Assembly (NCBI RefSeq): GCF_000189635.1
Contig: NW_002475972.1
Location: 93,033-157,032 of the forward strand
Origin: Tetrahymena thermophila SB210
Lineage: Eukaryota > Ciliophora > Oligohymenophorea > Hymenostomatida > Tetrahymenidae
Direction of reading: 5' to 3'
DNA: 64,000 nt
Made by a program: the position numbers and the translations under genes. Below, one piece after another: positions 1-64,000 of this stretch. The notes under the pieces were generated by a model. It was given only the letters and a program-made list of their open reading frames with translations, did no database searches and was not told the origin of the DNA. The stretch's first letter is position 1; the number at the start of each line of letters is the position of its first letter.

Positions 1-3000
1 ATTTTTAAATTAAAAAAGCATCACTAGAATAAAAAAGATAAAAAAATAAATCAAATAAAAGCTATCAAATAAATTCAAAGAGCTTTTTATATTCATTTTT
101 TTAGATAAAAATATCATATTTCAGAACAAATAAAGTGTTTTTACATAATATCAAGTGTCAAATTTGTGAGATTAATGCACTTTGCTAAAGCTGAACCTAA
201 GCCAGATGCACCCATTGCACCAATTTAATTGAAACTTTTTTAATATTAAAGAAAACATATATTAATAATTAGTTAATTAGAAGGAGAAAATGAAGAAAGA
301 ATATGAAATAGTAAGATTACTTAATAATAAAAACCAAAGTTGGAAATAAAATTATGAGTTAAATTAACAAATAAAGAAGAAGAAAAAGTAAGCAAGAAAA
401 AGAAAAAGAAATCAAATAAATTAAAAGTGCTTTATTGTTTTAAATTAGTTTTTATAAATAAAAATATAGCAATCCAAAACAAAAAAACTATTTTTACAAA
501 AACTCAAGTGTTAAATTTGAGAGATTAATGCACTTTGCTAAACCAGAACCTAAGCCTGATACACCTTCATCACCAATTGAATTGAAACTTTTTAAATATT
601 GAAAAAAAAAATATTTTATTAATTAGTTAATTAAAGGAGAAAATGAAGAAAGAATATGAAATAATAAGATTAATTAATATAAAAACTAAAAGTTGAAAAT
701 TAAATTAATATTTAAATTGACAAACAAAGAAGAAGAAAAAGCAAGCAAGCAATATAAAAAGAAAAATAAATCAAATAAATTCAATGAGCTTTATTGTTTT
801 AAATTAAAATAAAAATTTCACATTCCAAAACTAATAAAGTGTTTTTACCTTAGTCTAAGTATCAAATTTGAGAGATTAATGTACTTTGATAAAGCAGAAC
901 CTAAGTCTAATGCACCTTTATCACCAATTAAATTGCCACTTTTTAAATATTGAAGAAAAAATATATTATTAAATATTAGTTAGATGGAGAAAATGAAGAA
1001 AGAATATGAAATAGTAAGATTAATTAATAATAAAAGTAAAGGTGAAAATAAAATGAAGAGTTAAATTAACAAACAAAGAAGAAGAAAAAGTAAGCAAGCA
1101 CAATAAAAAGAAAAGAAATCAAATAAATTAAAATATATTTATTGTTTTAAATTAGTTTTATAAATAAAAATATCACAATCCAAATAAATAAACTGTTTTT
1201 ACGAAAGTGAAAGTGTCAAATTTGAGAGATTAATGCACTTTGCTAAACCAAAACCTAAGCCTGATGCACCTTCATCACCAATTGAATTGCTACTTTTTAA
1301 ACATTTAAGAAAAAATATATAATTAATTATTTAATTAGAAGGAGTAAATGAAGAAAGAATATGAAATAATAAGATTAATTAATAATAAAAGCAAAACTTT
1401 TAAATAAAATGAAGAATTAAATTAGCAAAGAAAGAAGAAGAAAAAGCGAGCAACGACAATAATAAAAAAATCAAATAAATTAAAAGAACTTTATTATTTT
1501 AAATTAGTTTTTATAAATAAAAATATCACAATCCAAAACAAATAAAGAGTTTTTACTTAAGAGAAATAATCAAAGTTGAGAGATTTTTGCATTTTGCTAA
1601 ACCAGAACCTAAGCCTGATGCACCCATTGCACCAATTTAATTAGAACTTTTTAAATATTGAAGAAAAAATAAAAAATAATTAGTTAATTAGAAGAAGAAA
1701 TTGAAGAAAAAATATGAAATAATAAAATTAATTAATAATAAAAGCAAATGTTGAAAATAAAATGAAGAATTAAATTAACAAAGAAAAATGAAGAAAGAGA
1801 AAAGTAAGCACAATAAAAAGAAAAATAAATCAAATATATTAAAAGAGCTTTATTGTTTCAAATTAGCTTTTATAAATTAAAATATCACAATCGAAAAAAA
1901 ATAAAGAGTTTTTACTCAAGGTTAATCGTCAAATTTGAGAGATCAATGCATTTAGCTAAAGCAGAACCTAAGCCTGATGAACCTTCATCATTAATTTAAC
2001 TTTGACTTTTTAAATAGAGAAGAAAAAATACATTATTAATTAGTTAATTAGAAGGAGAAAATGAAGAAAGAATATGAAATAATAAGATTAATTAAATAAA
2101 TAATAAAAGCAAAAGTTGAAAATAAAATTAAAAGTTAAATTAACAAAGAAAAAAGAAGAAAAAGAAAAGCAAGTACAATAAAAAGAAAAATAAATCAAAA
2201 GAGATTTATTGTTTTAAATTAGTTTTTATAAATAAAATTATCACAGTCCAAAATAAATAAAGTGTTTTTACACAAGCGAAAGTGTCAAATTTTAGAGATT
2301 TATGCACTTTGCTAAAGCAGAGCCTAAGCTTGATGCACCCATTCCACCAATTTAATTTTTACTTTTTAAATATTTAAGTAAAATATATTATTAATTAGTT
2401 AATTAGAAGTAGAAAATGAAGAAATAATATGAAGTAATAAGATTAATTAATTAAAAATAAAATTGAAAATTGAAAATAAAATGATGAGTTAATTAACAAA
2501 GAAAGAAGAAGAAAAAGCAAGCACACATAATAAAAAGAAAAAGAAATCAAATAATTTAAAAGAGCTTTATTGTTTTAAATTAGTTTTTATAAATAAAAAT
2601 ATCATAATCCAAACAAAAAAAGAGTTTTTACAAAATATCAAGTCTCAAATTTGAGAGATTAAAGCACTTTGTTAAAGCAGAACTTAAGACTTATGCACCC
2701 ATTGCATCAATTTAATTTTATCTTTTTAATATAGAAGAAAATATATATTTTTGATTAGTTAATTAGAAGGAGAAAGCTAAGAAAAAATATGAAATAATAA
2801 GTTAATAAATAATAAAAGTAAAACTTGTAAATAAAATGAAGATTTAAATTAAAAAGAAAGAAGAAGAAAAAGCAATCAAGCATAATAAATTGAAAAAGAA
2901 AAATAAATGAAATAAATTAAATGAGCTTTATTGTTTGTTTTAAATTAGTTTTACTAATAAAAATATCACAATCCAAAATAATTAAACTGTTTTTACGCAA

Positions 3001-3662
3001 GTGAAAGTGTCAAATCTGAGAGATTTATACACTTTTCCAAAGCAGAGCCTAAGCTTGATGCACCCATTTCACCAATTTACTATCTATAATTTAAATATAT
3101 TTTATTTATTATTTAATAAGAAGGAAAAAATAAAGAAAGAATATGAAATAATAACATTAATTAATATTAAATGCAAAAGTTGAAAATTAAATGGTGAGTT
3201 AAATTAACAAAGAAAGAAGAAGAAAAAGCAAGTGAGCATAATAAAAAGAAAATGAAAAATAAATCAAATAAATTAAAAGAGCTTTATTATTGTAAATTAG
3301 TTTTTAATTAATCAAAATATCACAATCCAATACAAATAAACTGTTTTTATTTATTATGTGTAAGTGTTAATAGCTGAAAATGAAGAAAAAATATCAAAAA
3401 TTAAAAATTTAAATGATAATTAAGTTAAAATAACTAAGAAAAGAAATTATTTTTAAAAATAAATTGAAAATTAAATCTGTAAAAAATATTAATAATAATA
3501 TTTATAAATTAAATATACCTCAGATCAATATCGAGAACCTAATGAGATTAAAGTGAAGAGTTTAAAAACTTTTTTATTAATAAAATAAATTTAAAGAAAA
3601 TAGTTAAAAAAATAAATATTTACTTCTTCTAATCTATTATATTATTTAATCTATTAAATCAT
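1..3662 (-). CDS. LRR gene 0 (5' part, continues past left edge)
   Basis: Leucine-rich-repeat protein gene on the minus strand; the 3' end lies outside the window. Leader exon 1 is 3624-3662 (39 nt, MIQQIKQYNRLEE), leader exon 2 is 3519-3568 (50 nt), and nine LRR exons follow: 2997-3083, 2632-2721, 2272-2361, 1916-2005, 1557-1646, 1203-1292, 849-938, 498-587 and 145-234. Eight are exactly 90 nt and the one nearest the leader is 87 nt. All begin after AG, end before GT and sit in phase 2. Each encodes one ribonuclease-inhibitor-like LRR: NxIGDEGASGLGSAL, then KCxNLSNLTL. All are open under the ciliate code and full of in-frame TAA/TAG read as Gln. Introns are about 250-300 nt and similar to one another. 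No signal peptide or other domain is visible. The exon set and order are seen; ligand and location are unknown. Confidence 0.85.
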
Positions 3663-4129
3663 TTATTTTTTTTCAAAAATATTAAATAGAAATTTATGGA
3701 ATTTAATTAATTAATATTAAATGGATAAATATAATAATTAATTATCAAAAATAAATTATAAATTTTCTTTTATGAAGAGATATCCCAAAAAAATTAATTT
3801 AACATTCATTATTTAATCTTAATATTTTTATTTAAAATATATACTAATAAATATAGTAGGAATTAGAGATGCGCAGTTTTTTGATCATATGTTGAAAAAA
3901 TTTTAGTAATTAATGTTTTTAAATTTATAAAAATAATGATTATAAGTAGATTATTCTGTTATAGCTCATGGATGGGGATATTTATATTATCTCTAATTAT
4001 TCTCGAATCCCATTAGTTTTTTTTGCAAGCACATTTTATATAGGTATATAGATTGCATCCACAAAATAAGTGAATTTATACCTACTTAAATAAAATTTTA
4101 ATGAATAGATTTCATACATTAATTAATAT
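3663..4129. other. Intergenic, LRR-gene upstream block then no gene seen
   Basis: The first 100 bases upstream of LRR gene 0 match, in inverted orientation, the sequence before the starts of LRR genes 2, 3, 4 and 5 (a stretch resembling TCCATAAATTGC, then TTTCAATATTTTTGAAAA). This is a candidate promoter and 5' leader. I see no coding sequence in the rest. Confidence 0.5.
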
Positions 4130-4560
4130 AAAAAATAAATTTGAAATTACACGATTGAAAAGTATAAAAATCTGACTATTTTAAAACAAAATTATAATAT
4201 TTGGATATTTTAACTAAATAAAATATAAATACATTATTTAAAATTAATAAAAATTTTTTTATTTCAAGTAAACATATTTTATAGTTTATCACACAAAAAA
4301 ATGAGTTATAATAGAAATCTCTTTGACAAATAATCTTTCTAAAATATTTCATTCTAATTTATTAATGTGTAATTCTTAACAAAAATTTAGAATTCATATG
4401 AAAAATATGAAAGAGCTTTTATTAATAATTATAAGATTCAAAATACAATACATACATAAATTTACATTTTTACCCTATTTTTATTAGATATATGTAGAGT
4501 ATGTATACTGTCAGATAGACATTTCGACTCGAATAAAAATTCTGATTTAAAAAATCTTTT
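4130..4560 (+). repeat. Direct repeat copy A flanking the giant membrane gene
   Basis: This block is nearly the same, in the same orientation, as 16316-16679. Both begin AAATAAATTTGAAATTACA and end near TCTGATTT..AAATCTTT. Copy A is longer by about 70 nt because of internal indels. The pair bracket the whole gene at 4746-16192, as expected of intergenic sequence duplicated with a tandem gene copy, or of an element with direct terminal repeats. I see no coding region in it. Confidence 0.75.
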
Positions 4561-4745
4561 AAAATCAAATATAAAGAAAGTAATTAATTAAGATTTAGAA
4601 AAAAAAATATTCATAATCAATATAATAATTATTTTAAATATCACAAATCATGATATCATGGTTCGTGATATTTCAAATGCAGGAAGGAACAGCTATATAA
4701 TTAAAAAACAAAAACAAATTTCAAATTAATTAATTAATATTTAAA
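4561..4745. other. Short spacer with imperfect palindrome
   Basis: Just downstream of the giant gene. Around 4645-4675 the sequence has an imperfect inverted repeat, ATCATGATATCATGG followed by TTCGTGATAT. Its role is unknown; no coding sequence seen. Confidence 0.35.
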
Positions 4746-7700
4746 TCACAATTAAGACATCAAAAATATTTCTATTTATCTAACTTGGTTTAAAATTCTA
4801 AAGTATTTAACAATACATTTTAATTTTCTGGACTTTAAGCATAAATTTAAGGTGTCATTAAATCTATGTTGCTAGATATTTATTCTTTTGATTAGAAAAA
4901 AATAAAAAAATAATTTGAAAAAAAAGAATATAAATTTACATTATAGATTATTTTAAGTTCTCCTCATTTATAGAGATTAGCAGCTAATTTATTTTAAATA
5001 ATTTAAATTATTGTTCGCTCCTTCTTATTTTATGTTAGAAGTCTTAAAATTCAAATTAGAATTTATCATCTTTTCTAGTTCTTTTCTCTCTGAAGGGATA
5101 TTTATAAATTAGCTTTCTAGATTAAACTACACCAACAATTACTCATCTTTATACAAATTGTAGTTTTTAAAAAATTTTAGAAGAAGTCTAAATTTTCTTT
5201 AAACTTCTTTCAACTTAATTAAAGATCTTAATTTATAGCTGCTAATTATTTAAATATTAGTGAATTTATTAGGGTATTTTTATTTTAATTTAAATAGTAA
5301 ATTCTAAACTAAATTATTATCAGACTTATTTGCTTTTACTTATAAATTTACCATTCCAAACATTAATTCTAAGATGAGATATAAGTTTGGTAATATAATA
5401 ATTAAAACATTGATGACTTAAAAAACTGTTTATTGGATTTATTAAGAAGACACCTGCTAAATATAAAACAAATTCAAAGCTAATATGCAAAGCAAATTAG
5501 AAAAATGCTGTAAATCATTGTAATTCTATTAAATATAAGGCTTTGCTTTTCCAACTAAAAAGATATTAAGCGACATTATAATGTTCATTATCAAAACCTT
5601 TATTCAATAATAGAGTAAGTTTTTTTAAAAAGTGAAATGAATTTTTACTTAAATTAGCTAATTATTTTCTTTGAGCAAAATAAAAATTATGATTAGTGAT
5701 GCTTTGTAGATGATCTTATAGAATTCCCAATAGTACATTTTATCTCTAAATCCTGCAAATATATATGAATATTACACTTTAATAAAAAAAGACTTCTTTC
5801 CTTTTCTTACAAGATTCACACTAACAAATAAAATAATAGGTATAATCATTCCATAGATGATCAATAGAGGTAAACAAAATATAAAAATATATGGTTAATG
5901 ATGTTTTGAATCATAGCATTTGATATTATAGTCCAAATCCATATACTTTTAATCTCCTATCTAAATGCAGTTCATAGATTTACTTAAAATAGTAATAACT
6001 GAAACGAAATAGTAAAAGTAAATAAAAATTAAAGCAGCTCTTGCATGCTTTATGAATAAATTTTATTTAAATATTAAAAATATAAAGCCTATTATAAAAT
6101 ATAAGGTGATAATTAAAATAGGCTGCAATAAAGACCAAAGCAACTAATAGAACCACAAAGGTTGTAAATTAGGGTTCTTTGCATATAAGCAGTCTATAGA
6201 TTTACTGATAGCTCCTAATGGATTACCTGATATTTACACAGGTACTGAAATAGCCATAAAACTGTTAAATAAGCTACAAATCAAAGAAAGAATTTGCAAA
6301 TGATCGTTTAGAATCTTAGAAAATATTTTTTGTCTTTCTGATTTATCTAAAATATAATTTTAAATTAATTTAAGTTTATTTTTAAAAATGATTAATTACA
6401 AGTGTTGCTTAAGAAAAGAATCCCTGACTTTTTAACATAATGACCTAAAAGTTTAATATACAACTGTTTTTATAAGCTTCTGACCATAAAAAAAATATAA
6501 GCCATTACTACAAACAACTTTAGTAAATTGTTTAAAAAAATTAGCATAATACTATCTTAGCATTTGTAGCATTATTTTTACTTGATATATTCTGCATATG
6601 AATCACCCCAAACTTTGCCATAAATATCACAAGATCTACATATTATACCTATATATCCTCTAGCACAATTGAACTTTTTATTTTTAAATTAAATTTGAAT
6701 AAAATAATGATTAAAAAAGTATTTATATCATTTATATAATTTAAAATAGTTAGAAATAAGAAAATTTATCCAGATTGCGCGTTGCGCTCCATAGCACCTA
6801 AAAAACACACCTTCAAAAAAATAAACAAATTATTTATATATTTTAATTTTTATTTTTTTGTATAGAAATAAATAAAAGAATTATTTTTATTTTCATTCTA
6901 ACAAAAATTTAAAATACTCATTATTAAAGTCTAAAAATAAATGCATAATCTTTTCATTCAAAAAGTTTTGGATATTAAAATTTAGCTATGTTAATAAAAT
7001 GTAAAATTTTTTGAGTATAATTAGACTCTAAACCATAAATTGAATTTTATTTAATCATTAAAAATTAAATATGAAAAATAAAAATATTTAAATTATAACA
7101 ACCCCTGCTAAAGAACCTATAAAGTTAGGTATGGTTACTTAGAGTTGACGTTAGCGTTGAGATTAGTGTTATGATTAAGGTTGATGTTGATTTTGATGTT
7201 AGGGGGCTATAGTTATTTAATTTTTGAATAAGTATTGATTTTTAATTTTTTAATGAGGAAATCTAAATTTTTAATCAATAATATTATTTTTAGAGTTAAG
7301 CACTTTTTTCATTCATTTTATAAGTAAAAAAAAAAAAATTAATTCAAGATTAAACTGAATTCTTTGTTAAAAAAATTTAAATTTATTCATCAAAAAATTA
7401 AATCTTTGATTTAGAGTTTTTTATTTTTTTTTTCTCTATCAGTTTCAAAACCTTTATTTTATTTGTTTTAATTTTTTTTATATTTTATTAAATAAAATTA
7501 TTATTTTACTGAATCTATATTTCTTATCAAGAAATAATTATCCTATAATAGTTATAATGTTAATTTAATGTTCAAAAAGTATACTTTTAACAAATAACCA
7601 AAATTTTAAATTTATTTATTTTTTTATTTTTAAATTTATTGAGACTTGAAAAAATTATTCCATAAGTTATTTTTTCTTAAAATAAAACATGTGGAAAAAT

Positions 7701-10700
7701 TAAAATTATAATCAGCCTAATTTCAAAAAGTTTAAAATAATATATAGTGTTCTCAAAAATACTATTAATTTCTAAAATCATTTATTGTTTATTGTTTTTA
7801 CTATTTATTCAAAAATTACATTTAAATAAAACCCATTTAAAAAAAAAATAAAATTAATTCTTATCTGAAATAAATGGCTATTACAAATCGTGGGTTCATA
7901 AATAAATATAACAAATTGTTTCAAATTTGAATAAAATTAATAATATTACTTTCGATTGATTGCTTTAAGGTTAACAAACATCAGGATTATAATTACAATA
8001 AATAATCTCATCAGTAAATTCATTACTTCTCCAGTAACCATTTTTCAACTAAATTTTTGAACCTGAGCAATACTCAGCAGAGTCGGGACACTTTTTGCAC
8101 TCACCATCAAGAATATCTAATGAGTATTTTCCCTCTGGACAAGACTCACAAATGATAGAATTACTAAATTATTTTTGAATCTACCCTATTTTACATTAGT
8201 CAAAATTAAGTAATACTTAAAGATCTAACTAACCTTAATTAATTTAGATATTGTTATTAGAATCAACTAATTGTGGAAACACATTTGATCTTATTTTCAT
8301 AATCATTGTACTGAGTGGCTTATACATAGGCTATACTGTTAAATAAAAACCTCCATTTTAATAATCGCTTGATTTTAAATTTCCAACACATTTTATTTAT
8401 ATATTTAATTAATCACATGTAATTTCTATATTGATCTATCTAATTATTAGTAATACATCATCACTTAAGTTATTTTGATTTTGAATTGATGGAATATAAA
8501 CAGGAGTTCCTTCTTCATCAATAACCTGTATTTTTTAAAAAATTATTTACTCACCACTTTAGATTCCTTCTACTTCAAGTGAGTTTTATTTCTAATTTAT
8601 ATTATGTGAGCTTTAAATAGAAATATCTTTTTGAGAAATTTAAATTTTCCTTAAAGTTGATCCCAAATTTTTACCATAGATGCTTGCGTAATTATTTTAA
8701 ATAGTATTATTTTGATTAATACCTTTCTATAATAATAACACAAAGTCAGGAATTATTGATTAATAATAAATTCCACCTCCTATTTGAGCTTTGTTGGATT
8801 CTATTTGCGAGTTCTTTAATATTAAATTAACTTTCGATATGTTAATAGCTCCTCCAGTTGATAGTATGGCTTAATTTACAATAAAAGCGGAAAAATTAAT
8901 ATCCAGAGTACCTAAATATTATGTGTTTATAAAATTGATTGCTCCTCCATTTTTTTGAAGGCATTTGTTAGAAATAAAATGTGAGTAATATATTTGAACC
9001 TTTTATGTTTCTATTAGTTATATAGCACCTCCATATCCATCTGAGTTTATATTATCTTAAAATATACATTCAGTTAATGTAATATCATTGCATTGATTAA
9101 CTTGTATAAATGATGAGAATGTGTTTTAATTTAATTTATTAAGCTTAAGAGTTATATAATCTAATGTTACTTAATCTAAATTATTTAATAAAATTAATGA
9201 AGCTTCCAAATTAATTTTATTATTAATAAATGATGATTTAAGTAGCTTTGCCTCCCGTTAGTATAGTAGTTAGTTATTTTAAAACTATTATTCATTAACT
9301 GATAAGAATGATATAAAGTTATCAAAAAATTAACTATTTTAAATTGTGAAGCTTGTAATGCTAATAAAATTTATAGCAAATTAATGTTTGTTATTATTTG
9401 ATAAAGGTTATATATTATCCATAGACATTTTATTTATTTATAATACATGAGTAGTCATATCTATGATATTAAAATCTGTAAACACCTAACTTACAGTAAA
9501 ATTTTTAACTTAAATTGAATCAACCTGTAAAAATATTTTAGTTTAGTTAGTATTAATTATAGTTACATCTTTTATGGATAAACTCTAACAAATAAATGAA
9601 ATTGGATTAATTTCTAAGTTTTACAAGCTGATCAAACTGAGTGAGTTACTATTTTTAACTTCTATTACTTATAAACTGGTATGAGATGAAAATAAAGCAT
9701 TAAAAATTGTAGAAAATTGTAATTTATTGATATAAATATTTGTGATATTAGAGTTTTAGATTAATTAGATGTTGAAAATTTAAATATTCTCTGATTAAGT
9801 AATATTTAGATCAGATGCTTCTAGGTAATAAGAATTGTTTAAGTAAAATATTTGCAAGTTAGAAGAACTAAAGATTTTAATATTATTGATAGTTAAGTTA
9901 GTATTATTAGTCGCACTAAAAATGCTTTGTAGATTTTGGTTTAATTATATAGATTTTTTAATGTTTATGTTAGAAAGATAAACATTCTTAATTTGAATTA
10001 TTGTGTTATTAATCAGATTGAATAAAGTATTTGAAAGTTTGCTGAAGTCACTTATATTAATTTTTTCTATGACAACTAATTAACAATTTTAAATAATTAT
10101 TTATCCAAAACTTGAGTTTTCTTATACAACTAAATTTATGCTCGTAAGATAAACTTTTTCAAAATTTGACAAAATCAGTGAATTTTATATGTTTAAAGTT
10201 ATATCTGACATTTAAAATATATTCATGGAATTATTTTAATTTAAATTTATCAAACCCAAGCTCAATGACATTTATTTTACTTAAAAATTTACAATTTACT
10301 TTGCATAAGGAATATTTTCTTACCAACAAATATTACTATTTTAAGAAGTTGACTAATTAATCAATGATAATTATTTACTAACCTTAATTTCGTTAAATAA
10401 TTATTGAGATAATGATCTAATACATTATTGATCAAGATAAACTATTTCTATCACTTGAAGAGTTGTATCAATATGAAAATTTTATAAATTTGAGAGAGTT
10501 TAGTAAAGAGTTTCTTATGTATGAATATTCTCTTCAGCTCGATTCTATTGCTCTATTCTAAGATTGCATTTATCATTAGCAGATAATGGTATTACTACTC
10601 TTTCTATATCAGACTAGGAAGACAATATAATAAACAAACTATATTACCCTTCTTAACTTTTTATAAGTTACAAAACCTAGACTTGATAATATTTCTTATT

Positions 10701-13700
10701 TTTTTAAAAGACTACTTTATAATAAGAGTCATATTACAATTATATTAAGTAAATATATTCTTTTTAGACTATTAAGAAGTAATTATTAAAATTGATACTA
10801 ATCATATTTATTGCTTCTTGTATACCGTAATTTATAACAGGAAATTATTATTAAAAGCTCAAGCCATTATAGATGATTATATCTGTTGGGCACACAGAAT
10901 ATATGTAATTAGAGTCAAAAGTTATTGTTGCTTGCTTCAAGCATGGATTTAGCATAGAATTTATAAAATTCAAATTCCAATCATAAATATTTGTTTTACC
11001 TTTATTTAAGACAGCATAAAGTATTTTTCTAAAAGGGTCATTCACAATGTTTGTAATTGTAGTTTGTTGAAGTAATAATTGTTAAAATTAATTTGTATTC
11101 ACATTTAAAATTTTGATAATAGTGTTTTAGGAATCTAATGAAATGATACAAACTAAAGTAGTACTTTAGTTTGATTCAATATAATCATTAGTATTATATC
11201 TGTCTTCATATTCAAAAGGAATCTTCCACCAATTATTCAGATGATTCCTTACATCTTTAAATTAAAGCTTAAACATGAACTAATATATACTACTATTTTG
11301 AAGATTAACACCATTTATTTTTTTAGTTAAAATATTGAAGGTATAAATTATATTGACAGAAGGAAGAACTATAAAATCACCAATTATTAAGGCTTAAGAG
11401 AAATCACTCTATGGAAGATTAGCAAAATTAATTTCATTAATCTGCTCAGCTTAAAGGTTTAATTAGTTTAACTATAAATTTTGCTAGTATAAAATGAGAA
11501 TTTGCTACCTAGGTTTATCAAAAAAATAGTTGTCTGGATATAAAGATAATGACATCTTTTAAATTAATTACAATTTTTCTTTTAATAAATCTACTTCGAT
11601 TAAGAAAAGTTCACCAAACAGTATATAAATAATTTATTTTGTGCTTATCTGTATTAACTCAGTAAAGTATGGATGGATATTATATTAATATTGCTATAAT
11701 ATTAAATAATCTACTAGCACTGCTTATTTAAATAGATTAATACAATAATTTGCTAAACTATAGTAAATTTAATATTAATCGTTGAGTACTATGTTTTATA
11801 TGTTTTAGTACTAAGCTAAATTAACTTCAGAAGAATAGAGAACTTCTGTCAAATCAAAAGAGATCAGTGAATTTTAAGTCAATACATTTAACAAATTAAA
11901 CTAAGAATTTAAGTATATATTTTAAATAGGAGTTTCTTCTTATTATTGCAAGGTAAAACTCTCTACAAATTTCATTTCAGGGTACTAATACATGTGAATA
12001 AACTTATCTGAATATAAAAAAAGGATATTTTTATACTCATCCATTATGATTCCCTTTGTTTGATATACTTAAGTTTAAAAAAGAGTCACATTTTTTGTTT
12101 GACAATTGCATAAATAAATAATAGGAGTATTATCAATAACAATTAAGCTTTTTTATTTTTAAAAATAGTATGCTGAGTGATTATCAAATTGGCTAGTAGT
12201 TTTATATAAAAAGAATGTGCTATTAGTAAAAACATTAATAATAATTATCTATCTTTTTGATCCAGTGAGGAGAATGTAGATGTCTTTATCTTGATCATAG
12301 TGAGATTATGTTAATTGATATTAGCAAATATCCTTGTAATTTATTAGTTAGTCTTAATCTTTTTTAATTACATGCATTTAATGTTCTAAGGTCTAAACAG
12401 CAAAAAGTTAATTATTCGCTTTTATTATTGGATTACAACATAAATTCACGCCATAATATTGAGACAAAGACTATTTAATAAATAATTAAGTTATAAATTT
12501 AACAAGAAAAATGAAATATATTTAACTATATTTTAATGGTAAAATAATATTTGTTTATTTTTAAATACTTTTAAGAAATTAAAAATTTTTGAATTTATGA
12601 AAAAATACTTACTTATTTTTGATATAGTTATCCGCTTGTATAGTCAAAGACTTAAAAACAAGGTTTGCTCAAAATTATTAATTTTTCATTACAATCTAAA
12701 TCAAATAATACTTAACTCATATCTAAGTAAGACATACATTATAATGAACTTATGTTTATTTATATTTAACTAAAATCTACCATCTATTAATAAAATAAAT
12801 AGAAGTTAATTAATTAGAATTTGAATAAATAATTTTACATTTATGGAGTAGATGATATTTTAGCTGGTTAATGCAACTATAATATTTTACTACTAGCATA
12901 CTCTATATTTAATTATCTGAGAATCTAATATGCATATTTATTTATCTTGAGTATTTGAAAAAGCAGAAAATAAATACAGCAAATTATTTTTTACGTAAAT
13001 AAATTGGAAAGAATTCCAATTTAAAACATAAATACTAATGTCTGACTAAAGCAAGAAATTCATACTGATAACTTTAAAAACATCTGTTTAATTGTAAATA
13101 GTAATTTAATTAGAGCTCTTATCATAAATTGCAATCCAGTTTTAATCATTATCAAATTATTTTGCAAGAAAAATCTAAATCTAAGGCTTTAAATATAAAA
13201 TACGGTAAGGACTATTAAATAAATTTTTATGCCAATAAAAGTCATTTTATGTTTAGAAAAAGTGAATTTAAGAATCACCATATTTAGTTTACCCAATATA
13301 TATGTTATCTTCTTGTTATGTTTTAATTATTATCATATTTTAACTATCTATGACATTTTCTGATTTCTTGTAGTATTGTGTATCATCTAAACGATAATAA
13401 TTAATAATTTAATCAACTGGTTAATTTTTTAAAGATGTACTTGTAGTTGTTAAATTTAATAATTATTTTGTAAGGAGATCAAATTTATAAAAAAAGTCAA
13501 ATTCACAAAAGTATATTTATTTATCATCATAGAAAAAATTTGTTATGAAGAATCCAGATTAAATTCTATCAATATATTATAGGTCAAATGAAAAAGCTAA
13601 TATATCATTAAATCCAATTAAAAATATCTCTTTAGAAATTTATGAAGTCAAAAAAATGTTTATATAAAACCTACCTAGTTTAACTGACTAGTATTTAAGT

Positions 13701-16192
13701 ATTCTCTAGCTTATTGAAAATGGCTAAAATTAAAAATCTAATGTTTGTAAATAAATAAGATCTCCATCAAAAATTGCAGGTAGTCTTTTATCACTATCAA
13801 TACACATAAATTCTACATAATTTTAAGTAGGAGAAAGGCTAAAAATCTAATTTAAACTAGCTGATACTAAATCAAACTAATAAAGAGACTAATCCTGATA
13901 GTTGAGAATGACTAAAAAATTATCTTGTACAACAATAAAACTGCCCTATATATCAGTCAAATTAGCAAATATTCTTTGGTTAGCTAAATCCACTATTAAG
14001 AATATGTCTTGTATTATCAACATTTATTTTGATTAAATGTAAAATGCTTTAGAACTTTCAGAATAGCTAGATATATTATAATTTAATATAATTTTATTAT
14101 TAACAATATCAGTAATATACTCTTATAAAACGTCAGATTAAAATGATGTTATTAAATACTAATTTGCAATTACACGATTAATTATTTGTTACTAGCTTTT
14201 TACTTAAAGAGACTATTAAATGGTTGTTAAAATTCTTGGATTTTTTTAGAGGTTATTAAGTTAATAAATTATATTTTACTTGCTTATAAGAACCTAATCA
14301 AGGGAATAATTATTATTTATCGTATAAAATTAAGATTTTTTAATTGCTTAATTTACATTTAAAATTAGTTAATTTATAGATAAAATCTTGAAGCGTTACT
14401 ATACTTAGCTCATTACTTGATTATAAAGCTAAATATTTTAGCTTAATGACTAATATGGATTAAGAAATTTGAATTAGAAATTATTTTTAATTAAATTGTA
14501 TTTAATTTATATACAATTATTGTAAATTCCAAAGTTTTAAGCATATTAAAATGATCTTTTTAATATAATCTATATTTCATCTTACAATACCATAAAATCA
14601 ACTAATTAATATTTTGGGAAATTCTTGTTTATTTATTTAAAATTTACATTGATTTCTGATTATGTATTTTAGTACTAATAGAAAGTGTCAGTTAAATTTG
14701 CAAATACATAAGAATTATAGTCTTCAAGTAAAATAAAATAGCTATTTGAAATTTTGTTATTACTTTCTCTCAAATAAAAAAAAAAACCCTGAGAGATTAC
14801 CTAATTTATCAAAACTCCATCATAAGTGTCGTTAAACTTTATTAAGAGTAAAATTTCTCTAATTTAATCATATTACACTACTAAATTGAGAGATTAATAA
14901 GAAAGTATGAAACTTGGATATTAGTCTATTTTTAAAATAAGGATCTAGTCTATGAGCTCTCCATCTTACTGAAATGAATATTTGTAGAACTAATTTTAAT
15001 GATCAAGAAATATTGAAGATAAAACATAATTATATTTTTGCAACAATATTTTATCAGGAATAGCACTGAAACATTATTTTGACTTTATAAGTGATATAGA
15101 AAAGTCCTATTGAAATGTTCCTACCTAAAATGAATAAAAAAAACAATTAATTTGAATTTATTTATAAGTAAATTAAATGATTACAAATAGTTAATTAACT
15201 TCTTAAGACTGAATATAATATCTGCTTAATATTTTTAATAGAGTAAAAGGGCTAATTTATAGTTAAATACTATTAATTTTTTTATTTTATTTGTCATACC
15301 ATATTAAAGCTGAATCTTAGCTATTTACCATGAAAATGAGCATATTAACATCATCTACGTATTTAATATCATGCTTTTATTCCAAATTTTATTCATCGAA
15401 TTCTATTTGTAGAGTCTCAAAATTCATAACATTAAACCTTTATCCCTGAAGACATCCACCATAAACTCCTGATAAAAAATACTACATTTATATCCCATCC
15501 TATCTATTAAAGAATTCGAATGCATTCATCTCTTGTAAAGTTTATTTAGTTATTATATTCCAGTTTTTATCCACAATAGCGAAGTTACATGTCCCACCAC
15601 TCATAACTATGTATTGATTCTCTTTAAATATTGCAATATTATCCACAGAAGTATTCATAACAAAACTAGATAATTGCTGAATTTATGGGCATCCCTAAGT
15701 GTATTCACAAATCTAGCTACTATAATTCTAATAATAAGATTATTGGCAATTATTCGTGCATTTTCTACTTTCGAAAGGTGGATTAAGAAATTATATATCA
15801 GATTCACAAATCCCTTTTTTAGCATCGCACTAATTTTTATTTTTATCAAGCACTAAATTCTGATCACAAACCAGACAAATTTATTAAGAAGTGCACTAGA
15901 CGCATCCATTGACTTTGCATTTAATGCATTTTTTACCTTCGCTATCAATAACTTCATTTTTTTGACACTAATTTTAACAAGTAGAAGCATCATCATAACT
16001 CATGTATGAATTTTTTAGGCAGCCAATGCATGATTATTGACTTATATTAAAGCAGTTTTCACAATTTGGCGAGCAACTAAGACAAGTTTGTGATAGAGCA
16101 TCAAATATTTAAGATTTTTAACATATTTAAGCCAAGCAATACTTTATAAATATTAAATTTATAATAATTTTTTTTACCATATGTAATCTCAT
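4746..16192 (-). CDS. Giant secreted-entry, Cys-rich, beta-helix, multi-pass membrane protein
   Basis: Roughly 3,200 codons on the minus strand; start ATG at 16192-16190 (alternative at 16180), stop TGA at 4746-4748. An N-terminal signal (VKKIIINLIFIKYCLAQ) leads into Cys-rich CxxC repeats. About 1,000 residues with regularly spaced hydrophobic strands follow (propeller-like, my inference). Next is a right-handed beta-helix stretch with repeated GGAI/GGGI turns (about 8.5-9.3 kb), then the motifs CESCPEGKYSLD and CARGYIGIICRSCD, and finally several membrane spans around IPV-like and GNPLGAISKSIDC sequences. The order resembles a large family of uncharacterised Tetrahymena transmembrane proteins. 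Introns I can place: 12784-12838, 12471-12612, 10353-10382, 6674-7949, 6347-6399 and 5598-5648; two more lie near 8.2 and 8.5 kb. The frame is open from 16192 to 12839 without a break. It probably reaches the cell surface; the ligand is unknown. The precise 3' end is the least certain part. Confidence 0.85.
6674..7949 (-). other. Unusually long (1,276 nt) intron of the giant membrane gene
   Basis: The exon upstream ends ..NQSK before GTAATATT (7949-7948). The next begins FNCARGYIG after AAAAAG (6675-6674), both in phase 0, and the joined peptide reads as one continuous domain. The gene's other placed introns are 30-142 nt. This one holds two comparatively GC-rich patches: 6774-6800 (GCGCGTTGCGCTCC) and 7137-7215, a GTTGATGTT-like repeat ending TTAGGGGGC. 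An insertion inside an older short intron is a reasonable guess. Confidence 0.7.
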
Positions 16193-16315
16193 AATTTATA
16201 TCCTTTAGTTAAACTAATTTGATAAGTTAATTCAAAAATTATTAGCAATTTGTTATACTGCAATGCATATCTTAAAATAAATCAAAAAATAAACTTTGTG
16301 GTTATCTCTTAATGT
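16193..16315. other. Upstream region of the giant membrane gene
   Basis: AT-rich spacer before the start codon, presumably the 5' leader and part of the promoter. No motif recognised. Confidence 0.4.
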
Positions 16316-16679
16316 AAAAAAATAAATTTGAAATTACATGATTGAAAAGTATAAAAATCTGACTATTTTAAAACAAAATTATAATATTGTGATATTTCAA
16401 CTAAATAAAATATAAATACCTTATTTAATTTCAAGTAAACATATTTTATAGTTTATTACACAAAAAAATGAGTAATAATAGAAATCTCTTTGAAAAATAA
16501 TCTTTCCAAAATATTTCATTCATATGAAAAATATGAAAGAGCTTTTATTAATAATCATAAGATTCAAAATAAAATACATTAATTTACATTATTTACCCTA
16601 TTTTTATTAGATATATGTAGAGTACAGTGTCAGATTGACATTTCTACTAGAATAAGAATTCTGATTTTTAAAAATCTTT
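16316..16679 (+). repeat. Direct repeat copy B
   Basis: Second copy of the block at 4130-4560, same orientation, shorter by internal deletions. It lies upstream of the giant membrane gene. See copy A for interpretation. Confidence 0.75.
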
Positions 16680-17185
16680 CCCTTGACCGTACCCAAAAAA
16701 TTTAATTTATGACCCAATTAACCCTATTATATTATTTTCTATTATATATATTAACTCAATCAAATTTAATACTTTTGGAATTTTCTTATTTCTACTTATC
16801 TTAACTAAGCTAATAAATAAATTAATCTAAGCAAATATATATAATTAAATACCATTCATTTCTCTAGTTGTTTCCAAACGACTTGATTTTTGAATGGCAT
16901 TTTGCCAAAGAAATTCCTTTTCAATAAAAAATACCATATTTGTTTAGAAAAATAAATAATTTATTATCTTTATTTAATACATATTTTATTTTAGCTTTTT
17001 ATAAAAACTTATTTTATTTATAATTACTCAATAAAATTAATTAGATTCATTATTTAGTATTTACAGAAAAATGTTAATAAAAAGAAATTTTAAAAATTAT
17101 ATCAAATAATTTTCACAATTTTTTTATTTGCTCTTAATTTTTTTAATTTCTAAATATTTTATAAAATAAAAAAAGTTAATAAAAA
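16680..17185. other. Intergenic between divergent genes
   Basis: AT-rich, no gene seen. It separates the divergently transcribed giant membrane gene and the MFS-like gene and so probably holds the latter's promoter. Confidence 0.4.
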
Positions 17186-18583
17186 ATGAGTTAACTAAAG
17201 CCTATAAAATTTAGCAAAAAAGATGAACTCTATTATTTGATACCAAATTTAGAAAATTTAGTTAGAAAGAAGGAAATTAAACTAAGAAAAGATCTTCAAA
17301 TAACACTTCTTGTAGTTAGTGTAATATCATTTTTTTCTCTCAGAACAGGATATGAATTAGCTAGAATTTATGAAATCAAGCTAGTTTCTTAAAACGATTA
17401 AAATGAGTAAATATCAAGGTAATATGAATCATTTTTTTTTATATTATTCAGTTGTCTAAGTGGATGGTTTATTGATGTCTTATCAATTAGATTATCTTGG
17501 ATTTTCTTTGTTCTGCTAAATATTACTGGATAAATGCTAACATTATTTGCTGTGATTACAGATTCATATTAAGTTTTGATATTAGCATAAATCATATTTT
17601 ACAGCTTGCTTCCAGTCTGTATAATAACTTTTACATGTATTTTGTATGAAAACTCTTGCGAATTCAGAGTCAGGTTGAATAATGCAATTTAGCTTGAAAT
17701 TTTCGGAGAATTTTTATCAATAGTTATTGTTTTGGGTTTAAATGCAATAAAAACAATATTTTAATACAACGAGGTATCAAGTAATTAGATTCTATAGTCT
17801 TTAGTTATATCAGGGTTAATAATTTGCTAATTTATTAATTTTCTTTCATTGTTGATATAAAGTTCTTCCTATTTCATAATCGATAAAATTAGATTAAAAT
17901 CAAACAAATATTCTAAATATTTAATTTACTAAGGAACTGGCCTTTCGCTCAAACGAATGCTTCATTATTTTGCAAATGAAGATATGTTTTATTTATGCTC
18001 TATAGCAACAGTTTCTGGGTTTTAAAGTAGATTTATCAATTCAATAGATTATCCTAGTTCTCCTTTAGGTAATCTTTAATAATTATTTATCTTTTTAGTA
18101 AGTAGCTTGCTGGCTTATTTTATTATGAAAAATATTAATTCTAGCAAAAATTTGGTTTAAAATTGTTACAAATCAGTTTCTATTTGCATTTATATACTAC
18201 TTGTAGTGAGTATTAGCTCAGCTCTAGTATATTTTCTTTCATAGTATGTATAAGTCTCTGAATATTTTGAGTACTCATTTGAGTAAATTCGAAATTTTGT
18301 TCTAATTAGTATATTTTTAATTCTGTACTCAATGATTCATTAATTGCTGCTTTTTCTACTACATCAACGATGCTCGATTAGAGGATTTAGCTTATCTTAT
18401 ACATTTGTATTTTATTCTAGCTTCTATGTAATATCTAACTTAATAGAGTCATAAGAATGTGCATTTTATATATTCTAAGTGGTTCACGTTTCATTAGTAG
18501 CTTACTTCAATTATAAATATTAAAAGAAAAAAAAATATACTTTTATGGAAAGTGATTTGCTAATTAGATATGAAATGAATTGA
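17186..18583 (+). CDS. MFS-like multi-pass membrane protein
   Basis: Two exons, 17186-17418 and 17452-18583, separated by a 33-nt GT..AG intron that splits an AGT codon. The product is 454 residues and ends at TGA. The protein has about 11-12 hydrophobic segments: the first follows a charged N-terminus (KLRKDLQ then ITLLVVSVISFF), and the last lie near LVAYF. After the first spans it reads SCLSGWFIDVLSIRLSW, which resembles the loop motif between helices 2 and 3 of major facilitator superfamily carriers (G-x-x-x-D-x-x-x-R). Length and helix count suit that family, but the motif is loose and I cannot name a substrate. Many in-frame TAA/TAG codons confirm the reassigned code. The start was chosen because it is the first ATG in an A-rich context and opens the longest frame. 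Confidence 0.8.
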
Positions 18584-19346
18584 ACATATTTAAATTCTTG
18601 TATTTAATATATTATTTACTTTTTTATGTTAAATTATTAGCGAGACTTTGATAAAAAATAGTAGAATGAATGCCTAAATTATTTAAATATTAAAAATTAA
18701 CATTACTAAAATAAATTAATTAATAATTATGGCATTTTTTTCAGAATTAATAAATTCTATTTTTATTTTTAAAAATATAAAATATATATATATATGTGAC
18801 ATACATATTTATATATATTTAATTTTTATAATGTTGATAATCAAATTCGAACAATCTTTTTTTTAATAGAATAAGGATAGAAAATATCATTTAATTAATT
18901 AATTAATAATGAATACCTTCGATAATAAAGATAACAGTGAATAAAAATAATGATTTGATGAAGGTAATAATTAAAAATGTTCTTTGTGTTTACTATTTTC
19001 TTTTATTTAAAAAATCGCATTCATCCAAAATGTATGCTTTTCTTTTATATATTTCACAATTATTATTTTGAAGAAAAGGAAAATAGTACAAAAAATTAAT
19101 TAAACTAAAAGAATAAAAATTCAATATTTTTATGAATAGATAGGTGTCTTGATAAATATTAAAGAAAAGAGTGAAAAATAAAATCATATTGCATTTAATT
19201 TAAACAAAATTTGAAACTGTTTGTTAAGCGCTAATATTTTAAACAATAATTGTTATATAGGAGTACAATTTTTCATAACTTTAATATTTATTTATTAGTG
19301 TTATTGGTCAGAATTATAAGATTTCATTAAATAATAGTAAATGAAA
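18584..19346. other. Intergenic, no gene seen
   Basis: AT-rich sequence between convergent genes, with a short (TA)n run near 18780. I see no supported coding sequence. Confidence 0.4.
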
Positions 19347-19751
19347 TCAGTTTGACTTATTTCTGAGTCTCTTTAAGACGAGGTTAGAAACTTATTCTTT
19401 GGAAAGATGACCAGCTTGACCAACGTGTAATAACTCACCATTGTCATAGAGTTTATCAGAGTCATAAATGTATTCACCATGGTCTTCACGATTGTAGCTG
19501 CTCTTTTGGTAGAAAGCAGTAATGTTAATTTCACCGTTGTCGTAGAAGAAGTAATTTCCGTGGTATTCACCTTAGTCAACAGCTTCACCTTGATCAGTGT
19601 TTACTTGTTCATACCAGCTTCCAGAGAATTCACCTTGATCTTCACCTTTGTCTTCACCACTGTCTTCACCGCTATCAGAGAGTCTGAAAGAGAAAGCAGT
19701 TGCTTGGCAAACCAATAAAGCTACGAGCAATAAAGCGAGTAATTTATTCAT
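19347..19751 (-). CDS. Small acidic secreted protein 1 (134 aa)
   Basis: Single-exon frame, ATG at 19751-19749, TGA at 19347-19349. Residues 1-19 are a textbook signal peptide (MNKLLALLLVALLVCQATA). The mature part is acidic, with repeated GED/GEx steps and short elements such as FYDNGEI (69-75) and LYDNGEL (101-107), then a basic tail LVLKRLRNKSN. The xDNGE elements recall MORN_2-type repeats, but the match is short and I do not claim the family. It is the first of four paralogues on this strand. I do not recognise the function; secretion is inferred from the signal peptide. Codons such as CTC, GCC and GAC are commoner than in the surrounding DNA, as in well-expressed ciliate genes. Confidence 0.88.
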
Positions 19752-20504
19752 TTTTTAATCTTATTTTTTGTTTCTTTTAATTTTTTTTTGAATTAATTAA
19801 TTATCAAAGGATGAAGCAGAAAGGAACTGATTTTAAAATTAGGCAAATCATAGAAGGAAATCATTGATATTAATTGCTTCCTAATTAATTTATAAGGTAG
19901 CTATCTGATTAAAGATCAGTTAGCTGATTTATAATAAGGCTTGCTAATCAAATTAATTTATACACTTTTCTGATATTTTCTAATTAATTTAGATAGATCA
20001 AAAATAATTTAATGAATGATTATTGATGTTATTTCTAATTTATTAGAAATATCAAATCAGAAATCATAAAAAATAAACATCAATTTTAATTTGTCCTATT
20101 TTTTTTGATTACAATTTATTGAATTATGCTTGCTTCATAAGTAAATCCATAGCAACCATCATTTTTTTAATTTGCCTTTATAAAAAATATTTATATTTTT
20201 ATGCTTATTCTACTACTAAATAAATTATAAATATTTTTCTTTTTTGACAATAAAAAATCAATAATATATGGAAAATTTATTCACTCATTCATAATTTCTT
20301 TTTTTAAATTGGCGAAGTATTTGAATTTTTTACAATTAATTTTCAAGACTAATAATTGACTCTCATATGTAAAAAATGGAGTCGCATGATTACACTAAAT
20401 TCATAAAATAGATTAGTTTTTTTTTATATTTAATGTAATAAAATAATAAATAAATTATAATTTTATAAATTATTTAGCTTAAACAGAGTAATTTATCATT
20501 TTAT
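19752..20504. other. Upstream region of secreted protein 1, no gene seen
   Basis: AT-rich. The first 60 bases resemble the upstream regions of the other secreted paralogues. It includes short inverted pieces near 19890-19950 (TAGCTATCTGATTAAAGATCAG then TTAGCTGATTTATAA). No coding sequence seen. Confidence 0.4.
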
Positions 20505-21015
20505 TTAAATCTACATACAACAAATATATTAATATATTTACTAAATTTAGCTTTTATTCTTCTTGATTTTTTCTAAATATTCTTTTTATTAATGATATAA
20601 AATTCATTAATTATTAAAAAGAAAAATAAGAGAAAAAAGAGCCATATTTATTAAAAAACATTATTTAGTTGTTTATGTAAATCTACATACAACAAATAAA
20701 TTAATATATTTACTAAATTTAGCTATTATTCTTCTTGATTTTTTCTAGATATTATTTCTTATTAATGATATAAAATTCATTAATTATTAAAAAGAAAAAT
20801 AAGAGAAAAAGAGCCATATTTATTAAAAACATTATTTAGTTCTTTATGTAAATCTATATACAACAAATTTATTAATACTATTTATCAAATTTAGCTTTTA
20901 TTCTTGTAGATTTTTTCTAAATATTATTTTTTATTACTGATAAATAATTGATTAATTATTAAATAGAAAAACAAGAGAGCAAAGAGCCATATTTATTAAA
21001 AAAATTATTTAGTTG
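20505..21015 (+). repeat. Three tandem copies of a ~171-bp unit
   Basis: Units start near 20505, 20678 and 20849, each with TAAATCTACATACAACAAAT or a close variant, then TTCTTGATTTTTTCTA, and each ends GAGCCATATTTATTAAAAA. The third is the most diverged. There is no open frame of note. The unit length recalls satellite repeats, but only three copies are present. Confidence 0.85.
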
Positions 21016-23840
21016 AGAAATAAATCAATATTTTTGATCAAGCTGAAATAAAAATACCAAGCAACCAAAACGAAATATTGATATTTATTTACTATTAATA
21101 AAAATATAAAAATGAATTTTTAAAAGATAGGAGTTTTATATTTTAATGATTTTATTTCTAAATATATTTTATCAAGATTGAGATTATTCTTTTATATTTT
21201 TAAAATAGTCAAACTCCTGTTATAAATTTTATGTAGTGTTGGTTGGTGTATTTTTTTCAAAATTATTATTATTTTCTTCCATTTTTTATTTAAAAAATAT
21301 ATTTTAAAACTAGACATAAAATTAGTTTAGAATTAATAGTTTTTATTTTATTAAATAAATACTATTTTATGATTTTTTGTTTAAATAGCACTTTACTTTT
21401 ATCATTGATATTTTTTTTTTACATTTTCCTTTAAAGGTAAAAAGGTTAGAAATACTTTAAAAATTTAGATTTTATAAATTTATTCATTTTTTGATCTGAT
21501 TGCAAAAAACATAATCTTAATAAACTAAAGATTTTTATGAAGCAATTTATATAACTAACTCTCATTTTTATAAAAAGATAAAGTAGTTCATATTTAATAA
21601 TACTCATATACTAATTAAACAATATATAAAATCATGTAATTCATCATATTTATATATGGATTTATATTTATTTTTTACTTAAAGTCTTGCAATTATTTGA
21701 TATCCTGAAAATAAAAATTTAGTCTATTTTTAAAGAGAAAATATGATTCAAAAAGAAAGGAATTTATAATCAATATACAACTAATTTTTAAAAATTTTGA
21801 TAGAATTATAACCTATTGATTAGACTTTAGATGATCAAAAATTATTTATTATCCAAGTTATGAAAACCCATACTTAATGCTGTAATTAGGTTGCCTGATA
21901 ATGACCTAATTAGTGTTTAATTAATTAATTTTTCCCTTTTCCTTATCTAAGATTGTAAAATTTAATTAATTTACTAATCATTACTTAGATTAGGATAATT
22001 TTATAATATTCATTTTTAATATTACTTTAAAGTATAATGACAACCTTTTTCATTTTAAAATTTTTACTTTTAAAAAGAAAATAGTTTTTTATTTTACGCA
22101 CACGTGTATGCTTATTTTTAATTTAAATATTTTTACTTTTAATATTAAAGAGACGCTCTTAATATTTAATCTTAAGAGTATTATATTTTTGCTTTACTCT
22201 CAAATGTATGACTCTCAACTTTTATTAATTTTTTTCAATACAGTAGATTACTCATTTTAAACACAAATAAAATCCTCTTTATTTAATTTTAGCTCAATAT
22301 AAAAAATTAGCCATTTTTTTTATTATTATTAGCGCAATTTCTTCTGATATCATGCTTTGAGAGGCGAGTGAAAACCTAGAAGAAATTTTTTTTTAATTGT
22401 TTTTTTATAAAAGAATTTTTTTACTCGTTTTAGAGTCCATTTTAGATTAAATAAGGCAAATATATATATTGAATACATGAATCAGAAATCTTGTACTAAA
22501 AATTTGTTTAAAGATATTAGATGAAATTTAAAATAATTTACACTCATTGCAAAATATTTTAAAATTTTGTTAATAAATTCTTTAACACAGATAACAAAAA
22601 CATAGTTTGGTTTTTTTAATTATTATAAAACTAATAATATTTTTTCATAACTTGATTTAATTTTTGCCCTATTTTAGCTATAAAAAATTCGAAGAAATAT
22701 TTCTAAATGTTACTTAATTTTTTCATATTAAATATTTTATTATAAAATAGTTTATATTATTATAAATAAAAGATAAAATAAATATATTGCATCAAATTTT
22801 TCTTTATCTTCATCATAAATCTATCTAATTTGATACTGTATTTAATACATTAAATTGTTTAAAAATATGAAGATATTTGAAAAAAATTGGAGTAAATGGC
22901 ATATTTGATGGCTAAAATACAGCAACAGATTATTGAAAATAAAACAACAAAGATATGATAAAAAATCTTAATAATTTTATTTTTTATTTGTATTTGAATT
23001 GAAAGTTTATGAAATGAATCAAATAATACTTTAAAAATATTTTCATTTTATGTTTGCGTAATAAAGTTTCTTAATAGATTATCCTTTTTTATTTACTTTA
23101 AATGAATTATTTTATTTCAAAATTTCAGAAAAAAAATAATTTTAATTATAAAAAACATAAATTATTTCAATAAGTTATGTTACTACTTATTAAATATGCA
23201 TCAAAACATAAAAATAGCTTTAGATATTAGAACTTAGTATATATTTTATTAGAATATAAATTAACGAGCTTTTAAAATTTATTTTATATTATATATATCT
23301 TCTTTTGACTGAAATACCAAGCAATTCTGAATATTTACTTATTGTAAAAAATTTTAAAAATTTCAATATTTTTAAGCAATGTAGTAAAAAATTATTCTTT
23401 TTGGTTTGAATTTATTAGTTTATTATTTGGTGCTGTAATTAATTTGAATGATCATTTATTTCATATTAAAATAAGAGCAAATCTATTTTTTTTAATTATT
23501 AATCTTTTTAGCAAATTGAATTAATAAATTAAATCAATAATTAAAACTCTATGAATAAGAAATATAATCGAGTTAGTCTATATAATTTAAAATTTATTAA
23601 TTGATTTGACAGGTATTATTTTAAAGGACATAATTTATATTTACAAAAAATCTTCTAATTAACTAAATAAATGCAAAAAATTGTAATAAAAGGTCTTTAC
23701 TAAACAAGAATTATGTATTTTGTTTCTTTCTTATTTGAAGTTTAATCACATATAAAAAAACTGTTTTTTAAAGATGAATACTGGTTGATTTAATATTTTG
23801 AAAGAAATATAAGCTTTCATCTTAATTGTAGCTTTTTAAT
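21016..23840. other. Long intergenic stretch, no gene seen
   Basis: About 2.8 kb of AT-rich sequence between the tandem repeat and the second secreted paralogue. No family-like peptide, tRNA or rRNA was recognised. A near-palindrome (GCACACGTGTATGC) sits at about 22100. Diverged coding or non-coding RNA genes cannot be excluded by eye. Confidence 0.35.
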
Positions 23841-24258
23841 TCAATTATTCTTAGATCTAAGCCTCTTTAAGACGAATTTAGAAATTTCTTCTTTGGAAAG
23901 TTTATCATTATAACTATAATGAACAAATTCACCTTTATCTGTGAGAAAATAAAACTTATGATTCTTTTTTAAACTCTTGATTGTTGAAAATATTTATTTC
24001 GTAATAAGCAGTAATCTAAACTTCGTCATTGTCATTGTAGAATTAATATTTACCTTGATACTCACCTTAGTCAACAAATTCAGTATTGTCAGTAAAATTA
24101 GTTTATGACCAGCCACCATTAAACTCGCCATTATCTTCATCTTTATCTTAATCAGCTTCTTTAACTCGATTTTTTCCTTTATCAGAACTTCTAAAAGAAA
24201 AAAAAATGGCTTAGCGTAGCAATAAAGTTATAAGTAGTTTAGCAAGTAGTTTATTCAT
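23841..24258 (-). pseudogene. Secreted protein 2, frameshifted paralogue
   Basis: It has the same layout as the intact copies: ATG at 24258-24256, and the terminal KRLRSKNN followed by TGA at 23841-23843. The start frame runs through a degenerate signal (MNKLLAKLLITLLLRQ, with Lys and Arg inside the hydrophobic core) and the GEFNGGW and VDQGEYQGKY segments. It then reaches a TGA near 23936, while the C-terminal third (DKGEFVHY, then KLSKEEISKFVLKRLRS) lies in another frame. The frame switch is around 23950-23990. One indel, the charged signal core and loss of the xDNGE motifs suggest a dying gene; a sequencing error could explain the indel but not the signal. Confidence 0.75.
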
Positions 24259-24697
24259 TTCAAGCATTTTAAATAAAGACCTTCTTAAATGCAAAGATTA
24301 ATTACAGCATTTGTTAATAATCTTTTAAGTATTTTATAATTTACTAAGTAAAATTTGTATGTATTCAAACTTTATTTAAAAAGACATTGAATAGAATTAA
24401 AAAATAAAATTTAAAATAATATTATCAATTGGATTAATATTATAAATACAAAATAATTAACTTATGCTAATAAAAAAATTTATTTTAAAAATTAAGATGC
24501 ATAAAAGATGTAATAAATTGGTTTATCTTAAATATTATTTATAAAGAGACACAAATATTTATATATATATATACTTGTTATAATATAAAATTCGATCAAA
24601 AAAATATTTTATATATAAACTCTATTTTATAAGATAGGCTTTGACGAATCTTTTCAATTTGAAATATAGACTTTCATCTTTACTTTTTCAACACGAA
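24259..24697. other. Intergenic; right part duplicated 3' of secreted protein 4
   Basis: No gene seen. About 24530-24660 matches 27230-27380, including AGAGACA, (TA)n, ACTTGTTATAATAT and AAATATTTTATATA. This shows that the duplication carrying paralogues 3 and 4 includes 3' flanks. Confidence 0.55.
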
Positions 24698-25090
24698 TCA
24701 GTTTTTCTTAGATCTAAGTCTCTTTAAGACAAGGTTAGCAACATCTTCTTTGGTGAGTTGACCATCAAGACCAACGTGTAAGAGTTCACCTTAATCGTAG
24801 AGTTTATCAGATTCATAAATGTTTTCACCAAGGTCTTGACGATTGTATTACTATTTTTAGTAGAAAGCAGCGATGTTAATCTCACCATTGTCGTAGAAGA
24901 AATAATTTCCGTGGAATTCACCTTAGTCAACAACTTCACCTTTATCAGTGCTTGATTCTTCATACCAGGCTCCAGAAAATTCACCATTGTCTTCACCCTT
25001 ATCTTCTCCGCTATCAGAAAGTCTGAAGGAGAAAGCAGTAGCTTAGCATACCAACAGAGAAACGAGCAATAAAGCGAGTAATTTATTCAT
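24698..25090 (-). CDS. Small acidic secreted protein 3 (130 aa)
   Basis: Intact single-exon frame, ATG at 25090-25088, TGA at 24698-24700. The signal peptide MNKLLALLLVSLLVCQATA is followed by FSFRLSDSGEDKGED, GEFSGAWYEE, VVDQGEFHGNYFFYDNGEI, an RQDLGENIYESDKLYDQGEL segment and the basic tail KRLRSKKN. It is closely similar to secreted protein 1 over its whole length, with a 4-residue deletion in the acidic N-terminal repeat. Function is unknown and export is inferred. Upstream DNA to about 25.99 kb is shared with paralogue 4, so these two arose by a segmental duplication. Confidence 0.88.
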
Positions 25091-27404
25091 TTTTTTATTT
25101 TGTTTCAAATTTGTTTTTTGTTTATTAATTAATTACCAAATCATCAAGAAAATACATGCTTTTTTAAAACAAAAAAAACTAAAGAAAGTACTAATGTCTA
25201 AATTAATTAATTTTTTCTGATACTGATTAAAGATAAGTTAGCTAATTTTTAATTAGGTTTGCTGATAATATAAATTTGATCAGGTTCTTATGATTTCTTT
25301 CTCATAAGAATTTATCTAATAAATTTAAAATTTATATTAGTTATTTTTATTCTTTATAATAGAAAGAAAATCTATTATTCTGAATATCAATTAACTTATA
25401 ATAATAAGTAAATTTAAGATTTGTTGAAATTATTTTGATGTAAAAACTTAACAAATTAAAAGAATTAAATTATATTTTTTTTCTTTTATAATTAATGATT
25501 AAAACAAATTAATTGATTAAATGAAAAATAAATTTGATTTTTTTTGTCTTTTCGACTTTAATTATAAATCTAATTTTTTTTGTATTTACATATTTTAATT
25601 AATCACTATTTTGTAAAAGGATGCAATTAAAGCACAATATTTATTATTTTTAATAGATGTTAATTTTACTATCAATCATTAAAATATATAGTTAAATTTT
25701 CTTAATAGAATGTGTAAGTAAGACATTAATTTATTTTTGTTAAAGCAAAATAAAAAATTTTTTTAGTAAAAGAAAATATCAATCAACTTTAAAAAAATAA
25801 ATAATTTACTACGATTAATCTTGAGCAGAAAAATTTATAATCAAATCTAAACAAAACTCAAATTAAAATAAATGATTATGTTTCTCAATTTATATCAAGT
25901 AAATTATAAAACTACTGCAACAAATATTAATTAATTATTTTTCTTTCAATTTTAATTTTAGGCTTTAAATTGAGTAAAAAGACAAGACAGTAATAATAAT
26001 AAGATGAATTTCATTTTTACATGTAAAATGTATTTAAACTTAATATTCCATAAAGTAAATAAATAAAACGTATTTCCTCACAAACTCAGACCTCCAATTT
26101 ATGTAGATTCGTCGAATAAGAGAATGAAATATGCTTGTAAATTTGACTAAATAAATTATTATTCTACTGAGTTCTCATTCCCATTATCCTTTATATCTTA
26201 AACAAAATATTTTCTCTATTGCATTTTTAAAAATTTAATTTTATCTTCTTTTTAATAAAAAAATCAGACATTTCTAAATATCAAAGAAATTGTATAAAAA
26301 AGTATATATCTCATGCGAAAATAATCAATTTAATGTTTTAGCTTAATTTTTTTCTAGATTTAGATCTAATTTTCTTTTAATCGTAGATAATTATCAAATA
26401 AATAAATATAAATAAATTTGATTTTATGAGTAAAATTGTGATTAATTTCTTATTTTTTTAAATCAAATACTAACTAATCATTTTTATAAAATGCTATTGT
26501 AAAATTAAAAATATGGATAACTTTTTAATGAATACAATTTATTGTGCATAAAATTCATCTCCAAAATTTGAAGTTATATTTTCAAGAAGGATTACTTTTA
26601 CATACAAAGAATTTGTACTTAAAGTTCATTACTATTAATTGTTGTAAATTCATATATTATTATAAGTAGTTTTTTATATCATCAAGATATACTAATAATA
26701 TTAATTTTACTTTAATTTGTATTAATTTTGTTAATATTCCTATTTTAAAATTGAAATAAAAGTAAACATTTAAACTATTTTAATATTTTGTTTCACTTAA
26801 ATAAAGTTTTTAAAATTACATTTTACTTTCTATTACTAAGGATTAGGAGTTATTTAGTAATAGGGAAATTTACTTTCTCCTATATTTAAATTTTTTTAAT
26901 TTTAAAGAACAAAGTAAATAATTACAGTTGAAAAAATGTAAAGTTAGGAATTTATGTCTGTGTTTTACTAAGAAATCAAAAAATAAAAAAACTCTGAGCT
27001 GTTAAATATTTTACTTTAGAAATATTTTATTTTAATATAAAAAAATATTTAATATATTAATTAATATTTCAAATTATAAAATTAAAAAATAAAGTAATTT
27101 TATTTTTAGTTACAAAGTATACCGTATAATATACAGCAAAACCGTATAGACGGTCTATTCCTAATATAAGTACAATAATACTTCAATTATGCTCTTTAAA
27201 AAAAATTTATATGTAAATATGCATAAAAATGTAATAAATTAGCCTAACTTTAATATTGTTTTTTAAGAGACATAAATATATATATATAAATATAACTTGT
27301 TTATAATATGAAATTTGATCAACAAAATATTTTATATAAAAAACTTTATTTTGTAAGAAAGGATTGACTGATCTTTTCAATCATTTTTATTTTTGAATTG
27401 CGAA
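25091..27404. other. Intergenic; duplicated upstream block then no gene seen
   Basis: 25091-25990 is homologous to 27825-28570, for example AAGGATGCAATTAAAGCACAA and TAAGTAAGACATTAAT. The rest has no recognised gene. At 27118-27165 a less AT-rich patch carries two ACCGTATA copies and the imperfect palindrome ACCGTATAGACGGT. Candidate regulatory DNA only. Confidence 0.45.
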
Positions 27405-27824
27405 TCAGTTTTTCTTAGATCTAATTCTCTTTAAGACGAAGTCAGTAACTTCTTCTTTGGTGAGTTGACCTTCAAGACCAACGTGTTTGAGTTTGCCCAC
27501 TTTGTAGTGTCTATGAGTTTCATAAATTGATTCACCAATGTCTTGAAGATTTTCTTGCCATTATACGTAGTTAGCGGCGATGTGAATCTCACCATTGTCA
27601 AAGAAGTAATACTTTCCTTTAAAATCACCATCTTCAACAATTTCACCTTAATCAGTGCTTGATTCTTCAGACCAGACACCATTAAATTCATGAATGTCAT
27701 AGTCAATGTCTTCAGCCTCATCTTCTCCATCTTCTCCGCTGTCGATGTCATACAATTTTAAAGAAAAATCAGTAGCTTAGCATACCAATAAAGAAACGAG
27801 CAATAAATCGAGTAATTTATTAAT
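27405..27824 (-). pseudogene. Secreted protein 4, start codon lost
   Basis: The frame is open for 139 sense codons to TGA at 27405-27407 and aligns end to end with paralogues 1 and 3. But the codon matching the start reads ATT (27824-27822) instead of ATG, and no other in-frame ATG exists nearby. Two signal-peptide alanines are changed to Asp (LLDLLL and QATDF). The acidic N-terminal stretch is longer than in paralogue 3. The C-terminus KRIRSKKN is kept. Loss of start and signal with an intact body points to recent inactivation, use of an upstream exon, or initiation at a non-AUG codon. Confidence 0.75.
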
Positions 27825-29752
27825 TTTTTATTTTTTAGTTTAAAATTGGCTTTTTGTTTGTTTATTAATTACCAAATCACCAAGGAACATATAAGCTATT
27901 TTAAAAGCAATATAAACTAAAGAAAGTACTAATTGCTAAATTAGTTAATTTTTTCTGATGCTGTTTGATTTTTTTTTTGAGTCTATTTGAATCTATTTAT
28001 ATATCTAATTTTGTATTTACTTTAATTACTAATCAATATTATGTAAAAGGATGCAATTAAAGCACAAGGTGTATTATTTTCAATAGATGTTAATTTTACA
28101 ATCGATCATTAAAATATAAAGTTAAATTTTCCTAATTGAAAAGTGTAAGTAAGACATTAATTAACTTATTTTTGTTTAAGCAAAATAAAAAGTGTTTTTT
28201 AGTAAAAGAAAATATCAATCAACTTTAAGTAAATAAATAAATGACCATAATGCTTTGTTTTATTATTCTTTATTTAATGTTTTTAAATTTTTGAGATAAA
28301 TGTTTTTGATAACTGCTCATAAATAATAAAATAATTATTTTTAAAAATTATTAAAATCCTTCATATAAGATTATCAATAAAGAATTAAGAGGCTTTTCAT
28401 AAATTAAATTATTTATAATATTATCTAAAAAAAACTCAAATTAAAATAAATGATTACTTTTCTCAGTATATTTGAAAATAATTCATTTTATTTATATCAA
28501 ATAAATTAGAAAAACACTGCAACAAAAATTAATTAATTAATTATTTTTCTTTCAATTTTAATTTTAGACAGACTTCATATGATATATTATTTAGTAGATA
28601 TTATAAAAGAAATTTACTCATAGTTATTGTAAATTATAATTAATAATTTCATTTTATTTAAATAATTATGAGATCATATCATTTTTATTTTTTTAAAATG
28701 CTTTTCTTCACTCATAATTTGAAACATATTTACTTGTAAGATCAATAAATAATATGTTGTCTGTCCAACATTGTTAAAGCCTAAAAAATTTTCTTCCTCT
28801 ATTTTTTGATGATTAAATATTATCTATGATTTTATAATGATAAAGACAGTGATAATAATTCAATTTTAACTTATATTAAGCTGATAAGCTTAAATAGAAA
28901 ATCTTAAGTGATATTTTAAATATTATTATCTCAATTATTATTTATATAATTTCACCATAATTATTTTTTTACACTGATTTCCTAGTTTTATACATTTGTC
29001 TCTATTAAATTTTAGAAATTTATAATATCGAGCTTGAAAGTAAAAAATATAAACAAGATATCTAAAGAAAGGAGTTCATTATTAATACATAAGCTCTCTT
29101 TATTGCTTAGCACTCTTCAAATGTTTTTTGAAAAAGAATTTGATGATTTAATATTTTCTAGGAAATCAGAAATCTTATTAAAATCTACTATTGATATTAT
29201 TGATATATTATTTCAAAGTTTGATTTATTAATATTAATTTAAGAAAGATTATTTATTTTTACTAGCAAAATTGTGATACTCATTCGTATAAAACTAAAAT
29301 CACTGATAATAAATAGTTCATATTTATTAAAATGCTTATTATAATTTTAATGATATAAATATTTATGAATTATATTTTAATAAATATTAATATTCGCCTT
29401 ATTACTGGACTAAAAAATTATATCTAATATTTTAAAAATTATATTATTAAATTATAATACATTAATTGATAGAATTTTATCAATATATGATAGCCCATCT
29501 TTGATTATTGCAATTTTTATAAGTATAAGTTTTCAAATAAATATTAAGATTTAATAATTAATTAATGTGACACTAAGTTTTTTTTATTTATTTTCCTATA
29601 ATCAAATAAATTGATAAATTTTCTATTTGATAATTATGAAAATTTAACTATTCTTTTTAACTAAATTAGTTTGATATAATATTTAATTAATTTATAAAAT
29701 CGCTTATTATCTATAAATAAATTGATATTCAATATTTTTGAAAATAAAATAA
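27825..29752. other. Intergenic before the LRR array
   Basis: 27825-28570 duplicates the upstream block of secreted protein 3. From 29034 to 29276 a frame of about 80 codons is open (..LSLLLSTLQMFFEKEFDD..) but it lacks an ATG, so I do not call it. The last 100 bases resemble the upstream block of the other LRR genes. Confidence 0.4.
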
Positions 29753-32700
29753 ATGATATAAGATAAAACGTATTTTTAGGATTTAGAACAAGTAAATATT
29801 TATTTTTTTAGCAAGATTATTTAAATTATTTTTATTTAATCAAATAAGTTTTTAAGCTCTTCACATTTATCCTTTTAGATTCTCCATATTGATCTGAAAA
29901 ATTAGTAAATTTGATTTATTAATTTAATAAATATTCTTATTAATGTTTTTTTAGTTTTAATTTTGATCTGATTTACAATATTATTATTTTTTATTTAACT
30001 GATCATCTATATTCATTAGCTTTTAACTTAATTTTCATTCAACTTTTATTTTGATTAAAAACTCTTTATTTTTTTATATTTTATATTTTCTCTTCATTTT
30101 TTCCTTCTAACTAAATAATTAACTTCATAATTTTTCTTCAATATTTAAAAGGTGGATTTAATTTGATGATGAAATTACATTAAGTTTAGGTTCTGCTTTA
30201 GGCAAGTGCACTAATCTCTCAAATTTGACACTTAATCTTGAGTAAAAACTGTTTATTAGTTTTCGATTGTGATATTTTTGAATATAAAATGAATTTAAAA
30301 CAATAGAACTAACTAATCTTTTAATTTATTTATTTATTAGCTTTTTATTTCATTTATTTTTATAATTCTGCTTGCATTTTTTGTTTATTTCCGTTAGTTA
30401 ATTTAACTCATTCTTTCATTTTCAACTTTTATTTTCATTATTATTTCATATTATTTCTTCATTTTTTCTTACTAACCAACTAATTAATTAGCTGTATATT
30501 TTTTCTTTATTATTTAAAAAGTCGAAATTAAATTGGTGATAAAGGTTTATCAGGTTTAGGTTTAGCTTTAGGAAAGTGCACTAGTCTCTAAAATTTGACA
30601 CTTGATCTTTCGTAAAAATAGTTTATTTGTTTTTAGTTTATGATATTTTTTAGTGTAAACAATTACTTTATACAAAAAAACTAACTAAATCTTATAAATT
30701 ATTTTTTTATTACTTTTTATTTGATTTATTTTTCATTTTTTTATTCTTGGTTTATTTTTATTTCCTTTTATATTTCTTAATTTAACTCATTTTTTTATTT
30801 TTAACTTTGATTTCATCATTAATTAATTACTTCTTTTCTTATTAATTAATATTTTTTCTTCATTTTTTTCTTTTAACCAACAAATTAACTGTATATTTTT
30901 ACTTCCATATTTAAAAAGGGAAAATTAAATTGGTGATGAAGGTACATCAGGCTTAGGTTCTGGTTTAGGAAAGTGCGCTAATCTCTTAAATTTGACACTC
31001 CAACTAAAGTAGAAATCGTTTATTTATTATGGATTGCGAAGTTTTTGAATAAAAAATGAATTTAAAAATAAAAAACTAACTAATTTTTTTATTTATCTAC
31101 AAGCTTTTTATTTGATTTATATTTTTTTTTTATTTTGATTAAGTTTTTATATTTATTTATTTGTTTCTTTGTTTTTTTTGTTAATTTAAATCATTTTTTC
31201 ATTTTCAACTTCTATTCTATTATTAATTAATTAATTTCTTTTTATTTCATATTTTTTTCTTAATTATTTCCTTCTAACAAACTAATCAACTATATATTTT
31301 TTCTTCAATGTTTAAAAAGGGAAAATTAAATTGGTGATTAAGGTACATCAGATTTAGGTTCTGGTTTAGGAAATTGCCTTTTTCTCTAAAGTTTGGCACT
31401 TGATCTAAGGTAAAAACAATTTATCTGTTTTGAATTGTGAAATTTTTGAACATAAAAATGATTTTAAAAGAGTATTACTAACTAACACATTTAATTTATT
31501 TATTAGTTTTATATTTGATTTATTTTTTACTTTTTTTTATTCTGCTTTTATTTATTTATTTATCTATCTCTCTATCTCTTTTAATGTTTTTTTTTTAATT
31601 TAACTCATATTTTTATTATCTACTTTTAGTATTATTTAATTAATTAATTCATTCATTCACTTCTTATTATTTCATATTTTTTCTTCATTTTTCCTTCAAA
31701 TTAACTAATTAATTTTTTCTTTAATATTTTTAAGGAATAATTAAATTGGTGCAATTGGGGCATAAGGCTTAGGTTTTGGTTTAAGAAAGTGCATTAATCT
31801 CACAAATTTTACACTTTATCTATGGTAAAAACAATTTATTTGTTTGGATTGTGATATTTTTGAATTTTATTTATTTATTTCGTTTTTTGTTTGTTAATTT
31901 AATTCATTTTTTATTTTCAAATTTTATTTTTATTATTTATTTATTAAGGGAAAATAAAATTGGCGGTGAAGGTGCATCAGGCTTAGGTTTAAGTTTAGGA
32001 AAATGCACAAATCTTTAAAATTTGACACTTCAACTTTGGTAATAACATTTTATTTGTTTTGGATATACTTTTGAATCAAAAAATGAATTTAAAAAAAATA
32101 AACTAACTCTTTTAATTTTTGATTTATTAGCTTTTTGTTTGATTTCTTTTTATTTTTTTTTCTGCTTGTGTTTTTTTTTTATATTTATTTATTTTTTTGC
32201 AAACTTAATTTGTTTTTTTATTTTCAACTTTTACTCTTATTATTAATTTCTTATTATTTCATATTCTTTCTTCATTTTTCTTTCTATTTATATTTTTTCT
32301 TAAATAATTAAAAAAGGGAAAATTAAATTGATGATGAAGGTGTATCAAATTTAGGTTCTGGTTTAGGATAGTGCACTAATCTCTCAAATTTGACACTCCG
32401 TCTATGGTAATTTATTTGTTTTGGATTTAAATATTTTTAAATATTAAAATGAATTTAAGAAAATAAAACTAACACTTTAAATTTATTTATTAGCTTTTTA
32501 TTTGATTTGATTTTTTTTATTATTAATATTTTTATATATGTTTATTTATTAGTTTAAATCTAATTTTCAACTTTTGCTTTTATTATTAATTAATTAATTA
32601 ATTTCTTTTTATTTTAATGTTTTTTTCATTTATACTTTGTAATTAACTAATTAACTGTATATGTTTTCTTCAATATTTAAAAAGGTAGAATTAAATTCAT

Positions 32701-34156
32701 GATAAAGGTACAATAGGCTTAGGTTCTGGTTTAGAAAAGTGCAATAATCTCTCAAATTTGACACTTGATCTATCGTATAAGCAGTTTATTTGTTTTAAAT
32801 TATGATATTTTTGAATATAAAAAAGAGTTTAAAACAAAAAAACTAACTTCCTCTTTTAATTTGTTTGTTAGTTTTTGTTTAATTTATTTTTCTTTTTTTT
32901 ATTCTGCTTTAATTTTTATTTATTTATTTTTAGTTAGTTAATTTAATTCATTTTTTTATTGTCAACTTTTGCTTATTATTAATAAATTTATTAATTTCTT
33001 ATTACTCCATATTTTTCTTCTTTTTCCCTTCTAACTAACAAATTAACTATTTTTTATTCAATATTAAAAAGAGAGAATTCAATTGGTGCAAGTGGTGCAT
33101 CAGACTTAGGTTTTAGTTTAGGAAAGTGCAATAATCTCTCAAATTTGACACTTAATCTAAGGTAAAACAACTTATTTGTTTTGTATTGTCATAATTTTGA
33201 ATATAAAAATGAATTTAAAGCAAAATAAAAAAATAACTAAATTTTTAATATTTATTTGATTTATTTTTTCTTTTTTTATATTTATTTGTTTATTTATTTA
33301 CTTGTTAATTTAACTCATTTTTTCATTTTCAACTTTTATTTTATTATTAATTAATTATTTTCTTATAATTTTGATATTTTTTCTACATTTTTCTTTTAAA
33401 TAAACTAATTAACTTTTTATTTTTCCTTCAATATTTAAAAAGGTAGAACCTAATTGGTGCAATTGGTGCATCAGGCTTAGGTTATGGTTTAGGAAAATCC
33501 ACTAAAATCTTAAATTTAACACTTGATCTTTAGTAAATACAGTTTATTAGTTTTGGATTGCGATATTTTTGACAAAAATGAATTTAAAATGATATTAAGT
33601 TTGCTTTATTTATTTGCTTGTTATTTAATTTTTTTCATTTTCCACTTTTGTTTTTATTATTAAATAATTTCTTATCATTTCATATTTTTTCTTTATTTTT
33701 TCCTACTAGCTAGCTAATTATCTAAATATTTTTTCATCAATATTTAAAAAGGTAGAATTCAATTGGTAATACAGGTGTATCTGCCTTAGGTTTTGGTTTA
33801 AGAAAGTGCATTAATCTCTCGATTTTCACACTTTATCTAAGGTAAAAACTGTTTATTTGTTTTAGACTATCATATTTTTGAATAAAAAAATGAATTTAAA
33901 AAAGTGTAATTAAATTACTAACTAACAGTTTTCATTTATTTATTTATTAGTTTTTATTTGATTTATTTACTTTTTTAATTCTGCTAACATTTTTAATATT
34001 TATTGATTTAAAGTATAATATTTTATTTATTTTTTTTAGTAATTGATTGTAATTTTTATTAATAGTAAAAATTAACTTATTGAAAGATTTTTATATCCGA
34101 AACCAAAGTACCTTAAATAAAAAAGATTAGTTGACTTAAAAATACAATATTTATGA
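29753..34156 (+). CDS. LRR gene 1 of tandem array (11 LRR exons, 391 aa)
   Basis: Leader exon 1 is 29753-29791 (MIQDKTYFQDLEQ). Leader exon 2 starts at 29849. LRR exons are 30152-30241, 30522-30611, 30919-31008, 31320-31409, 31735-31824, 31949-32038, 32317-32406, 32685-32774, 33072-33161, 33443-33532 and 33752-33841, all exactly 90 nt, phase 2. The terminal exon is 34066-34156, ending TGA. Each LRR exon encodes one 30-residue repeat of the NQIGDEGASGLGSAL / CTNLSNLTL type. The usual donor of leader exon 2 is mutated (AAATTA in place of GTATAT after 29898); the nearest GT is 6 nt on (29905) and keeps phase 2, so I use 29849-29904. The last exon gives the conserved KxLKxKRLVxLKI tail. Predicted to form a curved LRR solenoid; partner unknown. 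No signal peptide or membrane span. Confidence 0.85.
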
Positions 34157-34551
34157 TATAATCAATAAATATAAATTTATATAATATGTTTTATTTTATT
34201 ATATTCTGTAATCAGAAAAATTAAAAAAGAGATTAATTTATATATTATAAAATATACTTAAACACCTTAAAAATTTATTTTATTCTATTGAGTTAGCATT
34301 CTCATTTTTCTTTTTATCCAAACTCTATTTCCTATAATTTTAAGTACACATTTTAAATAAAAATATTTAGATTTTTTTAATAATGAATATTTATTCGTTC
34401 ACTAACTGTTTTAAGATTACTCAAACTAAAACAAATTGATAAATTCATTATTTGTTTGTCCTTTTTATTCATTTATAATTAAATAATTAATTAATCAAAT
34501 TTCCATAAATTCATAAATTGCTTTTCAACATTTTTGAAGAAAAAAAATTAA
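34157..34551. promoter_or_regulatory. Spacer between LRR genes 1 and 2, conserved upstream block
   Basis: The final 110 bases (TTTATAATTAAATAATTAATTAA, then CATAAATTGC and CAACATTTTTGAA) recur before the start of every LRR gene in the window, in gene orientation. This marks the probable promoter and leader. No other gene seen. Confidence 0.5.
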
Positions 34552-36921
34552 ATGTTATAGTAGATTAAAAATTACAATAGAATAGAAGAAGTAATTATTT
34601 ATTTTTTTATTAATTTACTTTAAATTTATTTTTGCTAATATAAAAAGTTTTTAAACTCTTCACTTTTATCTCATAAGGCTCTCCATATTGTACTGAAGTA
34701 TATTTAATTTATAAATATTATAATTAATATTTTTTAATATTTAACTTTCAGTTAGTTTAAAATTTTAATTTTCTAATATAAATTATCCCCTTTATTATCT
34801 AATTTTATTTACAATTGTTTTTTTTGTTTTAATTTAATTTTCATCTTAAATATTTTAAATTAATTATCCATAATATTTTATTCATTATTTATTTATAAAA
34901 CTTCTAATTAATAAAAACAGTTTATTAGTTTTTGATTGTGATATTTTCTTCAATTTAAAATAAAAAAACTTTTTTAATTTTTTAAAAATTACTTTCCTTT
35001 TACTTTTTTATTATTTTTGCATCTATTTTCTTTTATATTTGTTAATTTAGCATATTTTTTTATTTTTAATATTTGCTTTTATTATTTATTTATTGATTTC
35101 TTTTTATTTTATATTTTTCCTTTCTAAATTATTAATTAATTATATATTTTTTCTTCAATATTTAAAAAGTGAAAATTTAATTGGTGCAGAAGATGCATCA
35201 AACTTAAGCTCTGGTTTAGCAAAGTGCACTAATCTCTCAAATTTGATGCTTAATCTTTTGTAAATTCAATTTATTTGTTTTGTATTGTATTATTTTTACA
35301 TAAGCATTGAATCTAAAACAATATAGTTCTTTTAATTTGTTAATTGCTTTTTATTTTATTTACTTTCATTTTTCATTTTTATTGAACTTGTGCTTATTTT
35401 TCTTCTATCTTTCTAAATTTAATTCATTTTTTTATTTATAACATTTGCATTTATTATTTATGTATTAATTAATTTCTATTTATTTCATATTTTTTCTTTC
35501 GAAATTATTAATTAATTATATATTTTTTCTTAAATATTTTAAAAGTAATAGTTCAATTGGTGCAAAAGGTGCATCAAGCTTAGGCTCAGGTTTAGCAAAG
35601 TGCACTAATCTCTCAAATTTGACACTTATTCTTTAGTAAATTCAATTTATTTGTTTTGTATTGTATTATTTTTACAAAAACATTTAATCCAAAACAATTT
35701 GTTCTTTTAATTTGTAAATTGCTTTTTATTTGATTTACTTTTATTTTTCTTTTTTATTGAACGTATGTGTGCTTGCTTATTTTTCTTTTATCTTTCTAAA
35801 TTTAACTCATTTTTTTATTAACAAAATTTGCTTGTACTATATTAATTAATTAATTTCTTGTTATTTTATTCATTTTTTCTTATTAAATTAAAAATTTATT
35901 TATATTTTTTCTTCAATATTTAAAAAGTGAAAATTTAATTGGTGCTGAAGGTGCATCAAGCTTAGGTTCTAGTTTAGCAAAATGTGCTAATCTCTCAAAT
36001 TTGACACTTGATCTTAGGTAAATTTAATTTATTTGTTTTGTATTGTATTATTTTTACATAAGCATTGAATCTAAAACAATATAGTTCTTTTAATTTGTTA
36101 ATGGCTTTTTATTTTATTTACTTTTATTTTTCTTTTTTATTGAACGTATGTGTGCTAGCTTATTTTTCATTTATCTTTCTAAATTTAACTCATTTTTTTA
36201 TTTATAACATTTGCTATATATTAATTAATTTCTTGTTATTTTATTCATTTTTTCCTACTAAATTACAAATTTATTTATATTTTTTCTTCAATATTTAAAA
36301 AGATCTAATTAAATTTATGATTAAGGTGCATCATGCTTAGGTTCTTGCTTAGCAAATTGTACTAATCTCTCAAATTTGACCCTTAATCTTAAGTAAATTC
36401 AATTCATTTGTTTTGTATTGTATTCTTTTTACATAAATTATTGAATCTAAAACAATATAGTTCATTTAATTTGTTAATGGCTTTTATTTGATTTAATTTA
36501 ATTTTTCATTTTTATTGAACTTGTGCTTATATTTCTTCTATCTTTCTAAATTTAACTCATTTTATTATTTTCAGCTATTGCTTTTATTTATTATTAATTA
36601 ATTTCTTATTATTTCATATTTTTTCTTCATTTTTTCTTTCTAAATTATTAATTAATTAAATATTTTTTCTTCAATATTTAAAAAGTTAAAATTTAATTGG
36701 TGCTGAAGGTGCATCAAGCTTAGGTTCTAGTTTAGCAAATTGCAATAATCTCTAAAATTTGAAACTTGTTCTTGCGTAAATTCAGTTTATTTCTTTTGGA
36801 TTGAGATACTTTTACTTATAAAATTGAATTTAAAACAACATAGCTCTTTTAATTTGTTTATTGTTTTTTATTTAATTTCCTTTTCTTTTTCTTTTTTTAT
36901 TGAACTTTTGCTTATTTTTCT

Positions 36922-36981
<60 letters not shown>

Positions 36982-38779
36982 AATTTAACTCATTTTTTAT
37001 TTTCAAAATTTGTTTTTATTATTTATTTATTTATTAATTTCTTACTATTTCGTATTTTTTTTCATTTTTTCTTTCTAAATTATTAATAATTTATTCTTCA
37101 ATATTTAAAAAGTCGCAATTCACTTCATTCAATTGGCGCATCAAGGTTAGGTTCTGGTTTAGCAAATTCCACTAATCTCTCAAATTTGACACTTTATCTT
37201 GGGTAAATTATAATTGTTTTAGATTGTGATATTTTTATTTATAAAATTGAATTTAAAACAAATTGCATAAATCTATTAAATTAATTCGACAATTATTCTT
37301 TGTTAAATTCAGTTTTTTTTGTTTGGATTGCGATATTTTTACATATAAAATTGAATTTAAAACAATATAAATAGCTCTTTTAATTTGTTAATTGCTTTTT
37401 ATTTGATTTAATTTTCTTTCTTTTTTATTGAACTTGCCCATATTTTTCTTCTATCTTTCTAAATTTAACTCATTTTTTAAATTTAAACGTTAGCTTTTAT
37501 TAGCTATTAATTAATTAAATTCTTATTGTTTCAAGTTTTATCTTCATTTTTTGTTTCTAAATTATTATTTAATGATATATTTTTTCTTCAATATTTAAAA
37601 AGTGAGAATAAAATTGGGACTGAAGGTGTATCAAGCTTATTTTCTGCTTTAGTAAATTGCACTAATCTCTCAAATTTGACACTTGATCTTAGGTAAATTC
37701 AATTTATTTGTTTTGGATTTTGATAGTTTTACTTATAAAATTGAATTTAAAGCTCTTTTAATTTGCTTATTATTTTTTATTTTATATAATTTTCATTTTC
37801 TTTTTTATTAAATTTGTGCATATTTTTTTTCTATCTTTCTAAATTTAAATCATTATTTTATTTTTAACATTTGCTTTTATTATTTATTTATTTATTAATT
37901 TATTACTATTTCATATTTTTCCATTTATTCTTTCTAAATAATTAATTAATTATTTATTTTTTCTTCAATATTTAAAAAGTATGAATCAAATTTGTACTTA
38001 AAATTCATCAGGCTTAGGTTCTCGTTTAGAAAATTGCACTAATCTCTCAAATTTGACACTTATTCTTTTGTAAATTCAGTTTAATTCTTTTGGATTGTGA
38101 TATTTTTACATATGAAATTGATTTAAAACAACTTAGCTCTTTTAATTTGTTAACTGCTTTATATTAAATTTAGTTTTCTTTTTCTTTTTTATTGAACTTG
38201 TGCTTATTTTTCTTATATCTTTTTAAATTTAACTCATTTTTTTATTTTTAAATTTGATTTTATTATTTATTTATTAATTTCTTATTATTTCATACTTTTC
38301 TTCATTTTTTCCTACTAAATTACTAATTAATTTAATATTATTTATTTAATATTTAAAAAGTTAGAATTAAATTGGTGCTTAAGGTACATTAGGCTTAGTT
38401 TCTACTTTAAATAGTTGCACTAATCTCTCAAATTTGACACTTGATCTTAGGTAAATTTAGTTTATTTGTTTGTATTTTGATACTTTTAGTTATAATCTGT
38501 ATTTAAAATAACAATTTTCTTTTAATTTATTCATAACAATTTTATTTTATTTATTAATTTATTTATTTTTTCTCTTATATTCAGATAATTTTTTTTATAT
38601 TAATTAATTTTAAACATAATTTTTTATAAAAAAATTTATTTTATTTAGTTTTTTATTTTAATTTAACATATTACAGAGCAGTAAACTTAACCAATCCATC
38701 ATAATAAGGAAAAGTAAAAAACTAGTGTCTTAAATCAAAAAGATTAGTTGTCTTAAAAATAAGATTCTCTAAGTCGTGA
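34552..38779 (+). CDS. LRR gene 2 of tandem array (9 LRR exons, 333 aa)
   Basis: Leader exons 34552-34590 (MLQQIKNYNRIEE) and 34648-34697 (FLNSSLLSHKALHIVL). LRR exons 35170-35259, 35546-35635, 35928-36017, 36303-36392, 36686-36775, 37113-37202, 37603-37692, 37980-38069 and 38361-38450, all 90 nt. Terminal exon 38677-38779, TGA at 38777. The terminal peptide includes CLKSKRLVVLKI, shared with the other genes. The intron after 36775 carries a (TCTA)n run of about 60 nt. The intron after 37202 carries a decayed half exon (37261-37302). In the repeat at 37113 the second half of the asparagine ladder is altered (NSLHSIGASRLG). All exons are free of TGA. Function beyond being an LRR protein is unknown. 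Confidence 0.87.
36921..36980 (+). repeat. (TCTA)n microsatellite in an LRR-gene intron
   Basis: About 15 perfect copies. Other introns of the array have TTCTATCTTTCT at the same place, so the array grew from a piece of the intron consensus. Confidence 0.95.
37261..37302 (+). pseudogene. Decayed LRR half-exon inside an intron
   Basis: AATTGCATAAATCTATTAAA then TTAATTCGACAATTATTCTT aligns with the 3' half of a normal LRR exon (AATTGCACTAATCTCTCAAA then TTTGACACTTATTCTT) and is followed by the usual intron start (TAAATTCAG). The 5' half and acceptor are gone. Confidence 0.75.
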
Positions 38780-39608
38780 TATATATACATAAATACAAGC
38801 AGTGAAAAAGGATGAATAAATATAAAATATTTGAAAAATATAAAATAATATGTTTTATTATATAATATTTTGTAATAAAATAATTTAAATATATATAGAT
38901 ATTTAGATTTATTATTATTTTTATATTTATGAATATCATATTTATTTATATAGGTAACCAAAAAAATTTTCAAAAGTTTATGAGGGGGGGGGGGTTGTTA
39001 ATATATGAGAACTTACAGTATATAAAAAATTTAAAAGCAAAAAATTAATTTTATTTAAAATTTAAAGATAAAATAAAATTTTATAACAAAGAATTGAAAA
39101 CTAAATTATCAATAATATATTAGAATTCATAATTAATATATAAATAATCAATATTTAATTAAATAAGAAAAGGAAAATAAAAATAAAAAGAATTATTACA
39201 AATTAAAAAATTATTTTTTTATTTTTTTAAAATAAAATTAAAATAAAAAATGAAACATTTTAATATATTAAAATAAAATAGCTTAAAATATATAAATTAA
39301 TTTATTTATTTTTTATTTTGATATTACAAGTAGCTTTTTAGTTAGAGATAAAATACTTAGTAAATAGCAATATTTATTATCTAATTTTAAGAGTTTTAGT
39401 ATTAATAACCAATTATTTTTGAAATTATATATGCTTTACTTTATTAGTTTAAATTAAAAATATTAATCTAACTTTTTTTGTGATATCTCTTCCAAAAAGT
39501 AAATTGATTAGATTAATTAATTAATGAATTAGTTCTTTTTATCCACTTATAATTAATTAATTAAATCCCATCAATTGCAATTCAATATTTTTGAAAATAA
39601 TAAAATAA
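38780..39608. other. Spacer between LRR genes 2 and 3
   Basis: The first 120 bases resemble the 3' flanks of LRR genes 3, 4 and 5 (GTGAAAAAGGATG, AAATAATATGTTTTATTATATAAT). There is an 11-nt G run at 38984-38994. The end is the conserved LRR-gene upstream block. No other gene seen. Confidence 0.5.
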
Positions 39609-42356
39609 ATGATGTAATAGATTAAAAAATATAACAAATTAGAAGAAGTAGTTATTTATTTTTTTATCAATATACATTAAATTTATTTTATTAATATAAA
39701 AAATTTTTAAACTCTTAACTCTAATCTCATTAGGTTCTCCATATTGATCTAAGGTATTTTTAATTTATTAATATTATTATTATTAATGCTTCTTTTCTTT
39801 TATTTTCAATTTATTAAAAGTATTATTTTTCAAATAGAAATTCTCATCTATATTTATTCATTTTTACTTATAAAAATATTATTTAATTATTTTGATTTAA
39901 TTTTCACTTACAATTTTCAATTTTTAATTATTTGATATTTTCTCTTCATTTTTTGCTTCTAACAAACTAATTAATAATAATTTTTTATTCAATATTTAAA
40001 AGTCGCTATTAAATTGATGCTGTTGGTTTATAAGGCTTATGTTCTGATTTTACAAAGTGCTCTAATCTCTAAAATTTGACACTTAACCTTTGGTACAAAC
40101 TATTTTTTAGTATTTGATATTTTTTAATATAAAAAAGTAACACTCTTTAAATTTATTTGCTAGCTTTTTATTTAGTTTAGCATATTTTTTATTTTTTTTA
40201 TTTTGCTTGTCTTTTTTTTGTTCTATCTATCTATATTTCTTAACTTAACTTATTTTTTAATTTTCAACTATTGTTTTTATTATTAATTAAGTAATTAATT
40301 AATTTTTTAATGATCCACATTTTTTCATTATTTTTTCCTTCTAAATAACTAAGTAATTCTATTTTTTTCTTCAATATTTAAAAAGTGGCAGTTCAATTAG
40401 TGATAAGGGTACATTAGACTTAGGTTCTGCGTTAAAAAATTGCACTAATCTCTCAAATTTGACTCTTAATCTTGAGTAAAAACAGTTTATTAGTTTTAGA
40501 TTGTGATATTTAAAAAAAAAAATGAATTTAAAACAATTTAACTCATTTATTTTATTTTTTAGCTTTTTATTTGATTTCTTTTTCTTTTTTATTTTAATTG
40601 TAATTTTTTTTTTCTATCTTTGTTAATTTAACTCGTTTATTTTTTAATTTTCAACTAATATTTTATAATTAACTAATTAATTTATAATTATTATTTCGTA
40701 TTCTTTCTTTCTTTCTAACTAACTAATTAATTTGATATTTTTTCTTCAATATTTAAAAAGTGGTAATTCAATTGGTGATTCAGGGCCATCAGGTTTAGTT
40801 TCTTGTTTAGGAAAATGCAGTAATCTCTCAAATTTAACACTTTCTTTAAGGTAAAAAAAGTTTATTTGTTTTAGATTGTGAAATTTTTTTATATAAAAAT
40901 GAGTTTAAAAAAATTTTACTCTTTTAATTTATTTGCTAGCTTTTAATTTGATTTATTTTTTTTATAGTGCACATGTTTTTTTTCTTTGCTTACATTACTT
41001 ATTTTTTAATTTTCAAATATTTTTGTTATTATTAATTAATTCATTTCTTATTATTTCCCTTTATTTCATTATTCTTTCTTTCTTTCTTTCTTTCTTTCTT
41101 TCATTCTTACTAACTAATTAATTTTTTATTCAATTTTTAAAAAGGGAAAATTTAATTGGTGCAAATGGTGCAACAAATTTAGGTTCTGCTTTAGTAAATT
41201 GCACTAATCTCTCAAATTTGACACTTGAACTTTAGTAAAAACAGTTTTTTGTTTTAGATTGTGAAAATTTTTAAAATAAAAATGAATTTAAAACCATTTT
41301 ACTCTTTTAATATATTTGCTAGCTATTTATTTTTCTTTTTCTTTTTTGTTGAGCTTTTGTTTTTCTATCTTTGTTAATTTAACTCACTTTTAATTTTCAA
41401 CTATTGTTTTTATTATTCATTAATTTATTTCTTATTATTTCATATTTTTTTCTTCATTTTTTACTTCTAACTAACTAATTAATTTAATATTTTTTCTTCA
41501 ATATTTAAAAAGTGAAAATTAATTGGGTGACTAAGGTGCATCAGGCTTAGGTTCTGGTTTAAAAAATTGCACTAAACTCTCATATTTAAGACTTGGTCTT
41601 GGGTAAAAACAATTTAAAATTTTTGGATTGCGAGTGATATTCTTAATTTAAAGCATAATATCTAACTCTTTTAATTTATTATGATAGTTTTTTTATCTTT
41701 CTTTGTTAATTTTACTCATTTTTAATTTTTAAATTCTACTTTTTTCATTAATTAATTTTTTATTATTTCTAATTTTCTTTACATTTTTCTTCTATTAATA
41801 ATCCATTTTTTCTTCAATATTTAAAAAGAAAGAATCAAATTGGTGATTAAGGTACATCAGGCTTAGGTGCTTTACTAAATTGCACTACTCTTTCAAATTT
41901 AAGACTCTATCTTTAGTAAAAACAATTTTTTTTGCTTTAGATTGTGATATATGTTAATATAAAAATAAATTTAAAACAATAAATACACCTCTTTTAATTT
42001 ATTTGATTAATTTTTCTTTTTCTTTAAGATTTTGCTTGTATTTTTTTACTTTTTTCATTAATTTAATTCAATTTTTTATTTTTAAATTCTACTTTTATAA
42101 TTAATTAATTTCTTATTATTTTATATTTTCTTCATTTTTTCCTTCTAAATAGCAAATTTGTTATATATTTTTACTTAAATATTTAAATAGTGATAATTAA
42201 ATTGGTGATAAAGGTGTATCAGGTTTTAGTTCTGCTTTAAAAAGTTGCACTAATCTCTCAAATTTGAAACTTAATTTTGAGTAAAAATAACTGTTTATTA
42301 GTTTTAAATTGTGATATTTTTTAATATAAAAACACATTTACTCTTTTAAATTATTT

Positions 42357-42393
<37 letters not shown>

Positions 42394-43986
42394 TCTTTGT
42401 TAATTTAAATAATTTTTAAATTTTCAACTATTGCTTTTATTATTAATTAATTCATTTCATATTATTAAATATTTTTTCTTCACTTTTTGCCTCTACTAAG
42501 TAATTAATTATTTCTTTCAATATTTAAAAAGTGGCAATAATATTGGTGATATCGGTACATCAGCCTTAGATTCTGCTTTAGCAAATTGCACAAATCTCTC
42601 AAATTTGATACTTAATCTTAAGTAATAAACTATTTATTTGTTTAGGATTGTGATATTTTTAATATTAAAATGAATTTAAACAATTTATCTCTTTTAATTA
42701 TTTATTAGCTTTTTATTAGATTTATCTTTCTTTTTCTTTTTTATAGTGTTTTTGTTTTATTTCTTTCTTTATTTGTTGATTTAACTCATTTTTTAATTTT
42801 CATATTTTGCTTTTTTTATCAATTAATTCTTATTTTCACATTATTTCATTATATTTAAATAGATTCAATTAAATTGGTGCAATTGGTGCATCAAATTTAG
42901 GTTCTGCTTTAGTTAATTGCACTAATCTCTCAAATTTGACACTTGAACTTTCGTAAAAGCAGTTTTTGTTTTAGATTGCGATATTTCTTAATATAAAAAT
43001 TAATTTAAAACAATTTTATTCATTTAATTAATTTAATTTCTTTTTCTTTTTTATTGTGCTTGTGTTTTTTTTCTTCCATCTTTGTTAATTTAACTCATTT
43101 TTTAATTTTCGACTTTTACTCTTACATTATAATTAATTAATTTATTATTATTATTTCGTATTTTTTTTCTTCATTTTCTCTTTCTAATTAACATAATATA
43201 TATATATATTCTTCAATATTTAAAAAGTGGCAATTAAATTGGTGAGATTGGTGCATAAGGCTTAGGTTCTACTTTAGTAAATTGCACTAATCTTTTAAAT
43301 TTGACACTTAACCTAAGGTAAAAAGATATTATTTGTTTTTAAATGCTATATTCTTGAATATAAAAATTAATTTAAAAAACAATAACTTTTTTAATTTATT
43401 TGATAGTTTTTTATTTAATTTTGCTTTATTTTTCTTTTTTATTGTATTTGTGTTTATTTTTTTTTACTATCTTTGATAATTTTACTCATTTTTTTATTTT
43501 CAACTTTTTCTTCTTTTATTAATTTATTTCTTATTATTTCATATTTTTTCCTTTTAACTAAATAACTTATATTTTTTTTTCTTCTTCAATACTTATAAAG
43601 TAGCAATAAAATTGGTTTAATTGGTTCTTAAGACTTAGTTTCTGCTTTAGCCAGCTGTACTAATCTCTTAAGTTTGAGACTTGACCTAAGGTACAAACAA
43701 CTTATTTGTTTTTGATATTTTTTAATATAAAATGAATTTAAAACTATTAACTTTTTTAATTTATTTATTAGTATTTTATTTGGTTTGTTTTTCTTTTTTA
43801 TTCTGCTAAAATTGTATTATTTATTAATTTAAAAATTTTATTCTATTTAGTTTTTTTTAATAATTTACTTTTTATATTAAAAGTTAAAACTTTATCAAAT
43901 AAGTTCAATCATTGAAAATAAAAAGCATGTGCCTTAAATCTAAAAAATTAGTTTTCTTAGAAATAATTGTGAGAAACAGATGGTGA
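39609..43986 (+). CDS. LRR gene 3 of tandem array (11 LRR exons, ~382 aa)
   Basis: Leader exon 1 is 39609-39647 (MMQQIKKYNKLEE). The usual acceptor of leader exon 2 is lost (AA at 39702-39703 instead of AG). The next AG, at 39732-39733, would give a 20-nt exon (39734-39753) that stays in frame and ends in phase 2. LRR exons: 40003-40092, 40386-40475, 40761-40850, 41145-41234, 41513-41602, 41829-41915, 42191-42280, 42532-42621, 42863-42952, 43228-43317 and 43601-43690. Ten are 90 nt; the sixth is 87 nt through an in-frame 3-nt loss (GLGALLNC in place of GLGSALANC). Terminal exon 43884-43986 with CLKSKKLVFLEI, stop TGA. Introns hold (TTTC)n at 41074-41103 and (CTAA)n at 42356-42391. No signal peptide. 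Confidence 0.84.
42356..42391 (+). repeat. (CTAA)n microsatellite in an LRR-gene intron
   Basis: About nine copies, at the place where neighbouring introns have TTCTAACTAACTAATTAA, so again grown from the intron consensus. Confidence 0.9.
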
Positions 43987-44413
43987 AAAAACGATGGATG
44001 AATATTAAATATTTTAATATTATAAAATAATATGTTTTTTTATAGTTAAACCTAAAATTTAGAAAGATAGGTTTATTATTTTTTTCATATTTATGAATAT
44101 CATATTTATTTTTGTAAGTTATTAAATAGTTTATTAAATATAACGAAATTTATTTAGGGTAATTCCTTTTTGAGTGCACACATTGTGCGCTTGACACTTT
44201 TTGTGTAAATTTGCTCTTAACTATCTGTTTTAAATACAAATTTTAATATTAAATAATGAATTTTAAATTAATTTTGTGGTATCTCTTCATAAAAACAAAT
44301 CTTTTAATTAATATTTGATATTTGGTTATTAAATTTTACTTGTTCTTTTTATCCGTTTATAATTAATTAATTAAATTCCATAAATTGCTTTTCAATATTT
44401 TTGAAAAAAAAAA
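43987..44413. promoter_or_regulatory. Spacer between LRR genes 3 and 4
   Basis: 3' flank of gene 3, then the recurring LRR upstream block (TTTATAATTAATTAATTAAA, CATAAATTGC, TTTCAATATTTTTGAAAA). A less AT-rich stretch lies at about 44170-44210 (GAGTGCACACATTGTGCGCTTGACAC). No gene seen. Confidence 0.5.
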
Positions 44414-47400
44414 ATGAAATAATAGATTTAATAGATTCAAAATAAAAAAGAATTAGAAGAAGTAATTATTTATTTTTTTATTAATATCATTTAAATTTAT
44501 TTTTATTGATAAAAAAAGTTTTTAAACTCTTCACTTTAATCTCATTAGGTTCTCTATATTGATCTAAAGTATATTTAATTAAAAAATGTTAAAAAAATTT
44601 TTTTATATTTAACTTTCAATTATTTAAAAAAATATTTTTCTATTAGAAATTCTCATCTTTATTCATTGATTTGTATTTATACAAAAATTTTTTAGCCATT
44701 TTAACTTAATTTTCATTTCAATTTTTAATTTTTAATTTTTTATTAATTTTTATTAATTTTTATTAATTTTTTATTATTTAATATTTTTTCTTCATTTTTT
44801 GCGATTAACATTTACAATTGATAAAAACAATTTATTTATTTTGGATTGCAATATTTTTAATTTTAAAAATTAATTTAAAACATTAAAACTCTTTTAATTT
44901 AATTTCTTTTTCTTTTAATTGTGCTTGCTTGTTTTTTTGTCTTTGTTTATTTATTTAACTAATTATTAATTAATTTTATTATTTCACATTTTTCTTCATT
45001 TTTTCCTTCTAATTAACTAATTAATTTTTTATTTTTTCTTCAATATTTAAATAGTTTCAATTAAATTGGTTAATAAGATGTATCACGCTTAGGTTCTGCT
45101 TTAGCAAAGTGCATTAATCTCTCAAATTTGAAGCTTTATCTTAGGTAAAAATAGTTTATTTGTTTTGGATTGTCATATTTTTATTTATAAAAACTAATTT
45201 AAAACAATAAAGCTCTTTTTAATTTTGTTTTTATTGTGCTTGCTTTTTTTTGTTCTTTCTTTGTTAATTTAACTCATCATTTTATTTTCAACTTTTGCTT
45301 TGTAAAAGCTAATTTAAAATAATGAAGCTCTTTTTCTTCTTGTTTTTATTTTGCTTGGTTTTTTTCTTTCTTTCTTTGTTAATTTAACTCGTCATTTTAT
45401 TTTCAGCATTAACTTTTATTAATTACTCTTATTATTTCATATTTTCCTTCTAATTAACTAATTAAATATATATTTTTCTTCAATATTTAAAAAGTAACAA
45501 TAAAATTGGTCATACATACATACATACATACATACATACATACTCGCACATGGTTACATGCACTCGGGATAGGGGCCCTATATATAATTACTTATACATT
45601 ATTATTATACGTATACCAATTTATTTATATATAATTGTGGGTAATATACTAGAAGGGAAGGGTCACCTACACCCTAATGGCATTTCTACTAATCTTCCAT
45701 GATTTGACTACGCATTATGCTCGCTTCCCATTTGTATTCCAGATCTTCTGTTCAGAATGGGGCCTCCTCTTTACCTCCTATCAGATTTGGCCCTTCCCTC
45801 CTACCAAGGAGACCGCTGGTAACATTCACATTTTTACATGGAATTTTTCGAAATAAAGGGGGCGGTATAGGATTCGAACCCCCGATATCACTGCTAAGAC
45901 CCTCCGACTCGCCCACTCGAGCCGCTTAGCCCTTCTTTAAAATTGGTCATGAAGGTGCATCAGATTTAGGTTCTGCTTTAGCAAAGTGCACTAATCTCTC
46001 AAATTTGACACTTATACTTAAGTAAAAACAATTTATTTATTTTTGATTGTGAAATTTTTATTTTTAAAAACTAACTTAAAACAATAAAGCTCTTTTTTCT
46101 TTTTATTTTTATTGTTTTTGCTTTTGTTAATTTAACTCATCATTTTATTTTCAAATTTTGCTTTTATTATTAATTAATCTATCTTTTTATTTCATATTTT
46201 TTCTTCATTTTTTCCTTCTAATTAACTATTTAATAATATATTTTGTCTTCAATATTTAAAAAGTTTCAATAAAATTGGTGCAATTGGGGCATCAAGCTTA
46301 ATTTCTGCTTTAGCAAAGTGCACTAATCTCTCAAATTTGAATCTTGATCTTAGGTAAAAACTTTTTATTTATTTTTGATTGTGATATTTTTTTATAAAAA
46401 CTAACTTAAAACAATAAAGCCCTTTTTTTGTTTTTGTTTTTATTGTGCTTGCCTTTTTTTATTCTTTTTTTGTTAATTTAACTTTACATTTTATTTTCTA
46501 CTATTGCTTTTAAATTTAAATAATCTTATTATTTCATATTTTTTCTTAATTTTTTCCTTCCAATTAACTAATTAATGATATATTTTTCTTCAATATTAAA
46601 AAAGTAACAATAAAATTGGTGATGAAGGTGTAACAAGTTTAGGTTCTGCTTTAGCAAAGTGCACTAATCTCTCAAATTTGACACTAAACCTTAAGTAAAA
46701 ACAGTTTATTTGTTTTGGATTTTTATATTTTTATTTGTAAAAACTAATTTAAACAATAAAGCTCTTTTTTCTTATTATTTTTATTGTGCTTACATTTTTT
46801 TTTCTTCTTTCATTTTTAATTTAACTCATCATTTAAAATCTTATAATTTCATATTTTTTCTTCATTTTTTCCTTTAAACTAATTATTTATATATTTTTTC
46901 TTCAATATTTAAAAAGTTACAGTAAAATTAGTGATGAAGGTGCATAAGGCTTATGTACTGCTTTAGTAAAGTGTATTAATCTCTCAAATTTAGAACTTTA
47001 TCTTAAGTAAAAACAGTTTATTTGTTTTATTTGTAAAAAATAACTTAAAACAATAAAGCTCTTTTTTTTTTCTTTTTATTTTGTTTCCTTTTTTTTATTG
47101 TTCTTTGTATTTTAATTTAACTCATTAATTTATTTTCAATTTTTACATTTATTATTAATTAATATATCTTATTATTTGATATTTTTTCTTCATTTTTTCC
47201 TTTTAATTAACTAATTAATTTTATATTATTTCTGCAATATTTAAAAAGTGGCAATCAAATTAATGATGAAGCTGCATCAGGTTTAGGTTCTGCTTTATCA
47301 AAGTGCATTAATCTCTCAAATTTGATACTTGAACTTAGGTAAAAAAAATTTATTTGTTTAGGATTGTGATATTTTTAAATATAAAAATTAGTATAAAACA

Positions 47401-47656
47401 AAAAAGCTCTTTGAATTTATTTTGATAGCTTTTATTTGATTTGTTTTTTTTATCTTTTTTATAGTACTAATTTTATTTTATTTATTAATTTAAGAAATAA
47501 TTTATAATTTAAAAATTTATTTTACTTAATATTAATTTAAAGTTTTTACAAATTAATAAATAAAGAATAAACTACAAAAAGATATCATAAGAATTCAAAG
47601 TAATAAACAATTGTATGAAATCAAAGAGATTAGTTTTCTTTAAAATATAATTCTGA
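44414..47656 (+). CDS. LRR gene 4 of tandem array, one exon interrupted by a SINE-like insertion
   Basis: Leader exons 44414-44461 (48 nt, MKQQIQQIQNKKELEE, three codons longer than its sisters) and 44519-44568. LRR exons 45055-45144, 45495-45513 joined in principle to 45951-46021, 46264-46353, 46605-46694, 46917-47006 and 47249-47338; terminal exon 47566-47656 ending TGA. The second LRR exon is split by a 437-bp insertion (element plus one target-site copy). Without it the exon is exactly 90 nt and open (242 aa in all). With it, translation would run into the element and stop at a TGA near 45703. Skipping the broken exon would stay in frame, because each exon is 90 nt in phase 2, and would give 212 aa. 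So the locus may still make protein with one LRR fewer. The intron after 45144 has an internal duplication near 45300-45400. Confidence 0.8.
45501..45513. repeat. Target-site duplication, left copy
   Basis: TAAAATTGGTCAT, identical to 45938-45950, directly abutting the insertion. It is native LRR exon sequence (the Lys-Ile-Gly-His codons). Confidence 0.93.
45514..45937 (-). mobile_element. tRNA-derived SINE-like retroposon (424 bp)
   Basis: Read on the minus strand, the element starts with a tRNA-like head (45937 downwards). An A-box-like TGGGCGAGTCGG lies at 45915-45904, and a perfect B-box GGTTCGAATCC at 45880-45870. An unrelated body of about 300 nt follows, and the element ends in a (TATG)n simple-repeat tail at 45543-45514. 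A 13-bp duplication of target sequence borders both ends. Composition is far richer in GC than anything nearby. These are the marks of a SINE: RNA polymerase III promoter head, simple-repeat tail and LINE-type insertion. The A-to-B spacing is short and the T-stem pairs poorly, so it is not a working tRNA. The body has no long open frame on the ciliate code. I do not recognise the family. Confidence 0.85.
45938..45950. repeat. Target-site duplication, right copy
   Basis: TAAAATTGGTCAT. The LRR exon resumes directly after it with GAAGGTGCATCAG. Confidence 0.93.
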
Positions 47657-48191
47657 CGATAAAGAAGTAGGGAAAAAAGGATGGATAAATGTTAAATGTT
47701 TGAATAATTGATTATATGTTTTATTATATAATTTTTTGAAAAAAATTTTTTAACCTTAAATATAGATACAAAGATACATAGATTTTATTATTTTTATATA
47801 TATAAATATCATTCATATTTTTGTAAATTAATAAATAGCTAATAATAAATAAAAAATTTTTAAAAAAATTTCAGATTTTTAAAATATGAAAATAAATCTC
47901 AATAAAAAAATACATGTAAATATGCTAAAAAATTACTTTATTCTATTTAATGTGTGCGCATTTTAATAATCCTTTATAACATCCATAGTTCTAAATATAT
48001 TTTTAAGTAAGCAAGCACTTTAAATAGAAATAGTATAATTTAATAATTAATTTTACACTAACTTTTTTGTGATTTCTCTAACTAAAGGCAAATTTATAAA
48101 TTCATATAATTTGTTTGTTCTTTTAATCTGCTTTTTATTAATTAAATTAAATCCATAAATAGCTATTAAATATTTTTGAAAAAATAAATAA
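47657..48191. promoter_or_regulatory. Spacer between LRR genes 4 and 5
   Basis: Conserved 3' flank (GGGAAAAAAGGATGGATAAA) followed by the recurring LRR upstream block near 48110-48190. No other gene seen. Confidence 0.5.
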
Positions 48192-50764
48192 ATGATATAA
48201 TAGATTAAAAAGTATTGCAAATTAGAAGAGGTAATTACTAATTTTTTATCAATTTACTTTAAATTTAAATTTACTAATATAAACAGTTTTTAAACTCTTC
48301 ACTTTTATCTCATTAGGTTCTCAAAATTGATTTGAGGTATATTTAATTTATAAATATTCTTATTATTAATACTTTCTTTATATTTAAATTGCAATTTATT
48401 TATTATATTATTCTTCTAATAAAAATTCTCACCTACATCCCCACTTATTCACTTTCTTAACACAAATGTTTTTTTGGTTACTTAATTTTCACTTTAAGTT
48501 TTTTAATTCATTTTCCATTTTTTATTATTTATTCGCTTTTTATTTCCAAAACTTTTAACTAATAAAAACAGTTTATTTTGTTTGGATTGAGATATTTTTA
48601 CTTATAAAAATGAATTTAAAACAATATATCTAACTCTTTTAATTTGTTTATTGTCTTTTTATTTGATTTTCTTTTCTTTTTCCTTTTTATCATACTTGTG
48701 TTTATTTTTCATCTATCTTTCTTAATTTAACTTTTTTTATTTCCAACATTCCCATTTATCATTTATTTATTTATTCATTTCTTATTGTTTCATTTTTTCC
48801 TTCTAAAAAACTAATTAATTTTATATTTTTTCTTCAATATTTAAAAAGTGGGAAGAATATTGATGACTAAAGTGCATAGCGCTTTGGTTCTTCTTTAGCA
48901 AATTGCACTAATCTCTCAAATTTGACACTTAACCTTTTGTAAAAATAGTTTATTTATTTTGGATTGTGATATTTTTAGTTATAAAAACGAATTTAAATTA
49001 ATAAAACTTTTTTAATTTGTTTTTAAGCTTTTTATTTGATTTATTTTTCTTGCTTTTTTCTATTGTAATTGTGTTTTTTTCTTCTATCTTTCTTAATTTA
49101 ACTCATTTTTTTATTTTCAACAATTTTTAAAATTATTTATTTATTAATTCATTTCTTATAATTTCATATTATTTGTTTATTTTTCCTTCTCATTAACTAA
49201 TTAATTATATATTTTTGCTTTAATATTTAAAAAGTGACTGTAAAATTAGTAATTAAGTTGCATCAAGATTAGTCTCTGCTTTAGCAAATTGCACTAATCT
49301 CTCATATTTAGTACTTAATCTTCAGTAAAAACAGTTTTTTGTTTTGGATTGTGATATTTTTATTTAGAATTTAAAACAATATAATTCTTTTAATTTGTTT
49401 ATTAGCTTTTTATTTGATTTATAACTCTTTTTCATTTTATTTTTTATTGTAATTTCCTTTTTTTCTTCTATTTTTGTTAATTTAACTCGTTTATTTAATT
49501 TCAACATTTGCTTTTATCATTTATTAATTCATTTCTTATCATTTCATATTTTTTCTTGACTTTTTCCTTCTAAATAACTAATTAATGAAATATTTTTTCT
49601 TCAATATTTAAAAAGATTGAATTAAATTAATGATTAAGGTGCATTGGGGTTAGGTTCAGCTTTAGCAAATTGTACTAATCTCTCAAAATTGATACTTTTA
49701 CTTGGGTAGATACAGTTTATTTGTTTTTGTTTTTGATTGTGATATTTTTATTTTTATTTTTAAAAATGAATTTAAAACAAAAAAACTCTTTTTATTTATT
49801 TATTAGCTGCTTATTTGATTTACTTTATTTTTCTCTTTTTATTGTAATTGTGTTTTTTCTTCATTTATCATTCTTAATTTAACTCATTTGTTTATTTTCA
49901 ACATTTGCTTTTATTATTTATTAATTCATTTTTATTATTTCATATTTTTTCTTCATTTTTTCCTTTTAAATAACTAATTAACTATTTAATGATATATTTT
50001 TCTTCTCTATTTAAAAAGAAAAAATTAAATTGGTGATGAAGGTACATCAAGGTTAGGTTATGCTTTAGCAAATTGCACTAATCTCTTAAGTTTGACACTT
50101 TATCTTAAGTAAAAACCTTTTACTTGTTTTGGATTATGATATTTTTATTTATAAAAATGAATTTAAAACAATATTATTCTTTTAATTGTTTATTAGTTTT
50201 TATTTTATTAATTTTTCTTTTTTTTTTATTGCACTTTTGTTTTTTTTTCTTCCATCTTTCTTAATTTAACTCATTTATTTATTTTCACATTTGCTTTTAT
50301 CATTTATTAATTCATTACTTTTATTTCATATTTTTTCTTCATTTTTCCTTCTAAGTTACTAATTAATTAAATGTTTTTTCTTAAATATTTAAATAGTAAT
50401 AATTAAATTGGTGACTAAGGTGCATCAAGGTTAGGTTCTGCTTTAGCAAATAGCACTAATCTCTCAAATTTGACACTTTTACTTTGGTAATTACAGTTTA
50501 TTTGTTTTGAATTGTGATATTTTTATTTTTATTTTTAAAAAGGAATTTAAAACAATATAATTCTATTAATTTGTTTATTAGTATTTTCTTTGATTTATTT
50601 TTTTATTTTTTATTTATTCTATTTAATTTTTTTTAGTGTTTTATTTCAATTTTATTTTATATAAAAGCAACAACTAAATCTATGTATCATAATAATTGAA
50701 AATAAAAAGCAAGTGTCTTAAATCAAAAAGATTAGTTTTATTTGAAATAAATTTCTAATGGTGA
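48192..50764 (+). CDS. LRR gene 5 of tandem array (5 LRR exons, 211 aa)
   Basis: The cleanest example of the gene plan. Leader exon 1 is 48192-48230 (MIQQIKKYCKLEE); a 56-nt intron; leader exon 2 is 48287-48336 (FLNSSLLSHQVLKIDL). LRR exons are 48849-48938, 49235-49324, 49616-49705, 50019-50108 and 50397-50486, all 90 nt. The terminal exon is 50668-50764 with CLKSKRLVLFEI, stop TGA. All junctions are AG/GT and all exons are open. The first LRR has lost the usual IGDEGA core (KNIDDQSAQRFG). The intron after leader exon 2 contains, near 48562, a second intron start (AATAAAAACAGTTTATTTTG) with no exon before it, as if one LRR exon had been deleted there. A short LRR protein without signal peptide; binding partner unknown. 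Confidence 0.88.
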
Positions 50765-51164
50765 TACATACGTAAGTGGTGAAAAAGGAAGAATACCAAT
50801 AAAATATTTGAATAATAGAAAATAATATGTTTTAATATATAATTTTTTGTTATAAGATAGTTTAACCTAAAATATCTATATATTGATTTATTATTATTTT
50901 TATATATATGAAACTTATATTTTGGTAAATTAAAATAATAAATTAAGGCATCAAAATAATTAGCATCGGACCTCATTAAATAAAAAATAATTATTTAAAG
51001 ATTTAATTTTTTAAAATGAAAATTAAGTTGAGATAGTAAAAAAAATTTTGTAGAATATAATCAATGAATAATCATGAGAATTTCTGTTAGAAAAATTATT
51101 TTTTTAAATAAACAGAAAGTTAATTATATAAAAAATATTAATAATATTAAAAAATTAAATATAC
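50765..51164. other. LRR gene 5 3' flank meeting an inverted LRR gene intron
   Basis: The first 150 bases match the 3' flanks of LRR genes 2-4. The last 100 (minus strand) match the intron that follows leader exon 2 in intact LRR genes, up to a break near 51040-51060. No LRR exon follows, so two gene ends are butted tail to head. Confidence 0.55.
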
Positions 51165-51302
51165 TTCAGATTAATTTCGAGAACCTAATGAGATAAAACT
51201 GAAATGTTTAAAAACTTTTTTTATTAATAAAAATAAATTTTAAAGGATATTAATAAAAGAATAAATAATTACATCTTCTAATCTTATAATCTATTATATC
51301 AT
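51165..51302 (-). pseudogene. Orphan LRR-gene leader (two leader exons, no LRR exons)
   Basis: ATG at 51302-51300. Exon 1 is 51273-51302, 30 nt rather than 39 (MIQQIIRLED). Exon 2 is 51165-51214, 50 nt, with proper AG and GT borders. In the direction of transcription the next LRR sequence is missing, because the plus-strand gene 5 begins to be encountered instead. This is a head cut off from its body, or a start moved by inversion. Confidence 0.75.
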
Positions 51303-52100
51303 TTATTTTTTTTTCAAAAATATTGAAAAGCAATTTATGGAATATAATTAATTAATTATAAATGGATAAAAAGAACAAATAAAATATAATAATTATTAAA
51401 TATTAAATATTAATTTAATATTTGCTTTTATGAAGAAATATAAGAACAAAAATTAATTTAACATTCATTATTTAATCTAAATATTTGTATTTAAAACATA
51501 TATTGCTCATCCAGGAATTAAAATATGATGAACTGGAAGTATATCATGATATTTTAATTCCTAGATTATCTTTCAAAATAATAAAAAATTTAAACAATAT
51601 TTTATAAAAAACTATTGCAAAATAATATTATCAATGAAATTCTTTAATAAATAAAAATACATATTTGTTAATTTAATTATGTATTAATAATAAAGATTTT
51701 CTTAAAAGTTTTTAATGAAGAATTTAATGCTTTTTTAATAATTTAAATTGTAAAATAATTTAATTTTTTATTTATAAAAATAATCTATTTAATTGAAATA
51801 TTATATAAAGGAATAAATTAATTCCTTTACAATATTCAGTACTATCTATAATGATGAACTGAAATAAATTAAAATAGAAAAAGGTTATTAAATTACCAAA
51901 TTGTTCTGGAATTAATGAGAAAAAGAGGAAACTGGGTGTATATTAAATATTCAAAAATCAGATATTGATTGAATTATTAAAAATTAATAATTTGGAAAAT
52001 ACCTAAAAATAAATAAAAATTATCTATATAAATATAATAAAAATAAATTTTAAGATGTATTCTGAGTGCATTTATATGTGCGAGTTTTTCTATTCTATTC
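51303..52100. other. Spacer with hairpin, no gene seen
   Basis: It starts with the inverted LRR upstream block (to about 51400) and includes the hairpin at 51513-51562. The rest is AT-rich without recognised coding sequence. Confidence 0.45.
51513..51562. repeat. Inverted repeat / hairpin, 19-nt arms
   Basis: Left arm 51513-51531 (AGGAATTAAAATATGATGA) and right arm 51544-51562 pair at 18 of 19 positions, with a 12-nt loop. No T-run or obvious gene end is adjacent. Candidate small-RNA hairpin, transposon end or structural palindrome. Confidence 0.85.
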
Positions 52101-52825
52101 TATCACCAATTTAATTGCAACTTTTTAAATATTGGAGAAAAATATCTAAATAATTTATTAATGAGAAGGAAAAAATGAAGAAAAAATATGAAATAATAAG
52201 ATTAATAAATTAATAATAAAAGCAAATGTTGAAAATAAAATTATGAGTTAAATTAAAAAAGAAAAAAGAAACAAAAACAAGCAAGCAAGCAATCACAATA
52301 AAAAGAAAAAAGAGCTTTATTGTTTTAAAGTTAGTTTTTACAAATAAAAATATCACAATTCAAAATAAATAAACTGTTTTTACTCAAGTTGAAGTGTCAA
52401 ATTTGAGAGATTAATGCAGTTTGCTAGGCCAGAACCTAAGCCTAATGCACCTTCGTCACCAATTTCATTGTTACTTTTTAAATATTGAATAAAAAATATA
52501 TAATTAATTTATTAATGAGGAAAAAATGAAGAAAAAATATGAAATAATAAGATTAATAAATTAATAATAAAAGTAAATTTTGAAAACAAAATGATGAGTT
52601 AAATTAAGAAAGAAAGAAGAAACAAAAGCAAAAAAGCACAATAAAAAGAAAAAAAAAGAGAAAAGAGCTTTATTGTTTTAAGTTAGATTTTACAAATTAA
52701 AATATCACAATCCAAAATAAATAAACTGTTTTTACTCAAGTTGAAGTGTCAAATTTGATAGATTAATGCACTTTGCTAGTCCAGAACCTAAGCCTAATGC
52801 ACCTTCATCACCAATTTAATTGTAA
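52101..52825 (-). pseudogene. LRR gene fragment (two whole LRR exons, one truncated)
   Basis: LRR exons 52736-52825 and 52384-52473 are both 90 nt, open, with good splice borders and almost identical to each other. A third starts at 52120 (CAATTAAATTGGTGAT) but breaks at about 52101 into unrelated sequence (AGAATAGAATAG). No leader exon is found on the 5' side (52826-53200), although intron-like sequence continues there. The leader at 51165-51302 lies downstream instead. This is the debris of a rearranged minus-strand LRR gene. Confidence 0.8.
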
Positions 52826-53288
52826 CTTTTTAAATATTGAAGAAAAAATATATAATTAATTAGTTAATTAGAAAGAAAATATAATCAGTTAAATTAACAA
52901 AGAAAGAAGAAAAATATTAGCAAGCACAATTTAAAGGAAAAGAAAAATAAAAAAAATAAATTAAAAGAGCTTTTATGTTTGAATTAATTTTCATAATTAA
53001 AAATATTAGAATACAAAAGAAATAAACTGTTTTTATCAAGTTAAATGTTAATAACAAAAAATGAAGAAAAAATATGAAATATGAAATAATAAAAATGAAT
53101 AACAAATAATTAAAAATTGAAATGAAAATCTCTCAATTTAGAAAAAATATGAAAATTATTTAAAAACAAAATTTTTTATACAAACATATAAGGATAAATA
53201 CAATAAAATTAAAAATATAATTAATTAAAACTGATAATTTATTTGTAATAAATTTAATTAAATATATTATTTCTTATGATATAGAGCC
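52826..53288. other. Intron-like LRR remnants and spacer
   Basis: 52850-53110 resembles LRR introns in minus orientation (AATTAAAAGAGCTTTTATG.., AATAAACTGTTTTTA). The remainder is spacer 3' of the TRIM-like gene 1. No exon found. Confidence 0.45.
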
Positions 53289-54956
53289 TCAGTTATTTGG
53301 GAATTCATTTAATTCTTCTAATTCTATAATCTCAAACATATCTCCTACATTATCACTCAAAAATTAAACACCAAAATGATACCTTTGACCATTTTTAATT
53401 TTATTATTATTTTTTACATTTTAAAATTAAGATTTATTATTACAGTTTCTATATTAAATTAGATTATTTTCTAAACAAACTCTGAACTCTAAAGATGATT
53501 TTATCTCTTCTTAAGTTAAATCTATTATTGGTTAATTTTACTTGCTTTACTGAGAAAATATGGGAGTTGATAAATTATTAAATGATAAATTAACCTAACC
53601 AAAATAATTTTGTTTGGGAAATTATGAATTAACTTATTGTTTTAAACCAAAAATATTATTTTAATTATATTTTTTTTCTTAGCTGCCTATTCTAAATCCT
53701 AACTCTTCTTCATCTAAATCTTTGGTATGCAGATTATTAACTGTTATTAATCCAACATAGAATGTTGAATTTTAATTTGATTTTGAGAAATTGACTTTAA
53801 ATAAATATTTTTTTTTGGGGTCAAAAGTAAAATTAAGAAAACACTGAACATTATAGTTTTCATCCTTAACTCTTTCTACCATAAATTTAGATTGTTTATT
53901 TGTTTATAAGTAATTTGATGAATTATTTTATTTTGAAAAAATGAAAGCATCATCATTTTTAAGTTTTAAGTTATAATTAAACTCACTGAAATATTTGAAA
54001 TTTTTTTATCCTAGTTACTTAATCTGATTGGTCATCAAATTTTATATATCAATTGTATTTTTATAAATATCTTTCATAAATTGTGCTTAATTGAGCTAAT
54101 TATTTAATAATAAAGTCTATTATTCTTTTAAGAAATTATCTAAAAACCAATTTTTTTGATTCATTTTTTAAATTAATTCCTTTTTACAAAGATTAAGCTA
54201 ATCTATTAAAATTTAGATTTTTATCTACTCATAATTGTTAATTTATAGCTCTTCTTCTATTTTTTTCTTGTAAGCTTCAATATTTTCAAATCTAAATTCT
54301 TCTTTTTCAGTTCCAAAATTAAAATTATTTTTAGGTAAAAGATTAACAACTTTTAAAATTTCTAAAATATTTGCTTTGAATTGAGCAGTTCTTACCTCAT
54401 CCAGTTTACTAATAAATTAATATTATTTCATCATATAAGAAAGTTGAGAGGTATATTTTTCTTTTTTTTAGAATTGGGAATTGATTTGCTCATTTAGATC
54501 TTATTCAATTTTTTCAGTTTATTGATTTTCTTAAACAAGGCATTCTTTCATTTTTTCTATTGATGCCATTTCCTGATATTATTCAATTATGTCAGACTTG
54601 AATTCTTAAACCTTTTAGGCTTAAATTAGCTATTCTTTCTTTTTCTAAGATATAATCTAAATTACTTCTTGAGTTAGTGATTCGTAAAATTCTTCAATGT
54701 GTTACTTGATGTCCGTTTCATTATTTTTTAAGTCAATTATATCTTTTCTTAATGAATCACTAGAAAGTGGAGGCCAATTTTCTAAAAAAGAGTTGCTATC
54801 AAATTCAATTATATCTTGCAAAAGTAAAAATTCAGCTTCAATTTTTTTATTTGATATGCATTTGACACATTATAATTTTGATTTTTCTTTTTCTAATAAA
54901 TTTAGAAGAAATATTGGGTAATTTTTATGGATATTGCAGCAAATACCTCTGTTCAT
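53289..54956 (-). CDS. TRIM-like protein 1: zinc-knuckle, coiled coil, SPRY-like (555 aa)
   Basis: One uninterrupted exon, ATG at 54956-54954, TGA at 53289-53291, with dozens of in-frame TAA/TAG. Near the N-terminus Cys7, His10, Cys30 and Cys33 form a C-x2-H...C-x2-C pattern (CNIH and CVKC), suggesting one bound zinc. A family-specific FLENWPPL follows (57-64). Residues from about 80 to 350 are Lys/Glu/Gln-rich with heptad-like spacing, a likely coiled coil. The C-terminal part has beta-rich segments (YLFKVNF, STFYVGLI, LGFRIGS, YHFGVQF, VGDMFEI) that resemble SPRY/B30.2 domains; I infer this from pattern only. The layout is that of TRIM-type proteins, but no RING is present, so ubiquitin-ligase activity is not supported. 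It differs from copies 2 and 3 by about 30 extra residues before LEFRVCLE. Divergent with the pseudogene at 55815. Confidence 0.85.
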
Positions 54957-55814
54957 TTTGTTTATTTATTTATTTCTTTTTAGTTTACCTATTTTAATTA
55001 AATAATTAATTTTATATCAAATTGTTATTCAGAATTTAATTGATTTAAAGATATTAATCAGAATGAGAAAAAATCAATAAAACCCTTTTATCTCAAAATC
55101 AGTAATGTGTCATAAAAAATATTTGATCTTAATAAAATTGTAAATCGATTAATGTGGTCATATACTCTGTTTTAAATTATAAACATATTATATTTATTTT
55201 TTATTTTAAAAATAGACAAATTAATTTTTATTAAAATAATTCGATTTCTTCAAATAGCTTAACATAAAATTAAATTATAAAGATTTATAACTTTAGTGTA
55301 TACAAGTTTATGCCCATATAAATATTTTTATTATTATTATGTAAGTATTTTATATTTAACTAAATTACGCAATATACGCAAAATACTTTTTAATTAATAA
55401 AAATCAGATAACAAAATAAAGATCAGATAATACAGTATAGATCAGATAACATAATAGACGCTATTGCTTAACTTCCTTTTTTAAATATACTTTAAGAACT
55501 ATTTATTTCATAGAACTCCTTATCCATTTTTCTACTCTATATAAAATATTGCTGTCTTAACATTTTCCTTAACTTATTAAAATCAAAAATAAAATTTTAT
55601 TTTTAAAAATTTACATTATATTTTTAATAATACAGTTGAATTTGTTATGCTAATTTTAGTAATACATATCAAATTTTTTTGTCATCAATAGGATATTTTA
55701 ATATATATTGCTTATCAAAATTTTAAGAAAAAAGGGTTTTGTTTTCTTTTTTTCGATCTGAGAAAAATTTAAATATCATCTTGAAATTATAATTTTTTAG
55801 CTTAAAAAATAAAT
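54957..55814. promoter_or_regulatory. Divergent intergenic region between TRIM-like gene 1 and the plus-strand copy
   Basis: 858 bp, homologous almost throughout to 62758-63630, the matching region of the gene 3/4 pair; part recurs at 60093-60690. It includes the motif ACGCAATATACGCAAAATA at 55367-55385, then AATCAGATAACA. Conservation between copies and position between two divergent starts suggest a shared bidirectional promoter. Confidence 0.55.
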
Positions 55815-57355
55815 ATGAATAAATAACTTGATTGCGATATTCTCAGTAAATGCTAAATATTTCATATTGATGTGTTGCAAGACTAAGATATTGTAAATTA
55901 AAAAATGAAATGAGTTTTATCTAAAAATTTATTTTTTGATAAATGGCCACCTATTTCTGAAGATTTTTTAAGAAAAAAAATCATCTAATTAAGAAACGAA
56001 GTGAAACATATCATTTAATAGATTATAAACTTCTATGAATAGTTTACAAAACAATTAATCTAAGTTTAAAAATTATTAGAATGAAAAGATAAAATTATTA
56101 GAATGAAAAGATAAAATTATTAATCAGTGTTGCTGTATTGCATCTATTGATAAAATCAGTAAATCTTTTACATAAGTGAATGAATTGAATGAATAAATTG
56201 ATGAGAATTTAAAAGAGAAAATGGATTCTCAGTTTAATATAATTGAGGAATTTATTTCTATTCTGCCATAAATAATTTTATAATATGAATTAATAAGCCA
56301 TATGAATATTTAAAAGCATACACAGATAAAAGAAATAATATTTTTAAAAGAATTAATTTATTACCACAAAATAACTTTAAATTTGGAAATGGAATGTATG
56401 GGTTTAATAAAATTAGCGCTTAAAAACTAGATTAAGAATATGAAATTAACAAGAAAAACAATTGTAAAAGAGATTATTTAATAAAGACATTTGTAATTAA
56501 TAACTGTTTTAAAAATGAATTAGAAAGGTTGGTATTTATATGATCTCTTGTTAAGTTAGTAAGCTTTAATATCAAAATATTAAATTGATAAGGCTCATAA
56601 TGTGAAGGGTATTTACTTTAATTTCTTCTAATTAATCTCAGAATTATTTAAAAATGAATGAATCTTAAATCAAAATAGTTTTAAATATTATAATCAATTT
56701 TTATGTGAATTAAGATTAAAGTCTAATATAATAACTTGTTCTAATTATAATAATTCTAATTAATATTTAGCATCTTATATATATTCTTAAGCGTAGTTAA
56801 GGGTACGAATAACAAAAAGTGGTTCAGGTAACGTTTGTTGTTATCTTTATTAATTGCATTCTCAAACTGAAAAAGAAATATTAATTTAGAATTAATTTTT
56901 ATAAAAGTAACAATTAATCTGCTTTCTTTATAGGGCTTATTGACAGCTAATTTAACTATAGTAGTTTAAATTCAAATTGATTTGGATTCTTAATATCTTA
57001 AATAAGGTCTAACTTAAATTAAGCAAATTAAATAGTCGATTTAAAAAGTTATTAAGTACACTTAAGTTTTCAGAATTTGAATTGAAAAACAAGCAATAAA
57101 TTTAATATAATGTCTATCCTATTAACTCTAATGAGATATTAAATTTAATTTAATGGCTCATATTGTTTAGCTTTTGAATTTTATTATGATTATCGAGGAG
57201 ACAGGTTAGAAGTTTTTGACTATTAAGAGTTAGAAGAACTATCTATCTATCTTAAAATGATTTATTTTACTGATTTTTATGAAAGTTTAATCTAAATAAA
57301 TAAATTTACAGAAAAGGCTATAATTCATTTTAAATTCAAATATATTTTTGAATGA
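55815..57355 (+). pseudogene. TRIM-like plus-strand copy, broken
   Basis: It begins MNKQLDCDILSKC, which aligns with the intact copy at 63631 (MNKQIVCDIHSNC); the zinc-ligand His is now Leu. After 30 codons a deletion of about 26 nt, relative to that copy, shifts the frame before the KWPPISEDFL segment. A 22-bp tandem duplication sits at 56072-56115. LLPQ-N-NFKFG (about 56360) and an SPRY-like ending (FEFYYDYRGDRLEV) are recognisable in different frames. At least three frame breaks make an intact product unlikely. The last open frame ends at TGA 57353-57355. Confidence 0.8.
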
Positions 57356-57956
57356 TTTGTAAATAAAATATTTAAAATTTATGCAACCATCTATCTACCT
57401 TTATTTGTAAAAACAAATAATTCCTATTTATTTTTCACTATTATTTTTTACAAATTATTAGATTTTCGAAATAATAACAAATACTGTTTATATTACCTAA
57501 ATATATTTAATTCATCTAAATTTAATTAAAAACTAACAATTTATTTGTTATTATTTATATAATTTTTTATGTATAAAGAAGAAAAAACTTTCACTATAAA
57601 AAAAATAATAAAAAGTAAATGAATAAATAATCATAAAAGCTTAAAGAATCATTATTTATCTATGAAAATGAAAACGATGTTTTCATAATTGAAAGGTGAA
57701 AGGGAGGGGGGGGAATAATAAAATTTAACAAAATAATATGGGAAATAAATGGATTTTACATTTGATTTTGTGCAACTTCGAAAATTTAATTTTTTCCACA
57801 TCCCAGCTTCTCAAGCTTAACAACATCATTAAACTCTTCTAAGCTAACTATCTAACAGTTACACGAAGGTCTCAGAAAGTAGAGATAAATTGAGATTTTT
57901 CTTTTTTAATTTTATTTATTTGTAATGTTTAAATCTTTAAAATTAAACCTCTTAAA
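57356..57956. other. Spacer with poly-purine G run and an unassigned open stretch
   Basis: 8-nt G run at 57706-57713 within GAAAGGGAGGGGGGGGAA. On the minus strand a frame is open from about 57900 to 57600 and includes CNCQIVSLEEFNDVVKLEKL then GCGKN, which looks protein-like. But I find no start or splice sites to build a gene. Confidence 0.4.
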
Positions 57957-58145
57957 TCAGTAGTATGCTGTGCTTTCAGTAGTAGAACCTTCCCACCAAC
58001 TTTCATTCAATTCATCTGCAGCTGACTTAGTTTTAATACAAATTTTAAATTGGTAGAGAAAAATTTAGCTAATTTCCTCATATTCCTTAGACTCAGTCTA
58101 CTTGCCTTCTGCACTTAATTTTTTATTTTGTGTTATTTTTTTCAT
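57957..58145 (-). CDS. Unrecognised short ORF or terminal exon (62 codons)
   Basis: ATG at 58145-58143, TGA at 57957-57959. The peptide has ordinary protein composition with two in-frame TAG/TAA codons read as Gln, and includes EGKQTESKEYEEISQIFLYQ and then AADELNESWWEGSTTE. The frame stays open for another dozen or so codons upstream of the ATG, so it could be a last exon of a longer or truncated gene. I do not recognise it, and no repeat of it is present elsewhere in the window. Confidence 0.4.
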
Positions 58146-58520
58146 AAATTTAGATCTCTATTTTCTTTCAAATTTACGCAAAAAATGGTATCAAATCATT
58201 CATTTTGATACTATTAGAATAAACTTATTGAAAAACACGCAATAATTATTACAAAACTGAATAGATTAAAATGCATCCACTAAATGTTAATAATATAGCA
58301 AAATGGTATATATTTACCATACTATTATTACATTAACCTATAAAATTTTATTTTTATATACCATTTTATTGAGTTTTTCTAAAAGATGAAAATGTTTTAA
58401 ATACAAAATTTTTATACTAACAAAAAAAGATAATTAGAATAAAATTAAAAACATAAATAATTAAAACCTATTAAATAAGTTTGATTAAGTATATTATTTC
58501 TTATCATATAGTATAGGTGA
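58146..58520. other. Spacer, no gene seen
   Basis: AT-rich, with an AAATGGTATATATTTACCAT-type palindrome at about 58303-58322. It lies 3' of TRIM-like gene 2. Confidence 0.4.
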
Positions 58521-60092
58521 TCAATTATCTGGGAATTCATTTAATTCTTCTAATTTTATAATATCAAACATATCTCCTACATTATCACTAAAAAATTAAA
58601 CACCAAAATAATACCTTTTATCAGCTTTAATTTAATTATTATTTTTTACTTTTTAAAATTAAGATTTATCATTACAATTTTTATATTAAATTAAATTATC
58701 TTTTAAACAAACTCTGAACTCTAAAGTTAAATTCTTCTCATCTTAGGTTAAATCTATTATTGATTAATTTTATCTTTAATTATAAACTTAATTAAATAAA
58801 TAAAATTATTTTTCTTAGCTGCCTATTCTAAATCCCAACTCTTCTTCATCTAAATCTTTAATATGTAGATTATTAGCTGTTATTAATCCAACAAAAAATG
58901 TTGAATTTGAATTTTATTTTTAGAAATTAACTTTAAATAAATATTTTTTTTTTGGGTCAAAAGTAAAATTAAGAAAACACTGAACATAAGACTATCCATT
59001 TCTAACTCTCTCTATCATAAATTTAGATTTTTTATTGGGTTTTATGTAATCTTATGAATACCTATAGTTTGAAAAAATGAAAATGTCATCATTTTTAAGT
59101 TTTAAGTTATAATTAAATTCACTGAAATATTTGAAATTTGTTTATCCTAGTTACTAAATTTGATTGGTCATCAAATTTTATAAATCAATTGTATTTTTAT
59201 AAATATCTTTCATAAATTGTGCTTAATTGAGCTAATTATTTAATAATAAAGTCTATTATTCTTTTAAGAAATTATCTAAAAACCAATCTTTTTGATTCAT
59301 TCTTTAAATTAATTCATTTTTACAAAGATTAAGCTAATCTATTAAAATTTAGATTTTTATCTGATCTTATTTGTTAATTTAAAGCTCTTCTTCTATTTTT
59401 TTCTTGTAAGCTTCAATATTTTCAAATCTAAATTCTGCTTTTTCAGTTCCAAAATTAAAATTATTTTAAGGTAAAAGATTAACAACTTTTAAAATTTCTA
59501 AAATATTTGCTTTCAGTTGAGCAGTTCTTACATCATCCAGTTTACTAATTAATTCATATTATTTCATCATACAAGAAAGTTGAGAGGTATATTCATCTTT
59601 TTTTTAGAATTGGGAATTGATATGCTCTTTTAGATCTTATTCAATTTTTTCAGTTTATTGATTTTCTTAAACAAGAAATTCTTTCATTTTATCAATTTAT
59701 GCCATTTGCTGATATTATTCAATTATATCAGACTTTAATTCATAAACCTTTTAGGCTTATATTAGCTATTCTTTCTTTTTCTAAGATATAATCTAAATTA
59801 TTTCTTGAGTTAGTGATTCATAAAATTCTTCAATGGGTTAATTGATGTCTGTATCATTATTTTTTAATTTAATAATATTATCTCTTAATGATTCATTAGA
59901 AAGTGGAGGCCAATTTTCAAAAAATGAGTTGCTATCAAATTCAATTATATCTTGCAAGAGTAAAAATTCAACTTCAATTCTTTTATTTGATATGCATTTG
60001 ACACATTATAATTTGGCTTTTTCTTTTTCTAATAAATTTATATGAAATATTGGGTAATTTTTGTGGATATTACAGCTAAGACCTCTGTTCAT
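58521..60092 (-). CDS. TRIM-like protein 2 (523 aa)
   Basis: One exon, ATG at 60092-60090, TGA at 58521-58523, no internal TGA. The zinc ligands Cys7, His10, Cys30 and Cys33 are kept (SCNIH and CVKC); the extra Cys6 of copies 1 and 3 is Ser here. FFENWPPL, the coiled-coil region and the SPRY-like end (YYFGVQF, VGDMFDI) follow the same order as in copy 1, with very high similarity in the middle. It is shorter by 32 residues, lost just after LGFRIGSQEK. This copy has no plus-strand partner; its upstream region is cut at about 60690. Recent duplication is inferred from identity that extends into flanks. Confidence 0.86.
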
Positions 60093-60127
60093 ATTGTTTA
60101 TTTATTTATTACTTTCTTTTTTACTTT

Positions 60128-60158
<31 letters not shown>

Positions 60159-61191
60159 ATTAAATAATTAATTAATAAATAAATAAATCAAATTGAAATT
60201 AACTCAAAATTTAATTGACTTAAAGATATTAATCACAAAGAGGAAAAATTAATAAAACCCTTTTATCTCAAAATCAATAATATGTCATAAAATATCTTTA
60301 TCCTTAATAAAATTTTTAATTAATTAATTAATTAATTTGGTCATATTATCTCTATTAAATTATAAATATTATATATATAGTTTGTATTTTAAAAATAAAA
60401 TAATTAATTATTATTAAAATAATTGTTTTTCTTCAAAATCCTTAAGATATTATTCATAACTTTAGTGCATAAAAGCTTGTGCTCTTATAAATATATTATT
60501 ATTAAGTAATTATTTAACATAATGATGCAATATACGCAAAATATTATTTAATTAATAGAGATTAGATAACATAATAGATTCTATTGCTTGCTTAACTTAC
60601 TGATATAAATATACTTTAAGTGATCTTTAATTCATGGAACACCTTCTCTATTTTTCTATTCTATATAAAATATTCTTAATCTTAAAATTAAAATATCACC
60701 AACTGTGTAAGTAGGTAGGTAAAGATGGTGATTTTTCATTTACTTTTTATGATTATTAACTAATTTTTATCATTCTAAATTTTAATTGTTTTTATAATTC
60801 TGTTTTTATCAAATGTATGATCTTTAAAATCAATTTGATTTATTGGAAATTTGTTATGGATATCACAAAAAAAGATCTCTATTCATTTTTCTATTATTTT
60901 TAGTTTGAAATTTGTATTTTCAAAAAGTATTAAATTTTACTTATTTTTATTATTTATTAACATTTAATCATTTTAAAAGAATAAAATAACTAATTATTTT
61001 TTAAAAAAATTAATTTCTAAAGTCCTTTATTACATTTCATATTCAGATATGTTTTTATAAAGAAAATATGTTGATTTTATTTTGAGCATATTGTATAAAG
61101 ATAATTACAATAAAAATAAAAAAATAAATTAACAATTATTATTTATAAGCAATAAGTTTGATTAAGTAAATTATTTCTTATTATACAGGGG
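60093..61191. other. Upstream region of TRIM-like gene 2, truncated, plus relic
   Basis: 60093-60690 matches the first part of the divergent intergenic regions (motif at 60525-60543). It also has a (TTTA)n run at about 60120-60155. Homology then stops and no plus-strand gene follows. At 60841-60886 a minus-strand relic of a TRIM-like N-terminus remains. Confidence 0.5.
60841..60886 (-). pseudogene. Relic N-terminus of a TRIM-like gene
   Basis: From ATG at 60886-60884, ATGAATAGAGATCTTTTTTT matches the start of copies 1-3 (ATGAACAGAGGTCxTxGCTG). A TGATATCCATAACAAATTTC piece then matches their TAATATCCATAAAAATTACC. A shift and a TGA end it within ten codons. No body follows. Confidence 0.6.
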
Positions 61192-62757
61192 TCAATTATC
61201 TGGGAATTCATTTAATTCTTCTAATTCTATTATTTCAAACATATCTCCTACATTATTGCTAAAAAATTAAACACCAAAATAATACTTTTGGTCAGTTTTA
61301 ATTTAATTATTATTCTATACATTTTAAAATTAAGAATCATTATTACAGTATCTATATTAAATTAGATTACTTTCTAAACAAAATCTGAACTCTAAAGTTA
61401 CATTATTATTTAAATTAAAATTTTAATTTATGGCATTATTGGCAAATAAACTGCCACCAAACAGCAATGATTATTTTTATTAGTTGCCTATTCTAAACCC
61501 CAATCCTTCTTCATCTAAATCTTTTATGTGTAGATTATTAACTGTTATTAATCCAAAATAAAATGTTGAATTTTATTCTGATTTGAAGAAATTAATTTTA
61601 AATATATATTTTTTTTTTGGGTTAAAAGTAAAATTAAGAAAACACTGGACATTATAATTTCCATATTTAACCCTTTCTACCATAAATTTAGATTTTTTAT
61701 TAGTTAAAATGTAATTTGAAGAATTATTATTTGTTGAAAAAATGAAAACATCTTCATTTTTTAGTTTTAAGTTATAATTTAATTCACTGAAATATTTGAA
61801 ATCTTTTTATCCTAGTTTCTAAATATGATTGGTCATCAAATTTTATAAATCATTTGTATTTCTATAAATATCTTTGATAAATTGCACTTAATTGAGTTAA
61901 TTATTTAATATAAAAGTCTATTATTCTTTTAAGAAATTATCTAAAAACCAATCTTTTTGATTCATTCTTTAAATTAATTCATTTTTACAAAGATTAAGCT
62001 AATCTATTAAAATTTCCGTTTTTATCTGATCTTATTTGTTAATTTAAAGTTCTTCTTCTATTTTTTTCTTGTAAGCTTCTATATTTTCAATTCTTAATTC
62101 TTCATTTTCAGTTCCAAAATTAAAATTATTTTAAGGTAAAAGATTAACAGCTTTTAAAATTTCAAAAATATTTGCTTTCAGTTGAGCAGTTCTTACATCA
62201 TCCAGTTTACTAATTAATTCATATTATTTCATCATATAAGAAAGTTGAGAGGTATATTAATCTTTTTTTTAGAATTGGGAATTGATATGCTCTTTTAGAT
62301 CTTATTCAATTTTATCAGTTTATTGATTTTCTTAAACAAGACATTCTTTCATTTTATCAATTTATGCCATTTGCTGATATTATTCAATTAACTCAGACTT
62401 TTATTAGTAAACCTTTGAGGCTTATATTAGCTATTCTTTCTTTTTCTAAGAAATTATCTAAATTACTTCTTTAGTTAGAGATTCGTAAAATTCTTCTATT
62501 AATTAATTGAAGTCTGTTTCTTTACTTTTTAAGTCAATTATATCTTTTCTTAATGATTCATTAGAAAGTGGAGGCCAAATTTCAAAAAATTAGTTGCTAT
62601 CAAATTCACTGACATCCTGTAAAAGTAAAAGTTCAACTTACATTTTTTTATTTGATATACATCTGGCACATTATAATTTTTCTTTTTCGTTTTCTAATAA
62701 ACTGATATATAAAATAGGATAACCTTAATGTATATTACAGCAATGACCTCTGTTCAT
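61192..62757 (-). CDS. TRIM-like protein 3 (521 aa)
   Basis: One exon, ATG at 62757-62755, TGA at 61192-61194, open throughout. Same architecture as copies 1 and 2: HCCNIH and CARC zinc ligands, FFEIWPPL, Gln/Lys/Glu-rich coiled coil, SPRY-like C-terminus ending VGDMFEIIELEELNEFPDN. Between LGFRIGN and LEFRFCLE it carries SLLFGGSLFANNAI, where the other two have different sequence, so this loop is the most variable part of the family. It forms a divergent pair with the plus-strand copy at 63631. Confidence 0.86.
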
Positions 62758-63630
62758 TTTGTTTATTTTTTTATTTATTTCTTTTTAGTTTACTTATTTT
62801 AATTAAATAATTAATTATAAATCAAATTGAAATTGACTCAGAATTTAATTGATTTAAAGATATGAATCACAAAGAGAAAAAAATCAATAAAACCCTTTTA
62901 TCTCAAAATCAATAATATGTCATAAATCTTAGATCTTAATAAAATTGTAAATTAATTAATTTGTTAATATACTCTGTTTTATTTAAATTATAAACATAAT
63001 ATATTTATATTGTATTTTAAAAATAAACCAATTAGTTTTTATTAATATAACTTCTTTTCTTCAAAAAGCTTAATATTAAAAATCAAATAAAAAAGATTCA
63101 TAATTTTAGTGCATACAAGCTTGTGCCCATGTAAATTGATATATATTATTATTAAATAAATAATTTAGATTTAACTAAATGACGCAATATACGCAAAATA
63201 TTATTTAATTAATTGAAATCAGATAACACACACATTAGAGATCATATATCATAATAGATACGATTGCTTAACTTCCTGATTTAAATATACCTTAAGTACT
63301 CTTTAATTCATTGAAAAACTTCTCTATTGCTCTATCCTATATAAAATACTTGTCTTTAAATTTTACTTAACTTTTAAAATTAAATATAAAATTTTATTTT
63401 TGAGAATTCACATTACATTTTTTTTACAGTTGAATTTATTATACTAATTTTAGTAATTTAATCAAATTATGTTTTTCAACATTAGGATATTTTTAATGTA
63501 TTTTGCATATCTAAATTATGAGAAAAAAGGTTTTTTCTTTCTTTTTTTCTAAATGATTAGATTTAAATATCTGCCTGATTTTTCAAATTTCAATAATAAA
63601 TATTATAATAAATTAGCTTAAAAAACAAAT
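62758..63630. promoter_or_regulatory. Divergent intergenic region between TRIM-like genes 3 and 4
   Basis: 873 bp homologous to 54957-55814. The ACGCAA-TAT-ACGCAA motif is at 63182-63200. Probable shared promoter of the two divergent genes, inferred from conservation. Confidence 0.55.
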
Positions 63631-64000
63631 ATGAATAAATAAATTGTCTGTGATATTCATAGTAACTGTCAAATATTTCATATTGATGTTTTACAGGACT
63701 AAGAAAAGAAGTTAAAATGCGTTTAATCTATTGCAAATAAAAAAAAGGAAATGAGTTTTATCTATATACCTCAAATAATCAATGTAGAAGAAAATTTATT
63801 TCTTGATAACTGGCCACCTCTTTCTGATGACTTATTAAGAGAAAAAATAATCTAATTAAGAAACGAGGATAAAGATGTCAGCTAATAGATTATAGACTTC
63901 TATGAAAAATTTACAGAAGAAGTAGTTAAAATCTTATCAGAGAAAAAGAAAGAATCATTGATCTAAGTTGAAAAATTATAACAATTAAAAGATAAAATTA
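63631..64000 (+). CDS. TRIM-like protein 4 (5' part, cut by right edge)
   Basis: ATG at 63631; the frame is open to the window end (123 codons). MNKQIVCDIHSNC and KCVQS align with the zinc-knuckle region of copies 1-3, but the fourth ligand (Cys33) is Ser, so zinc binding may be weakened. FLDNWPPLSDD and the start of the coiled coil follow. Starting at the later ATG (63751) would drop the zinc knuckle; alignment with the paralogues supports the upstream start. It is the intact relative of the pseudogene at 55815. Confidence 0.8.

Follow-up and report, generated by a model that had tools for sequence, protein, structure and literature searches.

What kind of DNA splits an LRR exon in this stretch of the Tetrahymena genome, and how did it come to lie there? 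The window, by which we mean the whole 64,000-nucleotide stretch analyzed (bases 93033-157032 of contig C419 in the 101-Mb, 445-contig assembly that we searched), carries plus-strand LRR exon/intron arrays at 30155..50481, with 41 recognizable target sites and units mostly 300 to 450 bp apart. Within these arrays a full 424-bp retroposon copy (45514..45937, minus strand) was delimited by direct reading, BLAST, and an exon-restoration script. Direct reading and scripts showed that it is bracketed by a single perfect 13-bp target-site duplication (TSD), TAAAATTGGTCAT, whose left and right copies lie on the plus strand at 45501-45513 and 45938-45950. The host exon is divided into a 5' part (45495..45512, containing ...IGHEGASDLGSALAKC..., by direct reading and script) and a 3' part (45950..46021, by script), both on the plus strand. 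Removal of the insert and one TSD copy by script joined 45495-45512 to 45950-46021 in a 90-nt exon bounded by AG and GTAAAA, which reads NNKIGHEGASDLGSALAKCTNLSNLTLIL in the ciliate code.

In its own sense, on the minus strand, the element begins with an extra AA at the 5' junction (45936..45937), followed by a core of 391 nt (45545..45935) and a 3' tail (45514..45544). The tail consists of AG and (TATG)n, visible on the plus strand as (CATA)n, and three nucleotides of the repeat, ATG, are carried on into the target. Near the 5' end of the core, direct reading found a perfect B-box of the kind seen in internal pol III promoters (GGTTCGAATCC, 45870..45880, minus strand) and an A-box-like stretch (CGGCTCGAGTGG, 45913..45924, minus strand), the latter weak in that it exceeds the consensus by one base. 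At the other end lies a 3' hairpin, GTGCATGTAACCATGTGC (45546..45563, minus strand), whose stem is common to a second, probable LINE family described below. The original prediction had described a 424-bp insert with a perfect B-box, an A-box-like sequence, a (TATG)n tail, and a 13-bp TSD splitting an LRR exon; all of this was seen both directly and by script, and its claim that removing the element and one duplicate gives back the 90-nt exon was borne out. The insert was also correctly called comparatively GC-rich, the kilobase that bears it having 30% GC, against 13 to 27% in the remaining 63 kilobases of the window.

The original prediction had further proposed a search of the same genome, where the lack of any other copy would have weighed against it. 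The element proved to be multi-copy. In searches that allowed up to three mismatches or scored the best candidates, and that may miss old, diverged copies elsewhere, BLAST with the element gave at least 42 matches (best 40 of 52 candidates scored), the best other copy being 99% identical over 447 bp, and patterns from the head, a second part of the head, the 3' end, and the body occurred at 44, 44, 42, and 38 places in the assembly, with no match to the reversed-pattern control of any of the four. All 38 body places were fetched and comprised 36 full-length copies, the 5'-truncated copy L037, and L038, which is interrupted by Ns. Together with five head-only loci (L050 to L054), two diverged heads (L055 and L056), and four loci with only the 3' end (L039, L040, L058, and L059), they make up 49 loci that carry any part of the element. 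The 36 full-length cores have a mean pairwise identity of 99.3% (minimum, 98.2%), with 7 alignment columns varying in at least three copies and 16 columns holding singletons, and each copy ends in a TATG-repeat tail of 12 to 84 nt. Both L037 (from core position 122) and L039 (from position 146) are 5' truncated and carry a perfect 12-bp TSD. A 391-nt core in 36 full-length copies, with simple-repeat tails and perfect, variable TSDs, is the anatomy of a SINE, and the predicted SINE-like retroposon is upheld by these features and by the 5'-truncated copies with TSDs of their own. Taken jointly with the explanation developed below, of target-primed insertion at a fixed site through a helper LINE, we consider it very probable that the element is a non-autonomous retroposon, young and multi-copy, with the build of a SINE.

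When the copies were set out with their flanks, a single target became visible: read antisense to the LRR gene, it is ...CTGATGCACCTTCAT^CACCAATTTAA..., and in the LRR sense it lies in the IGDEGA codons. At 47 of the 49 loci the junction lies at the same position and in the same orientation of the LRR exon. Among the 40 pieces tested by the TSD script, 38 had perfect TSDs at the LRR site (the 36 full-length copies, L037, and L039); in the other two a matching 5' TSD was missing, the script finding none in L058 and a spurious 9-nt match in L059. In the full-length copies the TSDs are 11 to 14 bp long, perfect in 36 of 36, and of 22 distinct sequences, and in the 38 TSD-bearing copies they start at position -2 of the target (35 copies) or -3 (3 copies). 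The script skipped L038 and L040; their junctions with the site were readable, and the site could also be read at the 3' junction of L058 and L059 and at the 5' junction of L050 to L054. The two diverged heads (81 to 83% identity) differ in position: L055 looks, by eye, like a copy that has decayed in place at the LRR site, and L056 lies away from it. This element is thus a rare site-specific short retroposon. The earlier reading captured the anatomy of the insertion; its most important feature, the specificity for one LRR site, is invisible from the window alone.

The tails of the copies match their targets in phase. In 32 of 36 copies the repeat extends into the target by 2 nt or more, whereas random phase would give 8.6 such copies, with a maximum of 16 in 2,000 trials; the remaining four copies score 1, 0, 0, and -2, and shifted tails were found at variant targets. 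Such a phase rule would be expected if priming depended on a few paired bases, and the tail continuation (32/36), the TSDs, and the 5' truncations can be read as marks of target-primed reverse transcription. In addition, 16 of the 36 full-length copies have one to four extra bases between target and element at the 5' junction, all A except for one C.

These data bear on the alternative that one ancestral insertion was spread by unequal crossing-over and exon shuffling of the LRR arrays, for which ectopic recombination is described in the LRR account of PMC6564038. Within each copy the left and right TSDs are identical, and between copies they differ. Because the TSDs (22 sequences in 36 copies) and the tail phase follow the local target, we read the copies as independent target-primed insertions, made as by R1 and R2 at one position in all 38 TSD-bearing copies and at 47 of 49 loci. 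The cores are 99.3% identical, against averages of 77.5% and 78.3% for the two 250-nt flanks of full-length copies, and the two 5'-truncated copies own separate TSDs. Spread from a single insertion finds some footing in the weak correlation between core and flank identity (Spearman 0.14), in the flanks of L020, L028, and L035 (94 to 98%), in the one flank that L010 and L028 have in common, and in the only pair with both flanks above 97%, the two copies in L026. A few copies may therefore be duplicates, but the family as a whole is not, and as a general explanation single-insertion duplication is refuted by the core/flank contrast, the TSD variety, and the tail phase, leaving it very improbable. 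The L026 copies (C50:372700-375231) lie 1,447 bp apart with flanks that are 100% and 99.3% identical; here an LRR unit that already carried the element was recently duplicated.

Sites resembling the target are abundant. A target-like 26-mer occurred, at up to three mismatches, at 2,346 places in the assembly, the occupied ones included (control, 0). When 37 distinct occupied sites were compared with 352 distinct empty LRR sites, the latter taken from the window and the fetched loci and thus representing LRR-rich neighborhoods and not a random genome sample, TTCAT was enriched at positions -5 to -1 (P = 0.0012 to 0.0087 per position, uncorrected over 94 positions). Positions +11, +20, +23, and +25 likewise had P values below 0.01, that of +25 being the lowest of all (0.00056), again uncorrected over the 94 positions. 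At most of the remaining positions, occupied and empty sites showed no difference.

The consequences for the LRR gene were assessed from the same 36 copies, and they bear on the idea that the insert is introner-like, that is, spliced from the LRR mRNA and harmless. The element is abundant and lies inside coding exons, as such an idea would have it; however, a GT..AG pair at the borders that restores the exon exactly is possible in only 1 of the 36 copies, insert lengths modulo 3 are 2, 0, and 1 in 15, 10, and 11 copies, and of the 32 copies in which a simple motif anchored the frame, 30 have an LRR-frame TGA within the insert. We therefore regard an introner-like element as extremely improbable. 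Without exon skipping, the insertion should instead disrupt the protein. With phase-2 introns on both sides, as LRR introns are described in PMC6564038, skipping of the 90-nt exon would keep the frame, and in-frame skipping of this one phase-2 exon may be how the host tolerates the insertion.

The original prediction had called the element tRNA-derived. Its perfect B-box stands, but homology to tRNA was not found by ARAGORN, Rfam, tRNA alignment, or folding of the head. ARAGORN called no tRNA in the window, and the Rfam tRNA model was absent from the matches of the element, its head, and the old head L056 at E ≤ 5 and E ≤ 10. The head was predicted to fold into a hairpin and not a cloverleaf. 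It aligned weakly with nine tRNAs of this genome; the best of the nine, Ser-AGA, was equalled by 4 of 300 shuffled heads and aligned mainly over the B-box/T-arm. The tRNA searches contributed 43 loci, in which most Leu isoacceptors were not seen. The 5' head is thus not recognizably tRNA-homologous, and with nothing convincing from ARAGORN, loose-threshold Rfam, or alignment to the nine tRNAs, tRNA ancestry was rejected. Rfam matches to RUF6-5, mir-297, and gut-2 fell below gathering scores and were taken as chance, as were PreQ1 and Plastid-rpoB matches on L056. Since the sense core lacks TTTT and 64% of shuffles lack it too, the case for pol III rests on the B-box, which suggests that the element may be transcribed by this polymerase.

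A separate observation concerns the B-box region of the head, of which 24 nt have one exact occurrence in the bacterial genome collection, in a Patescibacteria MAG (JAHIOR010000079.1, positions 7700-7723, minus strand), 79 bases downstream of a tRNA-Val gene. The matching stretch has a tRNA-like look and is perhaps an uncalled or broken tRNA; ARAGORN did not call it.

Could the insert be foreign DNA or an assembly artifact? It is GC-rich relative to its host, one copy (L038) is broken by Ns, and another (L040) extends to a contig end. Against this, the body occurs at 38 places over many contigs, one of which is telomeric at both ends, and nearly all copies sit in LRR exons that belong to the host itself. 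Furthermore, the 3' end was absent from the viral contigs searched, and the bacterial match amounts to one 24-nt, tRNA-like site. The foreign origin that the original prediction had left as an option is contradicted by the copies within host LRR exons and by the lack of the 3' end in any viral contig searched, and we give contamination or misassembly practically no credence.

CCCCAA telomere repeats were found near both ends of C4, at both ends of C91 (1.87 Mb), and at the left end of C262; none were found at the right end of C262, at either end of C154, or at the inspected ends of C419, C9, C250, C67, and C5. The first kilobase of C1 has Ns at its start and at its end. A full-length copy, L014, lies at C91:165375-165795, on the contig with telomere repeats at both ends. 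The window genes read in the ciliate code, and the genome fits a Tetrahymena macronuclear type as it is described in PMC6564038; the contigs in which no telomere repeats were seen could, in principle, be germline.

What machinery might insert the element? A second 3' end, GTATTCTGAGTGCAT..ATGTGCGAG followed by a TATTC-repeat tail, was first seen in L052 and in the flank of L037. One such end, with the hairpin GAGTGCATTTATATGTGCGAG and then the TATTC-repeat tail, lies in the window (52055..52084, plus strand), where it occupies the same position of an LRR target. Its 30-base pattern occurs at 114 places at up to three mismatches (control, 0). Thirty places, all exact matches, were fetched, and by eye they end at the same LRR site through the tail, some with diverged site sequence; in one, L077, an ATC repeat replaces the TATTC tail. 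The last part of this second family aligns with the SINE 3' end, and both fold a like hairpin, although neither folds better than shuffled sequence (z = +0.32 for the SINE and -1.13 for the second family). Upstream, the second-family bodies are of several types. An LRR site lies within 1,500 bases upstream at 23 of the 30 loci and at none of the other 7, and in several of the 23 the intervening DNA begins as an LRR intron, which would be expected if the inside of a longer element were eliminated as an IES.

Because 169 copies of a 54-bp REP tail are reported to be retained in the somatic genome of T. thermophila (PMC6564038, in its account of that element), we infer that the second family represents the 3' ends of a germline-limited, REP-like LINE. 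The 3' hairpin and the site that it shares with the SINE suggest that such a LINE is the helper. No helper LINE with ORFs was found at the LRR site in the assembly, where the RVT_1 profile gave one match, on C134.

From the observed insertions, their TSDs, the fixed site, their independence, the tail-phase match, and the shared 3' end, we propose the following mechanism, in which the LINE protein and the priming chemistry are putative. Target-primed reverse transcription would place the element, antisense to the LRR gene, always at one position of the repeated 90-nt exon. The antisense strand would be cut at ...GCACCTTCAT^CACCAATTTAA by a helper LINE that shares this target, the freed 3' end would form 2 to 3 base pairs with the (UAUG)n tail of the SINE RNA, and reverse transcription would begin there; second-strand cleavage about 13 nt away would then yield the TSD. 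The helper would most likely be a germline-limited REP-like LINE that ends in GAGTGCAT..ATGTGCGAGTAT and TATTC repeats at the LRR site, its 3' ends having been left at the 114 assembly places. That the element is a young non-autonomous retroposon inserted in this way through a same-target helper LINE has, in our judgement, a high probability. As for the wider proposal, that a B-box-headed, site-specific SINE and a LINE both target the repeated LRR coding exon, with the SINE staying in the somatic nucleus and the helper LINE being eliminated, we lean modestly toward it.

The head-only loci raise the alternative that the "SINE" arose from the helper LINE by internal deletion or recombination, comparable to the SIDEs, and that the B-box head is the 5' end of the LINE itself and not a pol III small-RNA gene. 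In L050 to L054 (C1:117904, C107:87092, C129:114380, C283:114865, and C359:12771), the first 80 to 106 nt of the head lie at the LRR site and are followed by different DNA, with four of the five breakpoints at 101 to 106, and L052 fuses the head to the 3' end of the second family. These loci would be expected as remains of a long element whose inside was eliminated as an IES or internally deleted. The breakpoints at 101 to 106 could possibly mean that a longer element sharing this head lost its inside by elimination, or that reverse transcription jumped from its template to a short RNA of the head; in R2, template jumps pick up tRNA and U12 sequence, according to the discussion of such jumps in PMC3414825. 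However, a jump from LINE RNA to head RNA would account for L052 equally well, the body pattern is confined to the 38 places of this element, and the assembly searches yielded no LINE that has this head. We therefore consider descent from the helper LINE doubtful, though deserving of some weight, and retain a B-box-headed SINE served by a separate LINE as the preferred reading.

Site-specific retroposons mostly occupy rDNA, snRNA genes, and telomeric or tRNA-flanking sites. RIME is a relative of ingi and is not known to carry a B-box head. Like the present element, RIME is a short non-autonomous element (a "SINE") that shares with a LINE, ingi, a coding hot spot in a large multigene family, the trypanosome RHS genes, as outlined in PMC7563717; those genes have one hot spot each, whereas the exon here is repeated, and the ciliate nuclear dimorphism is lacking there. 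The R2 and R2/R1 SIDEs of Drosophila 28S rDNA, termed rare examples in PMC3414825, are likewise described there as non-autonomous users of the machinery of a site-specific LINE; the R2/R1 hybrids have 14-bp TSDs, and tRNA and snRNA sequences have been gained by template jumps. Their target is rDNA and their 5' end a ribozyme (PMC3414825), whereas the target here is a protein-coding exon; as to shared ends, the element has its 3' end in common with the second family, and its 5' head recurs in five loci with other downstream DNA. We conclude that this system is like the R1/R2-dependent non-autonomous elements and RIME/ingi, without being a proven member of either, and that the SINE-like insertion in the window is part of a system of a site-specific SINE and a probable LINE, directed at a single position within a repeated coding exon.

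Within ciliates, the Tt.REP LINE of Tetrahymena thermophila is associated with LRR repeats of 90-bp exons, and its 169 somatic 54-bp tails may be compared with the 114 3' ends found here; the passages on it in PMC6564038 describe it from LRR introns without naming a fixed position of insertion, and the likeness is one of description. The word SINE is absent from the main text of that source. The original prediction held that tRNA SINEs are not established in ciliates, which needs qualifying in that non-coding, multi-copy putative SINEs are annotated in the germline DNA of Paramecium tetraurelia (0.03 Mb in the MAC-destined part); these lie mostly in eliminated DNA, and the passages on them in PMC5405496 describe neither a tRNA nor target specificity. 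In the open-licence literature searched, no listed title dealt with site-, target-, or sequence-specific SINEs, and the text consulted had nothing to the point on SINEs of Tetrahymena.

If the proposed system is real, a SINE makes use of some 2,300 exon sites as R1 and R2 do of rDNA, and a 90-nt exon that it breaks can be skipped without loss of frame. A young SINE restricted to one coding-exon target would illustrate how the specificity of a helper passes to a non-autonomous element, and the association of REP with LRR repeats reported in Tetrahymena would thereby be tied to a defined insertion reaction. It would also offer a natural assay of the way in which the ciliate soma handles a retroposon that escapes elimination. 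Both the pre-nick target preference and the tail-phase rule are directly testable, and recent shuffling of LRR exons could be dated with the help of the many copies marked by TSDs.

One further LINE was encountered. The sole reverse transcriptase found in the assembly lies at C134:182111-185020 (L057, minus strand), on a contig of 1.08 Mb, where its surroundings are not an LRR site. This LINE was rejected as the helper on account of its (TATC)n tail and non-LRR flank, which do not match the LRR system. Its proteins had no relative among the other fetched loci (one match, E = 0.53), and its ORF2 protein matched two further short fragments only in the assembly. ORF2 is one open frame in code 6, the first 127 codons of the open stretch being without ATG, and encodes an APE-like endonuclease (PF03372, 23.6 bits against a cut-off of 24.5) and a reverse transcriptase (PF00078) that resembles those of L1 and R2. 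An overlapping frame upstream, without a Pfam match, shows by eye a zinc-finger-like pattern of cysteines and histidines.
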